Shown here: positions 1-64,000 of the stretch, piece by piece
How positions within the stretch are numbered: position 1 is the first letter of the stretch
Layout of the letters: each line of letters begins with the position of its first letter
Assembly (NCBI GenBank): GCA_025602915.1
Contig: JAHLJZ010000077.1
Coordinates: 47,822 to 111,821, forward strand
Length of the DNA stretch: 64,000 bases
Source of the DNA: Paraphysoderma sedebokerense
Taxonomy: Eukaryota; Blastocladiomycota; Physodermatomycetes; Physodermatales; Physodermataceae
Direction of reading: 5' to 3'
Translations under genes and position numbers: made by a program
The notes under the pieces: generated by a model
Told to the model about the DNA's origin: nothing
Database searches by the model: none
The model's input: the letters and a program-made list of their open reading frames with translations, nothing else

Positions 1-1002
1 CTTTAGCTGTATCAATTTTTTTGACGGCTAAAATTGGCCATGAAGTCAAGATACTTTCAGTAGTCGGTTGTGTAGATAAATCCATTTTGGTGGTTGCTGA
101 ACTACATCTAGTTGGGCTGTTCCTAATAATTATTATTGACTTTTCTCGATTGGCCGTTACTAACTTCCGTAGAACAGCAACAACTGTAAAGCACGAGTAG
201 AGCCATATCAGTGTAGTCCACCCATACAGGCAACCCCATTGGAGAACCAGGCCAGCAGTTGGTTCTGACTGAAGGCTGAACCAGCAAATTTATTCAGCTG
301 TACATTTACAGACAATAGGTCAATGAAAGTTTGTGAAGAATAGTTTCGTATTTACGAACCATCTGACCAACCGTACCCTTGAATGCCAAAGGTATGGAGC
401 TGCAGTGGCGGAAATTGTTACAGCAGCAATTCTGTGTCTTCGGACATTTAACCCTTCACTTGATGCGGAGCCTGATAGAAAAATCATTTGCAAGTGCTTT
501 ACATTAATAGAATTGTAGTTAGCTGCCTCATTAGTTATTTCGGTTGTTATTCTCTATATTTCTGACGGAATTACTTTTATAGATGTAAAAGATGGTTTAC
601 CAAGTTCACCCCGGCAATCATTCCCATCGACATTAAGCAGCTTAATGTGTACCCCCACATAAGAGATTCGCACACGAAGTCACTCAGTGGTTCTTCCGGA
701 ATGAGATTAAGAGACATAGACAATACGTGGAATAGTAAATCAGAGGAACATATGATAAAACTGAGAGAAATGGTTATGACTCTATGATTCTTCCAAAAAC
801 CCAAAACATTACAACAATTTTAAATCTTAAAAGTTATTTTATTTCTTGAATATGGGGCATCAAGTTTTCGCCCGTATAAAAATACAATGCATGCTACGAA
901 GCAGGCCAATATTGATGTGATATTAGCAGTTTGGTCGACACTATCCAAGATTGCGATAGCAATTTCGTCAAGAGCGAAATCGTTGGAATTTGTTTCTGTC
1001 AT
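1..1002 (-). pseudogene. 7TM receptor pseudogene, left copy of a tandem pair, cut by the window edge
   Basis: This copy is homologous, exon by exon, to the intact receptor at 2404-3732. Exon 1 (about 826-1002) encodes MTETNSNDFALDE and TM1 with FLYGRKLD. Exon 2 (601-760) is 160 nt, as in the intact copy, and encodes TM2-TM3 up to GVNL. Exon 3 is about 360-496, and exon 4 runs off the left edge past NREK. Three lesions are visible. At the exon 1 boundary (about 820-826) the GT donor is missing and read-through meets TAA. Exon 3 is 137 nt instead of 139, which breaks the frame near 385-425. In exon 4 a CAA codon of the intact copy has become TAA (290-292). A sequencing error could explain one lesion but hardly three. 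Confidence 0.72.
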
Positions 1003-2403
1003 TATCCAAATTTGTCTTGAGTATTGAGATAGTTAAAAAATTTGAAAGAGAGGAAATAAAGAATTTTAAAGAGCGGAAAGTTATATCATATATGCGCATG
1101 GGATAAAATTTTGACCGCATAGACTATTTGCATCATGAATGTCGATGGCACAATTGCGAGCTGGCCCAGTGTTAAAGAGATAATCTGTGTGCTGAGAAAT
1201 GATTTGTAAAATGACCTGGGCTAGGTCTGGGGCAAAGAATTAACTTTGCGGAATCGCGCAGAGAGCGACGATGTCTCCATCAGTTTAAAACTTCAACAAC
1301 ATTCCCACACACATTGTTTCATAAGTATATCATTCTTGGGCCAGTCGTGTCTCCAGTAACGCCCACTCGCCCAGGCCTCTGACCTGATAGAGAATTACTA
1401 ATTCACTGGCGTGTAAGAACTAGTGTAGCACCACTTTACAACTCTTGCACTCCTCCCCATGCCACGCAAAATGGCAAGTCAATTATAGGTAGATTCTATG
1501 TAGCCAATCGCATTTATAGTGGATGGGAACAAATCCCCAACAGCTCATGAGTTTTACCTCGATGGTTGATTCAGGAAATTCCCCGTTTAACAAAGGAGCT
1601 GATATTATTTCATTGAAAAAGGGTGGTGTCCTAGAAGTTGCCATTCACCACTGAATCGCGGACCCTGATGAGTCATGGGCAATTTTACTTTAGCATATTG
1701 TGCTGATCTGTATCCAAAGTTACGTGCTTCAAACTGATGACGGATATGTCATCGCCCATACCATCCTATTTTCAAATTTGATTGAACAAAAAAAAATATC
1801 CAAATGCTTAATCAAAACAATTGATACTTTGGGAAGCGTTATAAGAATCCCTAAATGATAATTCGGTCTATATCGGCTCAAACCCGTTTCGCTTGCTATT
1901 CATTCATAATTAATAAAGATTAGGTGTGCACATATAATGATGGAGTATCAGGTTCACTCGTCATCCGAAGTATCAATCTTTAATTTCTGCTTCTGTTAGT
2001 CTATTTGTCTTGGTTAACTGATGTACCTGCCTCCGACATTCGCGAACCTTCATTCAAGCCGAAAAATGCTCCCAGAAGATGACGGTTTAGACTTTATTGG
2101 CCTAGTATTCGGCGAAACATATTCTGCCTGAAGGGTCGTTCGTTTGTGGCCAACTGCAAATGAATTTTATTTATGGGCAATTATCGGATACATTTGCGGT
2201 ACCATATAAATTGAGAGTAGACAACCATGTTTCTAACAGCAATAATTAAATCCGTAGTCTTCTTTTACGAGGGGCTAATATTTACACTACTCTTTTTACT
2301 GGGCCAACGTTGCAGCAATAACTCTTTAAACCATTGCATAATATTTCTGTCGGTTAAAAAGACAAGTCCATCGAAGAAGCCCTGTTCAAGAAAAGACAAG
2401 AAT
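1003..2403. other. Spacer between the tandem receptor copies
   Basis: No gene is supported here; the short ORFs lack splice context or recognisable composition. Around 1455-1490 the text resembles the region upstream of the intact copy (about 4120-4155), sharing a CTCC-CC then CCACGCAA-ATGGC pattern. The duplication therefore seems to have carried about 0.4 kb of 5' flank. Confidence 0.5.
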
Positions 2404-3732
2404 TTATTTAGTGCTAGTCACTTGGACCTTGAATTCAATTTTCACTTCTATTTGGTCAACAGTTTCTACGAAAAGTAGTTCGCGTACCTGGCCCGATAGA
2501 AAAATATATTCAATGACGTACGGAAGAAATCGGTATTCACCGGTAATAGTTGCGGTTGTCTGAATATCAAACAAAAATTAACAATATTAGCAAAACATTG
2601 TTCGTATACATAGGTTGATAAGGTGAAACATAGGACACTTACCTCGACGATTATCATTGTGCCTTGGCAAAGCAGAAGGATAATTGGATACAAAATCAAT
2701 CTACTGGCAACTTTAGCTGTATCAATCTTTTTACCCCCAGCCTTGGAGGATCTAGAGGAGTTGTTAGATACAGAGGGCTGTGGTTGTGATAAACCATCGG
2801 TTGCAGTTCTCGAGTTATCTTTGATGGAGCTACTTTTGAATGTTGACAATTGAAAGAACTTTTCTCGATTGGCTGCTACCAATTTCTTTAAAACAGCAAA
2901 CACAGTGAAAAATGAAGAGAGCAATGTGAGTGAAATCCAACCGTACAAGCATGTCCATTGAAGAACTAGCGCAGTAGTTGGATTTAATTCAAAGTTAAAC
3001 CAGCAGAGTTGCTCAGCTGCGTGGACGAAGTGGAGCGGTTCACGAAAAGGGTGTCAATACAGAAAATATGAAAAGAGCTGAGTTCATGACTAACCGTTTG
3101 ACCAACTGTATCCTTTAAACGCCAAGGGTATGAAAGCTAAAATTGAGGACAGAGCCAGTACTGCTGCCGTGTGTTTCCGAATGTTCAATCCATCACTTGC
3201 TGCGTTGCTAGATAGGAAAACCATTTGCAAATGCTTAGAATAATATATGTCAGCATTTATGTCGGGAACATTATATATAGTTTAAGTTCATGATAGTCAT
3301 ATATACCAAGTTTACACCAACGACAAAGCCCATTGATGTAAGACAGCTGAAGGTATATCCCCACATTAGAAATTCACAAACTGAGTCGCTAGATGGTTTT
3401 TCTGGGCTGATACCAAGTGAAATTGATAGTATATGGTAAATGCAATCGGAGAGACACACAAGAAAACTGAGAAGCGCGATTTTCAGTCAGTCGGACGTGC
3501 AGAGAAATGGTAGACTCGTTTGATGTACTGTATGCTAACGTATATCTCTATACCTTAGGACAGTCATTTTTCTTTTAGTAAATGCGGCATCAACTTTTCG
3601 TGCATACAAAAATACTACGCATGCTACGAAACTAAGCAATATAGCCATGATGTTGATACTTTGGTTAATTTTTCGCAGAATGCCAACCTCGGTTTCGTCG
3701 AGGGTGATATCATCAATGTGCGTTTCAGACAT
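2404..3732 (-). CDS. Seven-transmembrane GPCR-like receptor (cAMP-receptor/Git3-like class)
   Basis: Five exons on the minus strand (3554-3732, 3307-3466, 3095-3233, 2643-3016, 2404-2559) join to 335 aa. All introns are GT-AG. The start is MSETHIDDITLDE; an open frame extends upstream but its composition is poor. Hydrophobic segments in order: TM1 (INIMAILLSFVACVVFLYA), TM2 (about CIYHILSISLG), TM3 (FLMWGYTFSCL to GVNL), TM4 (AAVLALSSILAF), TM5 (LYGWISLTLLSSFFTVF), a basic Ser-rich third inner loop, TM6 (RLILYPIILLLC) and a weaker TM7. Topology, size and the RLxxYP motif in TM6 fit fungal or Dictyostelium-type 7TM receptors that signal through heterotrimeric G proteins. The ligand is unknown and the exact class is inferred from pattern only. 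Confidence 0.68.
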
Positions 3733-4676
3733 TCTCAGTTGCCTGCTTTGTTGGATGTGGTTAGTGGTAGAGTAATTAGTGCTAGTCGAAGACACGAAAA
3801 AAGAAAGGGGTTTTGATTGACCGAAAGAAAAGGCGGGGGAGCCGAGATTTAAATCTTGATATTTCAACACATTACTAAAGGCTAGATGGATTTGAGTCTC
3901 GAATAACTGAAGTCTGGAGCCACATATGTTCGCGAACTCTCGCGACTCGATCTTCTTGGTCTTCGTGCCAATACTATTTCTGAGGATCGACTCAATCGGT
4001 GCAATCATTTCCGTCTTCTTGAGGCGCTGACGTGACTGGAGAAACTTCCAGGAACATTTGCGTGTAGTGTCTATATCGAGGAAGCTCATGAATGTAAAAT
4101 AATTAATGTAGAATTCCTGCGATCCTCCCCGGCCCACGCAAGATGGCCAGGCAATCCCGATCGAACTTCGGAATTGGAACGTCAACCTTTGAGATCGAGG
4201 TGGTTCGTCGAGCCCGGATGAAAAAAAAACTTCATCCGGTTCAGAAGAGGAGGCGATATTGCTTCAGTTACCATAATCGCCGAATATCGAACCGTCATAA
4301 ACAATTGCAAGTTCAACACAATCGCATCTACGATTTCTGTGTCTGTAGTAACGTGATGGCAATTGCGCATTCGTAGGAATAGTAATACCTCCCTTGTTTT
4401 ATTGAATACATTTGAATTCGATTTTCGAAGAGCGGAAATGGAAATCAGACCATTGTGTTAATACTGTGGAAGTGCTATACGAAGGAGCCCTTTTCATCAA
4501 ATTACAGACTAGTCCGATTCATATATGAAGATATGTGTAGAAAGTAAAATTTATAATATGAAGTGGTAGTCTTACTCATGACTCGAGTTATCTATCCCCA
4601 CTTCTGACTTTTTCTCGATTCGCGGGGCTTGCTTCCGAAGCGACTTTTCGTTCAAGTCAAAAAATCTAGTGAGACG
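3733..4676. promoter_or_regulatory. Divergent promoter region, 7TM receptor / NUBPL
   Basis: A shared 5' flank of about 0.94 kb lies between the minus-strand receptor and plus-strand NUBPL. Overlapping ORFs on both strands here look random. No convincing TATA box or factor site was identified. Confidence 0.4.
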
Positions 4677-6128
4677 ATGACCGTATTGAATATGCAATCT
4701 TTTGGCAAATCCATTTCCGCTTATTCGTATTTATCCAAGCGTTTTTTCTCCATAAATGTTCGATTGCAGCATCAAAATCCATTGGTAGTGTCTTAGTCTC
4801 TTTTCCAACGCCATGGGTTCCAGTTGCAAATCCAATTATAACGCATTTTCATATATATCTAATCAAATTTGCACACTGATCGATAGGGATTACCTCAAAA
4901 AGGACCGCCAGGAATCGCACATCGAATGGCGAAGGGATTGCCAGTTAAAAAGCCGATAGACGGAGTAAAACATATCATCGCAGTGGCATCCGGGAAAGGC
5001 GGTGTGGGGAAAAGTACCGTCGCAGGTATGAAGTACTTTGTTACATAAGAGCATCTGTTGGTTGTTATCTTGTTTTCATAAATCCATTGTTGATCCTCAT
5101 TTCTCTTATTATCTTTCGTTGTTTACCCTGGTTCCTGCCGTGGCCCAGTCAATTTGGCAGTCTCTTTATCAAATCTTCAACAAAAGGTAGGACTACTGGA
5201 TGCAGATTTATTTGGTCCGTCGATACCTAGAATGACGAACCTAAGCGGCGAACCTGAATTGACTTCCCGTAGGTATCTCTTGCCTTGACTACGGCTGAGA
5301 TTGGGAAATAACCTTTCCACCTCACCTAATAAGAGAACAAACTACGACCACTTCAGAATTACGGAATCAAATGCATGTCTATGGGTTTTATGGTTCAAGA
5401 AGATAACCCGGTAGTGTGGCGAGGCTTAATGGTCATGAAAGCCTTAGAACAGCTGATAAGAGATGTCGATTGGGGTGAATTGGATATCTTGGTAATTGAT
5501 ATGCCCCCAGGAACGGGTGATACTCAGTTAACTATTTCACAGCAAGTGCCTTTGGATGGTATGGTGCAGATTACAACTATGACTGTTGATATGTCGTTTT
5601 AATTTGCATTTGAAGCTAAGACTGACCTCATGTCTAGGCGCCGTTATCGTATCGACACCTCAAGACATTGCACTGATTGACGTTAAAAAAGGAGTGAATA
5701 TGTTCCGAAAAGTCGATGTACCGGTAAGTGCGAAAGTTTATCTTTGTTACTCCGTTTCAAAGAATTGAAATTCACTAAATGTATTATGGTCTGATCCGCT
5801 TAATTAGATATTTGGAGTAGTGGAAAATATGGCTTACCACCTTTGTCCCAATTGTTCTCACAAGTCACATATATTCGGAAATCACTCAAATCTTGTCAAG
5901 TCTCTCTCGACGTTACAAGATAACATCGAAGAAGGAAGCAATAATCAAGGTACATCTAACAGTAAAAATGGAGTGCAAGTCATTGGGCAAATACCATTAA
6001 ATGAGGATATTTGCGCTCTTAGTGACGCTGGGACGCCAATTGTGGTGATGAAAAGAGGGAGTGAAATTGAAAAGGAATATAGAACTATTGCTGAAAAAGT
6101 GTTAGGTCTCTTGAGCAACAAAAAATGA
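4677..6128 (+). CDS. NUBPL: Mitochondrial iron-sulfur protein NUBPL/Ind1 (Mrp/NBP35-type P-loop ATPase)
   Basis: Ind1/NUBPL delivers Fe-S clusters to respiratory complex I in the mitochondrial matrix. Six exons (4677-4784, 4887-5025, 5149-5268, 5334-5558, 5638-5723, 5808-6128) give 332 aa, normal for the family. The N-terminus is basic and Ser/Phe-rich without acidic residues, as in a presequence. It is followed by [20 protein letters not shown], the deviant Walker [10 protein letters not shown] (about residues 72-80), [53 protein letters not shown], and [11 protein letters not shown] with the CxxC that binds the bridging cluster. The exon 3/4 junction was placed at 5268/5334 because it restores [17 protein letters not shown]. 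An in-frame ATG at 4692 is an alternative start. Confidence 0.95.
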
Positions 6129-6722
6129 ACTCATCTGTCCCGACAAATGAGCAATAGGTATAACAAACAGCTAGTTAAGGATTTTTCGATCAACTTTCTA
6201 GTCAAATCGTAACCTCTCAGCGGCGAATGTGGTAGCCGTGGTTGATTTATGTAGCTGTAACGTAATGTTATAAATTTTATTTAATACATGTGGAGTGGGC
6301 GATACTTACAACGATAAGCTTATCTCGTGTTTGAAGTCTTAATTTCCTCCTGTTCCGGAGTCCCGACTAGACCTTTTGTCAGAATGGATTGACTCATACT
6401 ATGCTGCTTGGAATAAGTGATACCAGCTCTGTGCAGATGAAAATTGAGTCCGTCCTATCCTTGTCCACTTTTTATGGAAAAATGTTCTGAATAGAATGGA
6501 CGACTGTGCTCCTGAGTCTCAGTGCTGAGATAAACAGGTCCCCACACGAGTCCAAATGTTCTCCTTGCTCCTCAATACAAAGAATGTTCTAGCGATATCG
6601 TCATTTTCCCTCTGAACCAATATATACATATCAAGCTATGCTGCAAGAGCAACATACACTGCCAAATTGACTCGGCTTTGTCCTTAATACCCCTCTTTAA
6701 CTTTACTCGCTGGTTAAAGTAG
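6129..6722. other. Intergenic, no gene seen
   Basis: This is the 3' flank of NUBPL and 5' flank of the next gene. No ORF, RNA gene or repeat is recognisable. A pyrimidine-rich stretch lies just before the start at 6723. Confidence 0.4.
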
Positions 6723-9237
6723 ATGAAAAATCCTCCGTCGAAACCCCCGTTTTCCGCTTCTAATTCTCGGACATCGAAAAACTCCGTTTCTACATCTAGG
6801 TATAGTCAAACTGGCACCGGAAAAGCACGGCATGGAAGTGCTGGAAGTGGCCATAAGGATATATCAAGTAGTAAAAATTTATCACAACCCAAGAATTTAA
6901 AGTCTTCGATGTCGAATTTGCATTCGACTTCAAAATCGCTATCCAATCCGTCCCATCGAAGTAGTAGTCCTGGACTGACATCAAAGGATGATGCAGATTC
7001 TGATTTTATTCGGGTGCAGTCTAATCCCACACTCTCCAAATCACCTCAATCACAACTAGCCGGATCCCCCCTCCGACGGAAGTCATCATCAACGACCAAT
7101 TCTTTTGGCTCTGAGCCTACCTCTTCAGTTTTGAATAAAACATTCACATCATCATCTGATACCCTTAAAGAGGATGACGAGAATCTTTCATCATCGTCAG
7201 AAGTATATCCAGGGTTGCAATTTGGGGACGACAACGTAGAAAATGAAAATAATATACGGATATTAAATAGGAAAATATTGGACTTGGAGATTTCGAACAA
7301 AGCGTTGTCTGCCTTAAGTCACGATTTGGAAACGACAGTGAAAAACCAGAATGAATATATTCAACAATTGCAAGATTATATTCAAAGTTTTATGAACTCG
7401 AAAGACGATGAGACAGCTGAAGTCAATTTAGACATGGACGGACAGGAAGGTGAGACTTTTAGAGTTGAGGAAGATGATGTCAATAAGGAGGAACGCCATA
7501 CGGAAGATGTAAGTAGAAGTTAGTGCAGTTGCGTTCTTTGATTATGAATACCCTCGATTAGGTTTTTAGTTGGCGCATCTACTGAAGCTAATTCGCTTAA
7601 TTTTGGCTGCTTGATTTTTTTAGGGGATAGATGATAAAGCGGTCAAAGACCACGATTTGATGTTGAGGAGGATGTGTGAGAAAACACATGTATTAGTTTA
7701 TCAAGCCCGCAAGGCGTTGAATCTTGAGATTGTCGACCTGGATGTAAATATAGGTAAACCGTTGTGTGATTTCATTAAGTATTTTGATGGCGAGAACTGA
7801 CCGTCATAATTTCTCTCAATTATTATGCCAGACGATACCTCGATGAATAGTGCACCGGAAACTACGTGCGAAGCTGGGGTTACAAAGAAGCCGCCGACAC
7901 AAACCGAATCTGGCATCATAAGCGGATCCATTTTTGATCAATCATCGCCGTCATCGCAACTACTTCAATCCTCGGAATTGACGCTTAAAGCCCAGTCGCC
8001 TGTATCTGATGATATAATCTCCTCAAGTACTATGGGAAATCAGATCCCTGGCTCATCCGATCCAACACTTGGTAATCCGAATGGACCGTCGTCGTCAATA
8101 AACTGCAAACCAATATCGCAAAGTAGAGTTATACCGACAGCAGCAGACTCCTATTCATTTGTGTCATCTGAAACTGTCGAATTGTTCAAGTCGCTGTTAT
8201 GCTATACCCATTTACTCGAACACTATGTTAATCACGGTTCAAATACGGTGGGTGCCGTTCATTCTAGATCATCGTCCCATTTTCAACCCGTCGATACTAT
8301 GCAGTCAGATTCAGCAATACCCCCTCCTTCGCTCACCGAAGCGCCCTCCTACCAATCCCAACTCCTTGTGCCTTCCAATCCCGCAGTTCCAATAATATCA
8401 TCCGAACCATCATCTGCATCAACCACACCGTCGTCTTTACCTACAAGACCAAAAGCAACACCAATTATTATTGCTACTTCTCCTTCGTCGTCAAACAAGC
8501 AAATCTTTGGCAGGAAAGGACTGGGAGTGGCACTATCTATCAAAGAAGAGCAGATAAAGCAGAAGCGAAATCAGATATCAAGAATCTTAACGGCGCTTAA
8601 AGACATAACGTACGAGATATGCAGACATACGGGAATGCAGCCACACCAAATTGAAGAGCTTAAAGAAACATTTTCGCTATCTGATCCCTTTGCCCTCGAC
8701 TTGGAACTTGCATTAGAGTTGCGAACTCGACGATCCAGTTCTAGTCTGTCTTCTACATATTCTCTTTCTTCAGTGGGTCCTATCCCGCATTCAAAAGCAA
8801 ACAAAGAAACTTGTTCGGATATTTCGGACAATATATCTCTGCTATCCAAGTTAACCGTCGTCTCTGATCCTGTCACGAAAACAGTCACAGATACTGTCCT
8901 GGGAGGGTTTGCCATACATAGAAGCACTTTGAAGAGTTATACTTCAAGTATGTCATCTTTGAAGGGAAATGGCGGAGCCGGCGAAACAGTCAATAGTAAA
9001 TCAACAATATCTGAAGTGGTGACAATGAGGAAAGTTCGAAGTTCTTTAAATGTTCAGAGTTTGGGCAATAGCCTACAGACTATCGAAACTCGCAATCAAG
9101 CGCTTCAGCAAAACCAAGTAATTCTAGAAAAACTGAATACAAACGATCGACCGTATGTAGATTCGAAGGCTGCTTTTGGTGAAAGAGGAAGTAATGACTT
9201 TGACGGTGGTCCGAGAGTGAAAGTTCACCCCAGCTAA
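6723..9237 (+). CDS. Ser-rich protein with a short coiled coil, function unknown
   Basis: Not recognised. Three exons (6723-7508, 7624-7753, 7832-9237) join to 773 aa. The N-terminal 170 residues are basic and dominated by Ser, Thr and Pro, typical of disordered phospho-regulated regions. Residues about 175-230 form a heptad-like segment (ILNRKILDLEISNKALSALS, then LETTVKNQNEYIQQLQDYIQ) consistent with a dimeric coiled coil. A second helical motif lies at about residues 550-590 (LSIKEEQIKQKRNQISRILT, then DITYEICRHTGM). The rest is low-complexity Ser/Thr/Pro. No signal peptide or membrane segment is visible. A scaffold, cytoskeletal or centrosomal role is possible but is speculation. The splice junctions are GT-AG and keep one frame, so the gene model is firmer than any function. 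Confidence 0.7.
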
Positions 9238-9791
9238 CAGCTCTTATGCGGTTGATACCATGGAAATGGAATTCCTCTTATGAATACAATAGATATAATA
9301 AATTTAATATAATGTCATATATGAGACGAAGAAAGCTTTGTAAACGACTGCATCCGGTCATTCGGACTGCTTATTCTGCGCCGACAACCAGTGGGGAAGC
9401 CGTACGGTAGTAACTACGAAGCCTGAAATTCTTCCAAATTTGTAGCGTAGATATATGACTTGGAAAAGCAACTGAATTATCATATATCGAAACTAATTGC
9501 CCTCAACGCCTCACCCGAAAGCATAAAGTCACCCTTCGCTCACCGTCTCGAAGTCCAACCAGATTTACGCGAGCTGCGATCAGCTCTGATGCCTCTTTTC
9601 ACTCACTTTCATTCTCTGAGCCAAACTATGACATATTACAGCTGCAGAGCGTTTTAATAACCGAACTACTAACATTCACTGCATCTAAATTGGGTGTACT
9701 TTTCTGCATTGATTTTCTCCGCATTTTCTGCCTGTTGCTTGTTGCTGCCAATCATTGTGCTACTTCAATTGTCGTTCTCTCTGGTTACACC
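9238..9791. other. Intergenic or possible unrecognised 5' exon of the following gene
   Basis: Between 9451 and 9657 one frame is open and protein-like (for example YDLEKQLNYHISKLIALN). A second overlapping frame stays open from about 9459 into the next gene but has no ATG before 9792. I found no splice pair joining either to the downstream exon, so the stretch is left unassigned. Confidence 0.3.
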
Positions 9792-12027
9792 ATGACTGCT
9801 ACAAATGGCACTCTGACTCCATTGGACCTCAATTTTCCACTTCCTCTTTCCCCGTCATCCCCATCTGCTGCATTATCGACTCTGAACATAAATCACACTC
9901 CAACTTCTGCGAATCATAGTAAACGAAACAATCTAACCATCCATTCTTCACAGCTTTCAAAAAATTTCGAAAAAGAACATTTGCTTTCGAATTCAATTAA
10001 GTCGGCTATATTAGAATACGGAAGGTCAATCAAGGAAGCGGAATATAAAGGTGAGAGAAGCAATGGAAATCTAAAAGTGTTGGGTAGAAGTGATGTAGTG
10101 ATGGTGACTAGGGACGGAATGTCCGTGTCAGCAGAAAAGAGTAAAAGATTGGAGGTAAGAACGTTAATATTGATAGGAATAATTCTTTTTTTATGATTAA
10201 GGGAGAAATTGTTTTTATTTACATGCAATCCTCTGACATGTGTCTTTGAATTAATGAGGATAGGAATCTCTTAAACGTGGGTTCGCCAGTGACTATAAAG
10301 AACCGTACAAGCCATTAGGTACTTCCCCTGATCAAAATATATCTGCCATCTGATCTGCGTCGTTGTAGTTGACTTAACCCACTTAGGCCATCCAATCCTC
10401 GATTCGAACGAATTAATCCTTCAATCCTTCAACATTGCGCACTCTGAACAAACACCGGATACTCAAAATTCTCTGATATCTGATAGTCAGCACACTTCTG
10501 TAAAATCTGTCAAGGGAATAAGATCTGGCGGTAATAAATTCCCCAAGATGGATTATTCGGGCAACTCGAGATCGAATTCAACTGTGGTTCTCTCAGACCC
10601 CACACCACCCAACAAAGCTGAAACAACACCAGAAAAGGAAATAAACAGAAATTTAAATCCTGATGATGGATTTGAATTGATACGATCTCGACTCAACTTA
10701 TCCAAGATGAAGTTGCACGCCGTTAAATATGGCGCGTCGTTTTGGGAAGTTGATGAGAGAACAGAGAAAGAAAAAGGGAAAACTGAAGTACCAAACCCTC
10801 CAAAGAAAAGCGCGGAACGTAATGAGATGAAGAATGATGGTGCAAAGTGGAATAACACAAGAGGAATTGACCTCACTATGTGTGCTAAAGAAGTGGAGAT
10901 ATCGAAAGGAACGAAATCTGGTTAGTACATCCTTCACCTAATGCTAATCTATAGCTCATTGATACATAGAACTCAGGAACTGTTGCTAATTCTTGGGAGA
11001 TTTGATTGTAGGTAGAAACATTAAGAGCAATACAGAATATGCGGCTGCCGATGCTGAACCGGGTAAGATGCCTTCAGTGTCCTCGGGCCGAATTCCTGAC
11101 TATATGACTTATATATGTTTGTGTTTCTTTCATAAAGAAACCTTAAGTGTCACAAAATCTGCAATGATCCTTTCGCGACCACCAAGCTCGGCAGATGATA
11201 AGAAATCATTAGAAAAGTCGCTCAATATAAATGCAATCTCTATTCCTGATTCAAATGAATTGGTAAGTTATACTGTCTTCCTCTTTTGTGGATAATCACC
11301 GTGCTTGCCATTTGGCACAGAATATTTCTCAGCTTTCTATCTATAGATTATGACAGCGCGGACTACATTCGTCGAGTCTAAGCAAAAACTAGCTGAAGAA
11401 CTGCAAGAAAATATGAAAAAGATTGACCGCACGCGGCAATCAATCTGCCAACGAAAGTATAAAGCGTTTAAAATTGAATCGGTGAAATCATTATATTTGA
11501 CCTGATGCGTTGCCCAGCTGATTTAAAGTTTACATTCTAATTCATTTGGTATTTGAACATAGAATGGGATCTGTCGCAACGATCTGAATTTAATGAGACA
11601 AAGGGCGCAAGAAGTTTATCTTGCAGAGAAAACTGAATTATTAGGATTACATCCCTGGTACAATGATTTGTTGCACAAAGTTGTCTACTGCAGCGGAGCC
11701 AAGACTGCCATGTCAAAATGTGAAGCTAAATTATTGAAATGCATAAAAAGGTGCCTTTCCGTTCTTCTGCTTTGCGTTTCCTACTTTAAACATATGCCAC
11801 ATCAAACTCACTCCAATCAAAACCACAAACATCATGTCTATAGCATAATATTAGACGATTTAGAAATTACGAAACCGCAGGTAGTTAGGATGATGAAATT
11901 GGTGCCACCAGGAGAATTCATGAAGGAAGATATTCAAAAGATATTCCGCTTTGTCAAGATAAACGTAGGCTTGTCAGATGTAGATTATTTAGAGGCGATT
12001 AAGCAGAGTCATGAGCAGAAAGAATGA
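9792..12027 (+). CDS. Multi-exon protein with a conserved-looking C-terminal helical region, function unknown
   Basis: Not recognised. Eight exons (9792-10154, 10264-10318, 10387-10920, 11012-11062, 11138-11262, 11347-11481, 11563-11750, 11844-12027) give 544 aa in one frame. The start was chosen at 9792 because it has a favourable CACC context. The N-terminal two thirds is polar and Ser/Asn/Lys-rich. The C-terminal 170 residues look folded and helical: TTFVESKQKLAEELQENMKK, then DLNLMRQRAQEVYLAEKTEL, LHPWYNDLLHKVV, and a tail with two short helices (KLVPPGEFMKEDIQKIFRFV). No signal peptide or membrane segment is visible. It is co-oriented with the previous coiled-coil gene. A zoospore or ciliary protein is conceivable, but nothing in the sequence proves it. 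Confidence 0.62.
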
Positions 12028-12835
12028 CATAAATAGTCTAATAATTATTGGTGTTGGAACGGGTGAATTGGAGTGAAAAATTAAATATTCAATTCCCTTG
12101 TTTGGGCGAGTTCGTTCCACCTCCCTTCCGTCGGCAACATCGTCTCATCACACAAATACATCTGCACCCTCGTTGACGTTGCATCCTTCCCTCATCCTTC
12201 TGCATTCCGTCTTCCTGAACATATCTCCACATCCTCCTGTCGTCGTCACCCTCCCTCGGCCACGACACACATCCTTTTCCGCCCTTTCCTGCTTTGTGTA
12301 CTCATCTTGCCTGGAGACGCTCGCGTGAAAATCGTCATTCAATCGGTACTTGTCTTTGCATCTCTGTGCTATTTAGCTATATGCCATTCGTTACTATCAG
12401 TAAATGAAAACCAAATCTATGCACCTGACTTTGGTTGCGGATTCCGATAGTTATTCTGGACTGGATGTGAAACATGGGAAACAATTCTGGAATGATAGAG
12501 AAAGCATTCAAATTGTGTTGCTTGTTAAGTAAACTGACATATATTGCTTTTTGCTCTTCATCACATTTTATTGCCTCCTTAATATAAATATTCCCATCGT
12601 TTCTTTTCGTTCAAAAATCGATCACCTAAACAACACGTCACCCTTGTCCCTCGACTTGTAACCAACATTCAAAACCGTCATCAAAATTTTTTCTGCTATC
12701 TCTCGATATCATTTTTCAGATTAATCACATATCTCCAATATCTATACGATTAACTTGAAACTATCTCACAACCGTACTCCCGCATTTGTGTCTTGCTCGA
12801 CTACCCTGATTTTTTAACCTTTAAAATAACGAAAA
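12028..12835. promoter_or_regulatory. PP2A catalytic subunit promoter/5' UTR region
   Basis: The plus strand at about 12110-12310 and 12590-12830 is strongly pyrimidine-rich (CCCTCGTTG, CCTTCCCTCATCC and similar), as often seen before highly expressed fungal genes. The ORFs here are by-products of this composition. No coding feature is supported. Confidence 0.4.
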
Positions 12836-14155
<1,320 letters not shown>

Positions 14156-14971
14156 TTCCTACTCTTTACCTCCCAAAAATCATTCTGCCTCCTTCAACTC
14201 CGTGACTCTTACATTTAAAAAGTCTGCACTGTTTAAGTTCAATGTTAATAATTTCGCCATTTCTCGTCATTCAATTTATCCTCTTTTTCAACTTGAAATC
14301 TGCAAATCATGATTGTTTTTTGGTTTACCTTTTCGAAATACCCTATTTGATTGTAATCATAAAAATGGAACAGCTTTGGGCACGGGAGTTATCGGTTTAT
14401 ACGGATGAGTTGGTATGATATATAATTTGGTGGTGAATGAAGACACGAAGATGATTATTTAGGTCAAATGTAGGGGTCTCTGCTTTAATGGTGTTGGAAT
14501 CTGTTTGTTCAATGGGTTATACTTTTCAAATTATGTCGGTCTTTTGCGATCTAGATATTCTTTATGGTTATTCTTTATGGTTATTCTTTATATCTCTGCT
14601 GTGTAATCTTGTTTCTTCTTGTACTTATTATTTGTATGCTGTTTTGGATGAACGGCATCGGACAGCTCGGCCAAGCCACCTTTGATTCTATATGCGAAGC
14701 TCGTGGGCTTCATTGTAGTAGGGATAATAAAAATGACTGATTAATGTTGTATTCTAAAGTTGCCACAACTCACGCTGTAATTGATTATCGGTCTTCGACA
14801 ATTTTCCTCGGAACGCTATTGAGCGGCAAAGAATAGATACATTCAATAATTTGTAGCCATAACTTGCAAGAAATCGATCAATCTGATCCGTTGCTGAACT
14901 CGGTAACTGTGTTTTCCGACATGGTGCACAAGGCAAGGGTGACAGGTGACTCTGAGGAGGGACGTTAACTA
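14156..14971. other. 3' flank of PP2A gene, no further gene seen
   Basis: The stretch is AT-rich, with a short direct repeat of TTCTTTATGGTTA at about 14568-14592. It contains no ORF worth calling and ends at the tRNA gene. Confidence 0.4.
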
Positions 14972-15043
14972 AGCGTCGTGGAACAGTGGAAGTTCGTAGG
15001 GCTCATAACCCTAAGGTCAGTCGATCGAAACGACTCGACGCTA
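14972..15043 (+). tRNA. tRNA-iMet: Initiator tRNA-Met (CAU)
   Basis: The 72-nt cloverleaf folds without mismatch. The acceptor stem AGCGTCG pairs with CGACGCT and the discriminator is A. The D stem is GAAC/GTTC. The anticodon stem TAGGG/CCCTA holds loop CTCATAA with anticodon CAT at 15004-15006. The T stem AGTCG/CGACT holds loop ATCGAAA. Features diagnostic of the eukaryotic initiator are all visible: A1:U72, three consecutive G:C pairs in the anticodon stem, and an AUCGAAA T loop in place of TTC. No intron is present. A T-run around 15085 could be the RNA polymerase III terminator. Confidence 0.93.
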
Positions 15044-15320
15044 AGGAGTAAATCTCGGAAAATACCAAAGTTATTCAAATTTAAGTTTTGGCAACACAGA
15101 CCTCAGCTGAGAGATAATAATTTTTATTTGGAACTTGTTGTAAACTAATAGATAGGAAGTTGATACACATAGCTTTCAACAAAGAAAGGTCTGGACTTAA
15201 CATTTTAACAATATCTCCTGCCAACGGTAAGACATCTACAACCGTAAACCTCTTTAACGAATAAGAATAAGACAAACATAAATATACTATGTCAAATATG
15301 AAATTTATTGCAATAAATTA
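15044..15320. other. Spacer between tRNA and the CAP gene 3' end
   Basis: No gene is visible. On the minus strand an AATAAA polyadenylation-like signal lies just beyond the CAP stop codon, at about 15311-15316. Confidence 0.4.
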
Positions 15321-16254
15321 TTACATCATCATCATGCTGACGAAAACACCAACGAATGCAAAAATAGAAGTGGAAGTCATGTGGGCAGTGAAAGCGGAAG
15401 ATTGAAGAGCAGCGTTAGCTTCCAAATTTCCAGATTCGGCCGGCGAATCAACCTTTCCACTGGCGTTGCCATCGGTTTGATTGAGACCTTCCATAGGTAC
15501 ACCGTAGTAAGATCCAGGTTGAGGAGTAGGGGTGGTACCATAAGCGGCAGTGGTAGAGGGTTCATTGTAAGCAGGAACAGTGGCAGTTGGGTAAGAGGTA
15601 GGGGAAGCAGAAGTAGACGGACTGTAAGTCGAACTCGGTGCGGGTTTCGGAGCTGGAAGATTTTTCTGTTCAGGTTTGGCAGGTCGAGGGTAGTTTGGCT
15701 GTGGTGGTGGAACGTATCCTTTGGAAACATAGGGACTTCGACCAGCGACATTTCCGTGAGGACTGAATAAGAAAAATTGAAGTTAGTTTATGCATTTAAC
15801 TTTTTCCGAACAATGAGACAGCCACGTACTAGTAATTGCATGCTAAGTAAGTACCACATCGACTTCTCGCAATGCCACAACCGACAGAGGTGCTTTCACC
15901 CCATACCATTTGAGAGTAATGATTGAAACTCCCTTTGTAACCTTCATTGATCCACAATTCAACAAGCCCTGCAGTTCCGTAACTAGTACCGCCGCCCATT
16001 GATAAATTTTCACCATATCTCTTGTCGGGCCCGTCATGCTCCAACTTGCATTTTTGAGCTAAATGATTCGCGCGGCTTTGGCCATATGCGGCAATAGAGT
16101 TGTCCCATTTAAGAGGGCCGACGTTGACCGATCTGCGGAGATTGTTGTGGAGAGTGACGATTGTGTTGATATCAGCTTGAGAAGCTTGGCCATATGATTC
16201 AGTCAACAAAAAGGTGGAAAGAATGAAAAGTAAGATAGCGCTATGGTGATACAT
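15321..16254 (-). CDS. Secreted CAP/SCP (PR-1/Pry-like) protein with GPI-anchor signal
   Basis: CAP proteins are extracellular; the fungal Pry relatives bind and export sterols. Two exons (15830-16254 and 15321-15762) give 288 aa. The N-terminus is a signal peptide (MYHHSAILLFILSTFLLT). The CAP domain spans about residues 30-150, with LHNNLRRSVNVGPLKWD, HLAQKCKLEHD, RYGENLSMG, ELWINEGY, FNHYSQMVWGESTSVGCG and YLACNYYPHGNVAG; the last motif is split by the intron and restored by splicing. A Pro/Ser/Thr linker of about 100 residues follows. The C-terminus is a hydrophobic tail (STSIFAFVGVFVSMMMM) like a GPI-attachment signal, so the protein is probably tethered to the membrane or wall. An A/T-rich TATATAA-like stretch lies about 55 nt upstream. 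Strand is opposite to its neighbours. Confidence 0.93.
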
Positions 16255-17785
16255 TCTTATGATGGAGTATATAAATTGATGAATGTGATCTATGTGTCTC
16301 TATGAGGTCTATATATAAATAACCGGCCGGCGGTGAAGCAATGTACTATACGATCGAGTTGAAAACTAGGGACGTTAATAAAGAACTTAAAAGTGCGCAC
16401 AGTCCCTTTATATATTTCTCCTTGTGATTGGTTTCGAAATAGTTTTTGTGCGCGTCCGGGGCTGATTGACTGACATTGTTCGAAACAAAGGATTGGATAT
16501 TTGTGCGCAGTGCGTCGCTCTAGGAGTGAGACTATGAATATTTCATGATAATATGGTGTAATGCAGCTCAATGTCCCATAACCAGATGGTCACAAGACAC
16601 TGATATTATGCCAAGCAAGGGATACACGAATTTTTGAAGATAGATTGCAACGGGTTATCAATTGAAACTCCTGCTGTGCCCTGCCTGCTGTGGAATGATT
16701 GTCATATGGCTTCTACATCCATTGAAGTCTTGATTTCTTCTGCCACTAACCTGATTTATGGTGATAGCAGAATGTGTTTATTGATTTAAACAAGCAGTAA
16801 TGAGCTTTTTGTAACAAATTACTACGGGGCACCGGGCCACCACAATTGTTGAAGGGTTGAAAGATGCATAAGTACTGTTGAGTTTGTGCTTTTATCATTT
16901 ACATGTATCGATTTATTGAATCAATTGTCTCTTTCGAATAAATTATTTAATAATAGTGCTTCATCTTGTCATATTTCAGGCGGATGACATTACGCCCTAC
17001 TTGCCTCATAGGGTAGAGCTGAACAACATCATTATCACACAACACATGTATCTAACGTCATATTGCGTGGAATATATATACCACTTATAGATGTAATATT
17101 AATTCACTTTAACCATTGCGAAATGTACCTCAATGTCCGTAGACAGAGTTCTCGCGAAATGTTTAATGCCGATACATGAAGTGATACGAACGGCACTGGA
17201 TAAAAATTTCTTCCAAAGCATGAGAAAAAGCTATTATAGCAGTAGTATGACAAGTCTATGAATCGTTAACCTTATACAACGAGTCGACAGAAGCATGAAT
17301 CGATGTCACGTTCTGATTTCGTGAAGTGAATCCCTGTTTGGTTGCCATGACAACGTGTCTCTGAGCTCCGTCAAACTTGGACTATGTCGGTGCTGGTTCC
17401 GATAGTACCTCAAGAAAACGTACAAACGAGAATAATCAAAGGTATATAATTGTTATTTTTTGCTTTGCAGACCGATATAACATCCATTCAATGGAGGGAT
17501 GCATGTCCCGATGGTTTTCCAATGATTTATTCCGATGGATGGATATTGTTTTGCGGATTCGACTCGAGATTAGTTGACGTTGATCAATAGTATCGGATTA
17601 GTTGTTAACTGATTTTTACATTTGTTTCCGATATTGCCTTTTCTCTCTCTCAACCCTCGCTTCATCTAATCATCGACTTGTTTCCCGATACATTCAAATT
17701 TCGAATTATGAATGATCCACTGATATTCGAATCCTATTAATGAACAATCTCGGAATTGGAAACTCTACATGTTACTCCCAATTAA
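16255..17785. other. Divergent intergenic region, CAP gene / eL14
   Basis: About 1.5 kb holding the 5' flanks of both genes. The short ORFs here lack supporting features. The 200 nt before eL14 are pyrimidine-rich (TTTTCTCTCTCTCAACCC), consistent with a ribosomal-protein promoter or 5' UTR. Confidence 0.4.
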
Positions 17786-17794
17786 ATGATACAG

Positions 17795-18487
17795 ATGCAT
17801 CAACCTCGTTTCGTTCAAGTTGGCCGTGTTGTCATGGTAAACTACGGTGTTGACTCCGGTAAATTGGCTGTCATCGTTGACATCATGGATCATAACAGAG
17901 TACGTAGCACCTCAGAAGTATTGATGGATAGAATAATAGTAGAGATAAGGATAAAATGATGCTGCGATGGAATGAAACGTTAGATTGATTAGGAAAACGT
18001 AGAGTTGTGGAATGAGGTATACTTACGTATTCTTCTGATTTGTAGGCTGTTATCGCTGGACCCACTACTGGCGTCGCCCGTCAGGCTCTTAACTTCAAGC
18101 GTATGACTCTCACTCCTATCCTTTTGAACAATGTTCCCCGTAACGCTGGTCAAACCGGTTTGTAATGCCTTGCTTGGATCAAAATCCTCCCGTAATTTAC
18201 TTATTAATATTCGCTTGATGTGCCAGCCCTTACCAAAATTATTGACTCGCAAGACATGGTTGGTCAATTCGGCAAGACCGCCTGGGCTAAAAAATTACAG
18301 GTTAGAAAGACAAGAGCTAACTTGACCGACTTCGATCGCTTCAAGGTTATGGTTTTGAAGAAGAGAGTATGTTGCCTATGCTTTACCGAGGATTGTCGCA
18401 ATTCTCCAACCTAACTGTTTTATGTTGAACTACTAGAAACGATTCATCGTTGCTCAAAAACTCTCCAAAGTCAAGAAGCAAGCTTAA
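17795..18487 (+). CDS. RPL14: 60S ribosomal protein eL14
   Basis: Structural protein of the large ribosomal subunit. Four exons (17795-17899, 18046-18157, 18227-18366, 18437-18487) give 135 aa, the usual fungal size. Conserved stretches: [95 protein letters not shown], and a basic C-terminus ending KVKKQA. An in-frame ATG nine bases upstream (17786) is an alternative start. A polyadenylation-like AATAAA lies about 30 nt past the stop. Confidence 0.95.
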
Positions 18488-19120
18488 ATTTCCAGTACAT
18501 ACCTTAAGTCATCGTTGTAATAAAGATTGAAGTTTATTCGACATAGCTCATGTTTTACTTTCTCAAGGTGATGGTCGTGAAGTACACAACATCTGTGGTT
18601 CTGCAGCCCTTTAACCAAGTTTGCCTTGACCACACTTATTGTTCGAAAGCATGTAAAGTTGCAGCATTCATATCTTGCCTGGCATTTCATTTAGAGGTCT
18701 CGGCCTTTAAATCTGACAGGTACCTCCACTATGTTCTCCCTCCATCTCCCACAAAGAAGCAACCTTTATTGTTCTCTAAGGACCTGTTAATTTATGGTGC
18801 CATCCTCCAGAGGTCGGTGCAGACCCTTAGTAAACCTGGTCAAACTCGATTCTGTTGTTCAAGATTCAGTGCAACGTTCGCCAGCATTGGAAGGCCCGAC
18901 TACTTTAATAGTAGTTTGATAGGATCCGATACCCATATAAACATACTTCCTTCAGCATAGAAAATAGATGTAGTCTGACTACCAAAAAGAAATTTGATAT
19001 CTATGTAACCATGGCAACCTGTCACATTTGTTCGCGACAAGTCCAAGGACATGAGTTCCAAAGATTTCCATTACTAATTCTAATTTTGCTCAATTATTAC
19101 TATTATTCTCCACTTGCGTA
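18488..19120. other. Intergenic between eL14 and ZPR1
   Basis: A plus-strand open frame at 18550-18960 would encode 136 residues with several Cys, but its composition is unremarkable and nothing supports expression. I see no repeat or RNA gene. Confidence 0.4.
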
Positions 19121-20964
19121 ATGTCGACCGATCCAAAGTCTGTACAGGCTGAATCCCATGCTGAGGCCACCAAAGAGCCCCTATTTAATTCAATTGATGG
19201 AGATCAACAAGTAACTGAGATTGAAAGCTACTGTGTCAATTGTCATGAAAATGTACGAAAATTGAGTTTTCCAAGCCTCCGTCTGCGTGCTTTATTCTCT
19301 TGCTGCATTGGCTCAACTCTACAATCGTTCTGCTGTATTATGTAGGGAATCACCAGACTTCTCCTCACTAAGATTCCCCATTTTCGCGAAATTATAGTCA
19401 TGGCCTTTGAGTGTCCACACTGTGGGTTCCGTAATAACGAAATTCAAAGTGCTGGTGTAATTCAAGAGAAGGGCTCCAGTCAAACATGTAGAATTGATGG
19501 AAGTAAAAAGGATCTGAATAGGCAAATAGTAAAATCAGAATCCGCCAGTGTAAAAATCCATGAAATCGATTTGGAGATTCCTGCAAAGACTGGACCAGGT
19601 TTGCTGACTACAGCTGAAGGGCTATTAAGTGACATAATTGATGATTTATCAGAAGCGCAACCTCTGAGAAAGGTCAGTTTCGTTTTTTCTCTTGATGGCT
19701 TATTAATTATAATGGAAATAGATTGCTGAATTTCTGTGGTAATTTAGTACCAAGACGAGGCAACATACAACAAAATCGAAGCTATTATTTCGAAGTTACG
19801 AACATACATGGAGGGCAACGAACCATTCACAATTACTGTGGATGACATCGCTGGTAACAGTTACATCGAGAATTTGTAAGTGTTGTGCTTTCCGCTTTCT
19901 TTTTTGGCTCTCATCAGTTATATGGCAATAGTATTAAGCGAGCATTTTCGAATGTAGGTGTGCGCCGAACCCCGATCCCCAAATTAAAATAAAACATTAT
20001 AACCGTACACCTGACCAGGATGCGATGCTTGGATTGTCTACCCAGCCTGCTTCGGAGGGCCAGGCGGATTCTTCAGCTGAACCCGATGCCGAACTTACCA
20101 ATCCCGAAACCGATATTCCTGAAATCCTTCATTTCCCTGCTAACTGCTCTAGTTGCAACGCACCGGGTGAAACTAAAATGCACGTGATGGATATTCCATA
20201 CTTTAAGCAGGTCGTCATTATGAGCACAAGCTGCGATTATTGTGGATACAAAAGCAATGAGGTTAAGGCTGGAGGTCCAATAAGCGAAAAGGGTAAAAAA
20301 ATAACTCTGAAAGTTGTAGATCAAGAGGACTTGAGTAGAGATATTTTGAAGGCAAGTATATTTTACTCTTGCTACTTCCATTCCTTTATCATTCTAATAT
20401 CTCGTGATCTTCCAGTCCGAAACATGTGGCCTCACGATCCCTGAAATAGATTTACACCTGACGCCAGGAACATTGGGGGGTAGATTCACGACTGTGGAAG
20501 GGTTATTGACTCAAGTATTGGATGAATTAGAGAATAGAACGCCTTTTGCCAAAGGCGATTCTGTTGGGGGAGAAAAGCAAAACTCTTTTAAAGGGTTTTT
20601 GAACAAATTAAGAACTGTTCGTTTCTTCAAATTCTGCGATATTTATTCTTTTTGGAGACTAACCGTCTCAATCTTTGATATTTACTATATTCAGCTCCTG
20701 ACATTGTCCCAACCATTCACGTTAATTCTGGACGACCCGTTAGCTAATTCGTACCTTCAGAATCTCTATGCCCCTGATCCAGATCCAAACATGGAGATAG
20801 AGTACTATGAACGTACGTGGGACCAAAATGAAGATTTGGGACTGAATGACCTCGTTCTGGAAGGATACGAAAATGCCGATGAACAGACCCGGGAAAGCGG
20901 AAACAAGAAAGGCCAGGAGATGGAAAAGGTCATCGAGGAAACGGAAGAGGAAGGGACTGAATAA
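19121..20964 (+). CDS. ZPR1: Zinc-finger protein ZPR1
   Basis: ZPR1 is a conserved eukaryotic protein that assists eEF1A folding and links growth signalling to nucleus and cytosol. Six exons (19121-19252, 19346-19672, 19748-19875, 19958-20351, 20416-20616, 20695-20964) give 483 aa. The typical duplicated architecture is clear. Zinc finger 1 is CVNCHENG then CPHCGFRNNEIQSAG, followed by the first beta domain (KIHEIDLEIPAKTGPGLLTT). Zinc finger 2 is CSSCNAPGETKMHVMDIPYF then CDYCGYKSNEVKAGG, followed by the second beta domain (LTIPEIDLHLTPGTLGGRFT). Both halves carry the NPDP/DPDP motif after the helical hairpin. The C-terminal tail is acidic. Intron 4 uses a GC donor (GCAAGT at 20352) with a normal AG acceptor. 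Confidence 0.96.
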
Positions 20965-21465
20965 AAAGGTTCCTTTAAGTCTTATATAAAGAATTATGAT
21001 TTGGCATTATAGAGCCCAAATCGTAAAATTAATTTCAATAATTATTTGACTTTGCAACTCGTCGTTATGCGATGGATTACCCATTTCCAGAAACGGAAAA
21101 TGCGAGATTGAAAACGTTTTCAGTTAGGAGCATGGTCAATTAATCAAAATTTAAACTAATTTGTAATTGTTTTGTCTTCGACTATTTTCCTCTACGATCA
21201 GTATATTAAAATCTGATGCTACAATGAAAGGTTTCGAGTTTCCCGGCAATTAACCCTGCGTCGCCGGTACCCAAAGTTCAGCCACCGGCTCGGGAACCAT
21301 TTGTTGCGACATTTTTTCTCGTTCCTCTAATTTTTCTTCTTGTGCAACTGTACCATTTCAAAACAATTTGCACTACCCATGGCATAATATGAACTTACTT
21401 TAATCAAGACTTTATCATCTTTTCGGAAATCTGATACTCATACTTTCGACACGAAACAGAGAGCG
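20965..21465. other. Intergenic between ZPR1 and the RhoGAP gene
   Basis: No gene, RNA or repeat recognised. The region is AT-rich. Confidence 0.4.
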
Positions 21466-24400
21466 ATGAGTTCAATTGCCAATTTAAATGACATCGAGAA
21501 GAGCAAGCTGCGGGCTGAACTGGAATCTACGAAAAAACAGCTTCATGAGGCGGAAGACCATTTTAACAAATTAAAAGTAAGTATTTTTCGGTTCTATCTT
21601 CAGGAAAGGCAGTCAGTCGCCTTGGAGCGGTTTGCGTTGGTGTTATTTATCCCATCTTTAGGAAAGTGTATGAGTTACAAACTGTCACAAACCAAGTATT
21701 AAAAGTTATAAATAACTCTGAAAACAGCATCTTATTAACTGTCGCTTTATTTTTTCTTGACATCCTGAAAGGTCATATCGAAGAAGGCTTTGGAGGAATT
21801 CAATATCGTCAAAGAGGACTACTCGCGCGAAAGTAAATTACGTGAAAGTTTGGAGAAAGGGTTCCATGAATTGCAAGAAAGTTATAAGATAGAGGTTGAA
21901 GAGAGGCGCAGATTAGAATCTATATTGCAGTCTTTTCAATCTAGTCTTCCTTCGTCACCGTCCTCCCCTCCGTCGTCTGGATCCGCCTCCACTTCCTCTA
22001 CGACGAGCAAACCGGAACAGCAAAAAATATTAGAATTAGAAAAAGACAAGTTAAAAGCGGAAATCGTTAAAGAAATATCTTTGAAAAGTAAATTGGAACT
22101 CGAACTACAAAATACTGCGAGTAAACTGTCGAATGAACTTCAAGCCAAAAAGTTGTTGGAAGCTGAAGTGGATCGTTTAAGGGAAATGCTGAACTCAGAA
22201 GTATCTCAAAGAGAGCAGTTGGCAAGTCTATTGGCTCAGAGCGTCGGTATGCAGGAACAGCAGCAGCAGCACAAAGGGAAAGAAAAGCCAAGCGGCCACG
22301 AGAAAACCAAGAATCAAGCTACACATATTTCGGAATTGGAAGGTGCCATCTCCAAATTAAAAGAAGAACTGGCATCACAATTGGAGCTAAAACGACAGGC
22401 GGAACAGTTGGTAAATCAGTTAAGGGAAGTAGTGGTGGAAGAGGAAGCGGCGTTACAAACCCAAGTAAAGCGAAACAAAGAGTTGGAGGGTCGCGTTGAA
22501 TTATTGGAAAAGAAATTTAAGAAAGGTGAAAATGACGAGGAAGATCCATTCATGGCTGCTGAAGTTGAAGAATTAACATTGCAAAAGCAGACATTATTGA
22601 AGGAGATGGAAGAATTAGCAAGTAAGAAACGAATTCTTAAAATGGAGGTCGATGAATTAGACGGACTCAAGAAAAAGTTTCACAAAGAAGTTGTGACAGA
22701 AGAAGCTATGCTGGATATGCTTGGCAAAGGTTCCGCGAGAAAAGTTTCTCTTTCCGACGGTCAGTTTAATATTCCTTCTAAAGCCTCTTCCCCGTCAGAG
22801 AAATCATCTCCGGCTGTTTCTCCATCAGATCGTTCAGGCGACCCTAGTTTAGTTATTGCTCGTCCTCCGCGTTTTGATTCCCTTCAATCGCCTACTTCAG
22901 ATATTCAAGCATCTACGCAAAACTCTGCCTCAATGTCCGTTGCGATTCCTACCTCGCCGCCGGACCTTCCTCCTCGCCCAGGGAAAGGACCATCGAACCC
23001 GACCTCGCCGTTCACGGAAATCATTAACTCTTATGGCGCATCATCGCCGACAGCTGCATCGCCTACTGCCGCGTCCGCAAACCCAAATTCTCCATTGACA
23101 CCTACATCATCTCCTATGCACACTATCAATCTGTCCGGCAGAAAGAAGGACAAGAAAAAGGGTGCTTTAGGTCTGGCCAAAGTGCAGTTAGCGTATCAGA
23201 AGTTGAGAGATAAGATTAAAGCAGATGATGAAGACGAGGAGGGCGAAAGTGGGCCCGCATTGGGGAAACTTGGGAAGAAAGTTTCGAGTAGTGGTAGGTT
23301 CTGCATACTTTCACCTGATATTGGTTATCATATTGATACTTGAAAATTCATAGAACCGGCTTTATTCGTTGCGAGTGATTCCGAAAGTACCCGTAGCGCT
23401 GGGACTGCGTCATCCGGAGCGACTCTATCTAATCAGAACGAAAACGACAAGTCTCATATTTTCCAACCCCAAACGTTTATGAAACCAGTCAAGTGTGGAG
23501 GTTGCGGTGATAAAATATGGGGATTGAGTGGAAAGGAGAGTATGGTGTGTCGATGTATGTTCTTTTTTTTTTAATCCGGTCATCCTCAATCCGTCGATTA
23601 ATCATGTTTCAACCGCAATATCAGTATGCGGTTTTACCTGTCACTCAAAATGTGTTGCAAATATAAAACTTTCATGCCCCGGACCCTCACAACCATCGGA
23701 GAAAGAAAAGAAAAAGTCTTTAAAAGAAGCTAAGAAATCTTGTTTGTATTTTTCCTGATTTACCATATGACGCTTCATCTATACTGACAGTTCCATCGAC
23801 TAGCCCTGTTCGGTACTGACCTGACACTTCAAGTTCAACTCGAATCACCACGCCACATCCCTATCATCGTCGAGCTATGTGTAAAAGCTGTAGAAACTCG
23901 AGGGTTAGATATCGAAGGAATTTATCGAAAGTCAGGACCGATTTCGCAATTAAGATTCATCCAGAGTGAATTTGAAAAAGGAAATGTTCCCGATTTAAGT
24001 GATATTGACGTTGTTGGCGACATTGCTGCTGTTACAAGTAGTTTGAAACAGTATTTGAGAGAGTTACCAAATCCTCTAATTACTTTTGGAGTATATTCTT
24101 TGGTTTTGGATGCAATCAGTACGTATTTTATTCGGAATCTGCCGTTTTCTTATCAAGCTACTTGGAATATTAACGCCATCTTTCGTTACCAATTCAGGAC
24201 AACCGGAAGATCAAGTCGAAAATGCCATGAGGGAAGCGTTGAACTCTCTGCCAGTCGCTCACTATAACACGCTCAAGTTTTTGATTCGACATCTAGTGCG
24301 GTGAGTGAATCATTGCAATTGATGTCTTCGTTGTGTGATATACTTATATTCAATTCTACCCGTAGTGTGTGCGATTTCTCTAAGGAGAATCTCATGAGTC

Positions 24401-25029
24401 CACGTAACTTGGGGGTAGTCTTTGGCCCGACGTTGATGAAAGAATCTAATAATTCCGAATTATATGATATGAATTCAATTAACGTGGTCGAGTACTTCAT
24501 CATGCATTTTGATGAACTGTTCATCTTACCGATGAGAAATTTGAATGGTGATTCGGTGGAGGCCGAGACTGCGAAACCCGAGACAGCAACCGACGACATA
24601 CCTGAATCAAATTCTCCAGTGTCCCGTTCTGCATCGCCGGATCCATCGAATGGCAAAGCTCCCACACCGACTAGATTCGGGTCTCGCCCTCAATCTCCAT
24701 CATCGTCACCTCTAGCTTCTACCTCGAACTCTGCATCGGTGTCGCCGGTTCTTCAACCGCAGGAAATTAACACTGGAGACTTGTCGAAACCACTTCCTTC
24801 CCAACCTCTCCAATCTTCGTTATCCAAGCGTCTTGTCGAATCTTTAAAGAAAAATGCATCGGACGGTTTTGTGACGGATCAATCCCCTCAGTTTTTGAGT
24901 GCCGCTAGTAGTCCTATGTCTTCTTCGGCGCCGAGCATTGACATGGAAATCGAAGAAGGATTGGGTATGGATCTATACAAGAGTGAACGAGATGGGGAGA
25001 ACGAGAAACCGATTGAATACTCAGTGTAG
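21466..25029 (+). CDS. Coiled-coil / C1 / RhoGAP protein
   Basis: A GTPase-activating protein for Rho-family GTPases that likely shapes actin and polarity. Seven exons (21466-21576, 21772-23293, 23354-23554, 23625-23741, 23804-24118, 24198-24300, 24366-25029) give 1010 aa. Residues 1-310 are long coiled coil, interrupted by a Ser/Pro segment. Residues 320-540 are Ser/Pro-rich and include SPPDLPPRPGKGP, a possible SH3 ligand. A C1 zinc domain follows at about 579-630: HIFQPQTFMKPVKCGGCGDK, then VCRLCGFTCHSKC and a final Cys. The RhoGAP domain is at about 652-830 with LFGTDL, IEGIYRKSGPISQLR (Arg finger), LKQYLRELPNPL, SLPVAHYNTLKFLIRHL and KENLMSPRNLGVVFGPTLM. The C-terminal tail is Ser/Pro-rich. 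The C1 domain suggests membrane recruitment by lipid. Confidence 0.95.
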
Positions 25030-25465
25030 AGACTAAAGCGACATGGGTCCAAATTAGAACAAAATTTTGAAATACAATGGCGAGGGTAAAAATTAAATAG
25101 ATTACATAGACGTTTTGCTTCAATTTTTTCGTTTCTGTTATTTCCGATTTTGTGTGTACACTCGAATATTATCTGTATTGATAATCCCTTAATGAATCGC
25201 AAATGTAATATTTTGAATAACAATAGATTCTTTTCTTATCAATAAAATCGTTTTTTGCTTTCCCTCGATTCTTCATATATCAGTAGAATTAAAGGTTGGG
25301 GTGGAAGGTAGTCCGAACACTTCGTGTTTCAATACCTAAATACTTGTTCATAGTCCCGTGGACTTCCTAAATCAACCACAAGTCATTCCGACACCCTAGT
25401 GTTGCCGTTTCATATTCTTCTTGATACAAACAGCTATAAGAAATCGCCATTTATCTTCACTTTGG
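25030..25465. other. Intergenic between RhoGAP and RGP1 genes
   Basis: AT-rich flank with an AATAAA-like signal near 25240. No gene is seen. Confidence 0.4.
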
Positions 25466-28080
25466 ATGCCTATAACTGTTCACGCCCATATCGCTCAAGA
25501 TGCAGTTTTCTACGCTGGTGAAAAGTTTTCGTGTACGGTGACAATCAAAAACGAAGTTGGACCTCAAAGTGATAGTGCGTATTATAAATCCTTCTTTTTT
25601 CATTTTCTTTTCCTTTAAAATGTTGTTACGGATATCGAGATGCATCTATGACTGGAGTCTGGTTTTGTAAAGTTGAAGTTTTTGTCGTTACGGTTGACTC
25701 GAGTTTCCCGGGACGAGTGTAAAGCTACTGGTGTTTGTTTACATTCAAGTATGAATGATTAGAGTTGACTAATGCTACTTCATTACGCTATTGATGAATT
25801 TATTGTGTTTGAAATGGTGACAACCAACTCCTTACTCTTCCAGTCTCCACCTCCGTCCCCGCAACACCTTCCGACTCCTCTTTCGCTATCCCCCTCCTCA
25901 ATCAATTCTCCGAACTCAATCTAGGTTCAACCAATGCCTCTTCTACAGATTTACTCTCCAATTCTGCGCCTACTTCGCCACAGAAATCCCAAGGTTACTT
26001 TGTATCCAAACCACCCACGAGTTCGACCAACTCGTTGCAAAATTCTTCGACGGCGCTGCCGCAGCATGAAGCGTTTTTGTGGGGGTATATCCAACTTATA
26101 GGAAATTTTAACGTAGACAATGGACTGTTGAATCAGAATGTGTTGAATGGGTTCTTGGGGAAACTAAAAACGATGGCAGCCGCGACAACGGGTGGGGTAA
26201 ATGTCAAACATGGAATTACTGGACGTGGTGCGTTTTTCGTATTCTTTCGTCGGTAGTCGATGTAAGAAGGAAATGGTACTGACGATAAATGATTATTCCT
26301 CGATGGAATATTATGTGGGTTATATATGTAGATGATTCGTATCCAACATTTACGACACCGTCATCGTTACTGTTTGTCGATTTGAAATTGGCTCCTGGAG
26401 AGTCTAAAACATGTAGGTATTCCAATAATTTACGAATTAGTTTTTCTATATTCCGATTTCGATCAAGTATCGTAATTTAGTATTTGTATTTATGGTTTAT
26501 TCTCGCCGGGGAAGGATTGTTTTTCCCGTGTTGCTGATCGCGTATCGGTCATATCCACCTCTTGTGGACTAAACAATTTTGATTTTCAATCTCAATCGCA
26601 GATATTTATGAAACAATGCTCCCTCTTACACTACCACCGACACATCGAGGCCGTGTTATTCGATTCTCATATAAATTAATTGTTTCCATACAACCTAGAA
26701 GTATTCAGCATTCACCATTATTAGTTAACGTTCCTTTTAGAGTGTTTAATATAATTGAAGGTGACTAGCTAATTCGTCGCATCATTTCGCTGGCTCAATA
26801 TGCAGCGGCTAACATTGTTGCACAGATGACGGACAACCGTTGGCGTATGATATATCGAATCCAACGATAGTATTAAAAGATGAAGCTAGAGTAGAATGTG
26901 AAGATGACGTACAGATAGAGAAGAAACTGAAAATGAAGGGTAACTTTACCGCTTCTCAATCTTCTTCATTTAGGGACCACGGAAAAACTAACATTAGTTT
27001 AGGCACATCACAGGCCGAGTTATTGTCTTATTTAAAATCCCTGGACACATCCGACGAAACGAACCCATTCGACTCAAGCGTCTTGTTGGAGTCATTTAAA
27101 GCTTCGGTTTCGGATAAGGAGAATTTTATGGTATCTTCTCCAATCGCTGATGTTAAAGAAAATGGTAAATCGAATGGCAAACCGAGCAACGCAAGAGACG
27201 ATTTTATAAGACGATATGTGAATGGAAGATGGAGTAGAAAGATATTATGTTATTGTCAGAATCGGGGCTGTGGTATGGTATTCTTTTCTAGCATATGCTT
27301 TCTTTTGCTGTTGTTTGAATGGATTTAAAATCTAATGATTGGTTGATTTCAGCTATATTTGATATCTGTAAAGGTTCAGATCGAATCGCTCAATTACGAT
27401 TATTAAAAAGCGTTTGTCGTCTTGGCGAGGTCATCACTGGGGTCATTGATTTTTCAAGAGCCATTATTCAATCATATCAGCTTTCAATCTCGCTAGAATC
27501 CTCAGAAACCGTTCACCCCGACTTTATCTCACCGTACAAATCATCGACGTCGATATCCAATTTGTCAAAGAGGGTGGTAGCAGAGTACCATTCGTTCGTG
27601 GGAAACACACAAAAGATGCCGATAAGTCTTAGTATTCCTGTGAACGCAACTCCAGAGTTTGCTACCAACGCAGGTGAGTGACCTATCCAACCCCAAATAG
27701 CCAACTTCAAAAGCCAAACAGAAATCTAAACGCTTATTTCCATCTCATTCAACCATTTAGTTTCACTCAACTGGACTCTCCGCCTTTCATTCATCACCTC
27801 CACCACCACAACACAATCTCCCTCTACTTCCACCACCTCACTAGACGATCCCGAAGATCCAGACTCCTCTCCAAACTCATCAACCTATTCATTACCACCG
27901 CAATACCCTCCTCAACACAAACTAGTTTCATCGTCCCCTTACTTCGCCGAATTTATTCCGCACCAGTATGTAAATGTAGAACATTTCGAGTGTAGCATTC
28001 CTATCAAAGTATTAGGAACTGGGGAAGAAACGGGGAGATTGTGGAGTGGGAATGTGAAGAAAGAGTTTATAGTTGCTTGA
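25466..28080 (+). CDS. RGP1: Rgp1, subunit of the Ric1-Rgp1 GEF for Ypt6/Rab6
   Basis: Rgp1 pairs with Ric1 to activate the Rab GTPase Ypt6/Rab6 at the Golgi, for endosome-to-Golgi traffic. Seven exons (25466-25574, 25844-26227, 26332-26412, 26602-26760, 26826-27272, 27353-27673, 27761-28080) give 606 aa. The arrestin-like family features are visible: an N-terminal beta strand (FYAGEKFSCTVTIKNEV), HEAFLWGYIQLIGNF, LAPGESKTYIYETMLPLTLP, THRGRVIRFSYKLIVSIQ, PLLVNVPFRVFNII, YDISNPTIVLKDEA, FDICKGSDRIAQLRLLKSVC, RLGEVITGVIDFS and VSLNWTLRLSFITS. The C-terminus keeps FECSIPIKVLGT. Ser/Thr-rich inserts break the domain at about residues 40-100 and 250-350. The start ATG at 25466 lies just before the first strand. 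Confidence 0.9.
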
Positions 28081-28287
28081 TCATGGCAAAAGTGTTATCG
28101 TACAGCAATAAAATTCGTTAGGTGTGTCAATAATATCACTGGTTCATTGAATCTGACTAGCCGTCGGTCTTTAAATGATCAATTCAAGTAAACTCCGAAG
28201 AATTCAAAAGTCCAAACGCACGAAGATCTTTGATAATTCCCATCTCCAAAAACTATCGCAGTATATATTCCAAATGCAGTAATACTC
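28081..28287. other. 3' flank of RGP1
   Basis: Noncoding, with an AATAAA-like signal at about 28107. Nothing else is seen before the direct repeat. Confidence 0.35.
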
Positions 28288-28573
28288 ATTACTCGGGCTT
28301 AATCAGCACTGTACAATGGTACATATCTGGAAATTGAAATCTTGGATGTTGCAGATCTGTTTTTGAACTCTTGAAAGTTGAATGCGGTGGTCCTTTCGAT
28401 CCACGCATCTAGACTTTCAGTAATTGTAATTACCCGAGGTTAACAAGCACTGAGGCACTCTACATATCTAAAAATTGAAAATCTTGGATATTGCAAATCT
28501 GTTTTTGAACGCCTTGAATGTCGTCAGTCGGTGGTCTGTCGTGTGTTCTTCCGATCTACGCATCTAGACTTTC
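28288..28573. repeat. Two diverged tandem copies of a ~145-bp noncoding unit
   Basis: Copy 1 is about 28288-28418 and copy 2 about 28428-28573. Shared anchors in order: TTA-CGGG/CGAGG-TTAA-AAGCACTG, ACATATCT, AAATTGAAA, CTTGGAT, ATTGCA/GTTGCA, GATCTGTTTTTGAAC, GGTGGTC and CGCATCTAGACTTTC. The end of copy 1 directly abuts copy 2. No coding potential and no mobility gene nearby. Confidence 0.75.
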
Positions 28574-30827
28574 CCTTTGCGACTTGCGAGGCGACCGCGG
28601 CGTCCCCGATTGGCGACTCGCCATTTCACTCCCAAATTTCTGAATTGGGAAAATTTAAAGGCGATCTACTGGCGATCTTTACAAGATGGGAAGAACGAAG
28701 ACTCCAAGATCGACAGAACGGGGGAAACCAGATGCATCAGAATTCAGAAATCGATTCAGATGAAATCAAGTCATTTGTTTGATGTGAGTTAACTTTGTGT
28801 GATTTTGTTATCGTTACATCGTGTCGACTGTCGGTGTGACTGACTAATTGAAAATTTGAATCTTAAAAGAGAGGCACAGAACAACGCAGAACTAGAATTC
28901 AATCATTGATTCAGTATAGATCATTGTTTTATTGAAATGTCAACGAAACATCCGAGGTACTTGGTATAGGGACAGTTAAACTATAAGACTCAAGTTGGAA
29001 CGAATCATAAAAGTATCAAGTGGTGGGTATGATTGGAATAGACAATAGGTGATAAATGATAAATGATAGCTAATATACACTGATTTTTAATTTTGTGTTT
29101 TTGTAAGTTCATGGCAACGCTGAATGATTGGAATTGGTGTATTGCGAGTTGGCTACGAATTACAATATATGACGGTGGAAATAGAAGTTTTTGTGATCGT
29201 TGAGCACTGAAACTTGAATAGATAGGTCTGTGATTAGTCATTTATCAGTTTAGATCAGAACAAAGAGATCATGGATTCAGGTCATCAGGAGTTGTATATT
29301 ATTTTTCGATATTGCCAGATAACCGGTTAGGGTACCTCGCAAGGGCCACTCCCTGGCCCTTTCGCAAGGAGTCGAGGAATGTCGAAGAACACAGACCACT
29401 GGCGGCACACCCGGCAGGGGCCGACAGGGGTTAATTTGTGATCTTTGTAATTTGTGAACTGTAAAGGACCAAGAGCCACCGGTATGAGATGAATAAATTG
29501 GCGCTCGATTGGTCCAGGCAGTGTCTAGACTCTACTTCTAGACTACATTCAGAGTTCAAAGGATTACTTGTAGTTTGAGCCATATCAGGTTCAGCAAAGT
29601 GCACTCCGGTGTAATCATGATTCTCTGTCGTTTGTGCAATGTGAATTTCAGTTATTCCTCGATTCTAGGGAAATCACATGTAGCTGTATGGAATAACGTG
29701 TGGCGAGTGTGGCAAGAATGAAGATAACGGGTGCGGTAATACATGGTGATCTCGGCTTACAAGTTACTGGTATACGGTAATAACGGGATGTTGTCGAATG
29801 TCAACTGCGGCTACTGATTTGAAATATTGGGATAACTTTGTGGCGAAGTGAGGTCAACAAATTGCACGAGGCAATATGAAATCAACGGCAGCTGTTTCTG
29901 TGGACGCCGGACGGTGAATTTAACATCACGTCTATGCGGTCAATGAGTGGCCCATCCGTGCGAGAAAGAAACTTGAGTTGTCTAATGTTTTAGTTGTTGG
30001 CTTGTGAATTGTTGCGCGTTATGGTTAAGACAACAAGTGGCAAAGGTATTAATGTGGATGATTTATCAACAACTACAGCTAAACAGCCATGGGTCACAGG
30101 CCTAGACAACTCTGGATACGAGACAGCGAGGTAGTAGCGAGGTTCGTTTTTAATATTTGATATTAAGGGGAGACGCTTGCGCAATCAGCAGCTATAGCTA
30201 TCCACAGTGGATACAGCATATTATCGTGGTTCATCAGCAGAACAACAGCCATGACAACGGATAAAAAAGTTAATGTGATGAATTGAGGGGAAGGGGGATC
30301 AGCGGGGCCGGCTGTGTGACGCGAGCACGCGTTGATGGATGGGAAAACGCAGGAGGGGGGAATTCGCCATGGGAAGGACCGAGGGAGTGGATAGGAGGGT
30401 GGATGAGGGAGTTGGATCAGGGAGTATATTGAGGGCAGTGTATGGATAGTGGATATATTTAATAAAGATAGAGTAAGCGAGTGTGCAAGATAATGGATAA
30501 TAGCAAGACAAAGAGTGCGCAACAGAGTGATACACGTCACAGCGTTCCTCTTTCGGCTCCACTGCAAACTCAACCAGCACAGAAAGTGAATTCCTCCTTT
30601 TCTTCACCCCCATCAACACTCCGTTCTCACTCTATTCCCTCTCCAATCCCTCTCCACTCCCACTCCACTCTCTCTCCACTCGCATGGGTTGATGTGCTTT
30701 ATACCCCAATTCTCTCTCTCTCCCTGAACTCGCACATACCCCCCACATCCTCTTGATCTCGTCCCTTCCAAACCCTCCCCTCCTTCTCCTTCCACTCTAC
30801 CTTTTGCCCGTGCACCCCCTTCCCCCC
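28574..30827. other. Long intergenic region upstream of the RasGEF gene
   Basis: About 2.25 kb with no gene I can support. A GC-richer block at 29330-29500 contains an 8-bp inverted repeat (AAGGGCCA / TGGCCCTT, 5-nt loop near 29350) and looks like foreign or repeat-derived sequence, but no terminal repeats were found. From about 30595 to 30827 the plus strand is almost pure pyrimidine with CA and CT runs, probably the RasGEF promoter or 5' UTR. Confidence 0.4.
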
Positions 30828-33800
30828 ATGTCCGACAAATTGAAAAAGTCACTGGCAAATCTCATCCCTGATCAAAGACCCTCTGATCCCTACTCCATGT
30901 CGGACATTGAATTCAAATCACCCCTCTTCTCGTCCCTCTACAAGGCCCAATTGGCATCTCTATCCACTCACGATCAGCCGACAGCCACCGCCCCAATTCC
31001 CTTTAAAAGGACTCTGTCGAACGGTCATCATGACTACAATGGTCACATTCACCCTTCTTCGTCGCCAAACTCTTATAATCACTCGTCAGAGAAGCTGGAA
31101 TCCCCTCATCCCAACACAATAAATCTATATTCCAGTCAACCTCCTAATCTTTCTACACTCAACATCGATTACACTAGAAATGCCAGTACTAATAAATTGG
31201 TTTCTATCACAAATCAGCCTAAACTAAACCCATCGCAACACGAGAAGTATGCCCCCACCAAGTCTAATTTCAAATCATCCTATCCATCGACGTCGGCCGC
31301 ATCTAATCTTAAATCGCAAACTCGCAAGACCAAATCTCCAATCCTAGGAAGACACAAGAAGCAAACACCCAAGCGACGGCAATCCTTTGATGATTCTCGA
31401 ATCACCAATTTCACTCAGTCATTCTCTAAGCCAACCAAAGTTCTCTATGCAAACCATCTCACCCGGTACAATAAAGAGTATGATCGCATCGCAAAGATTT
31501 ACGGTTGGCATAGTAATTTCGATAAAGAGAGTCACAGTCGGCTGCACTTTCGGCTCCCCACATGGTTGAAAACTCCAAAGATGCAAAAGGAGTATCAGAG
31601 TGCCAGAGCGAATGATATCTCTATAGGACATCCGGTGTTGGTCAAAGTCGACTCAAGCTACGGTGAAGCTCCAATGAGCAGTCTCGCTGGGAAAGGTCGA
31701 AATGGAAATCCCGGTCCAACACAATTGAGCATAAAAACAGACCTAACTCAATGGAGACCTCACGCTAGAAGTATCTCTAGCCCTGATGATATGTTGACCG
31801 AAATCTATGGTGATTCAGAAGAGCTCCACAAAATTGTGTTTTCCGATGACAAAAATTCCCCTCGGCATCGGAGATCTGCTAGTGACGATGCAAGTGAGCG
31901 AGCAGACGGACCCAATAGTGCTACGTCGCCGGTTGAATTCTTCCTCTCAAATCAGACAGATCATCTTCGTTTCGACAAACTAGGTAGCCAGGATAACAAT
32001 ACTGCAGATTATTTGGACCGGCAATATGACTATTTCTCCCGAAGACGTGATGCGTCTGAAAGTCCGTCTGCTGACATGTTGAACGACGATGAAGACCATT
32101 CGGATGATAGATCAGACGAACCTTCCGCTCGCTCTCTTCCCTCCGAGCGATTTCACTCGTCTTTTTCGACCTCCGCCTCGCCGGTTCCTGGGTCGCTCAA
32201 CAAACCCTTGCCCGCTGCCCCGCGTGTTGCAGAAAGAAAGGTTTACCCGGCTGATACAAAACAACCAGCAAAGTTTACGTATATAGATGCTGGACAAGAC
32301 GAGGAAGAGAAATCTTTCGGGTTGCCACCGTCAGATCATCCCTTTTGGATATCACCAAAGGTGTTTGATATGCCCGATTCCTCAAGCAACATTCAGTATG
32401 AAGTCACGAAAAAGATGGGATTTTCTATGACTGGGACAGGGAGCCAGCAAGTAGCAAAGACGAAAAAGTTGATAGGCGGAACGGCAGTTAAATTGGTTGA
32501 AGTGTTGACTACAACACTCGGTATGCTGATGAATTCTGCGGCTTTCCTGCTGATCCTTACATCATTATAATAACAACGTTTTGAATAGATTACACATTCT
32601 TGTCGGATTTCTTTGTTATCTATCGAATGTTCATGTCGCCGGTTCAACTCGCAAAACTGCTGATTCTAAGATTTCGCTGGGGAATGCTGAGCGAATCTGA
32701 TGAACGCTGCTTGGTACGAATGAGGTATGTGTATCACGTCCCTTTGGATGGATCACAGCATCATGCTCACTATATTACCAATTTTTGATTAGAACCTTCA
32801 TTGTCCTTCGGCATTGGATCTCTGAATTTTATAATATCGACTTTGTCACATCTCGGCCATTACGTGTCATCGTCATTACCTTTATTAACGAGCTTTCGCA
32901 TAATCCCACCATCAGAGCATCAGTTCGTGATCTTCGAATCGTCAAAACATTGAAGAAATTAGTGAAGAAGCATGACAGCGATTACAAGTTAGCAAAAGAT
33001 CTTCATGCTTCGTCAGGCTGCTCCCTCTCCCTGACCGACTGGTTATGGCAGCAAGAAATCATTCGAGAATATGAACCCTTATCAAATGCTGTGTCTGAAT
33101 ACATTGACCGGAAAGCGGAGGAAGCCGAAGCAACTGGTTGGAGTCTTAGTGGCATTGGCAGAAGTAATTCCAGATCTAGTTTTAAAAGTAAACGATTGTC
33201 CACGGATACGACACTGTTTTCAGCTGATAACGTACATGGTGGCAGTGGAAAATCGAGACCGTGGCCATTAAGGATGACAATGTCACTGTCGAACATCAAG
33301 AGGAGCATTGTACGAGAGAATTCTGATTCTAACTTGGAATCCGTACCGGAGAATCCTAATGGATTTGCAAATTCAAGTTCTTCTTTGAATTCGAATTCCT
33401 CAATTGCGCAGAATCAAATTCAAAGTCATCAACCGATGCTGGGTAGATCAACGAGTAACGCATCCTACAAAACGACATCGAGTGGAGGCTATGAAAACTC
33501 AATGCTTCATCGATCCTTATCGAATGCTTCAACGTCATCTTGGTTATCCCTACAACATACCCTCTCCTCCATTGCTTCTGCGACCTCTTCGTCGAACTCT
33601 TCAGTTTCCTCGTTAACAGGCTCACATTTGATTCCATCTCCCACGAATGAAACGCCCCCATCATCCATTCCGCCATCATCCTTATCCACATCGATCACGC
33701 TCCCGTCCCTTCCTCCTCTCCCGCCATCGACAACTAATTCCGCGCATACTTCAATCTGCTCCATCCCATCCACAACAAGCAGTCTTCACCGTGAGAATTC

Positions 33801-35134
33801 ACAATCAAAAGAGAAAAGATTTAAATCGTTTATATTAAACTACAAATCCGAAGTCATCGCCCAACAATTTGCACTGATAGAACAGACAGCTTTGCGTTGC
33901 ATTAAATGGACAGAGTTATTGGATGACAACTGGAAATCCAATCAGGATGGTTCTCGTAAGAGTGCATCGGGACAGTTCGATGCGACGAATGAGACCGGGT
34001 TTACCTTGAATGGCGACGACGGAAATGAATGGATTGGCGGGATTAAAAGCATGATTGATCGTTTTAATCTGGTATGCTTTTCTTTCTTCATTTCTTTTTC
34101 TTTGAATGAATTGATTCTGATAACCTTGTTTGTTAGACATGTCAATGGATTGCGACAGAAATCTGTAGTACGAAGAATTTTGATGAGCGGGTTAAAGTGA
34201 TTGAAAAGTTGATTCGGATAGCATTGGTATATTTTCTTGTCACTTCATCTGACGATTACCCGCTGTATATTAAATCATTCTACCTCTATATCACTTATCC
34301 ATTCTACTGAAACAGAAATGTCATCATCTGCACAACTATTCCACTTGTACCGCTATCATTCTCGGTCTTCAGAACCCTCAAGTTGACCGGTTAAAGAAAA
34401 CGTGGAACAAGGTTTCTGCATTCGAGAAGAAGGCGTTTAAAGATTTGATTGGTTTTATTTCTCCGTGCAAAAACTTTTCGGGTCTACGAGAAGCAATGAA
34501 GACTGTTTGTGAGAATGCTGGTGGTTTAGGCGGAGCTGGAGGCAGTGGTGAAAGTAGTAATGGTTCTACTGATGACGGAAAAGGTGTTCCTTTTGTTGGT
34601 GTGTATCTTTTCGTCATGAATTATTCGCTCTATTTGGCTTTCCATTAACGAAACTCTCAATTTCAATCAGGGTTGTACCTATCGGATTTAGTTTTCAATA
34701 ATGAACTCCCTACGTACCTTCCCCAACCTACTCTCTCCTCATCATCAACCACTTCGCTTTCGTCTCTACTTTCTTCCTCGCATAACAACTCTGGCTCCAA
34801 CTCTCCCAACAAATCGAATGCCCTTCGAAGAAGCCACTACTCTGCGAATTCCACTTCGTCTTCTTCATCCTACTCTTCTGTCCCCATTCCTTCGATGTCG
34901 TCTGCATCATCAAACACTGTATCTATGCCACCACTACCCATAATCAATTTCCACAAGTTTAGAATAATGGCGAGTATTATCACCCAATTCAGAGAATTTC
35001 AAAACGAAAATAGAAAATACCAATTACCATTAGATGTTAAAGTTTATAGTAAATGCTTATGTTTGAATGCAGTGAGTAATGACGAATTAAAGTTAAGAAG
35101 TTTAGATTGCGAAGGGAAGGATGGGAAGAAATGA
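30828..35134 (+). CDS. Ras guanine-nucleotide exchange factor (RasGEF_N + CDC25 domain)
   Basis: Activates a Ras-type GTPase by exchanging GDP for GTP. Six exons (30828-32520, 32589-32724, 32793-34071, 34137-34226, 34316-34598, 34671-35134) give 1314 aa. Residues 1-530 are Ser/Pro/His-rich and probably disordered. The RasGEF N-terminal domain spans about 540-710 (LIGGTAVKLVEVLTT, DYTFLSDFFVIYRMFMSP, LLILRFRWG, FIVLRHWI, FINELSHN). A Ser-rich linker with PLPP motifs follows. The catalytic domain starts near 955: YKSEVIAQQFALIEQTALRC, FNLTCQWIATEICST, RVKVIEKLIRIALKCHHLHN, YSTCTAIILGLQNPQVDRLK and GLYLSDLVFNNELPTYL. A Ser-rich insert of about 75 residues then splits the domain before INFHKFRIMASIITQFREFQ. 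The start ATG was chosen over an upstream open TTG frame. It resembles Cdc25/Bud5-class GEFs; the exact orthologue is not clear. Confidence 0.93.
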
Positions 35135-36707
35135 GTAATACTATAGAGAAGAAAACCGAAAAATGTGGCCGTTTCTGCTGTTTTTGATTCTACTTCTGTT
35201 AATTCATCAGTCAGTGGCAACATCACGATCACCTCATCACGATTTCACTCGTAATTTAGTTTCCGCATGTTACTGTTTATTTTCGGCACGATCATGCTCA
35301 ATTTACCACCATATCTCACGCCATTTCAAATCGGTTTACAGCAACTTAATGATCACCCATCTCCTTCCTGTGTCATTTCAAATGTAATTAATCTTGACCC
35401 CGATACCACACTCACTCCCTCGATATCCCTGGTATAATGAATTTCAGAAGGTCTAGAGTACAGATCCAGACGAATAACCCTAGACGAAAACACACTCTAT
35501 GTCAATACACTTTCAACATTTTTTTTATATTGCTAATGTTACTTCCAACTATATTTTAATGGCGTATTGTTACCAAATCTACAAAAAAGGATATATCGTT
35601 TAATTAATGGCAAGAGGAAAATTTAAACAGCTTTGTTTAAAATTCAGGTTGTCTGGTTGAAAGTGGTTTGATCATCTGTTTACTGTGTTCCTTGTTACCC
35701 GTTAGTACATAAATATACTTAAAATTGGTTGGCTGGTTTTGGTTTTGTAGTTGCGTGGTGGGAATTGGATATGTAGATAGACAATTAAATATGTGAAGAT
35801 GGTATGATGCAAATTTCATCAAATAGAATGATTTAGAATTACCACGAAAAGAATATCGCTGGGTGGTATACCTGAATTCTGAAGTGAATAGTTTGAAACT
35901 TCGAGCATATATCCAGACAACGCGTTAACTACGACTCTGTTTGGTAGTGTTGCAACTCTACTCAAGTTATCGTTGGTAAAACTCAGAATACAGTTTAAAC
36001 CTGACCACATAAAATGGACCGGGATCTATCGACATTTAATTTGCAACTATTTACTAATATATTAAACGAAACAAGTCTTGTGATCGGGATTCGGGTGTAC
36101 GTACACTTAGGAGTTAGGATCGCGCCAGTGCCGGGATGTACCCAGCTTACATCAGCTTTACTGTAATCGTCTGAAGTTCTGATGGTTATATCATGGTACA
36201 CTACTCTGAACTGTCCCTTGAGTTATCAATGTTTATTTAGCCTTTGGTCTCTTGGTCTGATTTTGGTTCACTCTTTCGTGCTACAGTAGATAGTCTAGTT
36301 ACATGTGCTGTTTAATTGCGTGGGGTGAAGGAACCTGTTGGGACTTGCGATCGAGAAGAATGTTGCATTAAACTGTCGTATTGATTTAGTACTGTTGTAA
36401 TTGTTCTGGTGAATTACGTTGACAGGCATCATAGCGGACAAATGTTCTGTTGTTCACACTTCACAAGTTCAGATCTGTTCTGAAAGCATTCTGCGCCCTG
36501 CGGTCTACCGATGTCTACCGTCTGTCGTCTGAGACCTGAGAGGGTCTGAGCTCACGCTTCGACTTTCGATTATCATGGATTCAAAAGGCAATTTTTCTTA
36601 ATTTCTTATTCACGATCCATTTAAAATCTGAAATGAGCATTTTCTCACAAGTTTGAGCGTTTTATTTGTCATTGAATCACTCTTTCATTCAATCGTAAAT
36701 CATCGCT
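35135..36707. other. Intergenic between the RasGEF gene and the receptor cluster
   Basis: No gene is firmly supported. On the minus strand at 35819-36201 two short open stretches meet near possible GT and AG sites (one reads NDNLSRVATLPNRVVVNALS) and could be an exon remnant, but no complete model emerges. The 36480-36540 region has several short GTCTACC/GTCTG/GACCTGAGA repeats just before LRR1. Confidence 0.35.
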
Positions 36708-38079
36708 ATGTCGTCCGACGAATGTGCTCTCCTTGCTCAACTTCACAATGCTTTAGATCCTGTTGGCGGTGTACTGCCCCGATGGTAAAGAAAGACTTGT
36801 TTTCTTGATGTTGTAGGGTAATATTGAAATTAAGATTGCAGTATTGTCTGTTAGGACGACTACAGTACCACCAGGAGGTTTCGTCAATGGGAGTTGTTGC
36901 ACCTGGCAGTCGGCCGTGAATGGGGGGTTTACCATCGGTGTGAGTTGCGACCCGACACAACAGACTGTGACATTTTTGTAAGTTGGGACAAATCTATCAA
37001 CAAAAAAGAAAGGATAAGAATTAGTTTATCTAATTGGGATTTGGTTTTAGACGTCTCAGTGGATTGAATAACTGGGGTTGGGGTCTCAGGGGAACTATTC
37101 CGCCTGATATCATTGGAAAGTTTACGGGATTGCGAGGATTGTAAGTACACATTCTTTATCTTTTGTTACAACAAAGTATGACGATTATGAGGTCCATGTG
37201 CTAATGAATGACGGTTTTAGAGAATTGGGTGTTAGCCCGTTAGTTGGGACGTTACCTCCACAATTGGGAAATTTAACGCTATTGACAGTTCTGTACGTTA
37301 CTCTGGTATTTAGTTCATTGAAAAAAGTGTTACAGGCTCACATTCATTCATAACTATTCAAATAGGAACTTGCAAGGCGTCAGCATATCTGGTGCGTTTC
37401 CTTCAGAGATAGCAACACTCAGTAATTTGAGATCATTGTAGGTGATTCTAATTAATTTGGCTATTACCTACCTTGCTTTGGTGGGTCGATTATTCTACAG
37501 CAATCCTAACTACATGAAATATCTCTAAGATATTTGGATAATAACAAAATCACTGAGCTTCCACGGAATTTTGGCTCATTATCGTCACTTGTACTTTGTT
37601 CCTTAGCAAATCTTCAAGTAACTTGTCGACCTGAACCATTTCCCGCCGCTTGTAGCCGTCAAACCAATAATCTGCCGATAAATAATTTACCATTATGTCC
37701 TCCGTTTACCTCAGCGACGACAACCACCGCAACTATTGCGACCGAAACGATGTCGGAATTCCTGACCACCGCGTCAATCAATGTGGGTCCTACTTCCACG
37801 CAAACAAATACATGGGTATCAAATTCAAATACAGATGCAGCTGCTGCTGTTGCCAAACAACGCTATACAGTTTTTGGTTCATTGTTGAGCATAATAAGTA
37901 TGTTGATGAAATCTTTTACTTCCTGTATAGATTGCTAAGTATCAGTTGACCTTCATACTTCAGTTACTGTGGCATTCGTGTTATCAGTGTTACGCCGTCG
38001 GCTGAATCGCCGTTTGAAAAATTCCCCGAGATACCCTTCCAAAGTAGAGAGCGTAAAGCAGTCTAACATTGGTGGATAG
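36708..38079 (+). CDS. LRR1: leucine-rich-repeat single-pass membrane protein
   Basis: Seven exons (36708-36784, 36855-36977, 37051-37140, 37221-37292, 37366-37437, 37530-37897, 37964-38079) give 305 aa. The N-cap resembles plant LRRNT domains: ECALLAQLHNALDPVGG, then NGSCCTWQ and GVSCDPTQQTV. The LRRs read LRGTIPPDIIGKFTGLRGL, LVGTLPPQLGNLTLLTVL, ISGAFPSEIATLSNLRSL and ITELPRNFGSLSSL. A Cys-rich C-cap (VTCRPEPFPAACS) follows, then a Thr/Ser stalk, one membrane segment (FGSLLSIIITVAFVLSVL) and RRRLNRR. No signal peptide is visible; an in-frame TAA lies just upstream of this ATG. The four-member paralogue set lies downstream and LRR1 is the most diverged copy. Likely a surface recognition protein; no ligand can be named. 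Confidence 0.85.
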
Positions 38080-38871
38080 TTTGCAATGTGGATGGGCCTA
38101 GAGTTTTGTTCCAGATAGACTCTCGTTTTCCTTTGATATTTGATAAAACATGCTCCTGAATTAGTCATGTAATGATAAAGATCTGTCACTTCCTCTCAAC
38201 CATTAGAAAATTCAATAAAGAATAGAATTAAATTACATACATATACTATTACTGTTCTGTCTGCGACTCTACGTAGTGGGCGGGAGACGAATCCGACAGT
38301 GTCAACCGGCACAGTTGATTAATGTTTGATCCTTTAATCCTCCGCCCTAAGGCCCCAGTCCTGATTCGGAAGCCCCGTGGTCCTGAATCCCTGATGAAGT
38401 CAGCCACTTAGCAGTAGCACTAGCAGTCCTGACTCCTGAGTCCTGATTCGTGAAAACTTCCTGATAGGAATTTTAAATCTATTTAGCATAAGTTTGATTG
38501 TCCACTGAACAGCGCCGAACAATAGGTAGTCGCGAAGTGAACGATTCAAAATTCCAAAAAGGAGTCGAGACTTGAGACTCTGCGAGTGGGATACAGAGTT
38601 CCTTCGATATTACTCAGGCTGAAAGATTGAGAATTTGAGGATAACTTTTAAGATTCCACGCTCCGTCGCCATTGAAACGATACAGCAAGGAGGTCATAAC
38701 TGCTAATTAACAAATGAAGAATTCTCAATCTTCCTTTGCCCTAACTGCTTTTTAAGAGGGAACGCATCCTAACCTGACGGACTATACCGCGATTCATAAA
38801 CCCTGTTTGACAGCTCTCACTATTCCTTCAATTTCGAATTAATTCGAAAGAATTATAACTATTCATCCTCC
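38080..38871. promoter_or_regulatory. LRR1-REC1 intergenic region
   Basis: Noncoding. At 38360-38450 short iterations of GTCCTGA(T/C)TC-type units form a degenerate minisatellite. No promoter motif could be assigned with confidence. Confidence 0.4.
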
Positions 38872-41800
38872 ATGTCTCGTCTCAAATTATTATCAGCATT
38901 GGTACTGCCGTTGTTGGTTTTGATATGCACAGTTGATAACTGGGCAACAGCCCAGAATATACCGTCCCTCACTAGGTTATTGCCTCGAAGTATCCCTGAT
39001 ACTACCGGTTACGTGCTTCTGGAAGGGTCAAACTTCGGAACCAACATAAGTAATATTAATGTCACCTTTACATCGAATAATACCAGCTTCAATCCATGCT
39101 CGTCTTTAGTTTTCGCCTTCCCGGTCGCATATCTAAATTGGTATGTAGATTTCATAAACATTTCTTCATCTCTTATTCGTAGTAATCGGATTTATTTTTT
39201 GCTTTTCCGTGATAAGTTCGTTGAGTATCCCGAATATCTTGGCGAATGAGACGGCATACGACGTTCGCGTTTTAGTTAGGCAGCAATCATCCAATCTGCT
39301 GGTTTTTAATACAGGTGTTCCGAATGCAGCTCCTCAAGTTGCAGATGCAGAATACATACTGTTCAGCACATCATCTATACTTGTCTATCTTCAATCCTGG
39401 GATTTTGACACGAATTCAGAAATGACTTTATTTTTCACAATCACTCTTCCAGCAAACGGATCAATCAATCCTTCGACGAATAACAACAACAGATCTTTAA
39501 GTCTTCCGTCGCGGCAAATACGCTACACAGCTAAATCATATTTTTTTGGAAGAGACTTTTTCCAAATCAAAGGTGAATTAACTGATGGTTCGCAATTTGA
39601 TAAATACGCCAGTCGCGTTACTAATTATCACATATCATGTTAATAGCACTCGACGGATTTAATACTCGTGAGTAGAAACACACTGTTTTAATCAATCTTC
39701 ATCAATATTACTAAAATAGGCGTCAGTTTCTTCCACTGCTACCATCAAAATCTCTGTTCCACTAATTCGAGATCTGCACGCGGAGATAGTACGCCCTATG
39801 ATATTTCCACTTTGTTCCAACAATCGTCCCTGCACGAATGATTCACTAGTCACCATCATAACTCTACCTCGAGGCACCCTTAAACTCTTAAATGGAACCG
39901 ATAATTATGGAATCGACTCTGTCCCGTTCAGTTTCCCAGTTGACGAAGCTATCAGATTTGAATATATTCCGCCAAACGAACTCGACTACATCAAAGCGAG
40001 CATGACATATACCCTTTCGACCGCAGAATTTGACACGACTTTAATGTTTTATGAAGGGCCGTTAGTTTCAAGAGACGTAAGAGTTCGAACCAACGAAAGT
40101 ACAGAAACGCTAATCACTCTTCAATGTAACTTTCCTCTCCGCAATCTACTGATATCCTACTGGTTGCTGCCAACAACGAACAGCTTGAAAGGCAATTTTG
40201 TTCAATTTAACAGCAGTCTAGAATTTCTGAATTCTCAAATGCGGATAAGAAACGGTACTCGGTTTCGGATCAGGGACGACAATGGTCGAATGTATTTCAC
40301 TGCAGATGACAACTATTCTGGGATATTTGAGATGCAATACTTTTGCACTGGTAGAGTAGCAGCTTATTGAAGGTGAACTATTGCGTAATCTAACAATTTC
40401 AATTAGACGGCTTCGGCAGGATTTCACCACCTGCCACACTTACGGTTCTGGTTGATCCTATAATCCGCTGTAACAGCAGAACCACGATAAAAAACTTTGT
40501 CAGTCTAAGCAACCGAGATATAGCACGGGACGGGTATATGAATTATCGGTTCAAACTTAGAGGCGTTTCAAAACTAACTGTTTAAATTCAGAATAACATT
40601 TCGTATCTTGTCGACGCCAGAGGAGGGCTCCTTAGTTCGACCTGCGACAGATAACATTCCGATAAGTGCGGGAGAATCGATAAACGCAACCACATTAAAA
40701 TATATTACAAACATTACTTCGGATAGGTTATTTTCTATGTTCCCAATCTCTGAAAAGCTATCCCCAATGAGAAACTGAACAGTTCCCTTGTTACAGTCTT
40801 CTCGGCGGAGAATTCACTTATGTCGCAGTGAACAACCAATTCAACCTTACCTCCGCCCCATGTACTGTGCGATTTGTCATCTCTTGTGCACCCCTGTATC
40901 TGAATATTTTTCAGCCTTCCATCATTGATTCCTGCATAGAATGCCCTTTTGCTGCTGTTTGTAGGTGGGGTTGCCATTACCTTTTGTATGAAGTTTATAA
41001 GGGAGTCAAGCTAACCGCTGTGTGATAGTTTTAATGGAGAATTTGCACCGTACGCTTCCAAAGGGTAGTTAAGCGTGTTTGGCTTTTTCTGGTTTGCAAT
41101 GGTGAAAATGACATACATTTCGTTCAGATACTGGTACAACCAAGATGAACAGATTTATTTAGCTTGTATTCCGGTATGTAGACTTCACTTCATTTATACG
41201 GCGCAAACTTTTAATCTGGTTACAACTTTTCCGCAGACTTCTGCGTGTCCTGGCGATATCGGTAGAATTTGTGCTGATGGCTATAGGGGAACGCGTATGT
41301 GCCAAGCTTTTCATGACAACAGACTGTACAACCAGTTAAACTACTTTCTTGCAGGGTGTGGCGAATGCGGGGCTAACTACTACAAGTTGAATAATCAGTG
41401 TATACCCTGCAACAGTATTGAACCAGTGTTTATTACTTTGATTGCCGCATGCTTCGTATCCGGCTTTTATTTGTTGTATTTATTTTGGGGTCTGGCAGGA
41501 AAAGCCCAAGGGTAACTCTTGATTTGCTGACAGAGAGCGTACTTAACAGGCTGTCTGACACTTTTTACCAGTCTTGGGATAATTAACATTGCCTGCAACT
41601 TTATTCAAACAACTCTGATACTTCGTAATATTAATATGAATTGGCCCCCGGAAATTCAAGACATCCTCGATTATTTTTCGGTGTTTAATTTCAACCTAGA
41701 GCTCAGTTCGCCTGAATGTTTGGTGCAAGAATACCTCAACTTTAGCTCAAAGATGAAAATGACTCTATTGATTCCTATAGTTCTATTGGGATTTCTCATC

Positions 41801-43199
41801 GCAGCTATGATTCTACGATCGAAGTTTGTAAAACGGGTCATCCAAATAGCGAAGGCTAAATTGTTTCATGGGTTGAAATTTTCAGAGGGTTTGTGGATCC
41901 GAGATCTTCAAGCTTCCTCAAGTATGCCGCGGACAGATGGCAGAGCGAGTGCTATGGAGATTGTGGCACTTTTCAATTCTTCGCTTTCATTAGTCTACAT
42001 TACGGTTGCATCGTATTCATTATCGTAAGTTCTTATATCCATGCCTCCCTTTTGTCCATTTCTGAGACTACAAATCTATAGGTTGTTCGACTGCACAAAA
42101 GAAAGAGACGGTTATTTCTACTTGGGTTAGTTTGCTTTTTTTGAAATGTTTTCACGAAAAATTTTGACTGACATTCTGATGATTGTGATACCTGACCGCA
42201 GATGCGTAAGTGTTAATTTTCCTGCTTGTTGGCAATACGCACCTAGAGAGCTAAATGATTGATTTACAACAATCAAGCGACCCCAGTTTACGATGTTACG
42301 AGGAATGGTGGTACGACGATTTAGATTATGCAGTTGTAGCTATAGCGTAAGTATGTTCAATTGTTAAACTTCATCGGTTGACTATTGACATATCACCTTG
42401 TCAAAGTCTATACGTTATCGGAATTCCTCTCTACTTTGGCATAATACTCTACTTTTCGAGCAACGTTCCCTTTTCTGGACGTTTTTGGGTCAAGTTCAAG
42501 AGATATTGCGCTCTGATTTTCGTCACAGATTCAAGCTACAGAGCAAATGGCAAATGGTTTATGCTTGTCCAAATTTTTCATAAGTTGATGCTTGTGATTG
42601 TTGCCATGTTCTTTTCGCGGTAAGAGTTCAACTCAAACATACAAAGTGGGCGTCATAATAGAAATATTAAAATTTGAAAACAGATACATTTCGTTTCAGA
42701 TAGTCCTTACCGTTTTGACCCTGATGATAACTTTTTTTATGACCTTGAAATACCAGCCTTATACTCATATGAACTTGAATTACTTGGAACTCTATTCTCT
42801 AGGTAGTAATATTGTGATATTGAATTTGGGATTTCTTTTTTATAATAATCAGTGCGTATTCTCGTTCTTAGTCTTACCCCTTATCACGTCTTCTCTGCCT
42901 TGTTATTAATAACAATGAAATGTAATTTTACCTATAGGTTGACACCGACATTGAAGGCTATTGCCATCGACGTTGTACTTGCGGTCATAGCTAGTTTCAT
43001 TCTGGCAGTAGTATTCGCTTCGGCATACGAAATGAAAAACCAATTTCGACGGCTCGTTGCCAAGCAAGTGTCTTCATCGAATCCACAGATTGATAAATCA
43101 GCTGAATCCGATAATTTGACTATGAAGACGGCAAAAATTGGTGACAGAATTCGTAATTTATTCGGCGGTTTTAGCCGGTCGGGCATGAGAACGAGGTAG
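38872..43199 (+). CDS. REC1: IPT/TIG-like ectodomain receptor with multi-pass membrane module
   Basis: Eighteen exons in one frame give 1069 aa: 38872-39140, 39217-39572, 39647-39667, 39727-40350, 40407-40533, 40592-40726, 40797-40964, 41029-41064, 41128-41173, 41237-41294, 41355-41511, 41572-42024, 42082-42125, 42202-42205, 42278-42346, 42407-42619, 42684-42851, 42938-43199. Order: signal peptide (ends ATAQ), IPT/TIG-like domain (GYVLLEGSNFGTNISNINV), cadherin-like beta domain (RYTAKSYFFGRDFFQIK), a second ectodomain (LPRGTLKLLNG to NGRMYFTADDNYSGIFE), then a Cys-rich neck (CIECPFAAVC, ACPGDIGRICADGYRG, CGECGANYYKLNNQCIPC). From residue 630 come about eight membrane segments, with the signature LFDCTKERDGYFYLDADPSL and RCYEEWWY between TM4 and TM5, then VIGIPLYFGIILYFS. 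The basic, Ser-rich C-tail is about 60 residues. Role inferred: surface receptor or channel-like sensor. Confidence 0.87.
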
Positions 43200-44006
43200 A
43201 TTTGAAATCTAATGAATTAGAAGCATGTATCAGAGTGCTACTCCTCCTACGAGCGATAATCTCATGTTCATATATAAGGGAAACTCATTGATATGTATTA
43301 TAAAGTAGATTGCGGAACCTCAGCCATCAGTATTGTCAATACAAGAATACACAACGGAAAAATCTTTTCGCAGCGCATTGAAAACCGTAATTCAAAACAC
43401 GACTCCCCAGCTTCTGATGTCCATTGAGATAGACGACTTTCCATTATTTGACAAACATTGCTCCATCCTGCAGGCACGCATCATTTGTATTGAGTAGAAG
43501 GCATGTTTACTTGATTGATAGCTTAGAATTTTTTCTGTGCTTTTTAACAACCGGAAAACCGGACGAGCCGTTAATTGTGATACTAGGATCTAGAGGTAAT
43601 AAATGCAGCATTCTTCGGATTAAAAATTTTATGTCACGGATTTAAATATGGCGACATTGGCCAACATCTGTGCAATGAATTCGAAGATGTTGACCTGTCT
43701 TGCTAGTCTTTGAGATGGAACCGAACAGTACCGAATAAAAATTTTGGTGATTATCGCTTTGGCTAATTTACGGATGTATTATAAAGATAAATAAATCATA
43801 ATAGCGGTACATAACCTGGAGAAGCCCGAGACTGATTGCTTCCAATTGGTTTTCTAATTTATATTTCGACTACTACATTACCGGCATCTGTTCTCGTCTC
43901 CCACTCGCGTGGACTCGTTTGACTTTTCCTCGCCGTACTTCTGGATTACATGCTTCGGATCCAAACTATCATTATTTCATTACCACGTTAATTCAGACAG
44001 TAGAAT
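43200..44006. promoter_or_regulatory. REC1-LRR2 intergenic region
   Basis: Noncoding AT-rich flank. Nothing assignable beyond general promoter position. Confidence 0.35.
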
Positions 44007-45368
44007 ATGTCATCGAACGAATGTGCCGCGCTTGCTGACTTGCACAACGCCTTAGACCCAGCAGGAGGAATATTGCCAAAATGGTTTATATTTTACAATT
44101 AGGCGAGAGTTAATCTGGCTCAGTTTTTGATTTTTGAATTCAACAATAATTAGGACAACAACTATTCCACCCGGAGGCTTCATCAACGGTAGCTGTTGCG
44201 ACTGGCAATGGGCGATTAACACTCAAGACACTGTCGGTGTTTGGTGCGACTCTACTCGAAACACAGTTACTCACTTGTATGTCCTTAGTTTCACAAGTGC
44301 GCATTTGAATGGCCGCATATATTGACAGATTTCTCTTTTGTTTAGACGATTGGAGGGACTTCGAGACTATGGCTACGGTTTGCAGGGTACTATCCCACCG
44401 GACGCAATCAAAAAATTGACCGGCCTTAGAGCAATGTGGGTACAATGTTTTCGAAAGTGAATTCAAGTTGCTGTGGAAAATATCATGTTTCTAATTTCTT
44501 GATTTTCAGAGAACTAGGGTGGAATCCCATGACCGGCACCATACCACCAGAACTAGGCGGTTTGGCCTCCTTGACCCACATGTACGTTTAACACTTGACA
44601 ATTTCACAAAAGCGAGATACTTTCTAACAAACTACACCTTGCAGCGGCTTGCAATGGAACAGTATTTCTGGTGCCTTACCCTCAGAGGTAGCTGGCTTGA
44701 GAAGCTTGAGATCACTGTATTTAATTCCTTTATGTTATCACATTTGTTCTTTGAATATTGATATCCAGTACTTTCTTACAACTCTTCAAATAGTGAAATT
44801 GACAACAGCAGAATGACTGGACTGCCTAAAAATTTTGGATCATTGAGTGCGCTTTCCTCAACTCATTGTTGGCTAGTCGGCGTCCAAGAGACTTGTCGTC
44901 CAAATCCGTATCCAAGCGCTTGTTCTCGCAACTCCTACAATCTACCGATGAACACTCTTCCTCCTTGCCCTCCATATACGGCGACCACTACTGTCTTCTC
45001 GATTGGCACGGAAACCGCTACAGTTTCTCCCTCTGAATCATTTACGACCCGCTCAATGATGAGTAGCCCGACATCATCAGGGACAATCACTGAAGAGACA
45101 GAGTCGCCAAGTGAGACGCCAGCTACTCCTCGCCAGCAGAGATACACCGTTTTTGGGTCCCTCTTTGGCACAATAGGTACAACAATGATTTCATCTGTCG
45201 AAGTAAGGAGTTGAACTAATAGAAGCTTATAAATCTGCCCGACTTACAGTTGCCCTGATCCTTGCTCTTTCGGTTTTCCGCCGAAGAATCCACCGTCGGT
45301 CGGAGCAGTCTGTTGATCATCTAAAAGTCAATCAGACGTTCGAGGCGAGAAAGAATCTTAGTGGATAA
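44007..45368 (+). CDS. LRR2: leucine-rich-repeat single-pass membrane protein
   Basis: Seven exons (44007-44083, 44154-44276, 44346-44435, 44510-44581, 44645-44716, 44794-45176, 45250-45368) give 311 aa. N-cap: MSSNECAALADLHNALDPAG, then NGSCCDWQWAI and GVWCDSTRNTVTHL. Repeats: GLQGTIPPDAIKKLTGL, MTGTIPPELGGLASLTHM, ISGALPSEVAGLRSLRSL and MTGLPKNFGSLSAL. The C-cap is CWLVGVQETCRPNPYPSACS. A Ser/Thr/Glu stalk precedes the membrane segment (FGSLFGTIVALILALSVF), which is followed by RRRIHRR. The cytoplasmic tail is the longest of the set and ends EARKNLSG. It sits between REC1 and REC2 on the same strand. Exon lengths 1-5 equal those of LRR1. Confidence 0.87.
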
Positions 45369-46090
45369 ACTTCTTGTTGCCAAATTAGTATCCGCGAAGG
45401 TTGCTTTACCGTACATTGTCGCCCGTTCAGATTACCGACACAGGTCGCAGGATGTACATACATCTGGTATGGATGTAACCATTAAATAACAATCACTAGA
45501 TGACAAATGCGGTACTGTGAATAGATGTTAATATCGAACGATCTCTTCATGAATATATCTATTTCGGTATGTGAGAGGGGTTAGGACTTCAGGAGGCGTT
45601 GAAGTTGCTCTACTATTTTGAAATAATCTTAGGAGAAATATATATCTCATTGCTAAATTTCAAATGACCACAACGGATATAAATTTATGTTGATATCGAA
45701 AATGTGAAGTGGAATACGTAACACAGCAATAATGCCGGTGGACTCATTTTTATATATGCTAGTTTCGAACGTCCGCGACTCCGCAACTTCAATTTTCCAG
45801 GGTCCTCTCAGAATTCCAGTAATGTGAAATTAAATGAATGGTCAACACTTAAACTTCAGTGAGACAACAATGGATAAACTAGCTGAAGAGGCAAAAACGC
45901 GTCTCGCACAGTAACAACCTTTCGGATTCTGATGCCACCACCTTTGACAATTGTCGATATATGTAACTATGTTGCGCAAGTTTGAGTACCGTTTGTAACA
46001 TTTCGTAGCATTTTGTGCATTACTTTAATACTCTTCGAGAATATCTGTTGTCATTATCTCTCTTTTACACTGAGGAACAACCTTGCACCA
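45369..46090. promoter_or_regulatory. LRR2-REC2 intergenic region
   Basis: Noncoding, AT-rich, no distinct element recognised. A TTG-initiated frame overlapping the REC2 start is not needed, because the ATG at 46091 heads a good signal peptide. Confidence 0.35.
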
Positions 46091-49000
46091 ATGAGGAAGC
46101 CAAAGCTCCCCTCACCGCTCATGTTAATTGCATTATGCATGATGTTATTCAATGTCTTGCTCAGAAACCCCGGGGTCGCCGCTCAATCAGCACCAGTCCT
46201 CAACAGACTACTCCCTCGATGCATTCCCAGTACGGTAGGCTATGTCCTGCTGGAGGGAAATTATCTTGGAACCAACATGAGCGAAGTAACAGTCACCTTC
46301 TCGTCGGACGGCGACGGCGTCAATGTCGCTCCCTGTACGTCCTTGTTTCTCCCGTTCCCTTCGTACCTAAATTGGTGAGTGCTTTCATTTGGCTGCACTC
46401 TACATCACATGGACTAATGATTTGACTTCATAGCTCATTATCATCGCCGAACGCTCTAAATAATAGCGTTTGGTACAACATATCCGTGTCAGTCGGACAA
46501 AAGGTTTCTAACCGCTTACCATTTCAAACCGGCGTTTCAAATACTGCCCCATACATTCGAGATGCCGAAATCATCGTTATCAATATAGCAATGGTGTACA
46601 TATACTTTCAAACCTGGGAATACGATGAAGTGGCCGAAGCAAAAAAATTCTTGACCATTAAACCACCGCAAAATGGAACCCTTTCACCTTCAGTGCTTTC
46701 TGATTCTACTGGATATAGAGTGTTTTCGCCGGCTTCTGATGGAAGAATGCAGTACTTTCCCGCACCCACCTTTATTGGAAGGGATTCTTTTCAGATTCAA
46801 GGTAACCGTTTCGTAAATTCACAGCATCACTTTTTCTCTTGATGGATTAATGGGTTCCATTATTGCTAATAGCATTAGACGCATTCGATGCTCGTACGTA
46901 TAAGTAGTTGAATCCATTCGGCTTGTAAGAATGCGTATATTGATCTAGTATTTAGCCTCCTTCACAGCTACAATCAACATCTCCATACCGCGAATCCGTA
47001 GTATTCATGCTGAAAAAATCGGCCCCATTCAATTTAACATTTGCTCCAACAATTCCTGTCTTGGCGATAGTTCGGATATAATGATGAAGTCTCTTCCAAG
47101 AGGGAGAGTACGACTCATCAGCGGAACCTCTTCTGTGGAAATTGATTCAGCACCATATGCTGTCGATGTAAATACAGCGACCCGGTTTGAATATATTCCA
47201 CCAGAAGGCGTGGATTACATCAAAACGAGTATGACATATGCCAATATGTCGAGTGACTTTGATACAACGATTCAATTCTATGTGGGCCCTCTGCGTTCAT
47301 ATGACATTCAAGCCCGCACAAATGAAAGCACACGAATTTTGATCACACTCAAATGTGATTTCCCGATAATTAATAATATAAAGCTCACTTACCGTTTGGA
47401 GCCGGAACTTGACGATTCCAAAGGTGTTTTTACTCAGTACAATGACGGCGTCACTATCTTTGACAATGTATCGCCAATTTTAAACGGAACGCGGCTCCGT
47501 TTGAGAGATGAAAATGGTCGAATGTATTTCACCCCCCGGCAGAATTACACAGGGATATTTGAGATAGGATACTCTTGTACTGGTAAGTCTTGAATACAGG
47601 CTCGTTCATATCAATGACAAACCTGAAACCTATATGTTATCAGATCTATACGGGCGTGTTTCACCCACGGCTAAAATTACCATCGCGGTTAAACCGGTCT
47701 TGCAGTGCCGAAATAAAACAGATATCCAAAATGCTTTAACTCTAACGAACAGAAACATTGGTCGCGACAGGTACCATTTTTTGCCTTTTGATGTTCACCG
47801 AGAAATACATCCCTAACCGTCATCTGCAGTATTTCATTCCGATTTCTGTCGACGCCCGATGAAGGAATGTTTCTGCACCCAGGAATGAATAAAACTCCGA
47901 TTATTCAGGGAGATCTGGTGAGCGCAAGCACGGTGCAGTATATCACAAATATTACGGGAGCAAGGTTCATAATGCCCCTTCATCTTTCGGCGTTATTTTT
48001 GTCTCAGAAACTGACAAGTACTATTGCTATAGCATTTTCAGTGGAAATCTCACTTATGCTGCGGTCAACCGGTTTAATGATTCCTCGGAACCTTGCACCG
48101 TTCAATTTGTTATTTCCTGCGCGCCTTTATATCTCAATGTTTTTGATCCGTCCACCGTCAATACATGCATCGAGTGTCCATTTGGAGCGGTGTGCAGGTG
48201 CGTCCAATCAAACTAAAAATTATTCGTGTCCTCCTAAATGTATTTATTAGTTCATCATCAGGTTTAACGGTGACAGACTGCCCCACGCCGCGAAAGGGTA
48301 AGCATGAATTATTGACTTCTCATTTCTTTTTGCACTACTACTACTAACACGTAACGCATGAAGTTATTGGTATAACGAGATTGAAGATATTTACTTAGCG
48401 TGTATTCCGGTGCGTCGAATGTACAGCCTTTGCATGTTATAACAAAGTCTTGACAATTTGCAATCATTGTTAGGCATCAGCTTGCCCTGGCGAAGCAGAC
48501 AAGATTTGTGCTGAGGGATACAAAGGCACACGTACGTACTATGTTGTTCCTGGAGGCAGAGTTTGTTGCAATAAATTTACTTTAATGTTTGAAGGATGTG
48601 GCGAATGCGCAACCAATTTTTACAAATTAAACAACCAATGCGTACCTTGCGGCGAAATCGAAGCTGGTTTTGTTGTTTTAGTTATAGCCTGCCTGGCTTC
48701 CGGTATCTATCTACTCTATATGTTTTGGAATTTGGTGGGAAAAGTTCAAGGGTACGTTAGTCTTGCCTTCTCTCCTCTCCAATATAGCGAGTCAGAGTCA
48801 ACCGACTTAGCTCCTGCTTGATAATTAGGCTCGGTATAGTCAACATCACATGCAACTTCATTCAAACTACATTGATTTTACGTAACATAAACATGAACTG
48901 GCCACCGGAAATTCAAGACATACTCGATTACTTTTCTATCTTTAATTTCAACCTGGAGCTTAGTTCACCGGAATGTTTAGTGCAGGATTATCTTGGATTC

Positions 49001-50523
49001 AGTACCAAAATGAAGTTTGCACTATGCATTCCACTGGTTTTATGCGGATTTCTTATAATCACAATTATTTGTCGAACGGAATTTGTGAATCGAAATGCGC
49101 AAAAACTGAAAGAAAAAATATTCCACACTCTCAACCTTTCGGAGCATTTGTGGATGCGAAAGCTCAAAACCAATTCGAAAACTGTGTCACGAAAGAACCA
49201 AGCCAATAGCGATGCCGACGTCATTATACTGTTTAACGCCTCGTTGTCGTTAGTGTACATCACCGTATCATCCTATTCACTTGCGTAAGTTGCTTATGGT
49301 TCAAGTTTTTGTTTCTCGGCCGCCGATAATTGCTAACGTTCCTGGCATACGCAGATTATTTGATTGTACGAAAGAACGAGATGGATTTTACTATTTGGGT
49401 TTGATTTTACCCTTAACTAGAGATTTTGAATTCCAAAAATTGACCATGAATCAAATGGGTTTCGTTTTTTCAACAGATAGGTTGGTTTACCCATTCTTTC
49501 GCATTAGAGGTCTGATACTAACTTGTGGTTTGATTTAAAATCAGCGACCCTGGCTTACGATGTTATGAGGATTGGTGGTATTCTGATTTGACATATGCAA
49601 TCTTAGCATTGATGTACGGAACCTCCACACTCTTTACTTAGTTTCATTATATTCCTTTTTTAAAGTCTTGTGCGCTTACTGACTTAAAATTTAGATTTTA
49701 CGTCGTCGGGATTCCATGCTACTTCGGCATCATTTTATACTTTTCCCGCAACGATCCCTTTACCGGCCGTTTCTGGATCAGATTAAAAAAGCGTTGTAGC
49801 TTGATCACTCTGAATGATAATAGTTACAAACCAAATCGGAAAGAGTTTACCTTTTTTCAGATTTTTCAAAAATTGGTACTGGTCACAGTTAGCATGTTTT
49901 TCACGCGGTATGATTTACAAGTTGCAAAAGAATTTAAGTCGCATCAAAGATTCTAAACTGATGAACTTTTGAATACAGATATATTTCATTCCAGATAATT
50001 CTTATTGTATACATGTTAATGATTGCGTTTTATGTGACTGCAAAATTTCGACCTTATGTCCATGAATCTCTCAACTACTTGGAACTCTATTCCCTTGGTA
50101 GTAATATCGTGATATTGACGCTCGGATTACTATTCTATAACAATCAGTGCGTAGACCGTTCATACTTAAAGTTACCATTTTCAGCCAATGCTCATGCTCA
50201 CAAATTTTTACTTGTTTGATCTATTCCTTGATCCTTTCAGGTTGACGCCTATATTAAAAGCCGCGGCCATTGATGTTGTTCTGGCCATAATTTTTGGGTT
50301 CATTGTAGCCATGATATTTGTCGCTGGATTTGAATTAAAAATGGAGCTGCAGCGTAACCTATCGATGTGGAAATCTTCGTCTAGTCTGTTACAGGGAACT
50401 GCTCCCGAGGAATTCGCTTCGATACAGAAAACTTCCATGCTGTCTGTTGGGTTGCGGAGCTTTCTGTCGACATCAAAGCAATCCCTTATGGGTTGGCGGA
50501 ATGGCGTGAATAGAAAGAAATAG
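46091..50523 (+). CDS. REC2: IPT/TIG-like ectodomain receptor with multi-pass membrane module
   Basis: Eighteen exons in one frame give 1086 aa: 46091-46374, 46434-46801, 46873-46893, 46956-47582, 47644-47770, 47830-47964, 48033-48197, 48262-48297, 48364-48409, 48474-48531, 48595-48751, 48829-49284, 49355-49398, 49477-49480, 49545-49613, 49695-49907, 49979-50146, 50241-50523. The signal peptide is LMLIALCMMLFNVLL ending VAAQ. The IPT-like domain reads GYVLLEGNYLGTNMSEVTV. Cadherin-like features include FIGRDSFQIQ and NGRMYFTPRQNYTGIFEI. The neck reads CIECPFGAVC and CGECATNFYKLNNQCVPC. The membrane module carries NMNWPPEIQDILDYFSIFNF, LSSPECLVQDY, LFDCTKERDGFYYL-D-S-DPGLRCYEDWWY and FYVVGIPCYFGIILYFS. 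Exons 6, 8-11 and 13-17 have the same lengths as in REC1 and REC3. Some Asn-X-Ser/Thr sites suggest ectodomain glycosylation. Confidence 0.87.
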
Positions 50524-51682
50524 AGGAGCCGGATAAGTAGTACTCGAATTCCGAGACAATAGATCAACATGTTTCAACGTATGAAATGTAATATATGCTG
50601 AAATTATATAGCAAATGACTTAAATTAATGAAATAATGGTATGGTACTGGAGATGAATTAAAATGTATAGCTGCCGGACGACACTTTGATTGCTCATGTT
50701 GACCTCCACTATGAAGAAACTTGCCGCTAGTCAGTGAAGTTCGGCTCACACCACAAAGCAGAACGCCGACAGAAAGACACTGTGAAAGGATAGTAGTGGC
50801 GAATGGTGGTTCTTTGCTAGACACCGTCTTTGCATAATATTAAAGTTCTATAGAATCTACGATCGAGCCCAGAGCTGTGAGAAGATTTCCCTTTTTATGC
50901 CTTCTAACTTAAGCTTGATAAACATATTTGCGGACTGCGGAGTATCGAAGGCGAAGCGGTATCGGAATAGCAATGAATTATGAATAGTTATGCAATTAGT
51001 CCTTCCTGTCTCCCTCATTACATCAGAAGTGTGACCAAGTGTGAGTTGCGACCCCGCACACGCATTGACAAATCCATCACCTATATCGCCAGTCGTAACT
51101 CGAATCAGTCTCGCATCGCGTAATCGCGTAACCGCGTTGCTTGTTGCTAACGTACTTATATATGTCTCTTGCTACTGTCCTACGTTATCCGTACTAATGA
51201 CAGTAAGACATATGAAGCAGTCACTGACGAGATATATGGAGCCCCTTTTATTTGTCAGATATAGCGCCTGCATTCCCGCCAGTTGCCCCTACTATAGTGA
51301 AGCTCCAAATCCTCTTGTCTGAGTCGTTTCAGCTTCACTTATCCTTACCTATCCTGTCATGCTTTTCAGTTGTCACTTGTCAACATAGTTACATGTCGTG
51401 CGGCATGACTTGCATCGCAGAAAGTCAGAGACCTGAGTCTCGACTCTCGACGACAGTCCAGTCGACGCAGTTCGAATTTCGACACCGCTCACAGCCCACA
51501 GGTCAGCTCAAGGTCGACTCCCTGGACTGCAAGTCTCCCATGTTAAGCCGCAGACCATTCAACCGACCCCTCAGTGACCTCACTCCCTTCCAGTTCCGAT
51601 ACGTTTCGTTCCTCTTACAGTTCGATAGTTCTATTTAGTTCGCTTAAGATTCAATTTCCTGTTTAGAAAATAACCATATCAT
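50524..51682. other. REC2-LRR3 intergenic region with a possible LRR exon relic
   Basis: No intact gene. Positions 51039-51054 match 16 bases of LRR1 exon 2 (36938-36953) and read VSCDP in the matching frame, suggesting the remains of a sixth LRR gene. The rest (51060-51640) is GC-richer and shows TCGACT/GTCGAC-type short repeats. Confidence 0.4.
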
Positions 51683-53049
51683 ATGTCATCAGACGAGTGC
51701 GCGGCCCTGGCTGAAATTCACAATGCTTTTAACCCTCGGGGCGGGGTCTTGCCGAGATGGTTTGGATATACTTTCACCCAATTTTGAATCAAAAACGTGG
51801 TTCAATTCACCAATTCATCACAGGACGACGACAGTACCGCCCGGTGGCTTCATTAATGGTACTTGCTGTGATTGGCAATGGCCGGTTGATCCTGGTCATA
51901 CTATCGGGGTTTGGTGTGACTCGACTCGAAGCACGGTTACTTACTTGTAAGCATCACCTTGTACCAAGTTGCATACATACACCGGCTATGAATGAGTATG
52001 GTAATTTTTAGCCTTATATTTTATTTAATCTTACAATTTCTAGGAAATTGCTTCGTATGCCAAATGAGTTTGCCTTGCGAGGGACAATTCCGCCTGACTC
52101 TATCGAGAAGTTGACGGGTCTACTCAGAATGTAAGTACAGACAAGTTATTCGTCTTCAATCATGAATATATATAACATGGTCCTGACGATCCTTTTGCGG
52201 TAAAGAGATTTGGGGGGAAACCCAATGACAGGAACTATGCCGCCACAGATCGGCAAATTATCTTCATTAACTCAAATGTAATGCTCTTTGAATCATCCGT
52301 TATCTTAAATGAGGATATCGCTAACTCTGGTCGCATGAGTAGTGAGATACAGCGTAATAGTATCTCTGGACCCTTACCCTCTGAGGTGGTGTCATTGACT
52401 AACCTGCAAGTACTGTAAGTAGCGCTTTCATTCTATCCACTTTGGAAGCGACATTATTGATGACTTGACTTTTGCTTAGGGCGATTGATAACAGTAAAAT
52501 GACAGGACTACCAAGGAATCTGGGATCTTTGAGTCTGCTTAGAGGAATAGATTGCTGGCTGGAAAATATTCAAGACACTTGCCGTCCTAACCCATACCCA
52601 TCGGCTTGTTCTCGTAATAACGTAAACACTCCTATCAACGCATTACCGCTTTGCTCACCCTACACAGAAACAATCTCCGCGACGGCTCCGCCAACACCGA
52701 CTGATATTCTTCCTACATCCATTCCATTTAGCACTCGTTCACTCACATCGGGCCCAACTGCCGTCGAGACAGGCACAGAGAACACCTCAATACCGGGTAT
52801 AAGTCAAGCATCGCTTACATCGCAGCAGAGGAAATATGTAGCATTCAGCTCTTTGTTGGGAATCATAGGTACTTTGCTTTCTTAGTATAATCCAAAAGTA
52901 AATTCATAACACCCCTGACCCCGCCCGTAGTCACTTTATTGCTCATACTTCTCGTTCTCCGTCGAAGACTACAAAATTGCGCGAATTCTGTACGCAACTT
53001 TGAAGTACAGGTGAAAAAAACAATCATATGTTCACGAGAGGAAAGCTGA
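51683..53049 (+). CDS. LRR3: leucine-rich-repeat single-pass membrane protein
   Basis: Seven exons (51683-51759, 51824-51946, 52044-52130, 52206-52277, 52343-52414, 52480-52868, 52931-53049) give 312 aa. N-cap: MSSDECAALAEIHNAFNPRG, NGTCCDWQWPVDPGHTIGVW and CDSTRSTVTYL. Repeats: ALRGTIPPDSIEKLTGL, MTGTMPPQIGKLSSLTQ, ISGPLPSEVVSLTNLQVL and MTGLPRNLGSLSLL. C-cap: CWLENIQDTCRPNPYPSACS. The stalk is Thr/Pro-rich. The membrane segment VTLLLILLVL is followed by RRRLQ. Exon 3 is 87 nt here, shared with LRR4 and LRR5, and 90 nt in LRR1 and LRR2. This suggests LRR3-5 form one subfamily. Confidence 0.87.
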
Positions 53050-53829
53050 ATGTTGTCGGTTCCTACTCCCATCTCTGCCGAAGAATTGTTTATATCATGC
53101 TCAAATAAATCGCAAGCGGGTTAGAACGTCCGTGTTACTCGGAAATTCCAACACAAGATCTCTTCCAATGAGGAAATTCGTACCAGTTTTGTAAATAGTG
53201 CATAAGATATAATATATATATGTTATCTGTTTCTTTATACCGTATTGCGTATAATAAATATTTGCGCTCAATTATCGCAATTTCAATATATGAAGTCAGT
53301 TATTTTGTCTGTATTTTGCCTTCATGGATTATATGTCCATTCCAATATCAATACCAATATGTAAAACAAAAAGAGTACTCTCAATTCGCATCTGCAATTC
53401 ATCTGTTTTGAAAAGAAAAATTCTCTTCGGAGAGCAAATTTTGTTTTCAGCAGGGTAAAACAGCTTCTTTTACAATGATAGACCTGAATAGGCAATCATA
53501 GGATTGTCCTTTAATTAAGTTAAGTTCTACCGCTTAAATTGCAACCTTGCAACTTGTTAGGGATGGTCAGTCAGTAGCTAGTCCGCTCCGTTGACGCTGT
53601 TGACTCTCTTCAGTCGTCACTTTCCGTGGATCGGTGCTTCCCGTCTCCCGACACGCTATTCCTCGCATTTATTCCACATATTTTCCGATTCAAGTTTTGC
53701 ATTGCTAATTTGCTACACTTTATGCCTTAAACGTTCTGTGTATCTTTAGTCTTCAGCGTTGAACTATTCATTCAATTTAACAAAGTTTTCGCTGCTACAT
53801 TACGTTGTTATTTCGCTTTAAACTCCATT
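53050..53829. promoter_or_regulatory. LRR3-LRR4 intergenic region
   Basis: Noncoding. At 53590-53640 it carries GTTGACGCTGTTGACTC and nearby GTCGTCACTT elements. Comparable GTTGACTC/TGACGC text occurs at 63420-63470, hinting at a shared upstream element. Confidence 0.35.
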
Positions 53830-55187
53830 ATGTCATCAAACGAATGTGCTGCCCTCGCCGAGATTCACAATGCGTTCAACCCAGAGGGGGTTGTCTTGCC
53901 CAAATGGTTTGAATACATAATTCAAAATAATCAGACGACATTGCTTAAGTCTTTCCAAATCGCTCACAGGACGACAACTATACCGCCGGGAGGTTTCGTC
54001 AATGGTAGCTGTTGTGACTGGCAATGGCCAATCAACAGTGACTTCACCTACGGTGTCTCTTGTGACTCATCACGAAGTACAGTCACATACTTGTAAGTAG
54101 CTGTAAGCCTGATATAGCATGAAGTATTCGGCGGCGGATGACTTCGTATACCGATACATGCTTAAATATCCTTCAATCTCTTTAGGCGACTGAACGAACT
54201 TCCCAATGGTTATGCTTTAAGAGGAACTATACCACCCGACGCCATTGCATATTTAACCGGATTAAGAGGATTGTACGTATCAGCTGTCCTTGAAACAATC
54301 TCAGTTCTGGCATAACTTAATAATGATTACTAAATCGGCAGAGAAATCGGCGGGAATCCAATGACAGGAACTATACCGCCACAACTTGGCCAATTGACGT
54401 CATTAACTATTCTGTAAGTTATGCCTATTGATTTTCAAAACCATTGCCACATTTTTAATATGTATTTTGGAACATTTAGCCACATACAGCGTAATAGTAT
54501 ATCTGGTGCCTTGCCTTCCGAGATCGCACTATTGACTAGCTTGAATGTATTGTATGTTGAAAGATTTTTTTTGTCACTTGCGTCATGTGTTGATAACTGT
54601 TAATCGCATATTTTAATACAGTGCGATTGATAACAGCAAAATTACCCGTCTACCCAGAAATTTTGGATTGCTAACTGCTCTTGATGGCATCAATTGCTGG
54701 CTAGAGGGAGTTTATGACACCTGCCGTCCAAACCCTTATCCAGAAGCGTGTCTAGCGAACAACGTAAATACCTACATGAACTCACTCACGCCTTGTCCCC
54801 TCTACACAGTGACGACCAATAGTGTATCACCGACAAATATCGTTTCATACACATCTACTACAATCCAAACGACCTCTTCAATTGATTCATTTACAACTCG
54901 TTCCATAACCGTCGGCCCGACATCTACAGAGACTAGCATACAGAGAATTCAAAATCTAAACCAAAATCAACCTTCGGTAATTACTCGCCAACAGAAATAT
55001 ATCATCTTCAGCTCTTTGTTGGGCGTCATATGTAAGCTGTTTACTGTTCTCATGCCAATACACCTACCAAACCACATTGCTCACCATTCACACTGCAGTC
55101 ACATTATTCATTCTGCTTTCCATTCTCCGACGACGGCTTCAATCACGTGTAAAATTGGCGCAGAAAGTTGACCCCGCTCCGCAGTAA
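53830..55187 (+). CDS. LRR4: leucine-rich-repeat single-pass membrane protein
   Basis: Seven exons (53830-53906, 53970-54092, 54186-54272, 54342-54413, 54480-54551, 54622-55031, 55099-55187) give 309 aa. N-cap: MSSNECAALAEIHNAFNPEG, NGSCCDWQWPINSDFTYGVS and CDSSRSTVTYL. Repeats: ALRGTIPPDAIAYLTGL, MTGTIPPQLGQLTSLTIL, ISGALPSEIALLTSLNVL and ITRLPRNFGLLTAL. C-cap: CWLEGVYDTCRPNPYPEACL. A Ser/Thr stalk, membrane segment (FTLFILLSIL) and RRRLQSR follow. Protein wording in the stalk (DSFTTRSITVGPTSTET) is nearly the same as in LRR5 (ESFTTRSITVGPTSLET), so these neighbours are probably the most recent duplicates. Confidence 0.87.
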
Positions 55188-56491
55188 AACTAATTCTATC
55201 TAGACAACCTGTGATATGGAAATAAACTTCCATTCAGTATTATTTGTATGACCATTAGAAATTTAGATGTAGATTAGGAATTTAATGCTTCATGTCACGT
55301 GCCCAGTATTGTCTCCTTTCTGGAAAGATAGTTTTAGGTCGTAAGAATTTATCTCTTTCTTCAAGTTGTAGTTTTAATGTAAAGCCCACAAAAAAGTAAT
55401 CATCTTAATAATTTACAATATAATTCTCCAAAGAAACATTACTCATTCGCTTGAAGGAACCTGTCACTATTCATTAAGGTATTTTATTTGAAATACATAA
55501 TTAGATTTCTCAGCGTGGAATGACACATGTATCTAAGCTGAATTTAAGAACCAACACCGAGAATATTGCATTATTGTTTAAGTTGTAAATTCCTGAAATA
55601 GAAGTCGCTAGAGACTGACTCATGCTTTCCATTGCAAACAACATGGACTCGCAATGTCTAACGACAACCTGTACAACTGTTATCTATGGGTTTAAAAAAT
55701 TACTATTATAATATAGCGTGTGGACGTCGTTGTGGGTATGATTGAATTAGAAATGAAATGAACTCATTTGTCTCACAATCACGCCAGAATGACTTAAGAG
55801 ATAAATGCAACTTTCTTTCATCATTACATTCTTTCTAAATACTTGTCTGATTCGTAGAAAAATATCAGCTGATCGAGTGTGTTTGCAAGATTTGTCATTT
55901 CTTACTTCCTCCAAATCACTTCAGTTATAGTTAAACTGAAAGAACACGTTTAATGGTAATAGATTTACAGAGTGAACAACGCAAAACTACATAATCGAAA
56001 CTGGCGAATTTTAGGAGCATAATTGAATTAGTTATGAACGAGCTACTAAGGGCATTCGACCGTCCATCAACTACCATGTCCCCTTTCGTTAACATATATA
56101 CATATCCACTGAACTTCAGTATAAGCCTAGGTCAAAGACTCAAAAGATGGCTGTTACTGCCTTGAGGCGACTGTCCAGAGCTAACTGCCAAGTGCCAAAT
56201 GTAGTAACACTGCAATGTCAATTCGGACAACCACGATTCGCGCTTTGCGAGTTGTCCGCGAGACTGCGAGTTTTGCTTGACCGGATAGACTTGATAGATC
56301 GCCTCCCAGCAGCCACCGGCAGTGTCGCGTTTGTCGCCAGCTATTCCAAACTTGCCGACTCGTGTTTTGCGTCTCAACTTCAACACCTTAAAATTTCGGC
56401 GTAGTCTACTAGCGGTCTATTAATTTCTTCAGCTTGGCAAAAATTCTGACCATAAAGTATTTAGCTGGCTCTTTTTTACTAGAACATCCAA
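55188..56491. other. LRR4-LRR5 intergenic region
   Basis: AT-rich noncoding to about 56120. From 56147 to 56404 a GC-richer block has open frames on both strands with no recognisable product, so I treat it as noncoding. Confidence 0.35.
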
Positions 56492-57844
56492 ATGTCGTCA
56501 AAGGAATGTGCTGTCCTAGCCGAAATTCATAATGCTTTAAACCCAGCTGGCGGTGTCTTGCCAAAATGGTTTAAATTCAGTTTCAATTTGTCCCTGCAGA
56601 AAAGCGGGTGCTAAATTTTTCTTGCTCCACAGGACGACCACAGTACCGCCTGGCGGCTTCGTCAATGGCAGTTGCTGTAATTGGCAGTGGACAATCAACT
56701 CTGCATTTACATACGGGGTCTCATGTGACCCAACTCGAAGCACGGTCACACGCTTGTAAGTAATTCCTTAAACTTGGCCACGACGAGATTCACGATTTGC
56801 GAAGCATGTTATGTTGACAAAGATATGACCTGACAAACTCAAACCATCGTTAGACGTTTAGGCGGACTTCCTAATGGTTATGGCTTACGAGGAACTATTC
56901 CACCAGATGCGATAGTACATTTAACAGGGTTGCAAGGGATGTAAGTTCACAAACAGCTATTTTTATCTAAGTAATGGTGATATATATGGTTAACGTGATT
57001 TTTCTGATGGAATGTAAGAGAAATACAGGACAATGATTTAGCCGGCACAATACCCCCCCAACTTGGTGCATTGACATCATTGACCGATATGTTAGCATCA
57101 GCAATTGTTTTTTCAGAGAAAATTAATATAAATCTAAGCTGTTCTTCCTGTCCCATAGCCGTATGCACCGCAATATTTTATCCGGTTCACTGCCTTCAGA
57201 AATTGCAGCTTTGACAAATTTGAGAATATTGTATGTGTTTTATATTCCAAACCAACAGTATTATTTTACAATTTAACATCTCCACTCATTTTGGAAAAGC
57301 GCTATTGACAACAATCGAATCACTGGATTACCCAGAAACTTTGGATCTCTAACTGCTCTTGGGAACAATTGTTGGCTAGAGGATGTCCAAGATACTTGTC
57401 GTCCGAACCCATATCCTTCCGCATGTTTAGCGAACAGTTTAAATACTCCTATGAACACATTGCCGCCTTGTCCTCTGTATACAGAAACAGCAAGCACGGT
57501 CACTTTGACCAGTTCTGTCCTCCAAACAACTACCGCATCCAAAACCCTGTCGTCGTCGGAGTCATTCACCACTCGATCTATTACAGTTGGCCCGACTTCC
57601 TTGGAGACCAACACAGCGACAGCTCATATTCCAAGTCAATCTCAACCGTCGGTTATAACTCGTCAGCAGCGATACATAATTTTCGGCTTTTTGTTAGGAG
57701 TTTTAGGTAAATCGTGGGACTTCCTCCGACCTCCATTCAGTTACTGATATTTGCTTCTTATTCCAAATTACAGTTACGTTATTCCTTATGCTGACAATTC
57801 TCCGCCGACGGCTTAGAGTCCACGCAAAGTCGATACGGCGGTAG
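56492..57844 (+). CDS. LRR5: leucine-rich-repeat single-pass membrane protein
   Basis: Seven exons (56492-56568, 56633-56755, 56854-56940, 57019-57090, 57159-57230, 57300-57706, 57774-57844) give 302 aa. N-cap: MSSKECAVLAEIHNALNPAG, NGSCCNWQWTINSAFTYGVS and CDPTRSTVTRL. Repeats: GLRGTIPPDAIVHLTGLQGM, LAGTIPPQLGALTSLTDM, LSGSLPSEIAALTNLRIL and ITGLPRNFGSLTAL. C-cap: CWLEDVQDTCRPNPYPSACL. The membrane segment VTLFLMLTIL is followed by RRRLRVHAKSIRR, the shortest tail of the five. The first-exon Trp codon is split by intron 1, as in all copies. Confidence 0.87.
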
Positions 57845-58689
57845 TGTGTACACAATAATTTAACCGGACTTTTGAATGACACAGAGCACTTATGGCATAT
57901 CTCTGCCATGTCATGTGTGGCAATATTTGTCAGTACGGTTATCGCTTTTGGTAAAATTCACATACAGCATTAGATTAGGGACTTAGGGCGTTTCTTCTAT
58001 TAGCTCGGGATGGTTAAAAAATCCGAAAAGTGGTACTGTTACTTCTTATATTAGCTTGTAAATTGTTGTTACGTAACCTAATGTGGCAGTCCAACTGATT
58101 TTGGTAGAATTTACTGTATTACACTTTTTGATTGTAGATTATGTGGTATAGTAGTCTGTAGTTAAAAATACAACCAAACCTACACGTTTGAAAGCTTAGA
58201 TAAACTCATAGTTCTACAAGAATACTCTGTGATATTGCAAGTATTCTCGAATATCTTCATTCATAAGTATACAAAATTGTCACTCTTAGCGCGTCTAATG
58301 GAATTCAAGACGGAGCAGGGACGAGGTCACGAGGACAATTGAATGTGAGTAGCGGATGGCGCTGACAGAGTGACAGGGACGTAATGTTTAACCAATGCCT
58401 CCTAAGTGTTCTAGGCAACATGATCACCCGAATATGATGATAGCTATAGAGGAGATTCGAGAGCGATCCGAAAAGTGATGTTTCCGTAGTGTCATTTTCT
58501 GCGATGCGCGATTTGTATCCAGAAAGTGTCAAGCAGCTCAACTCATGCGGTTTTAAGTGGGAGTCAGAACTGGTGACAGAACGCGCGTCCACACTGGAGA
58601 CACGTCCTCTTCCTAAGTTCCTAGGTTTCGTAATTGAGAATTTTCAAATTCTAACTCTGACTTAATGCACATCAAATTTTCAGTGACCA
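57845..58689. promoter_or_regulatory. LRR5-REC3 intergenic region
   Basis: Noncoding, AT-rich in the first half. No assignable element. Confidence 0.35.
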
Positions 58690-61600
58690 ATGTCTAAGAA
58701 TTATCTACAATCTTTGCTATTCTATGCACTTTGCTTCTGTTTGTGCTGGGATGTCCTCTTCAAAAACTCCAGAGTCGCTGCCCAACCTGCCCCAGTTCTT
58801 AACAGCTTATATCCCCGACGTATTCCAAGTACAGTTGGCTACGTCGTCCTTGAAGGGAGCAATTTTGGAACCAACATTAGCAATATAGCAGTCACTTTTT
58901 CATCGACTAGCGGTAATAGCTCACCCTGTTCGTCATTAAACCAGCCCTTCCCGTCATATTTGAATTGGTGAGTAAATTCATTTGTACATATCCATTTGTA
59001 AGCGCCTGCAAGTGACACAATGTTTCATTCTTTAGCTCTCTTTCTTTACCGAACAACCTCAGCAATAGCACGTCGTACAACATATTCATTTCTGTTGGTT
59101 CGCAAAATTCCAATTCACTTCCCTTTCAGACGGGTGCTTTCAACACAGCGCCACTCATTCGAGATGCAGATTTTGTTATGATTAACAAGGCATATATGAC
59201 AATTTACATAAACGCTGTCGACCCAGACGACAATTCAGAACTGAGCCGATTCTTAGCTATCAAGCCACCTGGAAATGGAACAACTGTGCCAGCAATGATT
59301 GCATCCTCCCCTGCTTTCCGGGTTTTCAATACAGATAGGACTATACGATATACGCCAAATGCTAATTTCATCGGTATAGATTCATTTCAAGTACAAGGTG
59401 AAGTCCATTTGACTAGTGCATGAAAATCATCTCATGGTTTGCGACTAACTCACAATCCATATTTGTAGCTTTGGACCAATTCAATGCTAGTGAGTAGAAA
59501 AAAACATTGACTGTTTTAATACGAAAATGACTCACATAAGAACTTCAGCTTCGTTTACAGCTACAATTTCTGTCTCAGTTCCTCGCATACGTACAATTCA
59601 CCCCGGAACTTTAGGCCCAATTACGTTGAACTTATGTCCTGACGATACCTGCGTAGAAGCTGTAAATGCAACAATTAAAGCTATACCTCGCGGTACGCTT
59701 CGGATGATCAAGGGCTCTTCTTCGGTACCGATTGCTTCGACCCCCTACTTCGTTGAAATCGACTCAGCAACTCGGTTTGAATACTCTGCACGCGACAGTG
59801 TCAGATATATAGAAACAAGTCTGACATATAAACTTGCGAATGAGAACTTTGATAACACATTAGTGTTAATCGCTGGGTCTCTATCCGCCAAAAACGTACA
59901 AATCAAGACGAAAGAAGGAACACCAGTTGTGATCACCCTTCAATGCGACGATTTTCCGCTTGAGGCAGTGACATTTGGGTATTCATTGACGTCCAGCCCC
60001 GACAATTCAAAAGGGGATTTTTTTCAGTATAACGGTGATTTTAATTCATCCAACAACGAAATTAGTCGTATCAATGGAACTCGCCTCCGGATTAACGATG
60101 GAAACGGCAGAATGTACTTTAATCCTCGAGAAAATTACACGGGAATTTTTGAGGTGCAATATACTTGCTCCGGTTGGTCAGACATCTTGTTTGATTTTAC
60201 TACAGGTTTGAATTAATGCAAGCATGTAGATCAATACGGTCGAATATCTCCGGCTGCTTCCGTAAAAATTACTGTTACCCCCGTATTGAATTGCAAACGT
60301 AAAACCGATATACAGAGTATTTTAGTTATAGGAGCGAATCGGGATTTCGATCGCGACGGGTAAGTTTCGACAAGATCACAATTCCTCGGCAAAAAAAATC
60401 TCAATGGTGACGATTGACACATTCTGTGCAGAATATTGTTCCGGTTTCTATCAGTTCCCGAGGAAGGTATTTTTGTTCGGCCAGGGTTAAATCGCTCTCC
60501 AATTAGGGCGGGTGATGTTGTCGACGTAACAGCTGTGCAGTATATTACCAATATTACGGGTGGAAGGTTTCTACGATTTTACTGTTTTTGGTTAACCAAT
60601 GACAAAAAGCTGAAATCAGTTTGTAGCATTCTTGGTGGAAATTTTACATATGTCGCCGTCAACCGGTTCAACGACTCATCAGACCCATGCACTGTTCAAT
60701 TTGTGGTCTCTTGCGCACCTCTCTATCTGAATATTTATGATCCATCCACCACGCAAAACTGTGTCGAATGTCCCAGCGGGGCAGTTTGCAGGTTATTATT
60801 CAATTTGTATTATTGTTCTACTTCAACTGGAACCTTGCTAACTTACTTTCATATCAGTTTTAATGGAATCAGGAAACCTTACGCTGCCGCAGGGTATGTG
60901 GAAGCTGTTCCAGTTGTTTGCAGACGCAGACCCTCACATCTCATGCTCCTGTAGTTTTTGGTACAATTCCGAAGAGCAGCTTTTTTTGCCGTGTATTCCA
61001 GTATGACAACAGTTCATTATGATCGACCATTTATATCATTAACGCTGACAAATGTTTCAACCCATTAGAGAACAGCATGTCCCGGTGAGCCAGATCGTAG
61101 CTGCGCTGAAGGGTATCAAGGGACCCGTAAGTGACTCTTTTGTGACAATTGATTGCTGCATTGTGAATTAATACGGATCAAATTCATGTGCAGGATGTGC
61201 TGAATGTGCCACGAATTACTATAAGTTAAATAACCAATGCGTATCCTGCACAGAGACAGAAGTAGAATTCATTCTATTGATTTCCGCATGCATTATTTTT
61301 GGTGCTCTCCTTTGGTATACCTTCTGGAGTTTGGTGGGAAAATCACAAGGGTATAAGATTTTCACTCTATCAGCGATATTCTGCTTTTGCTGGTTCGCGA
61401 GATCTAACAATAAACACTGCAGGCTCGGAATCTTCAACATCACTTGTAACTTCATCCAAACGGCCCTCATTCTTCGAAACATAAAAATGAATTGGCCATC
61501 TGAAATACAAAGCGTTCTCGACTACTTTTCCTTTTTTAATTTTAATTTGGAGCTGAGTTCACCAGAATGTCTGGTAGAAGAATACCTCAACTTCAGCGTT

Positions 61601-63056
61601 AAAATGAAAATGGCCTTATCTATTCCATTGATCCTCATGGGGATCCTCTTCGCTACTATTCTACTCTATTTTATGTTCAGTCTGGTCATACGTCTATTGC
61701 AAAAAAAAGGGTGGATCAGTTCTAATGATACAAATCGTACTCACACAGACATGCCAAAAGATTCAGAATTCAGAGGGAAACGACACATTAGTAGAACATT
61801 TATAATAATATTTAATTCGTCCCTCTCATTGGTATATAATACTGTCGCATCGTATTCATTAGCGTACGTGATTAATTTTATATTTTTAACAAAAACGGGA
61901 CATCTTGTATTGACAAATTCGTCTTCACGTTTAGACTATTCGACTGCACTCAAGAAGGGGACGGATTTTACTATTTAGGTATGTTGCAATGTGATTTAAC
62001 GAGAATTGTGCAAATCACTGACATTGAATTTGTGGAATTCAATAATCACATTTCCAGATAGGTGTGTATTCTAACTCAGTGAAACTTAGCTCGAAACCCT
62101 GAACTCACGGTTTCTACAGTGATCCCAGTTTACGTTGCTATGAGGATTGGTGGTATGCCGATTTAAAATTCGCAATTTCAGGAATAGTGTAAGTGCCGTT
62201 CTCTTATAGTCACAGTTGCAATTTCTCTACGGTGACTGAGCATGTTTTACCTTCAAAAAGTTTCTACGTCCTAGGAATCCCGGTCTATTTTGGTGTAATA
62301 TTGTACTTTTCGCGGCGGGAAGCTTCACCAGGAAGCTTCTGGGGCAGTTTTCAAAACTATTGTAACGTAATAGCCACAAGTGATACAAGTTATAAATCAA
62401 ACCGCACAGGATTTATGCTTTTACAATTTTTCCATAAATTGATGCTGATTTCTATCTCCATGTTCTTCACGCGGTAAGATTTCATTATTTCAGTTAATTC
62501 AGTGACTTGATGGTGTAGGTATGAGACAACTTAACTAACATTATTAAAATTAGATATCTCTCGTTTCAGATTCTTCTTAGTATTTACAGTTTGATGATTA
62601 CCTTTATCATGACATTAAAATATCAACCATATGTCCACGATTCACTAAACTATCTCGAGGTTCATTCTATCGGTAGTAACATCGTGTTATTGACGTCGGG
62701 CTTGCTATTTTACAATGATCAGTGCGTATTCCATCCGCATCGTCACTTCAAAGCACACTTCAATTGTCCGAATTTTCCAAGATTACTAACATATTTGCAT
62801 TATTTATGAATTTAGGTTAACCCCAGCATTGAAAGCCATCGCAATTGATGCTGTGATTGTCGTAATTCTCGGGTTTATTTTAGCCGCAATCTTTGCAGCT
62901 GGATATGAAGTAAAACTAGGATTTAGCCGCCGAATGGCAAAATATAAATCTGTGGACAATCTGTCCCAAAAGGCGCCCAAGGAATCGATCCTTTTAGTAC
63001 AAAAATCATCTGAATATTTATCGCGATTTCGTAATAATTCGAGACAGCGAAAATAA
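58690..63056 (+). CDS. REC3: IPT/TIG-like ectodomain receptor with multi-pass membrane module
   Basis: Eighteen exons in one frame give 1063 aa: 58690-58967, 59036-59397, 59469-59489, 59549-60172, 60230-60359, 60432-60566, 60627-60791, 60858-60893, 60955-61000, 61069-61126, 61194-61350, 61423-61863, 61935-61978, 62058-62061, 62120-62188, 62261-62473, 62554-62721, 62816-63056. The signal peptide ends VAAQ. IPT-like: GYVVLEGSNFGTNISNIAV. Ectodomain: YTPNANFIGIDSFQVQ and NGRMYFNPRENYTGIFEVQY. Neck: CVECPSGAVC, ACPGEPDRSCAEGYQGT and CAECATNYYKLNNQCVSC. Membrane module: KMNWPSEIQSVLDYFSFFNF, LSSPECLVEEY, LFDCTQEGDGFYYL-D-S-DPSLRCYEDWWY and YVLGIPVYFGVILYFSR. The C-tail is short and basic. REC3 follows three consecutive LRR genes. 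Confidence 0.87.
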
Positions 63057-63641
63057 AATCAAGAAAAAAAAGTAGTATTGGGAAGATCAACGAAAACCCA
63101 TGCAAAGTATGTGTCATAAGGATGTTGCATTAGCCTTGATGCAAGTATCATTTAATTATTGCTTACTGTATATGTAATGTGTATGAACAGAATATATTAA
63201 ATAAATTTTGCAGACAGTGAAAATGTGGCGCAACTACATTTGTGGTTTTAAATAAGCAAAATATTGTTTATTTGAAGCCAGGGCATTTGTACAACTTCTG
63301 GTTCTTTCGTCGGGCGGTGACGCAATTTCTTAGTGTCAAATGACAACAAATATGTCGACATCATTCCTTTTATTTAAATCTATCTTCCCCTCGACTAACT
63401 ATGTTCACTACTGACTAAAGTGTTGACTCATGCTGACGCTCACGTTACACAGTCGTTGACTCGTTACACACGTTGCAATGACAATTGACAGAATGTGTAA
63501 ATCTTAGTTAAATCTTTCTTTCAAAATCTAGCCACATTCGGAATCGCCGCCCTGCCAAATATATTCGCAGCCTGGAGCCCTGGAAGTGCCCTGGACCATT
63601 CCGTCAGGCATTGTTTCGACAGTGTTTCGACATTTCGCGAT
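63057..63641. promoter_or_regulatory. 3' flank of REC3, possibly promoter of a further cluster member
   Basis: Noncoding. Positions 63420-63475 hold repeated GTTGACTC, TGACGC and CGTTACAC elements similar to those upstream of LRR4. A TGACTCA site (AP-1/Gcn4-type) is visible at about 63424-63430. No gene follows inside the window. Confidence 0.3.
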
Positions 63642-64000
63642 CAGGGGTGTGATTAGGCCTTCTGAACTGCCGGAGGTTCGCCAAAGCTTGGGAAGTTGGG
63701 ATTTGGGAACTGAAGAGTTTGCTGGACTTCGTTCGTAGAGCCAAAGAAGTCACGAATAGTTCTTTTCAAAGCAATATTGGAAGGGAATCTGAACAAATTA
63801 GACGTAAAAACAATATATTAGACGGGAATAGACATGGAATACGAAGAAATAACAGATAAGTTCGCCGGTTAGGTATCCAATCGCCGGAAGTAGCCACGAA
63901 ACTGGCGGAAATGGGGTCGCCGACGAGCTCTTGAATTGCCGGCTCCAGCTTCCCTGGAGCCTCCCAATCGCCGGCATTTGCAGGTGTAATCACACCCCTG
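63642..64000. mobile_element. Putative non-autonomous DNA transposon (MITE, hAT-like ends)
   Basis: The left end CAGGGGTGTGATTA (63642-63655) is the exact inverted complement of the last 14 bases of the window (63987-64000). Both ends start CAGGG, as many hAT elements do. The interior (359 bp in total) is GC-rich with CGCCGG and GGCGA motifs and no transposase. The left flank reads TTTCGCGAT; the matching target-site duplication would lie outside the window. One minus-strand ORF spans the interior but shows no known domain. Confidence 0.62.

Follow-up and report, generated by a model that had tools for sequence, protein, structure and literature searches.

Our analysis of three tandem paralogs, REC1, REC2 and REC3 (names taken over from an earlier sequence-only reading), confirmed that each of these genes for predicted membrane proteins has a 4-nucleotide (nt) exon 14 candidate at the same place. 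Its interpretation as a microexon was supported, strongly for REC1 and REC3 and moderately for REC2. The candidate exons, ATGC in REC1 (42202-42205) and ATAG in REC2 (49477-49480) and REC3 (62058-62061), all lie directly between CAG and GT, as the sequence-only reading had described. Positions are those of the window, that is, the whole stretch of 64,000 nt of DNA that was analysed.

Structure of the REC genes

The 17 introns of each REC gene were placed by reading frame and comparison, and the gene models were then assembled by script. The resulting 18 coding exons lie on the plus strand at 38872-43199 (REC1), 46091-50523 (REC2) and 58690-63056 (REC3), with the gene ends obtained by manual addition of exon and intron lengths. 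The coding sequences (3210, 3261 and 3192 nt including the stop codon) have no internal stop and encode 1069, 1086 and 1063 residues, and their divisibility by three had been anticipated from the sequence. Eleven of the 18 exons (exons 3, 6, 8-11 and 13-17) have the same length in the three genes. Exon 3 is just 21 nt long in each (39647-39667, 46873-46893 and 59469-59489; coordinates summed by hand). A tblastn search gave 88 hits, all inside REC1-3, and detected no further REC copy in the window.

Exon 13 is 44 nt long in every copy (42082-42125 in REC1, 49355-49398 in REC2 and 61935-61978 in REC3) and exon 15 is 69 nt long (42278-42346, 49545-49613 and 62120-62188), in agreement with the earlier reading. 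Between them, intron 13 has 76 nt in REC1 (42126-42201, GTTAGT...CGCAG), 78 nt in REC2 (49399-49476, GTTTGA...AACAG) and 79 nt in REC3 (61979-62057, GTATGT...TCCAG), and intron 14 has 72 nt in REC1 (42206-42277, GTAAGT...ATCAAG, with a weak acceptor), 64 nt in REC2 (49481-49544) and 58 nt in REC3 (62062-62119). With the 4-nt exon included, the claim of a continuous motif containing D-A or D-S was borne out: the encoded stretch reads YL-D-A/S-DP-S/G-LRCYE, in which the D is invariant in all three proteins, and the conserved block downstream is DPSLRCYE, or DPGLRCYE in REC2.

Splice-site scores and chance expectation

To estimate the expectation by chance, the gap between exons 13 and 15 was dinucleotide-shuffled 3000 times in each gene and scored with a splice-site model trained only on the 45 other REC introns. 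A candidate was defined as a frame-restoring exon of 1-58 nt between AG and GT, with introns of 50-100 nt on both sides. Some candidate appeared in 1152, 1468 and 1168 of the 3000 shuffled gaps (REC1, REC2 and REC3, respectively; 38-49%), so that the pattern in any single gene means little. The observed splice-site score was reached by only 0, 7 and 3 of the 3000 shuffles, however. In joint draws, one exon length was shared across the three genes in 13 of 3000, and none of the 3000 also reached the summed score. The case for the putative microexon is thus carried by the quality of its splice sites and the agreement among the copies.

Each real gap holds two frame-restoring exon candidates, and the 4-nt one is ahead by 13.5, 10.3 and 9.4 bits in REC1, REC2 and REC3. 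The two introns of the microexon path together score 21.6, 24.7 and 24.8 bits. Among the 12 sites around the microexons, 11 fall inside the range of the splice sites of 79 other introns; the exception is the acceptor of REC1 intron 14 (ATCAAG), whose score is lower than that of any of the 79 training acceptors.

The lengths point in the same direction. Short GT-AG introns are common in the window. Left undivided, the gap would measure 152, 146 and 141 nt (REC1-3) versus 56-94 nt for the other 45 REC introns; the introns of the neighbouring leucine-rich repeat (LRR)-like genes have 62-98 nt, and one of the 79 other modelled introns exceeds 98 nt. Nevertheless, intron 1 of the PP2A gene has 147 nt, showing that single introns as long as the undivided gap exist in the window, and the gap length therefore supports the microexon without being decisive. 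Note that the branch-point motif YTRAY helps little as evidence: 62 of the 79 other introns contain it, as do all six that flank the microexons, yet so do 48% of the shuffles.

Alternative joins and unaided prediction

Single-intron joins with a GT or GC donor and an AG acceptor that were in frame and free of stops were enumerated (13, 8 and 9 in REC1, REC2 and REC3), and 12 of the 13, all 8 and all 9, respectively, were inspected. The joins with higher scores, up to 12.5 bits in REC1 and 14.1 bits in REC3, would lose most of exon 15, a part conserved among the three proteins. The inspected joins that leave DPSLRCYE whole were, in REC1, the use of a GT 4 nt downstream of the normal donor (-0.81 bits) and the near-total loss of exon 13 (-0.63 bits) and, in REC3, the corresponding +4 GT (0.20 bits) and two GC donors (1.32 and -3.55 bits). 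For REC2, DPGLRCYE stays whole only when intron 13 is retained, with 12.48 bits for the one intron of that structure. Among the enumerated structures, the predicted 4-nt microexon alone is in frame, takes the same form and has sites of ordinary strength in all three genes.

We also used a decoder with terms for splice sites, codons, intron length and average exon length, in which exon size had no lower limit. It was trained on the 79 other introns (45 REC, 30 LRR and 4 PP2A) and on the REC exons except for exons 13-15. The decoder returned the 4-nt exon unaided in REC1 and REC3, where the best path with all exons of at least 10 nt was 4.0 and 8.9 bits lower, respectively. In REC2 it chose a 126-nt exon that includes intron 13 (35.8 bits) over the microexon path (29.5 bits).

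The case of REC2

This 126-nt exon represents an alternative for REC2, in which intron 13 would be coding and would insert 26 residues (GLILPLTRDFEFQKLTMNQMGFVFST), the 4-nt exon being used in REC1 and REC3 only. The sequence-only reading, which had held that only the 4-nt exon restores the frame and that REC2 has no alternative donor to bypass it, overlooked this retention: REC2 indeed lacks a donor of the kind present in REC1 and REC3, but its intron 13 (78 nt) is stop-free in frame. In addition to the preference of the decoder by 6.3 bits, the codon score of this intron is exon-like (mean 0.197 vs 0.179 for coding windows) and was reached by one of 50 stop-free intron frames, which is probably the same stretch. 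On the other hand, stop-free in-frame retention is possible for 7 of the 51 REC introns and is not rare, and the translated intron is no closer to the other two than shuffles (fraction 0.20). The 26-residue insert would be the sole gap in columns 805-1078 (274 columns) of the alignment of the three proteins. Moreover, the intron opens with GT and closes on a CAG acceptor that is strong (75 of the 79 training acceptors score no higher), and its length resembles that of intron 13 of REC1 and REC3 (76 and 79 nt). We therefore regard the coding use of intron 13 as unlikely. REC2 alone would not suggest a microexon; its assignment would depend on the comparison with REC1 and REC3, the intact GT and CAG, and the gap-free columns 805-1078. 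For REC1, retention of intron 13 would bring a stop at the second codon of the intron.

Proposed mechanism and other alternatives

We propose that exons 13 and 15 are linked through the 4-nt exon in each REC gene and that the exon is used constitutively. The flanking introns (58-79 nt) would each be recognised across themselves, that is, by intron definition, so that the size of the exon would be irrelevant to its recognition. The two introns would be removed in turn, because splice sites separated by four bases are unlikely to be in use at the same time. Two of the four bases would complete the codon of the invariant Asp (G|AT), and the other two would open the Ala or Ser codon, which reads GC|C, AG|C or AG|T across the junction. 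The microexon would serve to keep the reading frame in a conserved part of the protein that precedes the last hydrophobic segments. While the gene structure comes from the sequence and the comparison of copies, the splicing order, intron definition and constitutive inclusion are inferred. This mechanism very probably applies at least to REC1 and REC3; for REC2 taken alone, we consider it likely with somewhat less confidence.

Without the microexon, translation of all three genes would end in exon 15, some 15 codons past the junction, leaving 846 of 1069, 856 of 1086 and 847 of 1063 residues (REC1, REC2 and REC3), so that every REC protein would lose its C-terminal part. Such an outcome could also serve a regulated switch, in which inclusion gives the full protein and skipping gives either a truncated one without the last hydrophobic segments or a message destined for decay. 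A precedent is reported in a fungal switch microexon, that of Trichoderma Xlr2 (PMC11121469). The loss of any exon with a length not divisible by three would shift the frame, however, and we consider a switch improbable compared with constitutive inclusion.

A single longer intron without a 4-nt exon, spliced in REC1 and REC3 from the GT 4 nt downstream of the normal donor, is very improbable. The sequence-only reading had pointed out these donors; they do exist, the frame is kept, and the products (YLGYDP and YLGIDP) have the same residue count as the microexon form. But each of these GT dinucleotides is merely positions +5 and +6 of the stronger normal donor (GTTAGT and GTATGT), and REC2 has GA there. 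They score -0.57 (REC1) and -3.79 (REC3) bits against 7.85 and 8.48 bits for the normal donors, and the paths that use them are 13.5 and 15.4 bits under the microexon path. When one structure is imposed on the three genes, the microexon path scores 90.9 bits versus 46.7 bits for the +4-donor single intron (with GA in REC2). The +4 donor would also encode G-Y and G-I instead of the common D-A and D-S.

A stwintron or a recursive site, by which the gap would be one nested or ratcheted intron with zero bases kept between its halves, is hardly credible: the excerpt on fungal stwintrons describes two short neighbouring introns removed consecutively, much as proposed here, with no exonic base left between them (PMC5639578), and AG adjoins GT in REC2 and REC3 (ATAG|GT) as at a recursive site, but REC1 has GC|GT, and REC must keep four bases, since exon 15 of every copy falls out of frame when none is kept.

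Age of the duplicates and possible origin of the microexon

The REC duplicates are old. The pairwise identities of the REC proteins are 54.8, 51.7 and 57.0%, and about a third of the four-fold sites are identical (78 of 230, 71 of 209 and 78 of 247). The divergence is saturated, and the NG86 method gave no usable dS. These values indicate that the common 4-nt exon structure does not come from recent copying; its position and length are kept in three of three diverged paralogs of one window. Introns 13 and 14 are slightly more alike between copies than shuffles are (each observed identity was reached by 0-7 of 100 shuffles).

We considered whether the 4-nt exon might be the remnant of a longer coding exon, intron 13 having been intronized, with REC2 in the old state and its intron 13 still usable as an optional coding intron. 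In the frame carried from exon 13, intron 13 has 1, 0 and 0 stops in REC1, REC2 and REC3, one in total where shuffles average 6.1 (fraction 0.0032 of 10,000 shuffles; no correction for the 17 introns examined). With 17 introns examined, we regard this deficit as borderline and as a hint of intronization. Intron 17 has no stops in the three genes in a different frame, and the translations of intron 13 from the three genes resemble each other no more than shuffles do. We would give this origin a small chance on the present sequences. If it were true, the REC paralogs would represent the before and after of the birth of a microexon. The set would offer a way to ask how microexons originate, one flanking intron of REC2 being still open in frame.

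Comparison with known microexons

Exon 14 falls within the range of microexons, with no more than 15 nt between AG and GT in all three genes, and all three need it for the frame, although in REC2 the retention of intron 13 likewise restores it. The earlier statement that four nucleotides is near the lower limit known for exons needs softening, as 1-nt exons in Arabidopsis and Fusarium and a 4-nt exon in rice have already been reported. The comparisons below refer to excerpts of the cited papers.

Plant microexons of 1-15 nt are well documented, in ten species with RNA-seq support, a 4-nt one of rice having been checked by RT-PCR (PMC8831610). They are like exon 14 of REC in length, frame-keeping, conservation and being often missed by annotation, and differ in being from plants and backed by RNA-seq, whereas the REC microexon is predicted from sequence. 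In fungi, the excerpt on Fusarium CYP621A reports a 1-nt exon, called by its authors in 2026 the first in a fungal gene (PMC12940212). As in REC, this exon was deduced from mismatched phases, a gap roughly double the normal intron length and conservation across copies, and it keeps the frame within a conserved motif; the CYP621A exon differs in its 1-nt size and in being followed through orthologs of many species and SRA reads, while REC comprises three paralogs read in one window (PMC12940212). The single-nucleotide exon of Arabidopsis APC11, as excerpted, was tested with constructs in protoplasts and is a constitutive frame keeper, for which the authors favour intron definition with one-by-one removal, as we propose for the REC exon of four bases (PMC4674806). 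The fungal microexon of Xlr2 is required for the long protein, a role that the REC exon would share, but according to the excerpt its inclusion depends on glucose (PMC11121469). The P450 genes of Phanerochaete resemble the REC genes in their short introns and very small exons, although the smallest exons given in the excerpt have 6 bp or more, compared with 4 nt in REC (PMC1184071).

Among the matches listed from open-licence PMC papers, no title concerned a microexon in the REC family or in chytrids. Microexons this small are already known, and what the REC genes would add is the preservation of one in three old paralogs. A 4-nt exon that survived an ancient duplication in genes with short introns would be a natural test of intron definition. 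In plants, gene-prediction and read-mapping programs are reported to miss tiny exons often (PMC8831610), and the C-terminal membrane part of the REC proteins is therefore likely to be mis-annotated.

REC proteins and neighbouring genes

The Pfam families Big_9 and Cadherin_5 match all three REC proteins (best E values 6.1e-9 and 1.7e-8), both matches in REC1 being below the curated Pfam cut-off; no Pfam match covers the microexon region in REC1. The proteins have a hydrophobic, signal-peptide-like N-terminus and a cysteine-rich stretch, and seven or eight hydrophobic segments, some overlapping, are listed in their C-terminal part. The aspartate at the predicted microexon (D832, D842 and D833 in REC1, REC2 and REC3) precedes the last five, five and four listed segments, respectively, some of which overlap. 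No match to the PDB was obtained up to an E value of 1, and at gathering scores the window gave no Rfam match. Relatives outside the window, with which the Asp-Ala/Ser residues could be compared, were likewise absent from two scans each of viral contigs and of genome contigs from bacteria and archaea, in which fungal genes would not be expected.

Five LRR-like genes (family assigned by eye) start at 36708, 44007, 51683, 53830 and 56492, each with six introns at matching places and a C-terminal hydrophobic stretch followed by a basic tail. They alternate with the REC genes on the same strand in the order LRR1-REC1, LRR2-REC2 and LRR3-5-REC3, an arrangement suggestive of the duplication of a two-gene cassette. 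The modelled LRR-like proteins start with MSS(N/D/K)EC without an obvious signal peptide, yet end membrane-like, and an upstream exon may be missing from the models. The gene referred to above as PP2A, which we take to encode a PP2A catalytic subunit, is complete, with four introns, at 12836-14155 (end placed by eye). Together with the abundance of short GT-AG introns, this gene marks the window as eukaryotic, and the DNA looks like that of a fungus, perhaps of a chytrid. On the minus strand, a frame at 15829-16254 resembles, by eye, what is presumably a secreted CAP/SCP-domain protein.
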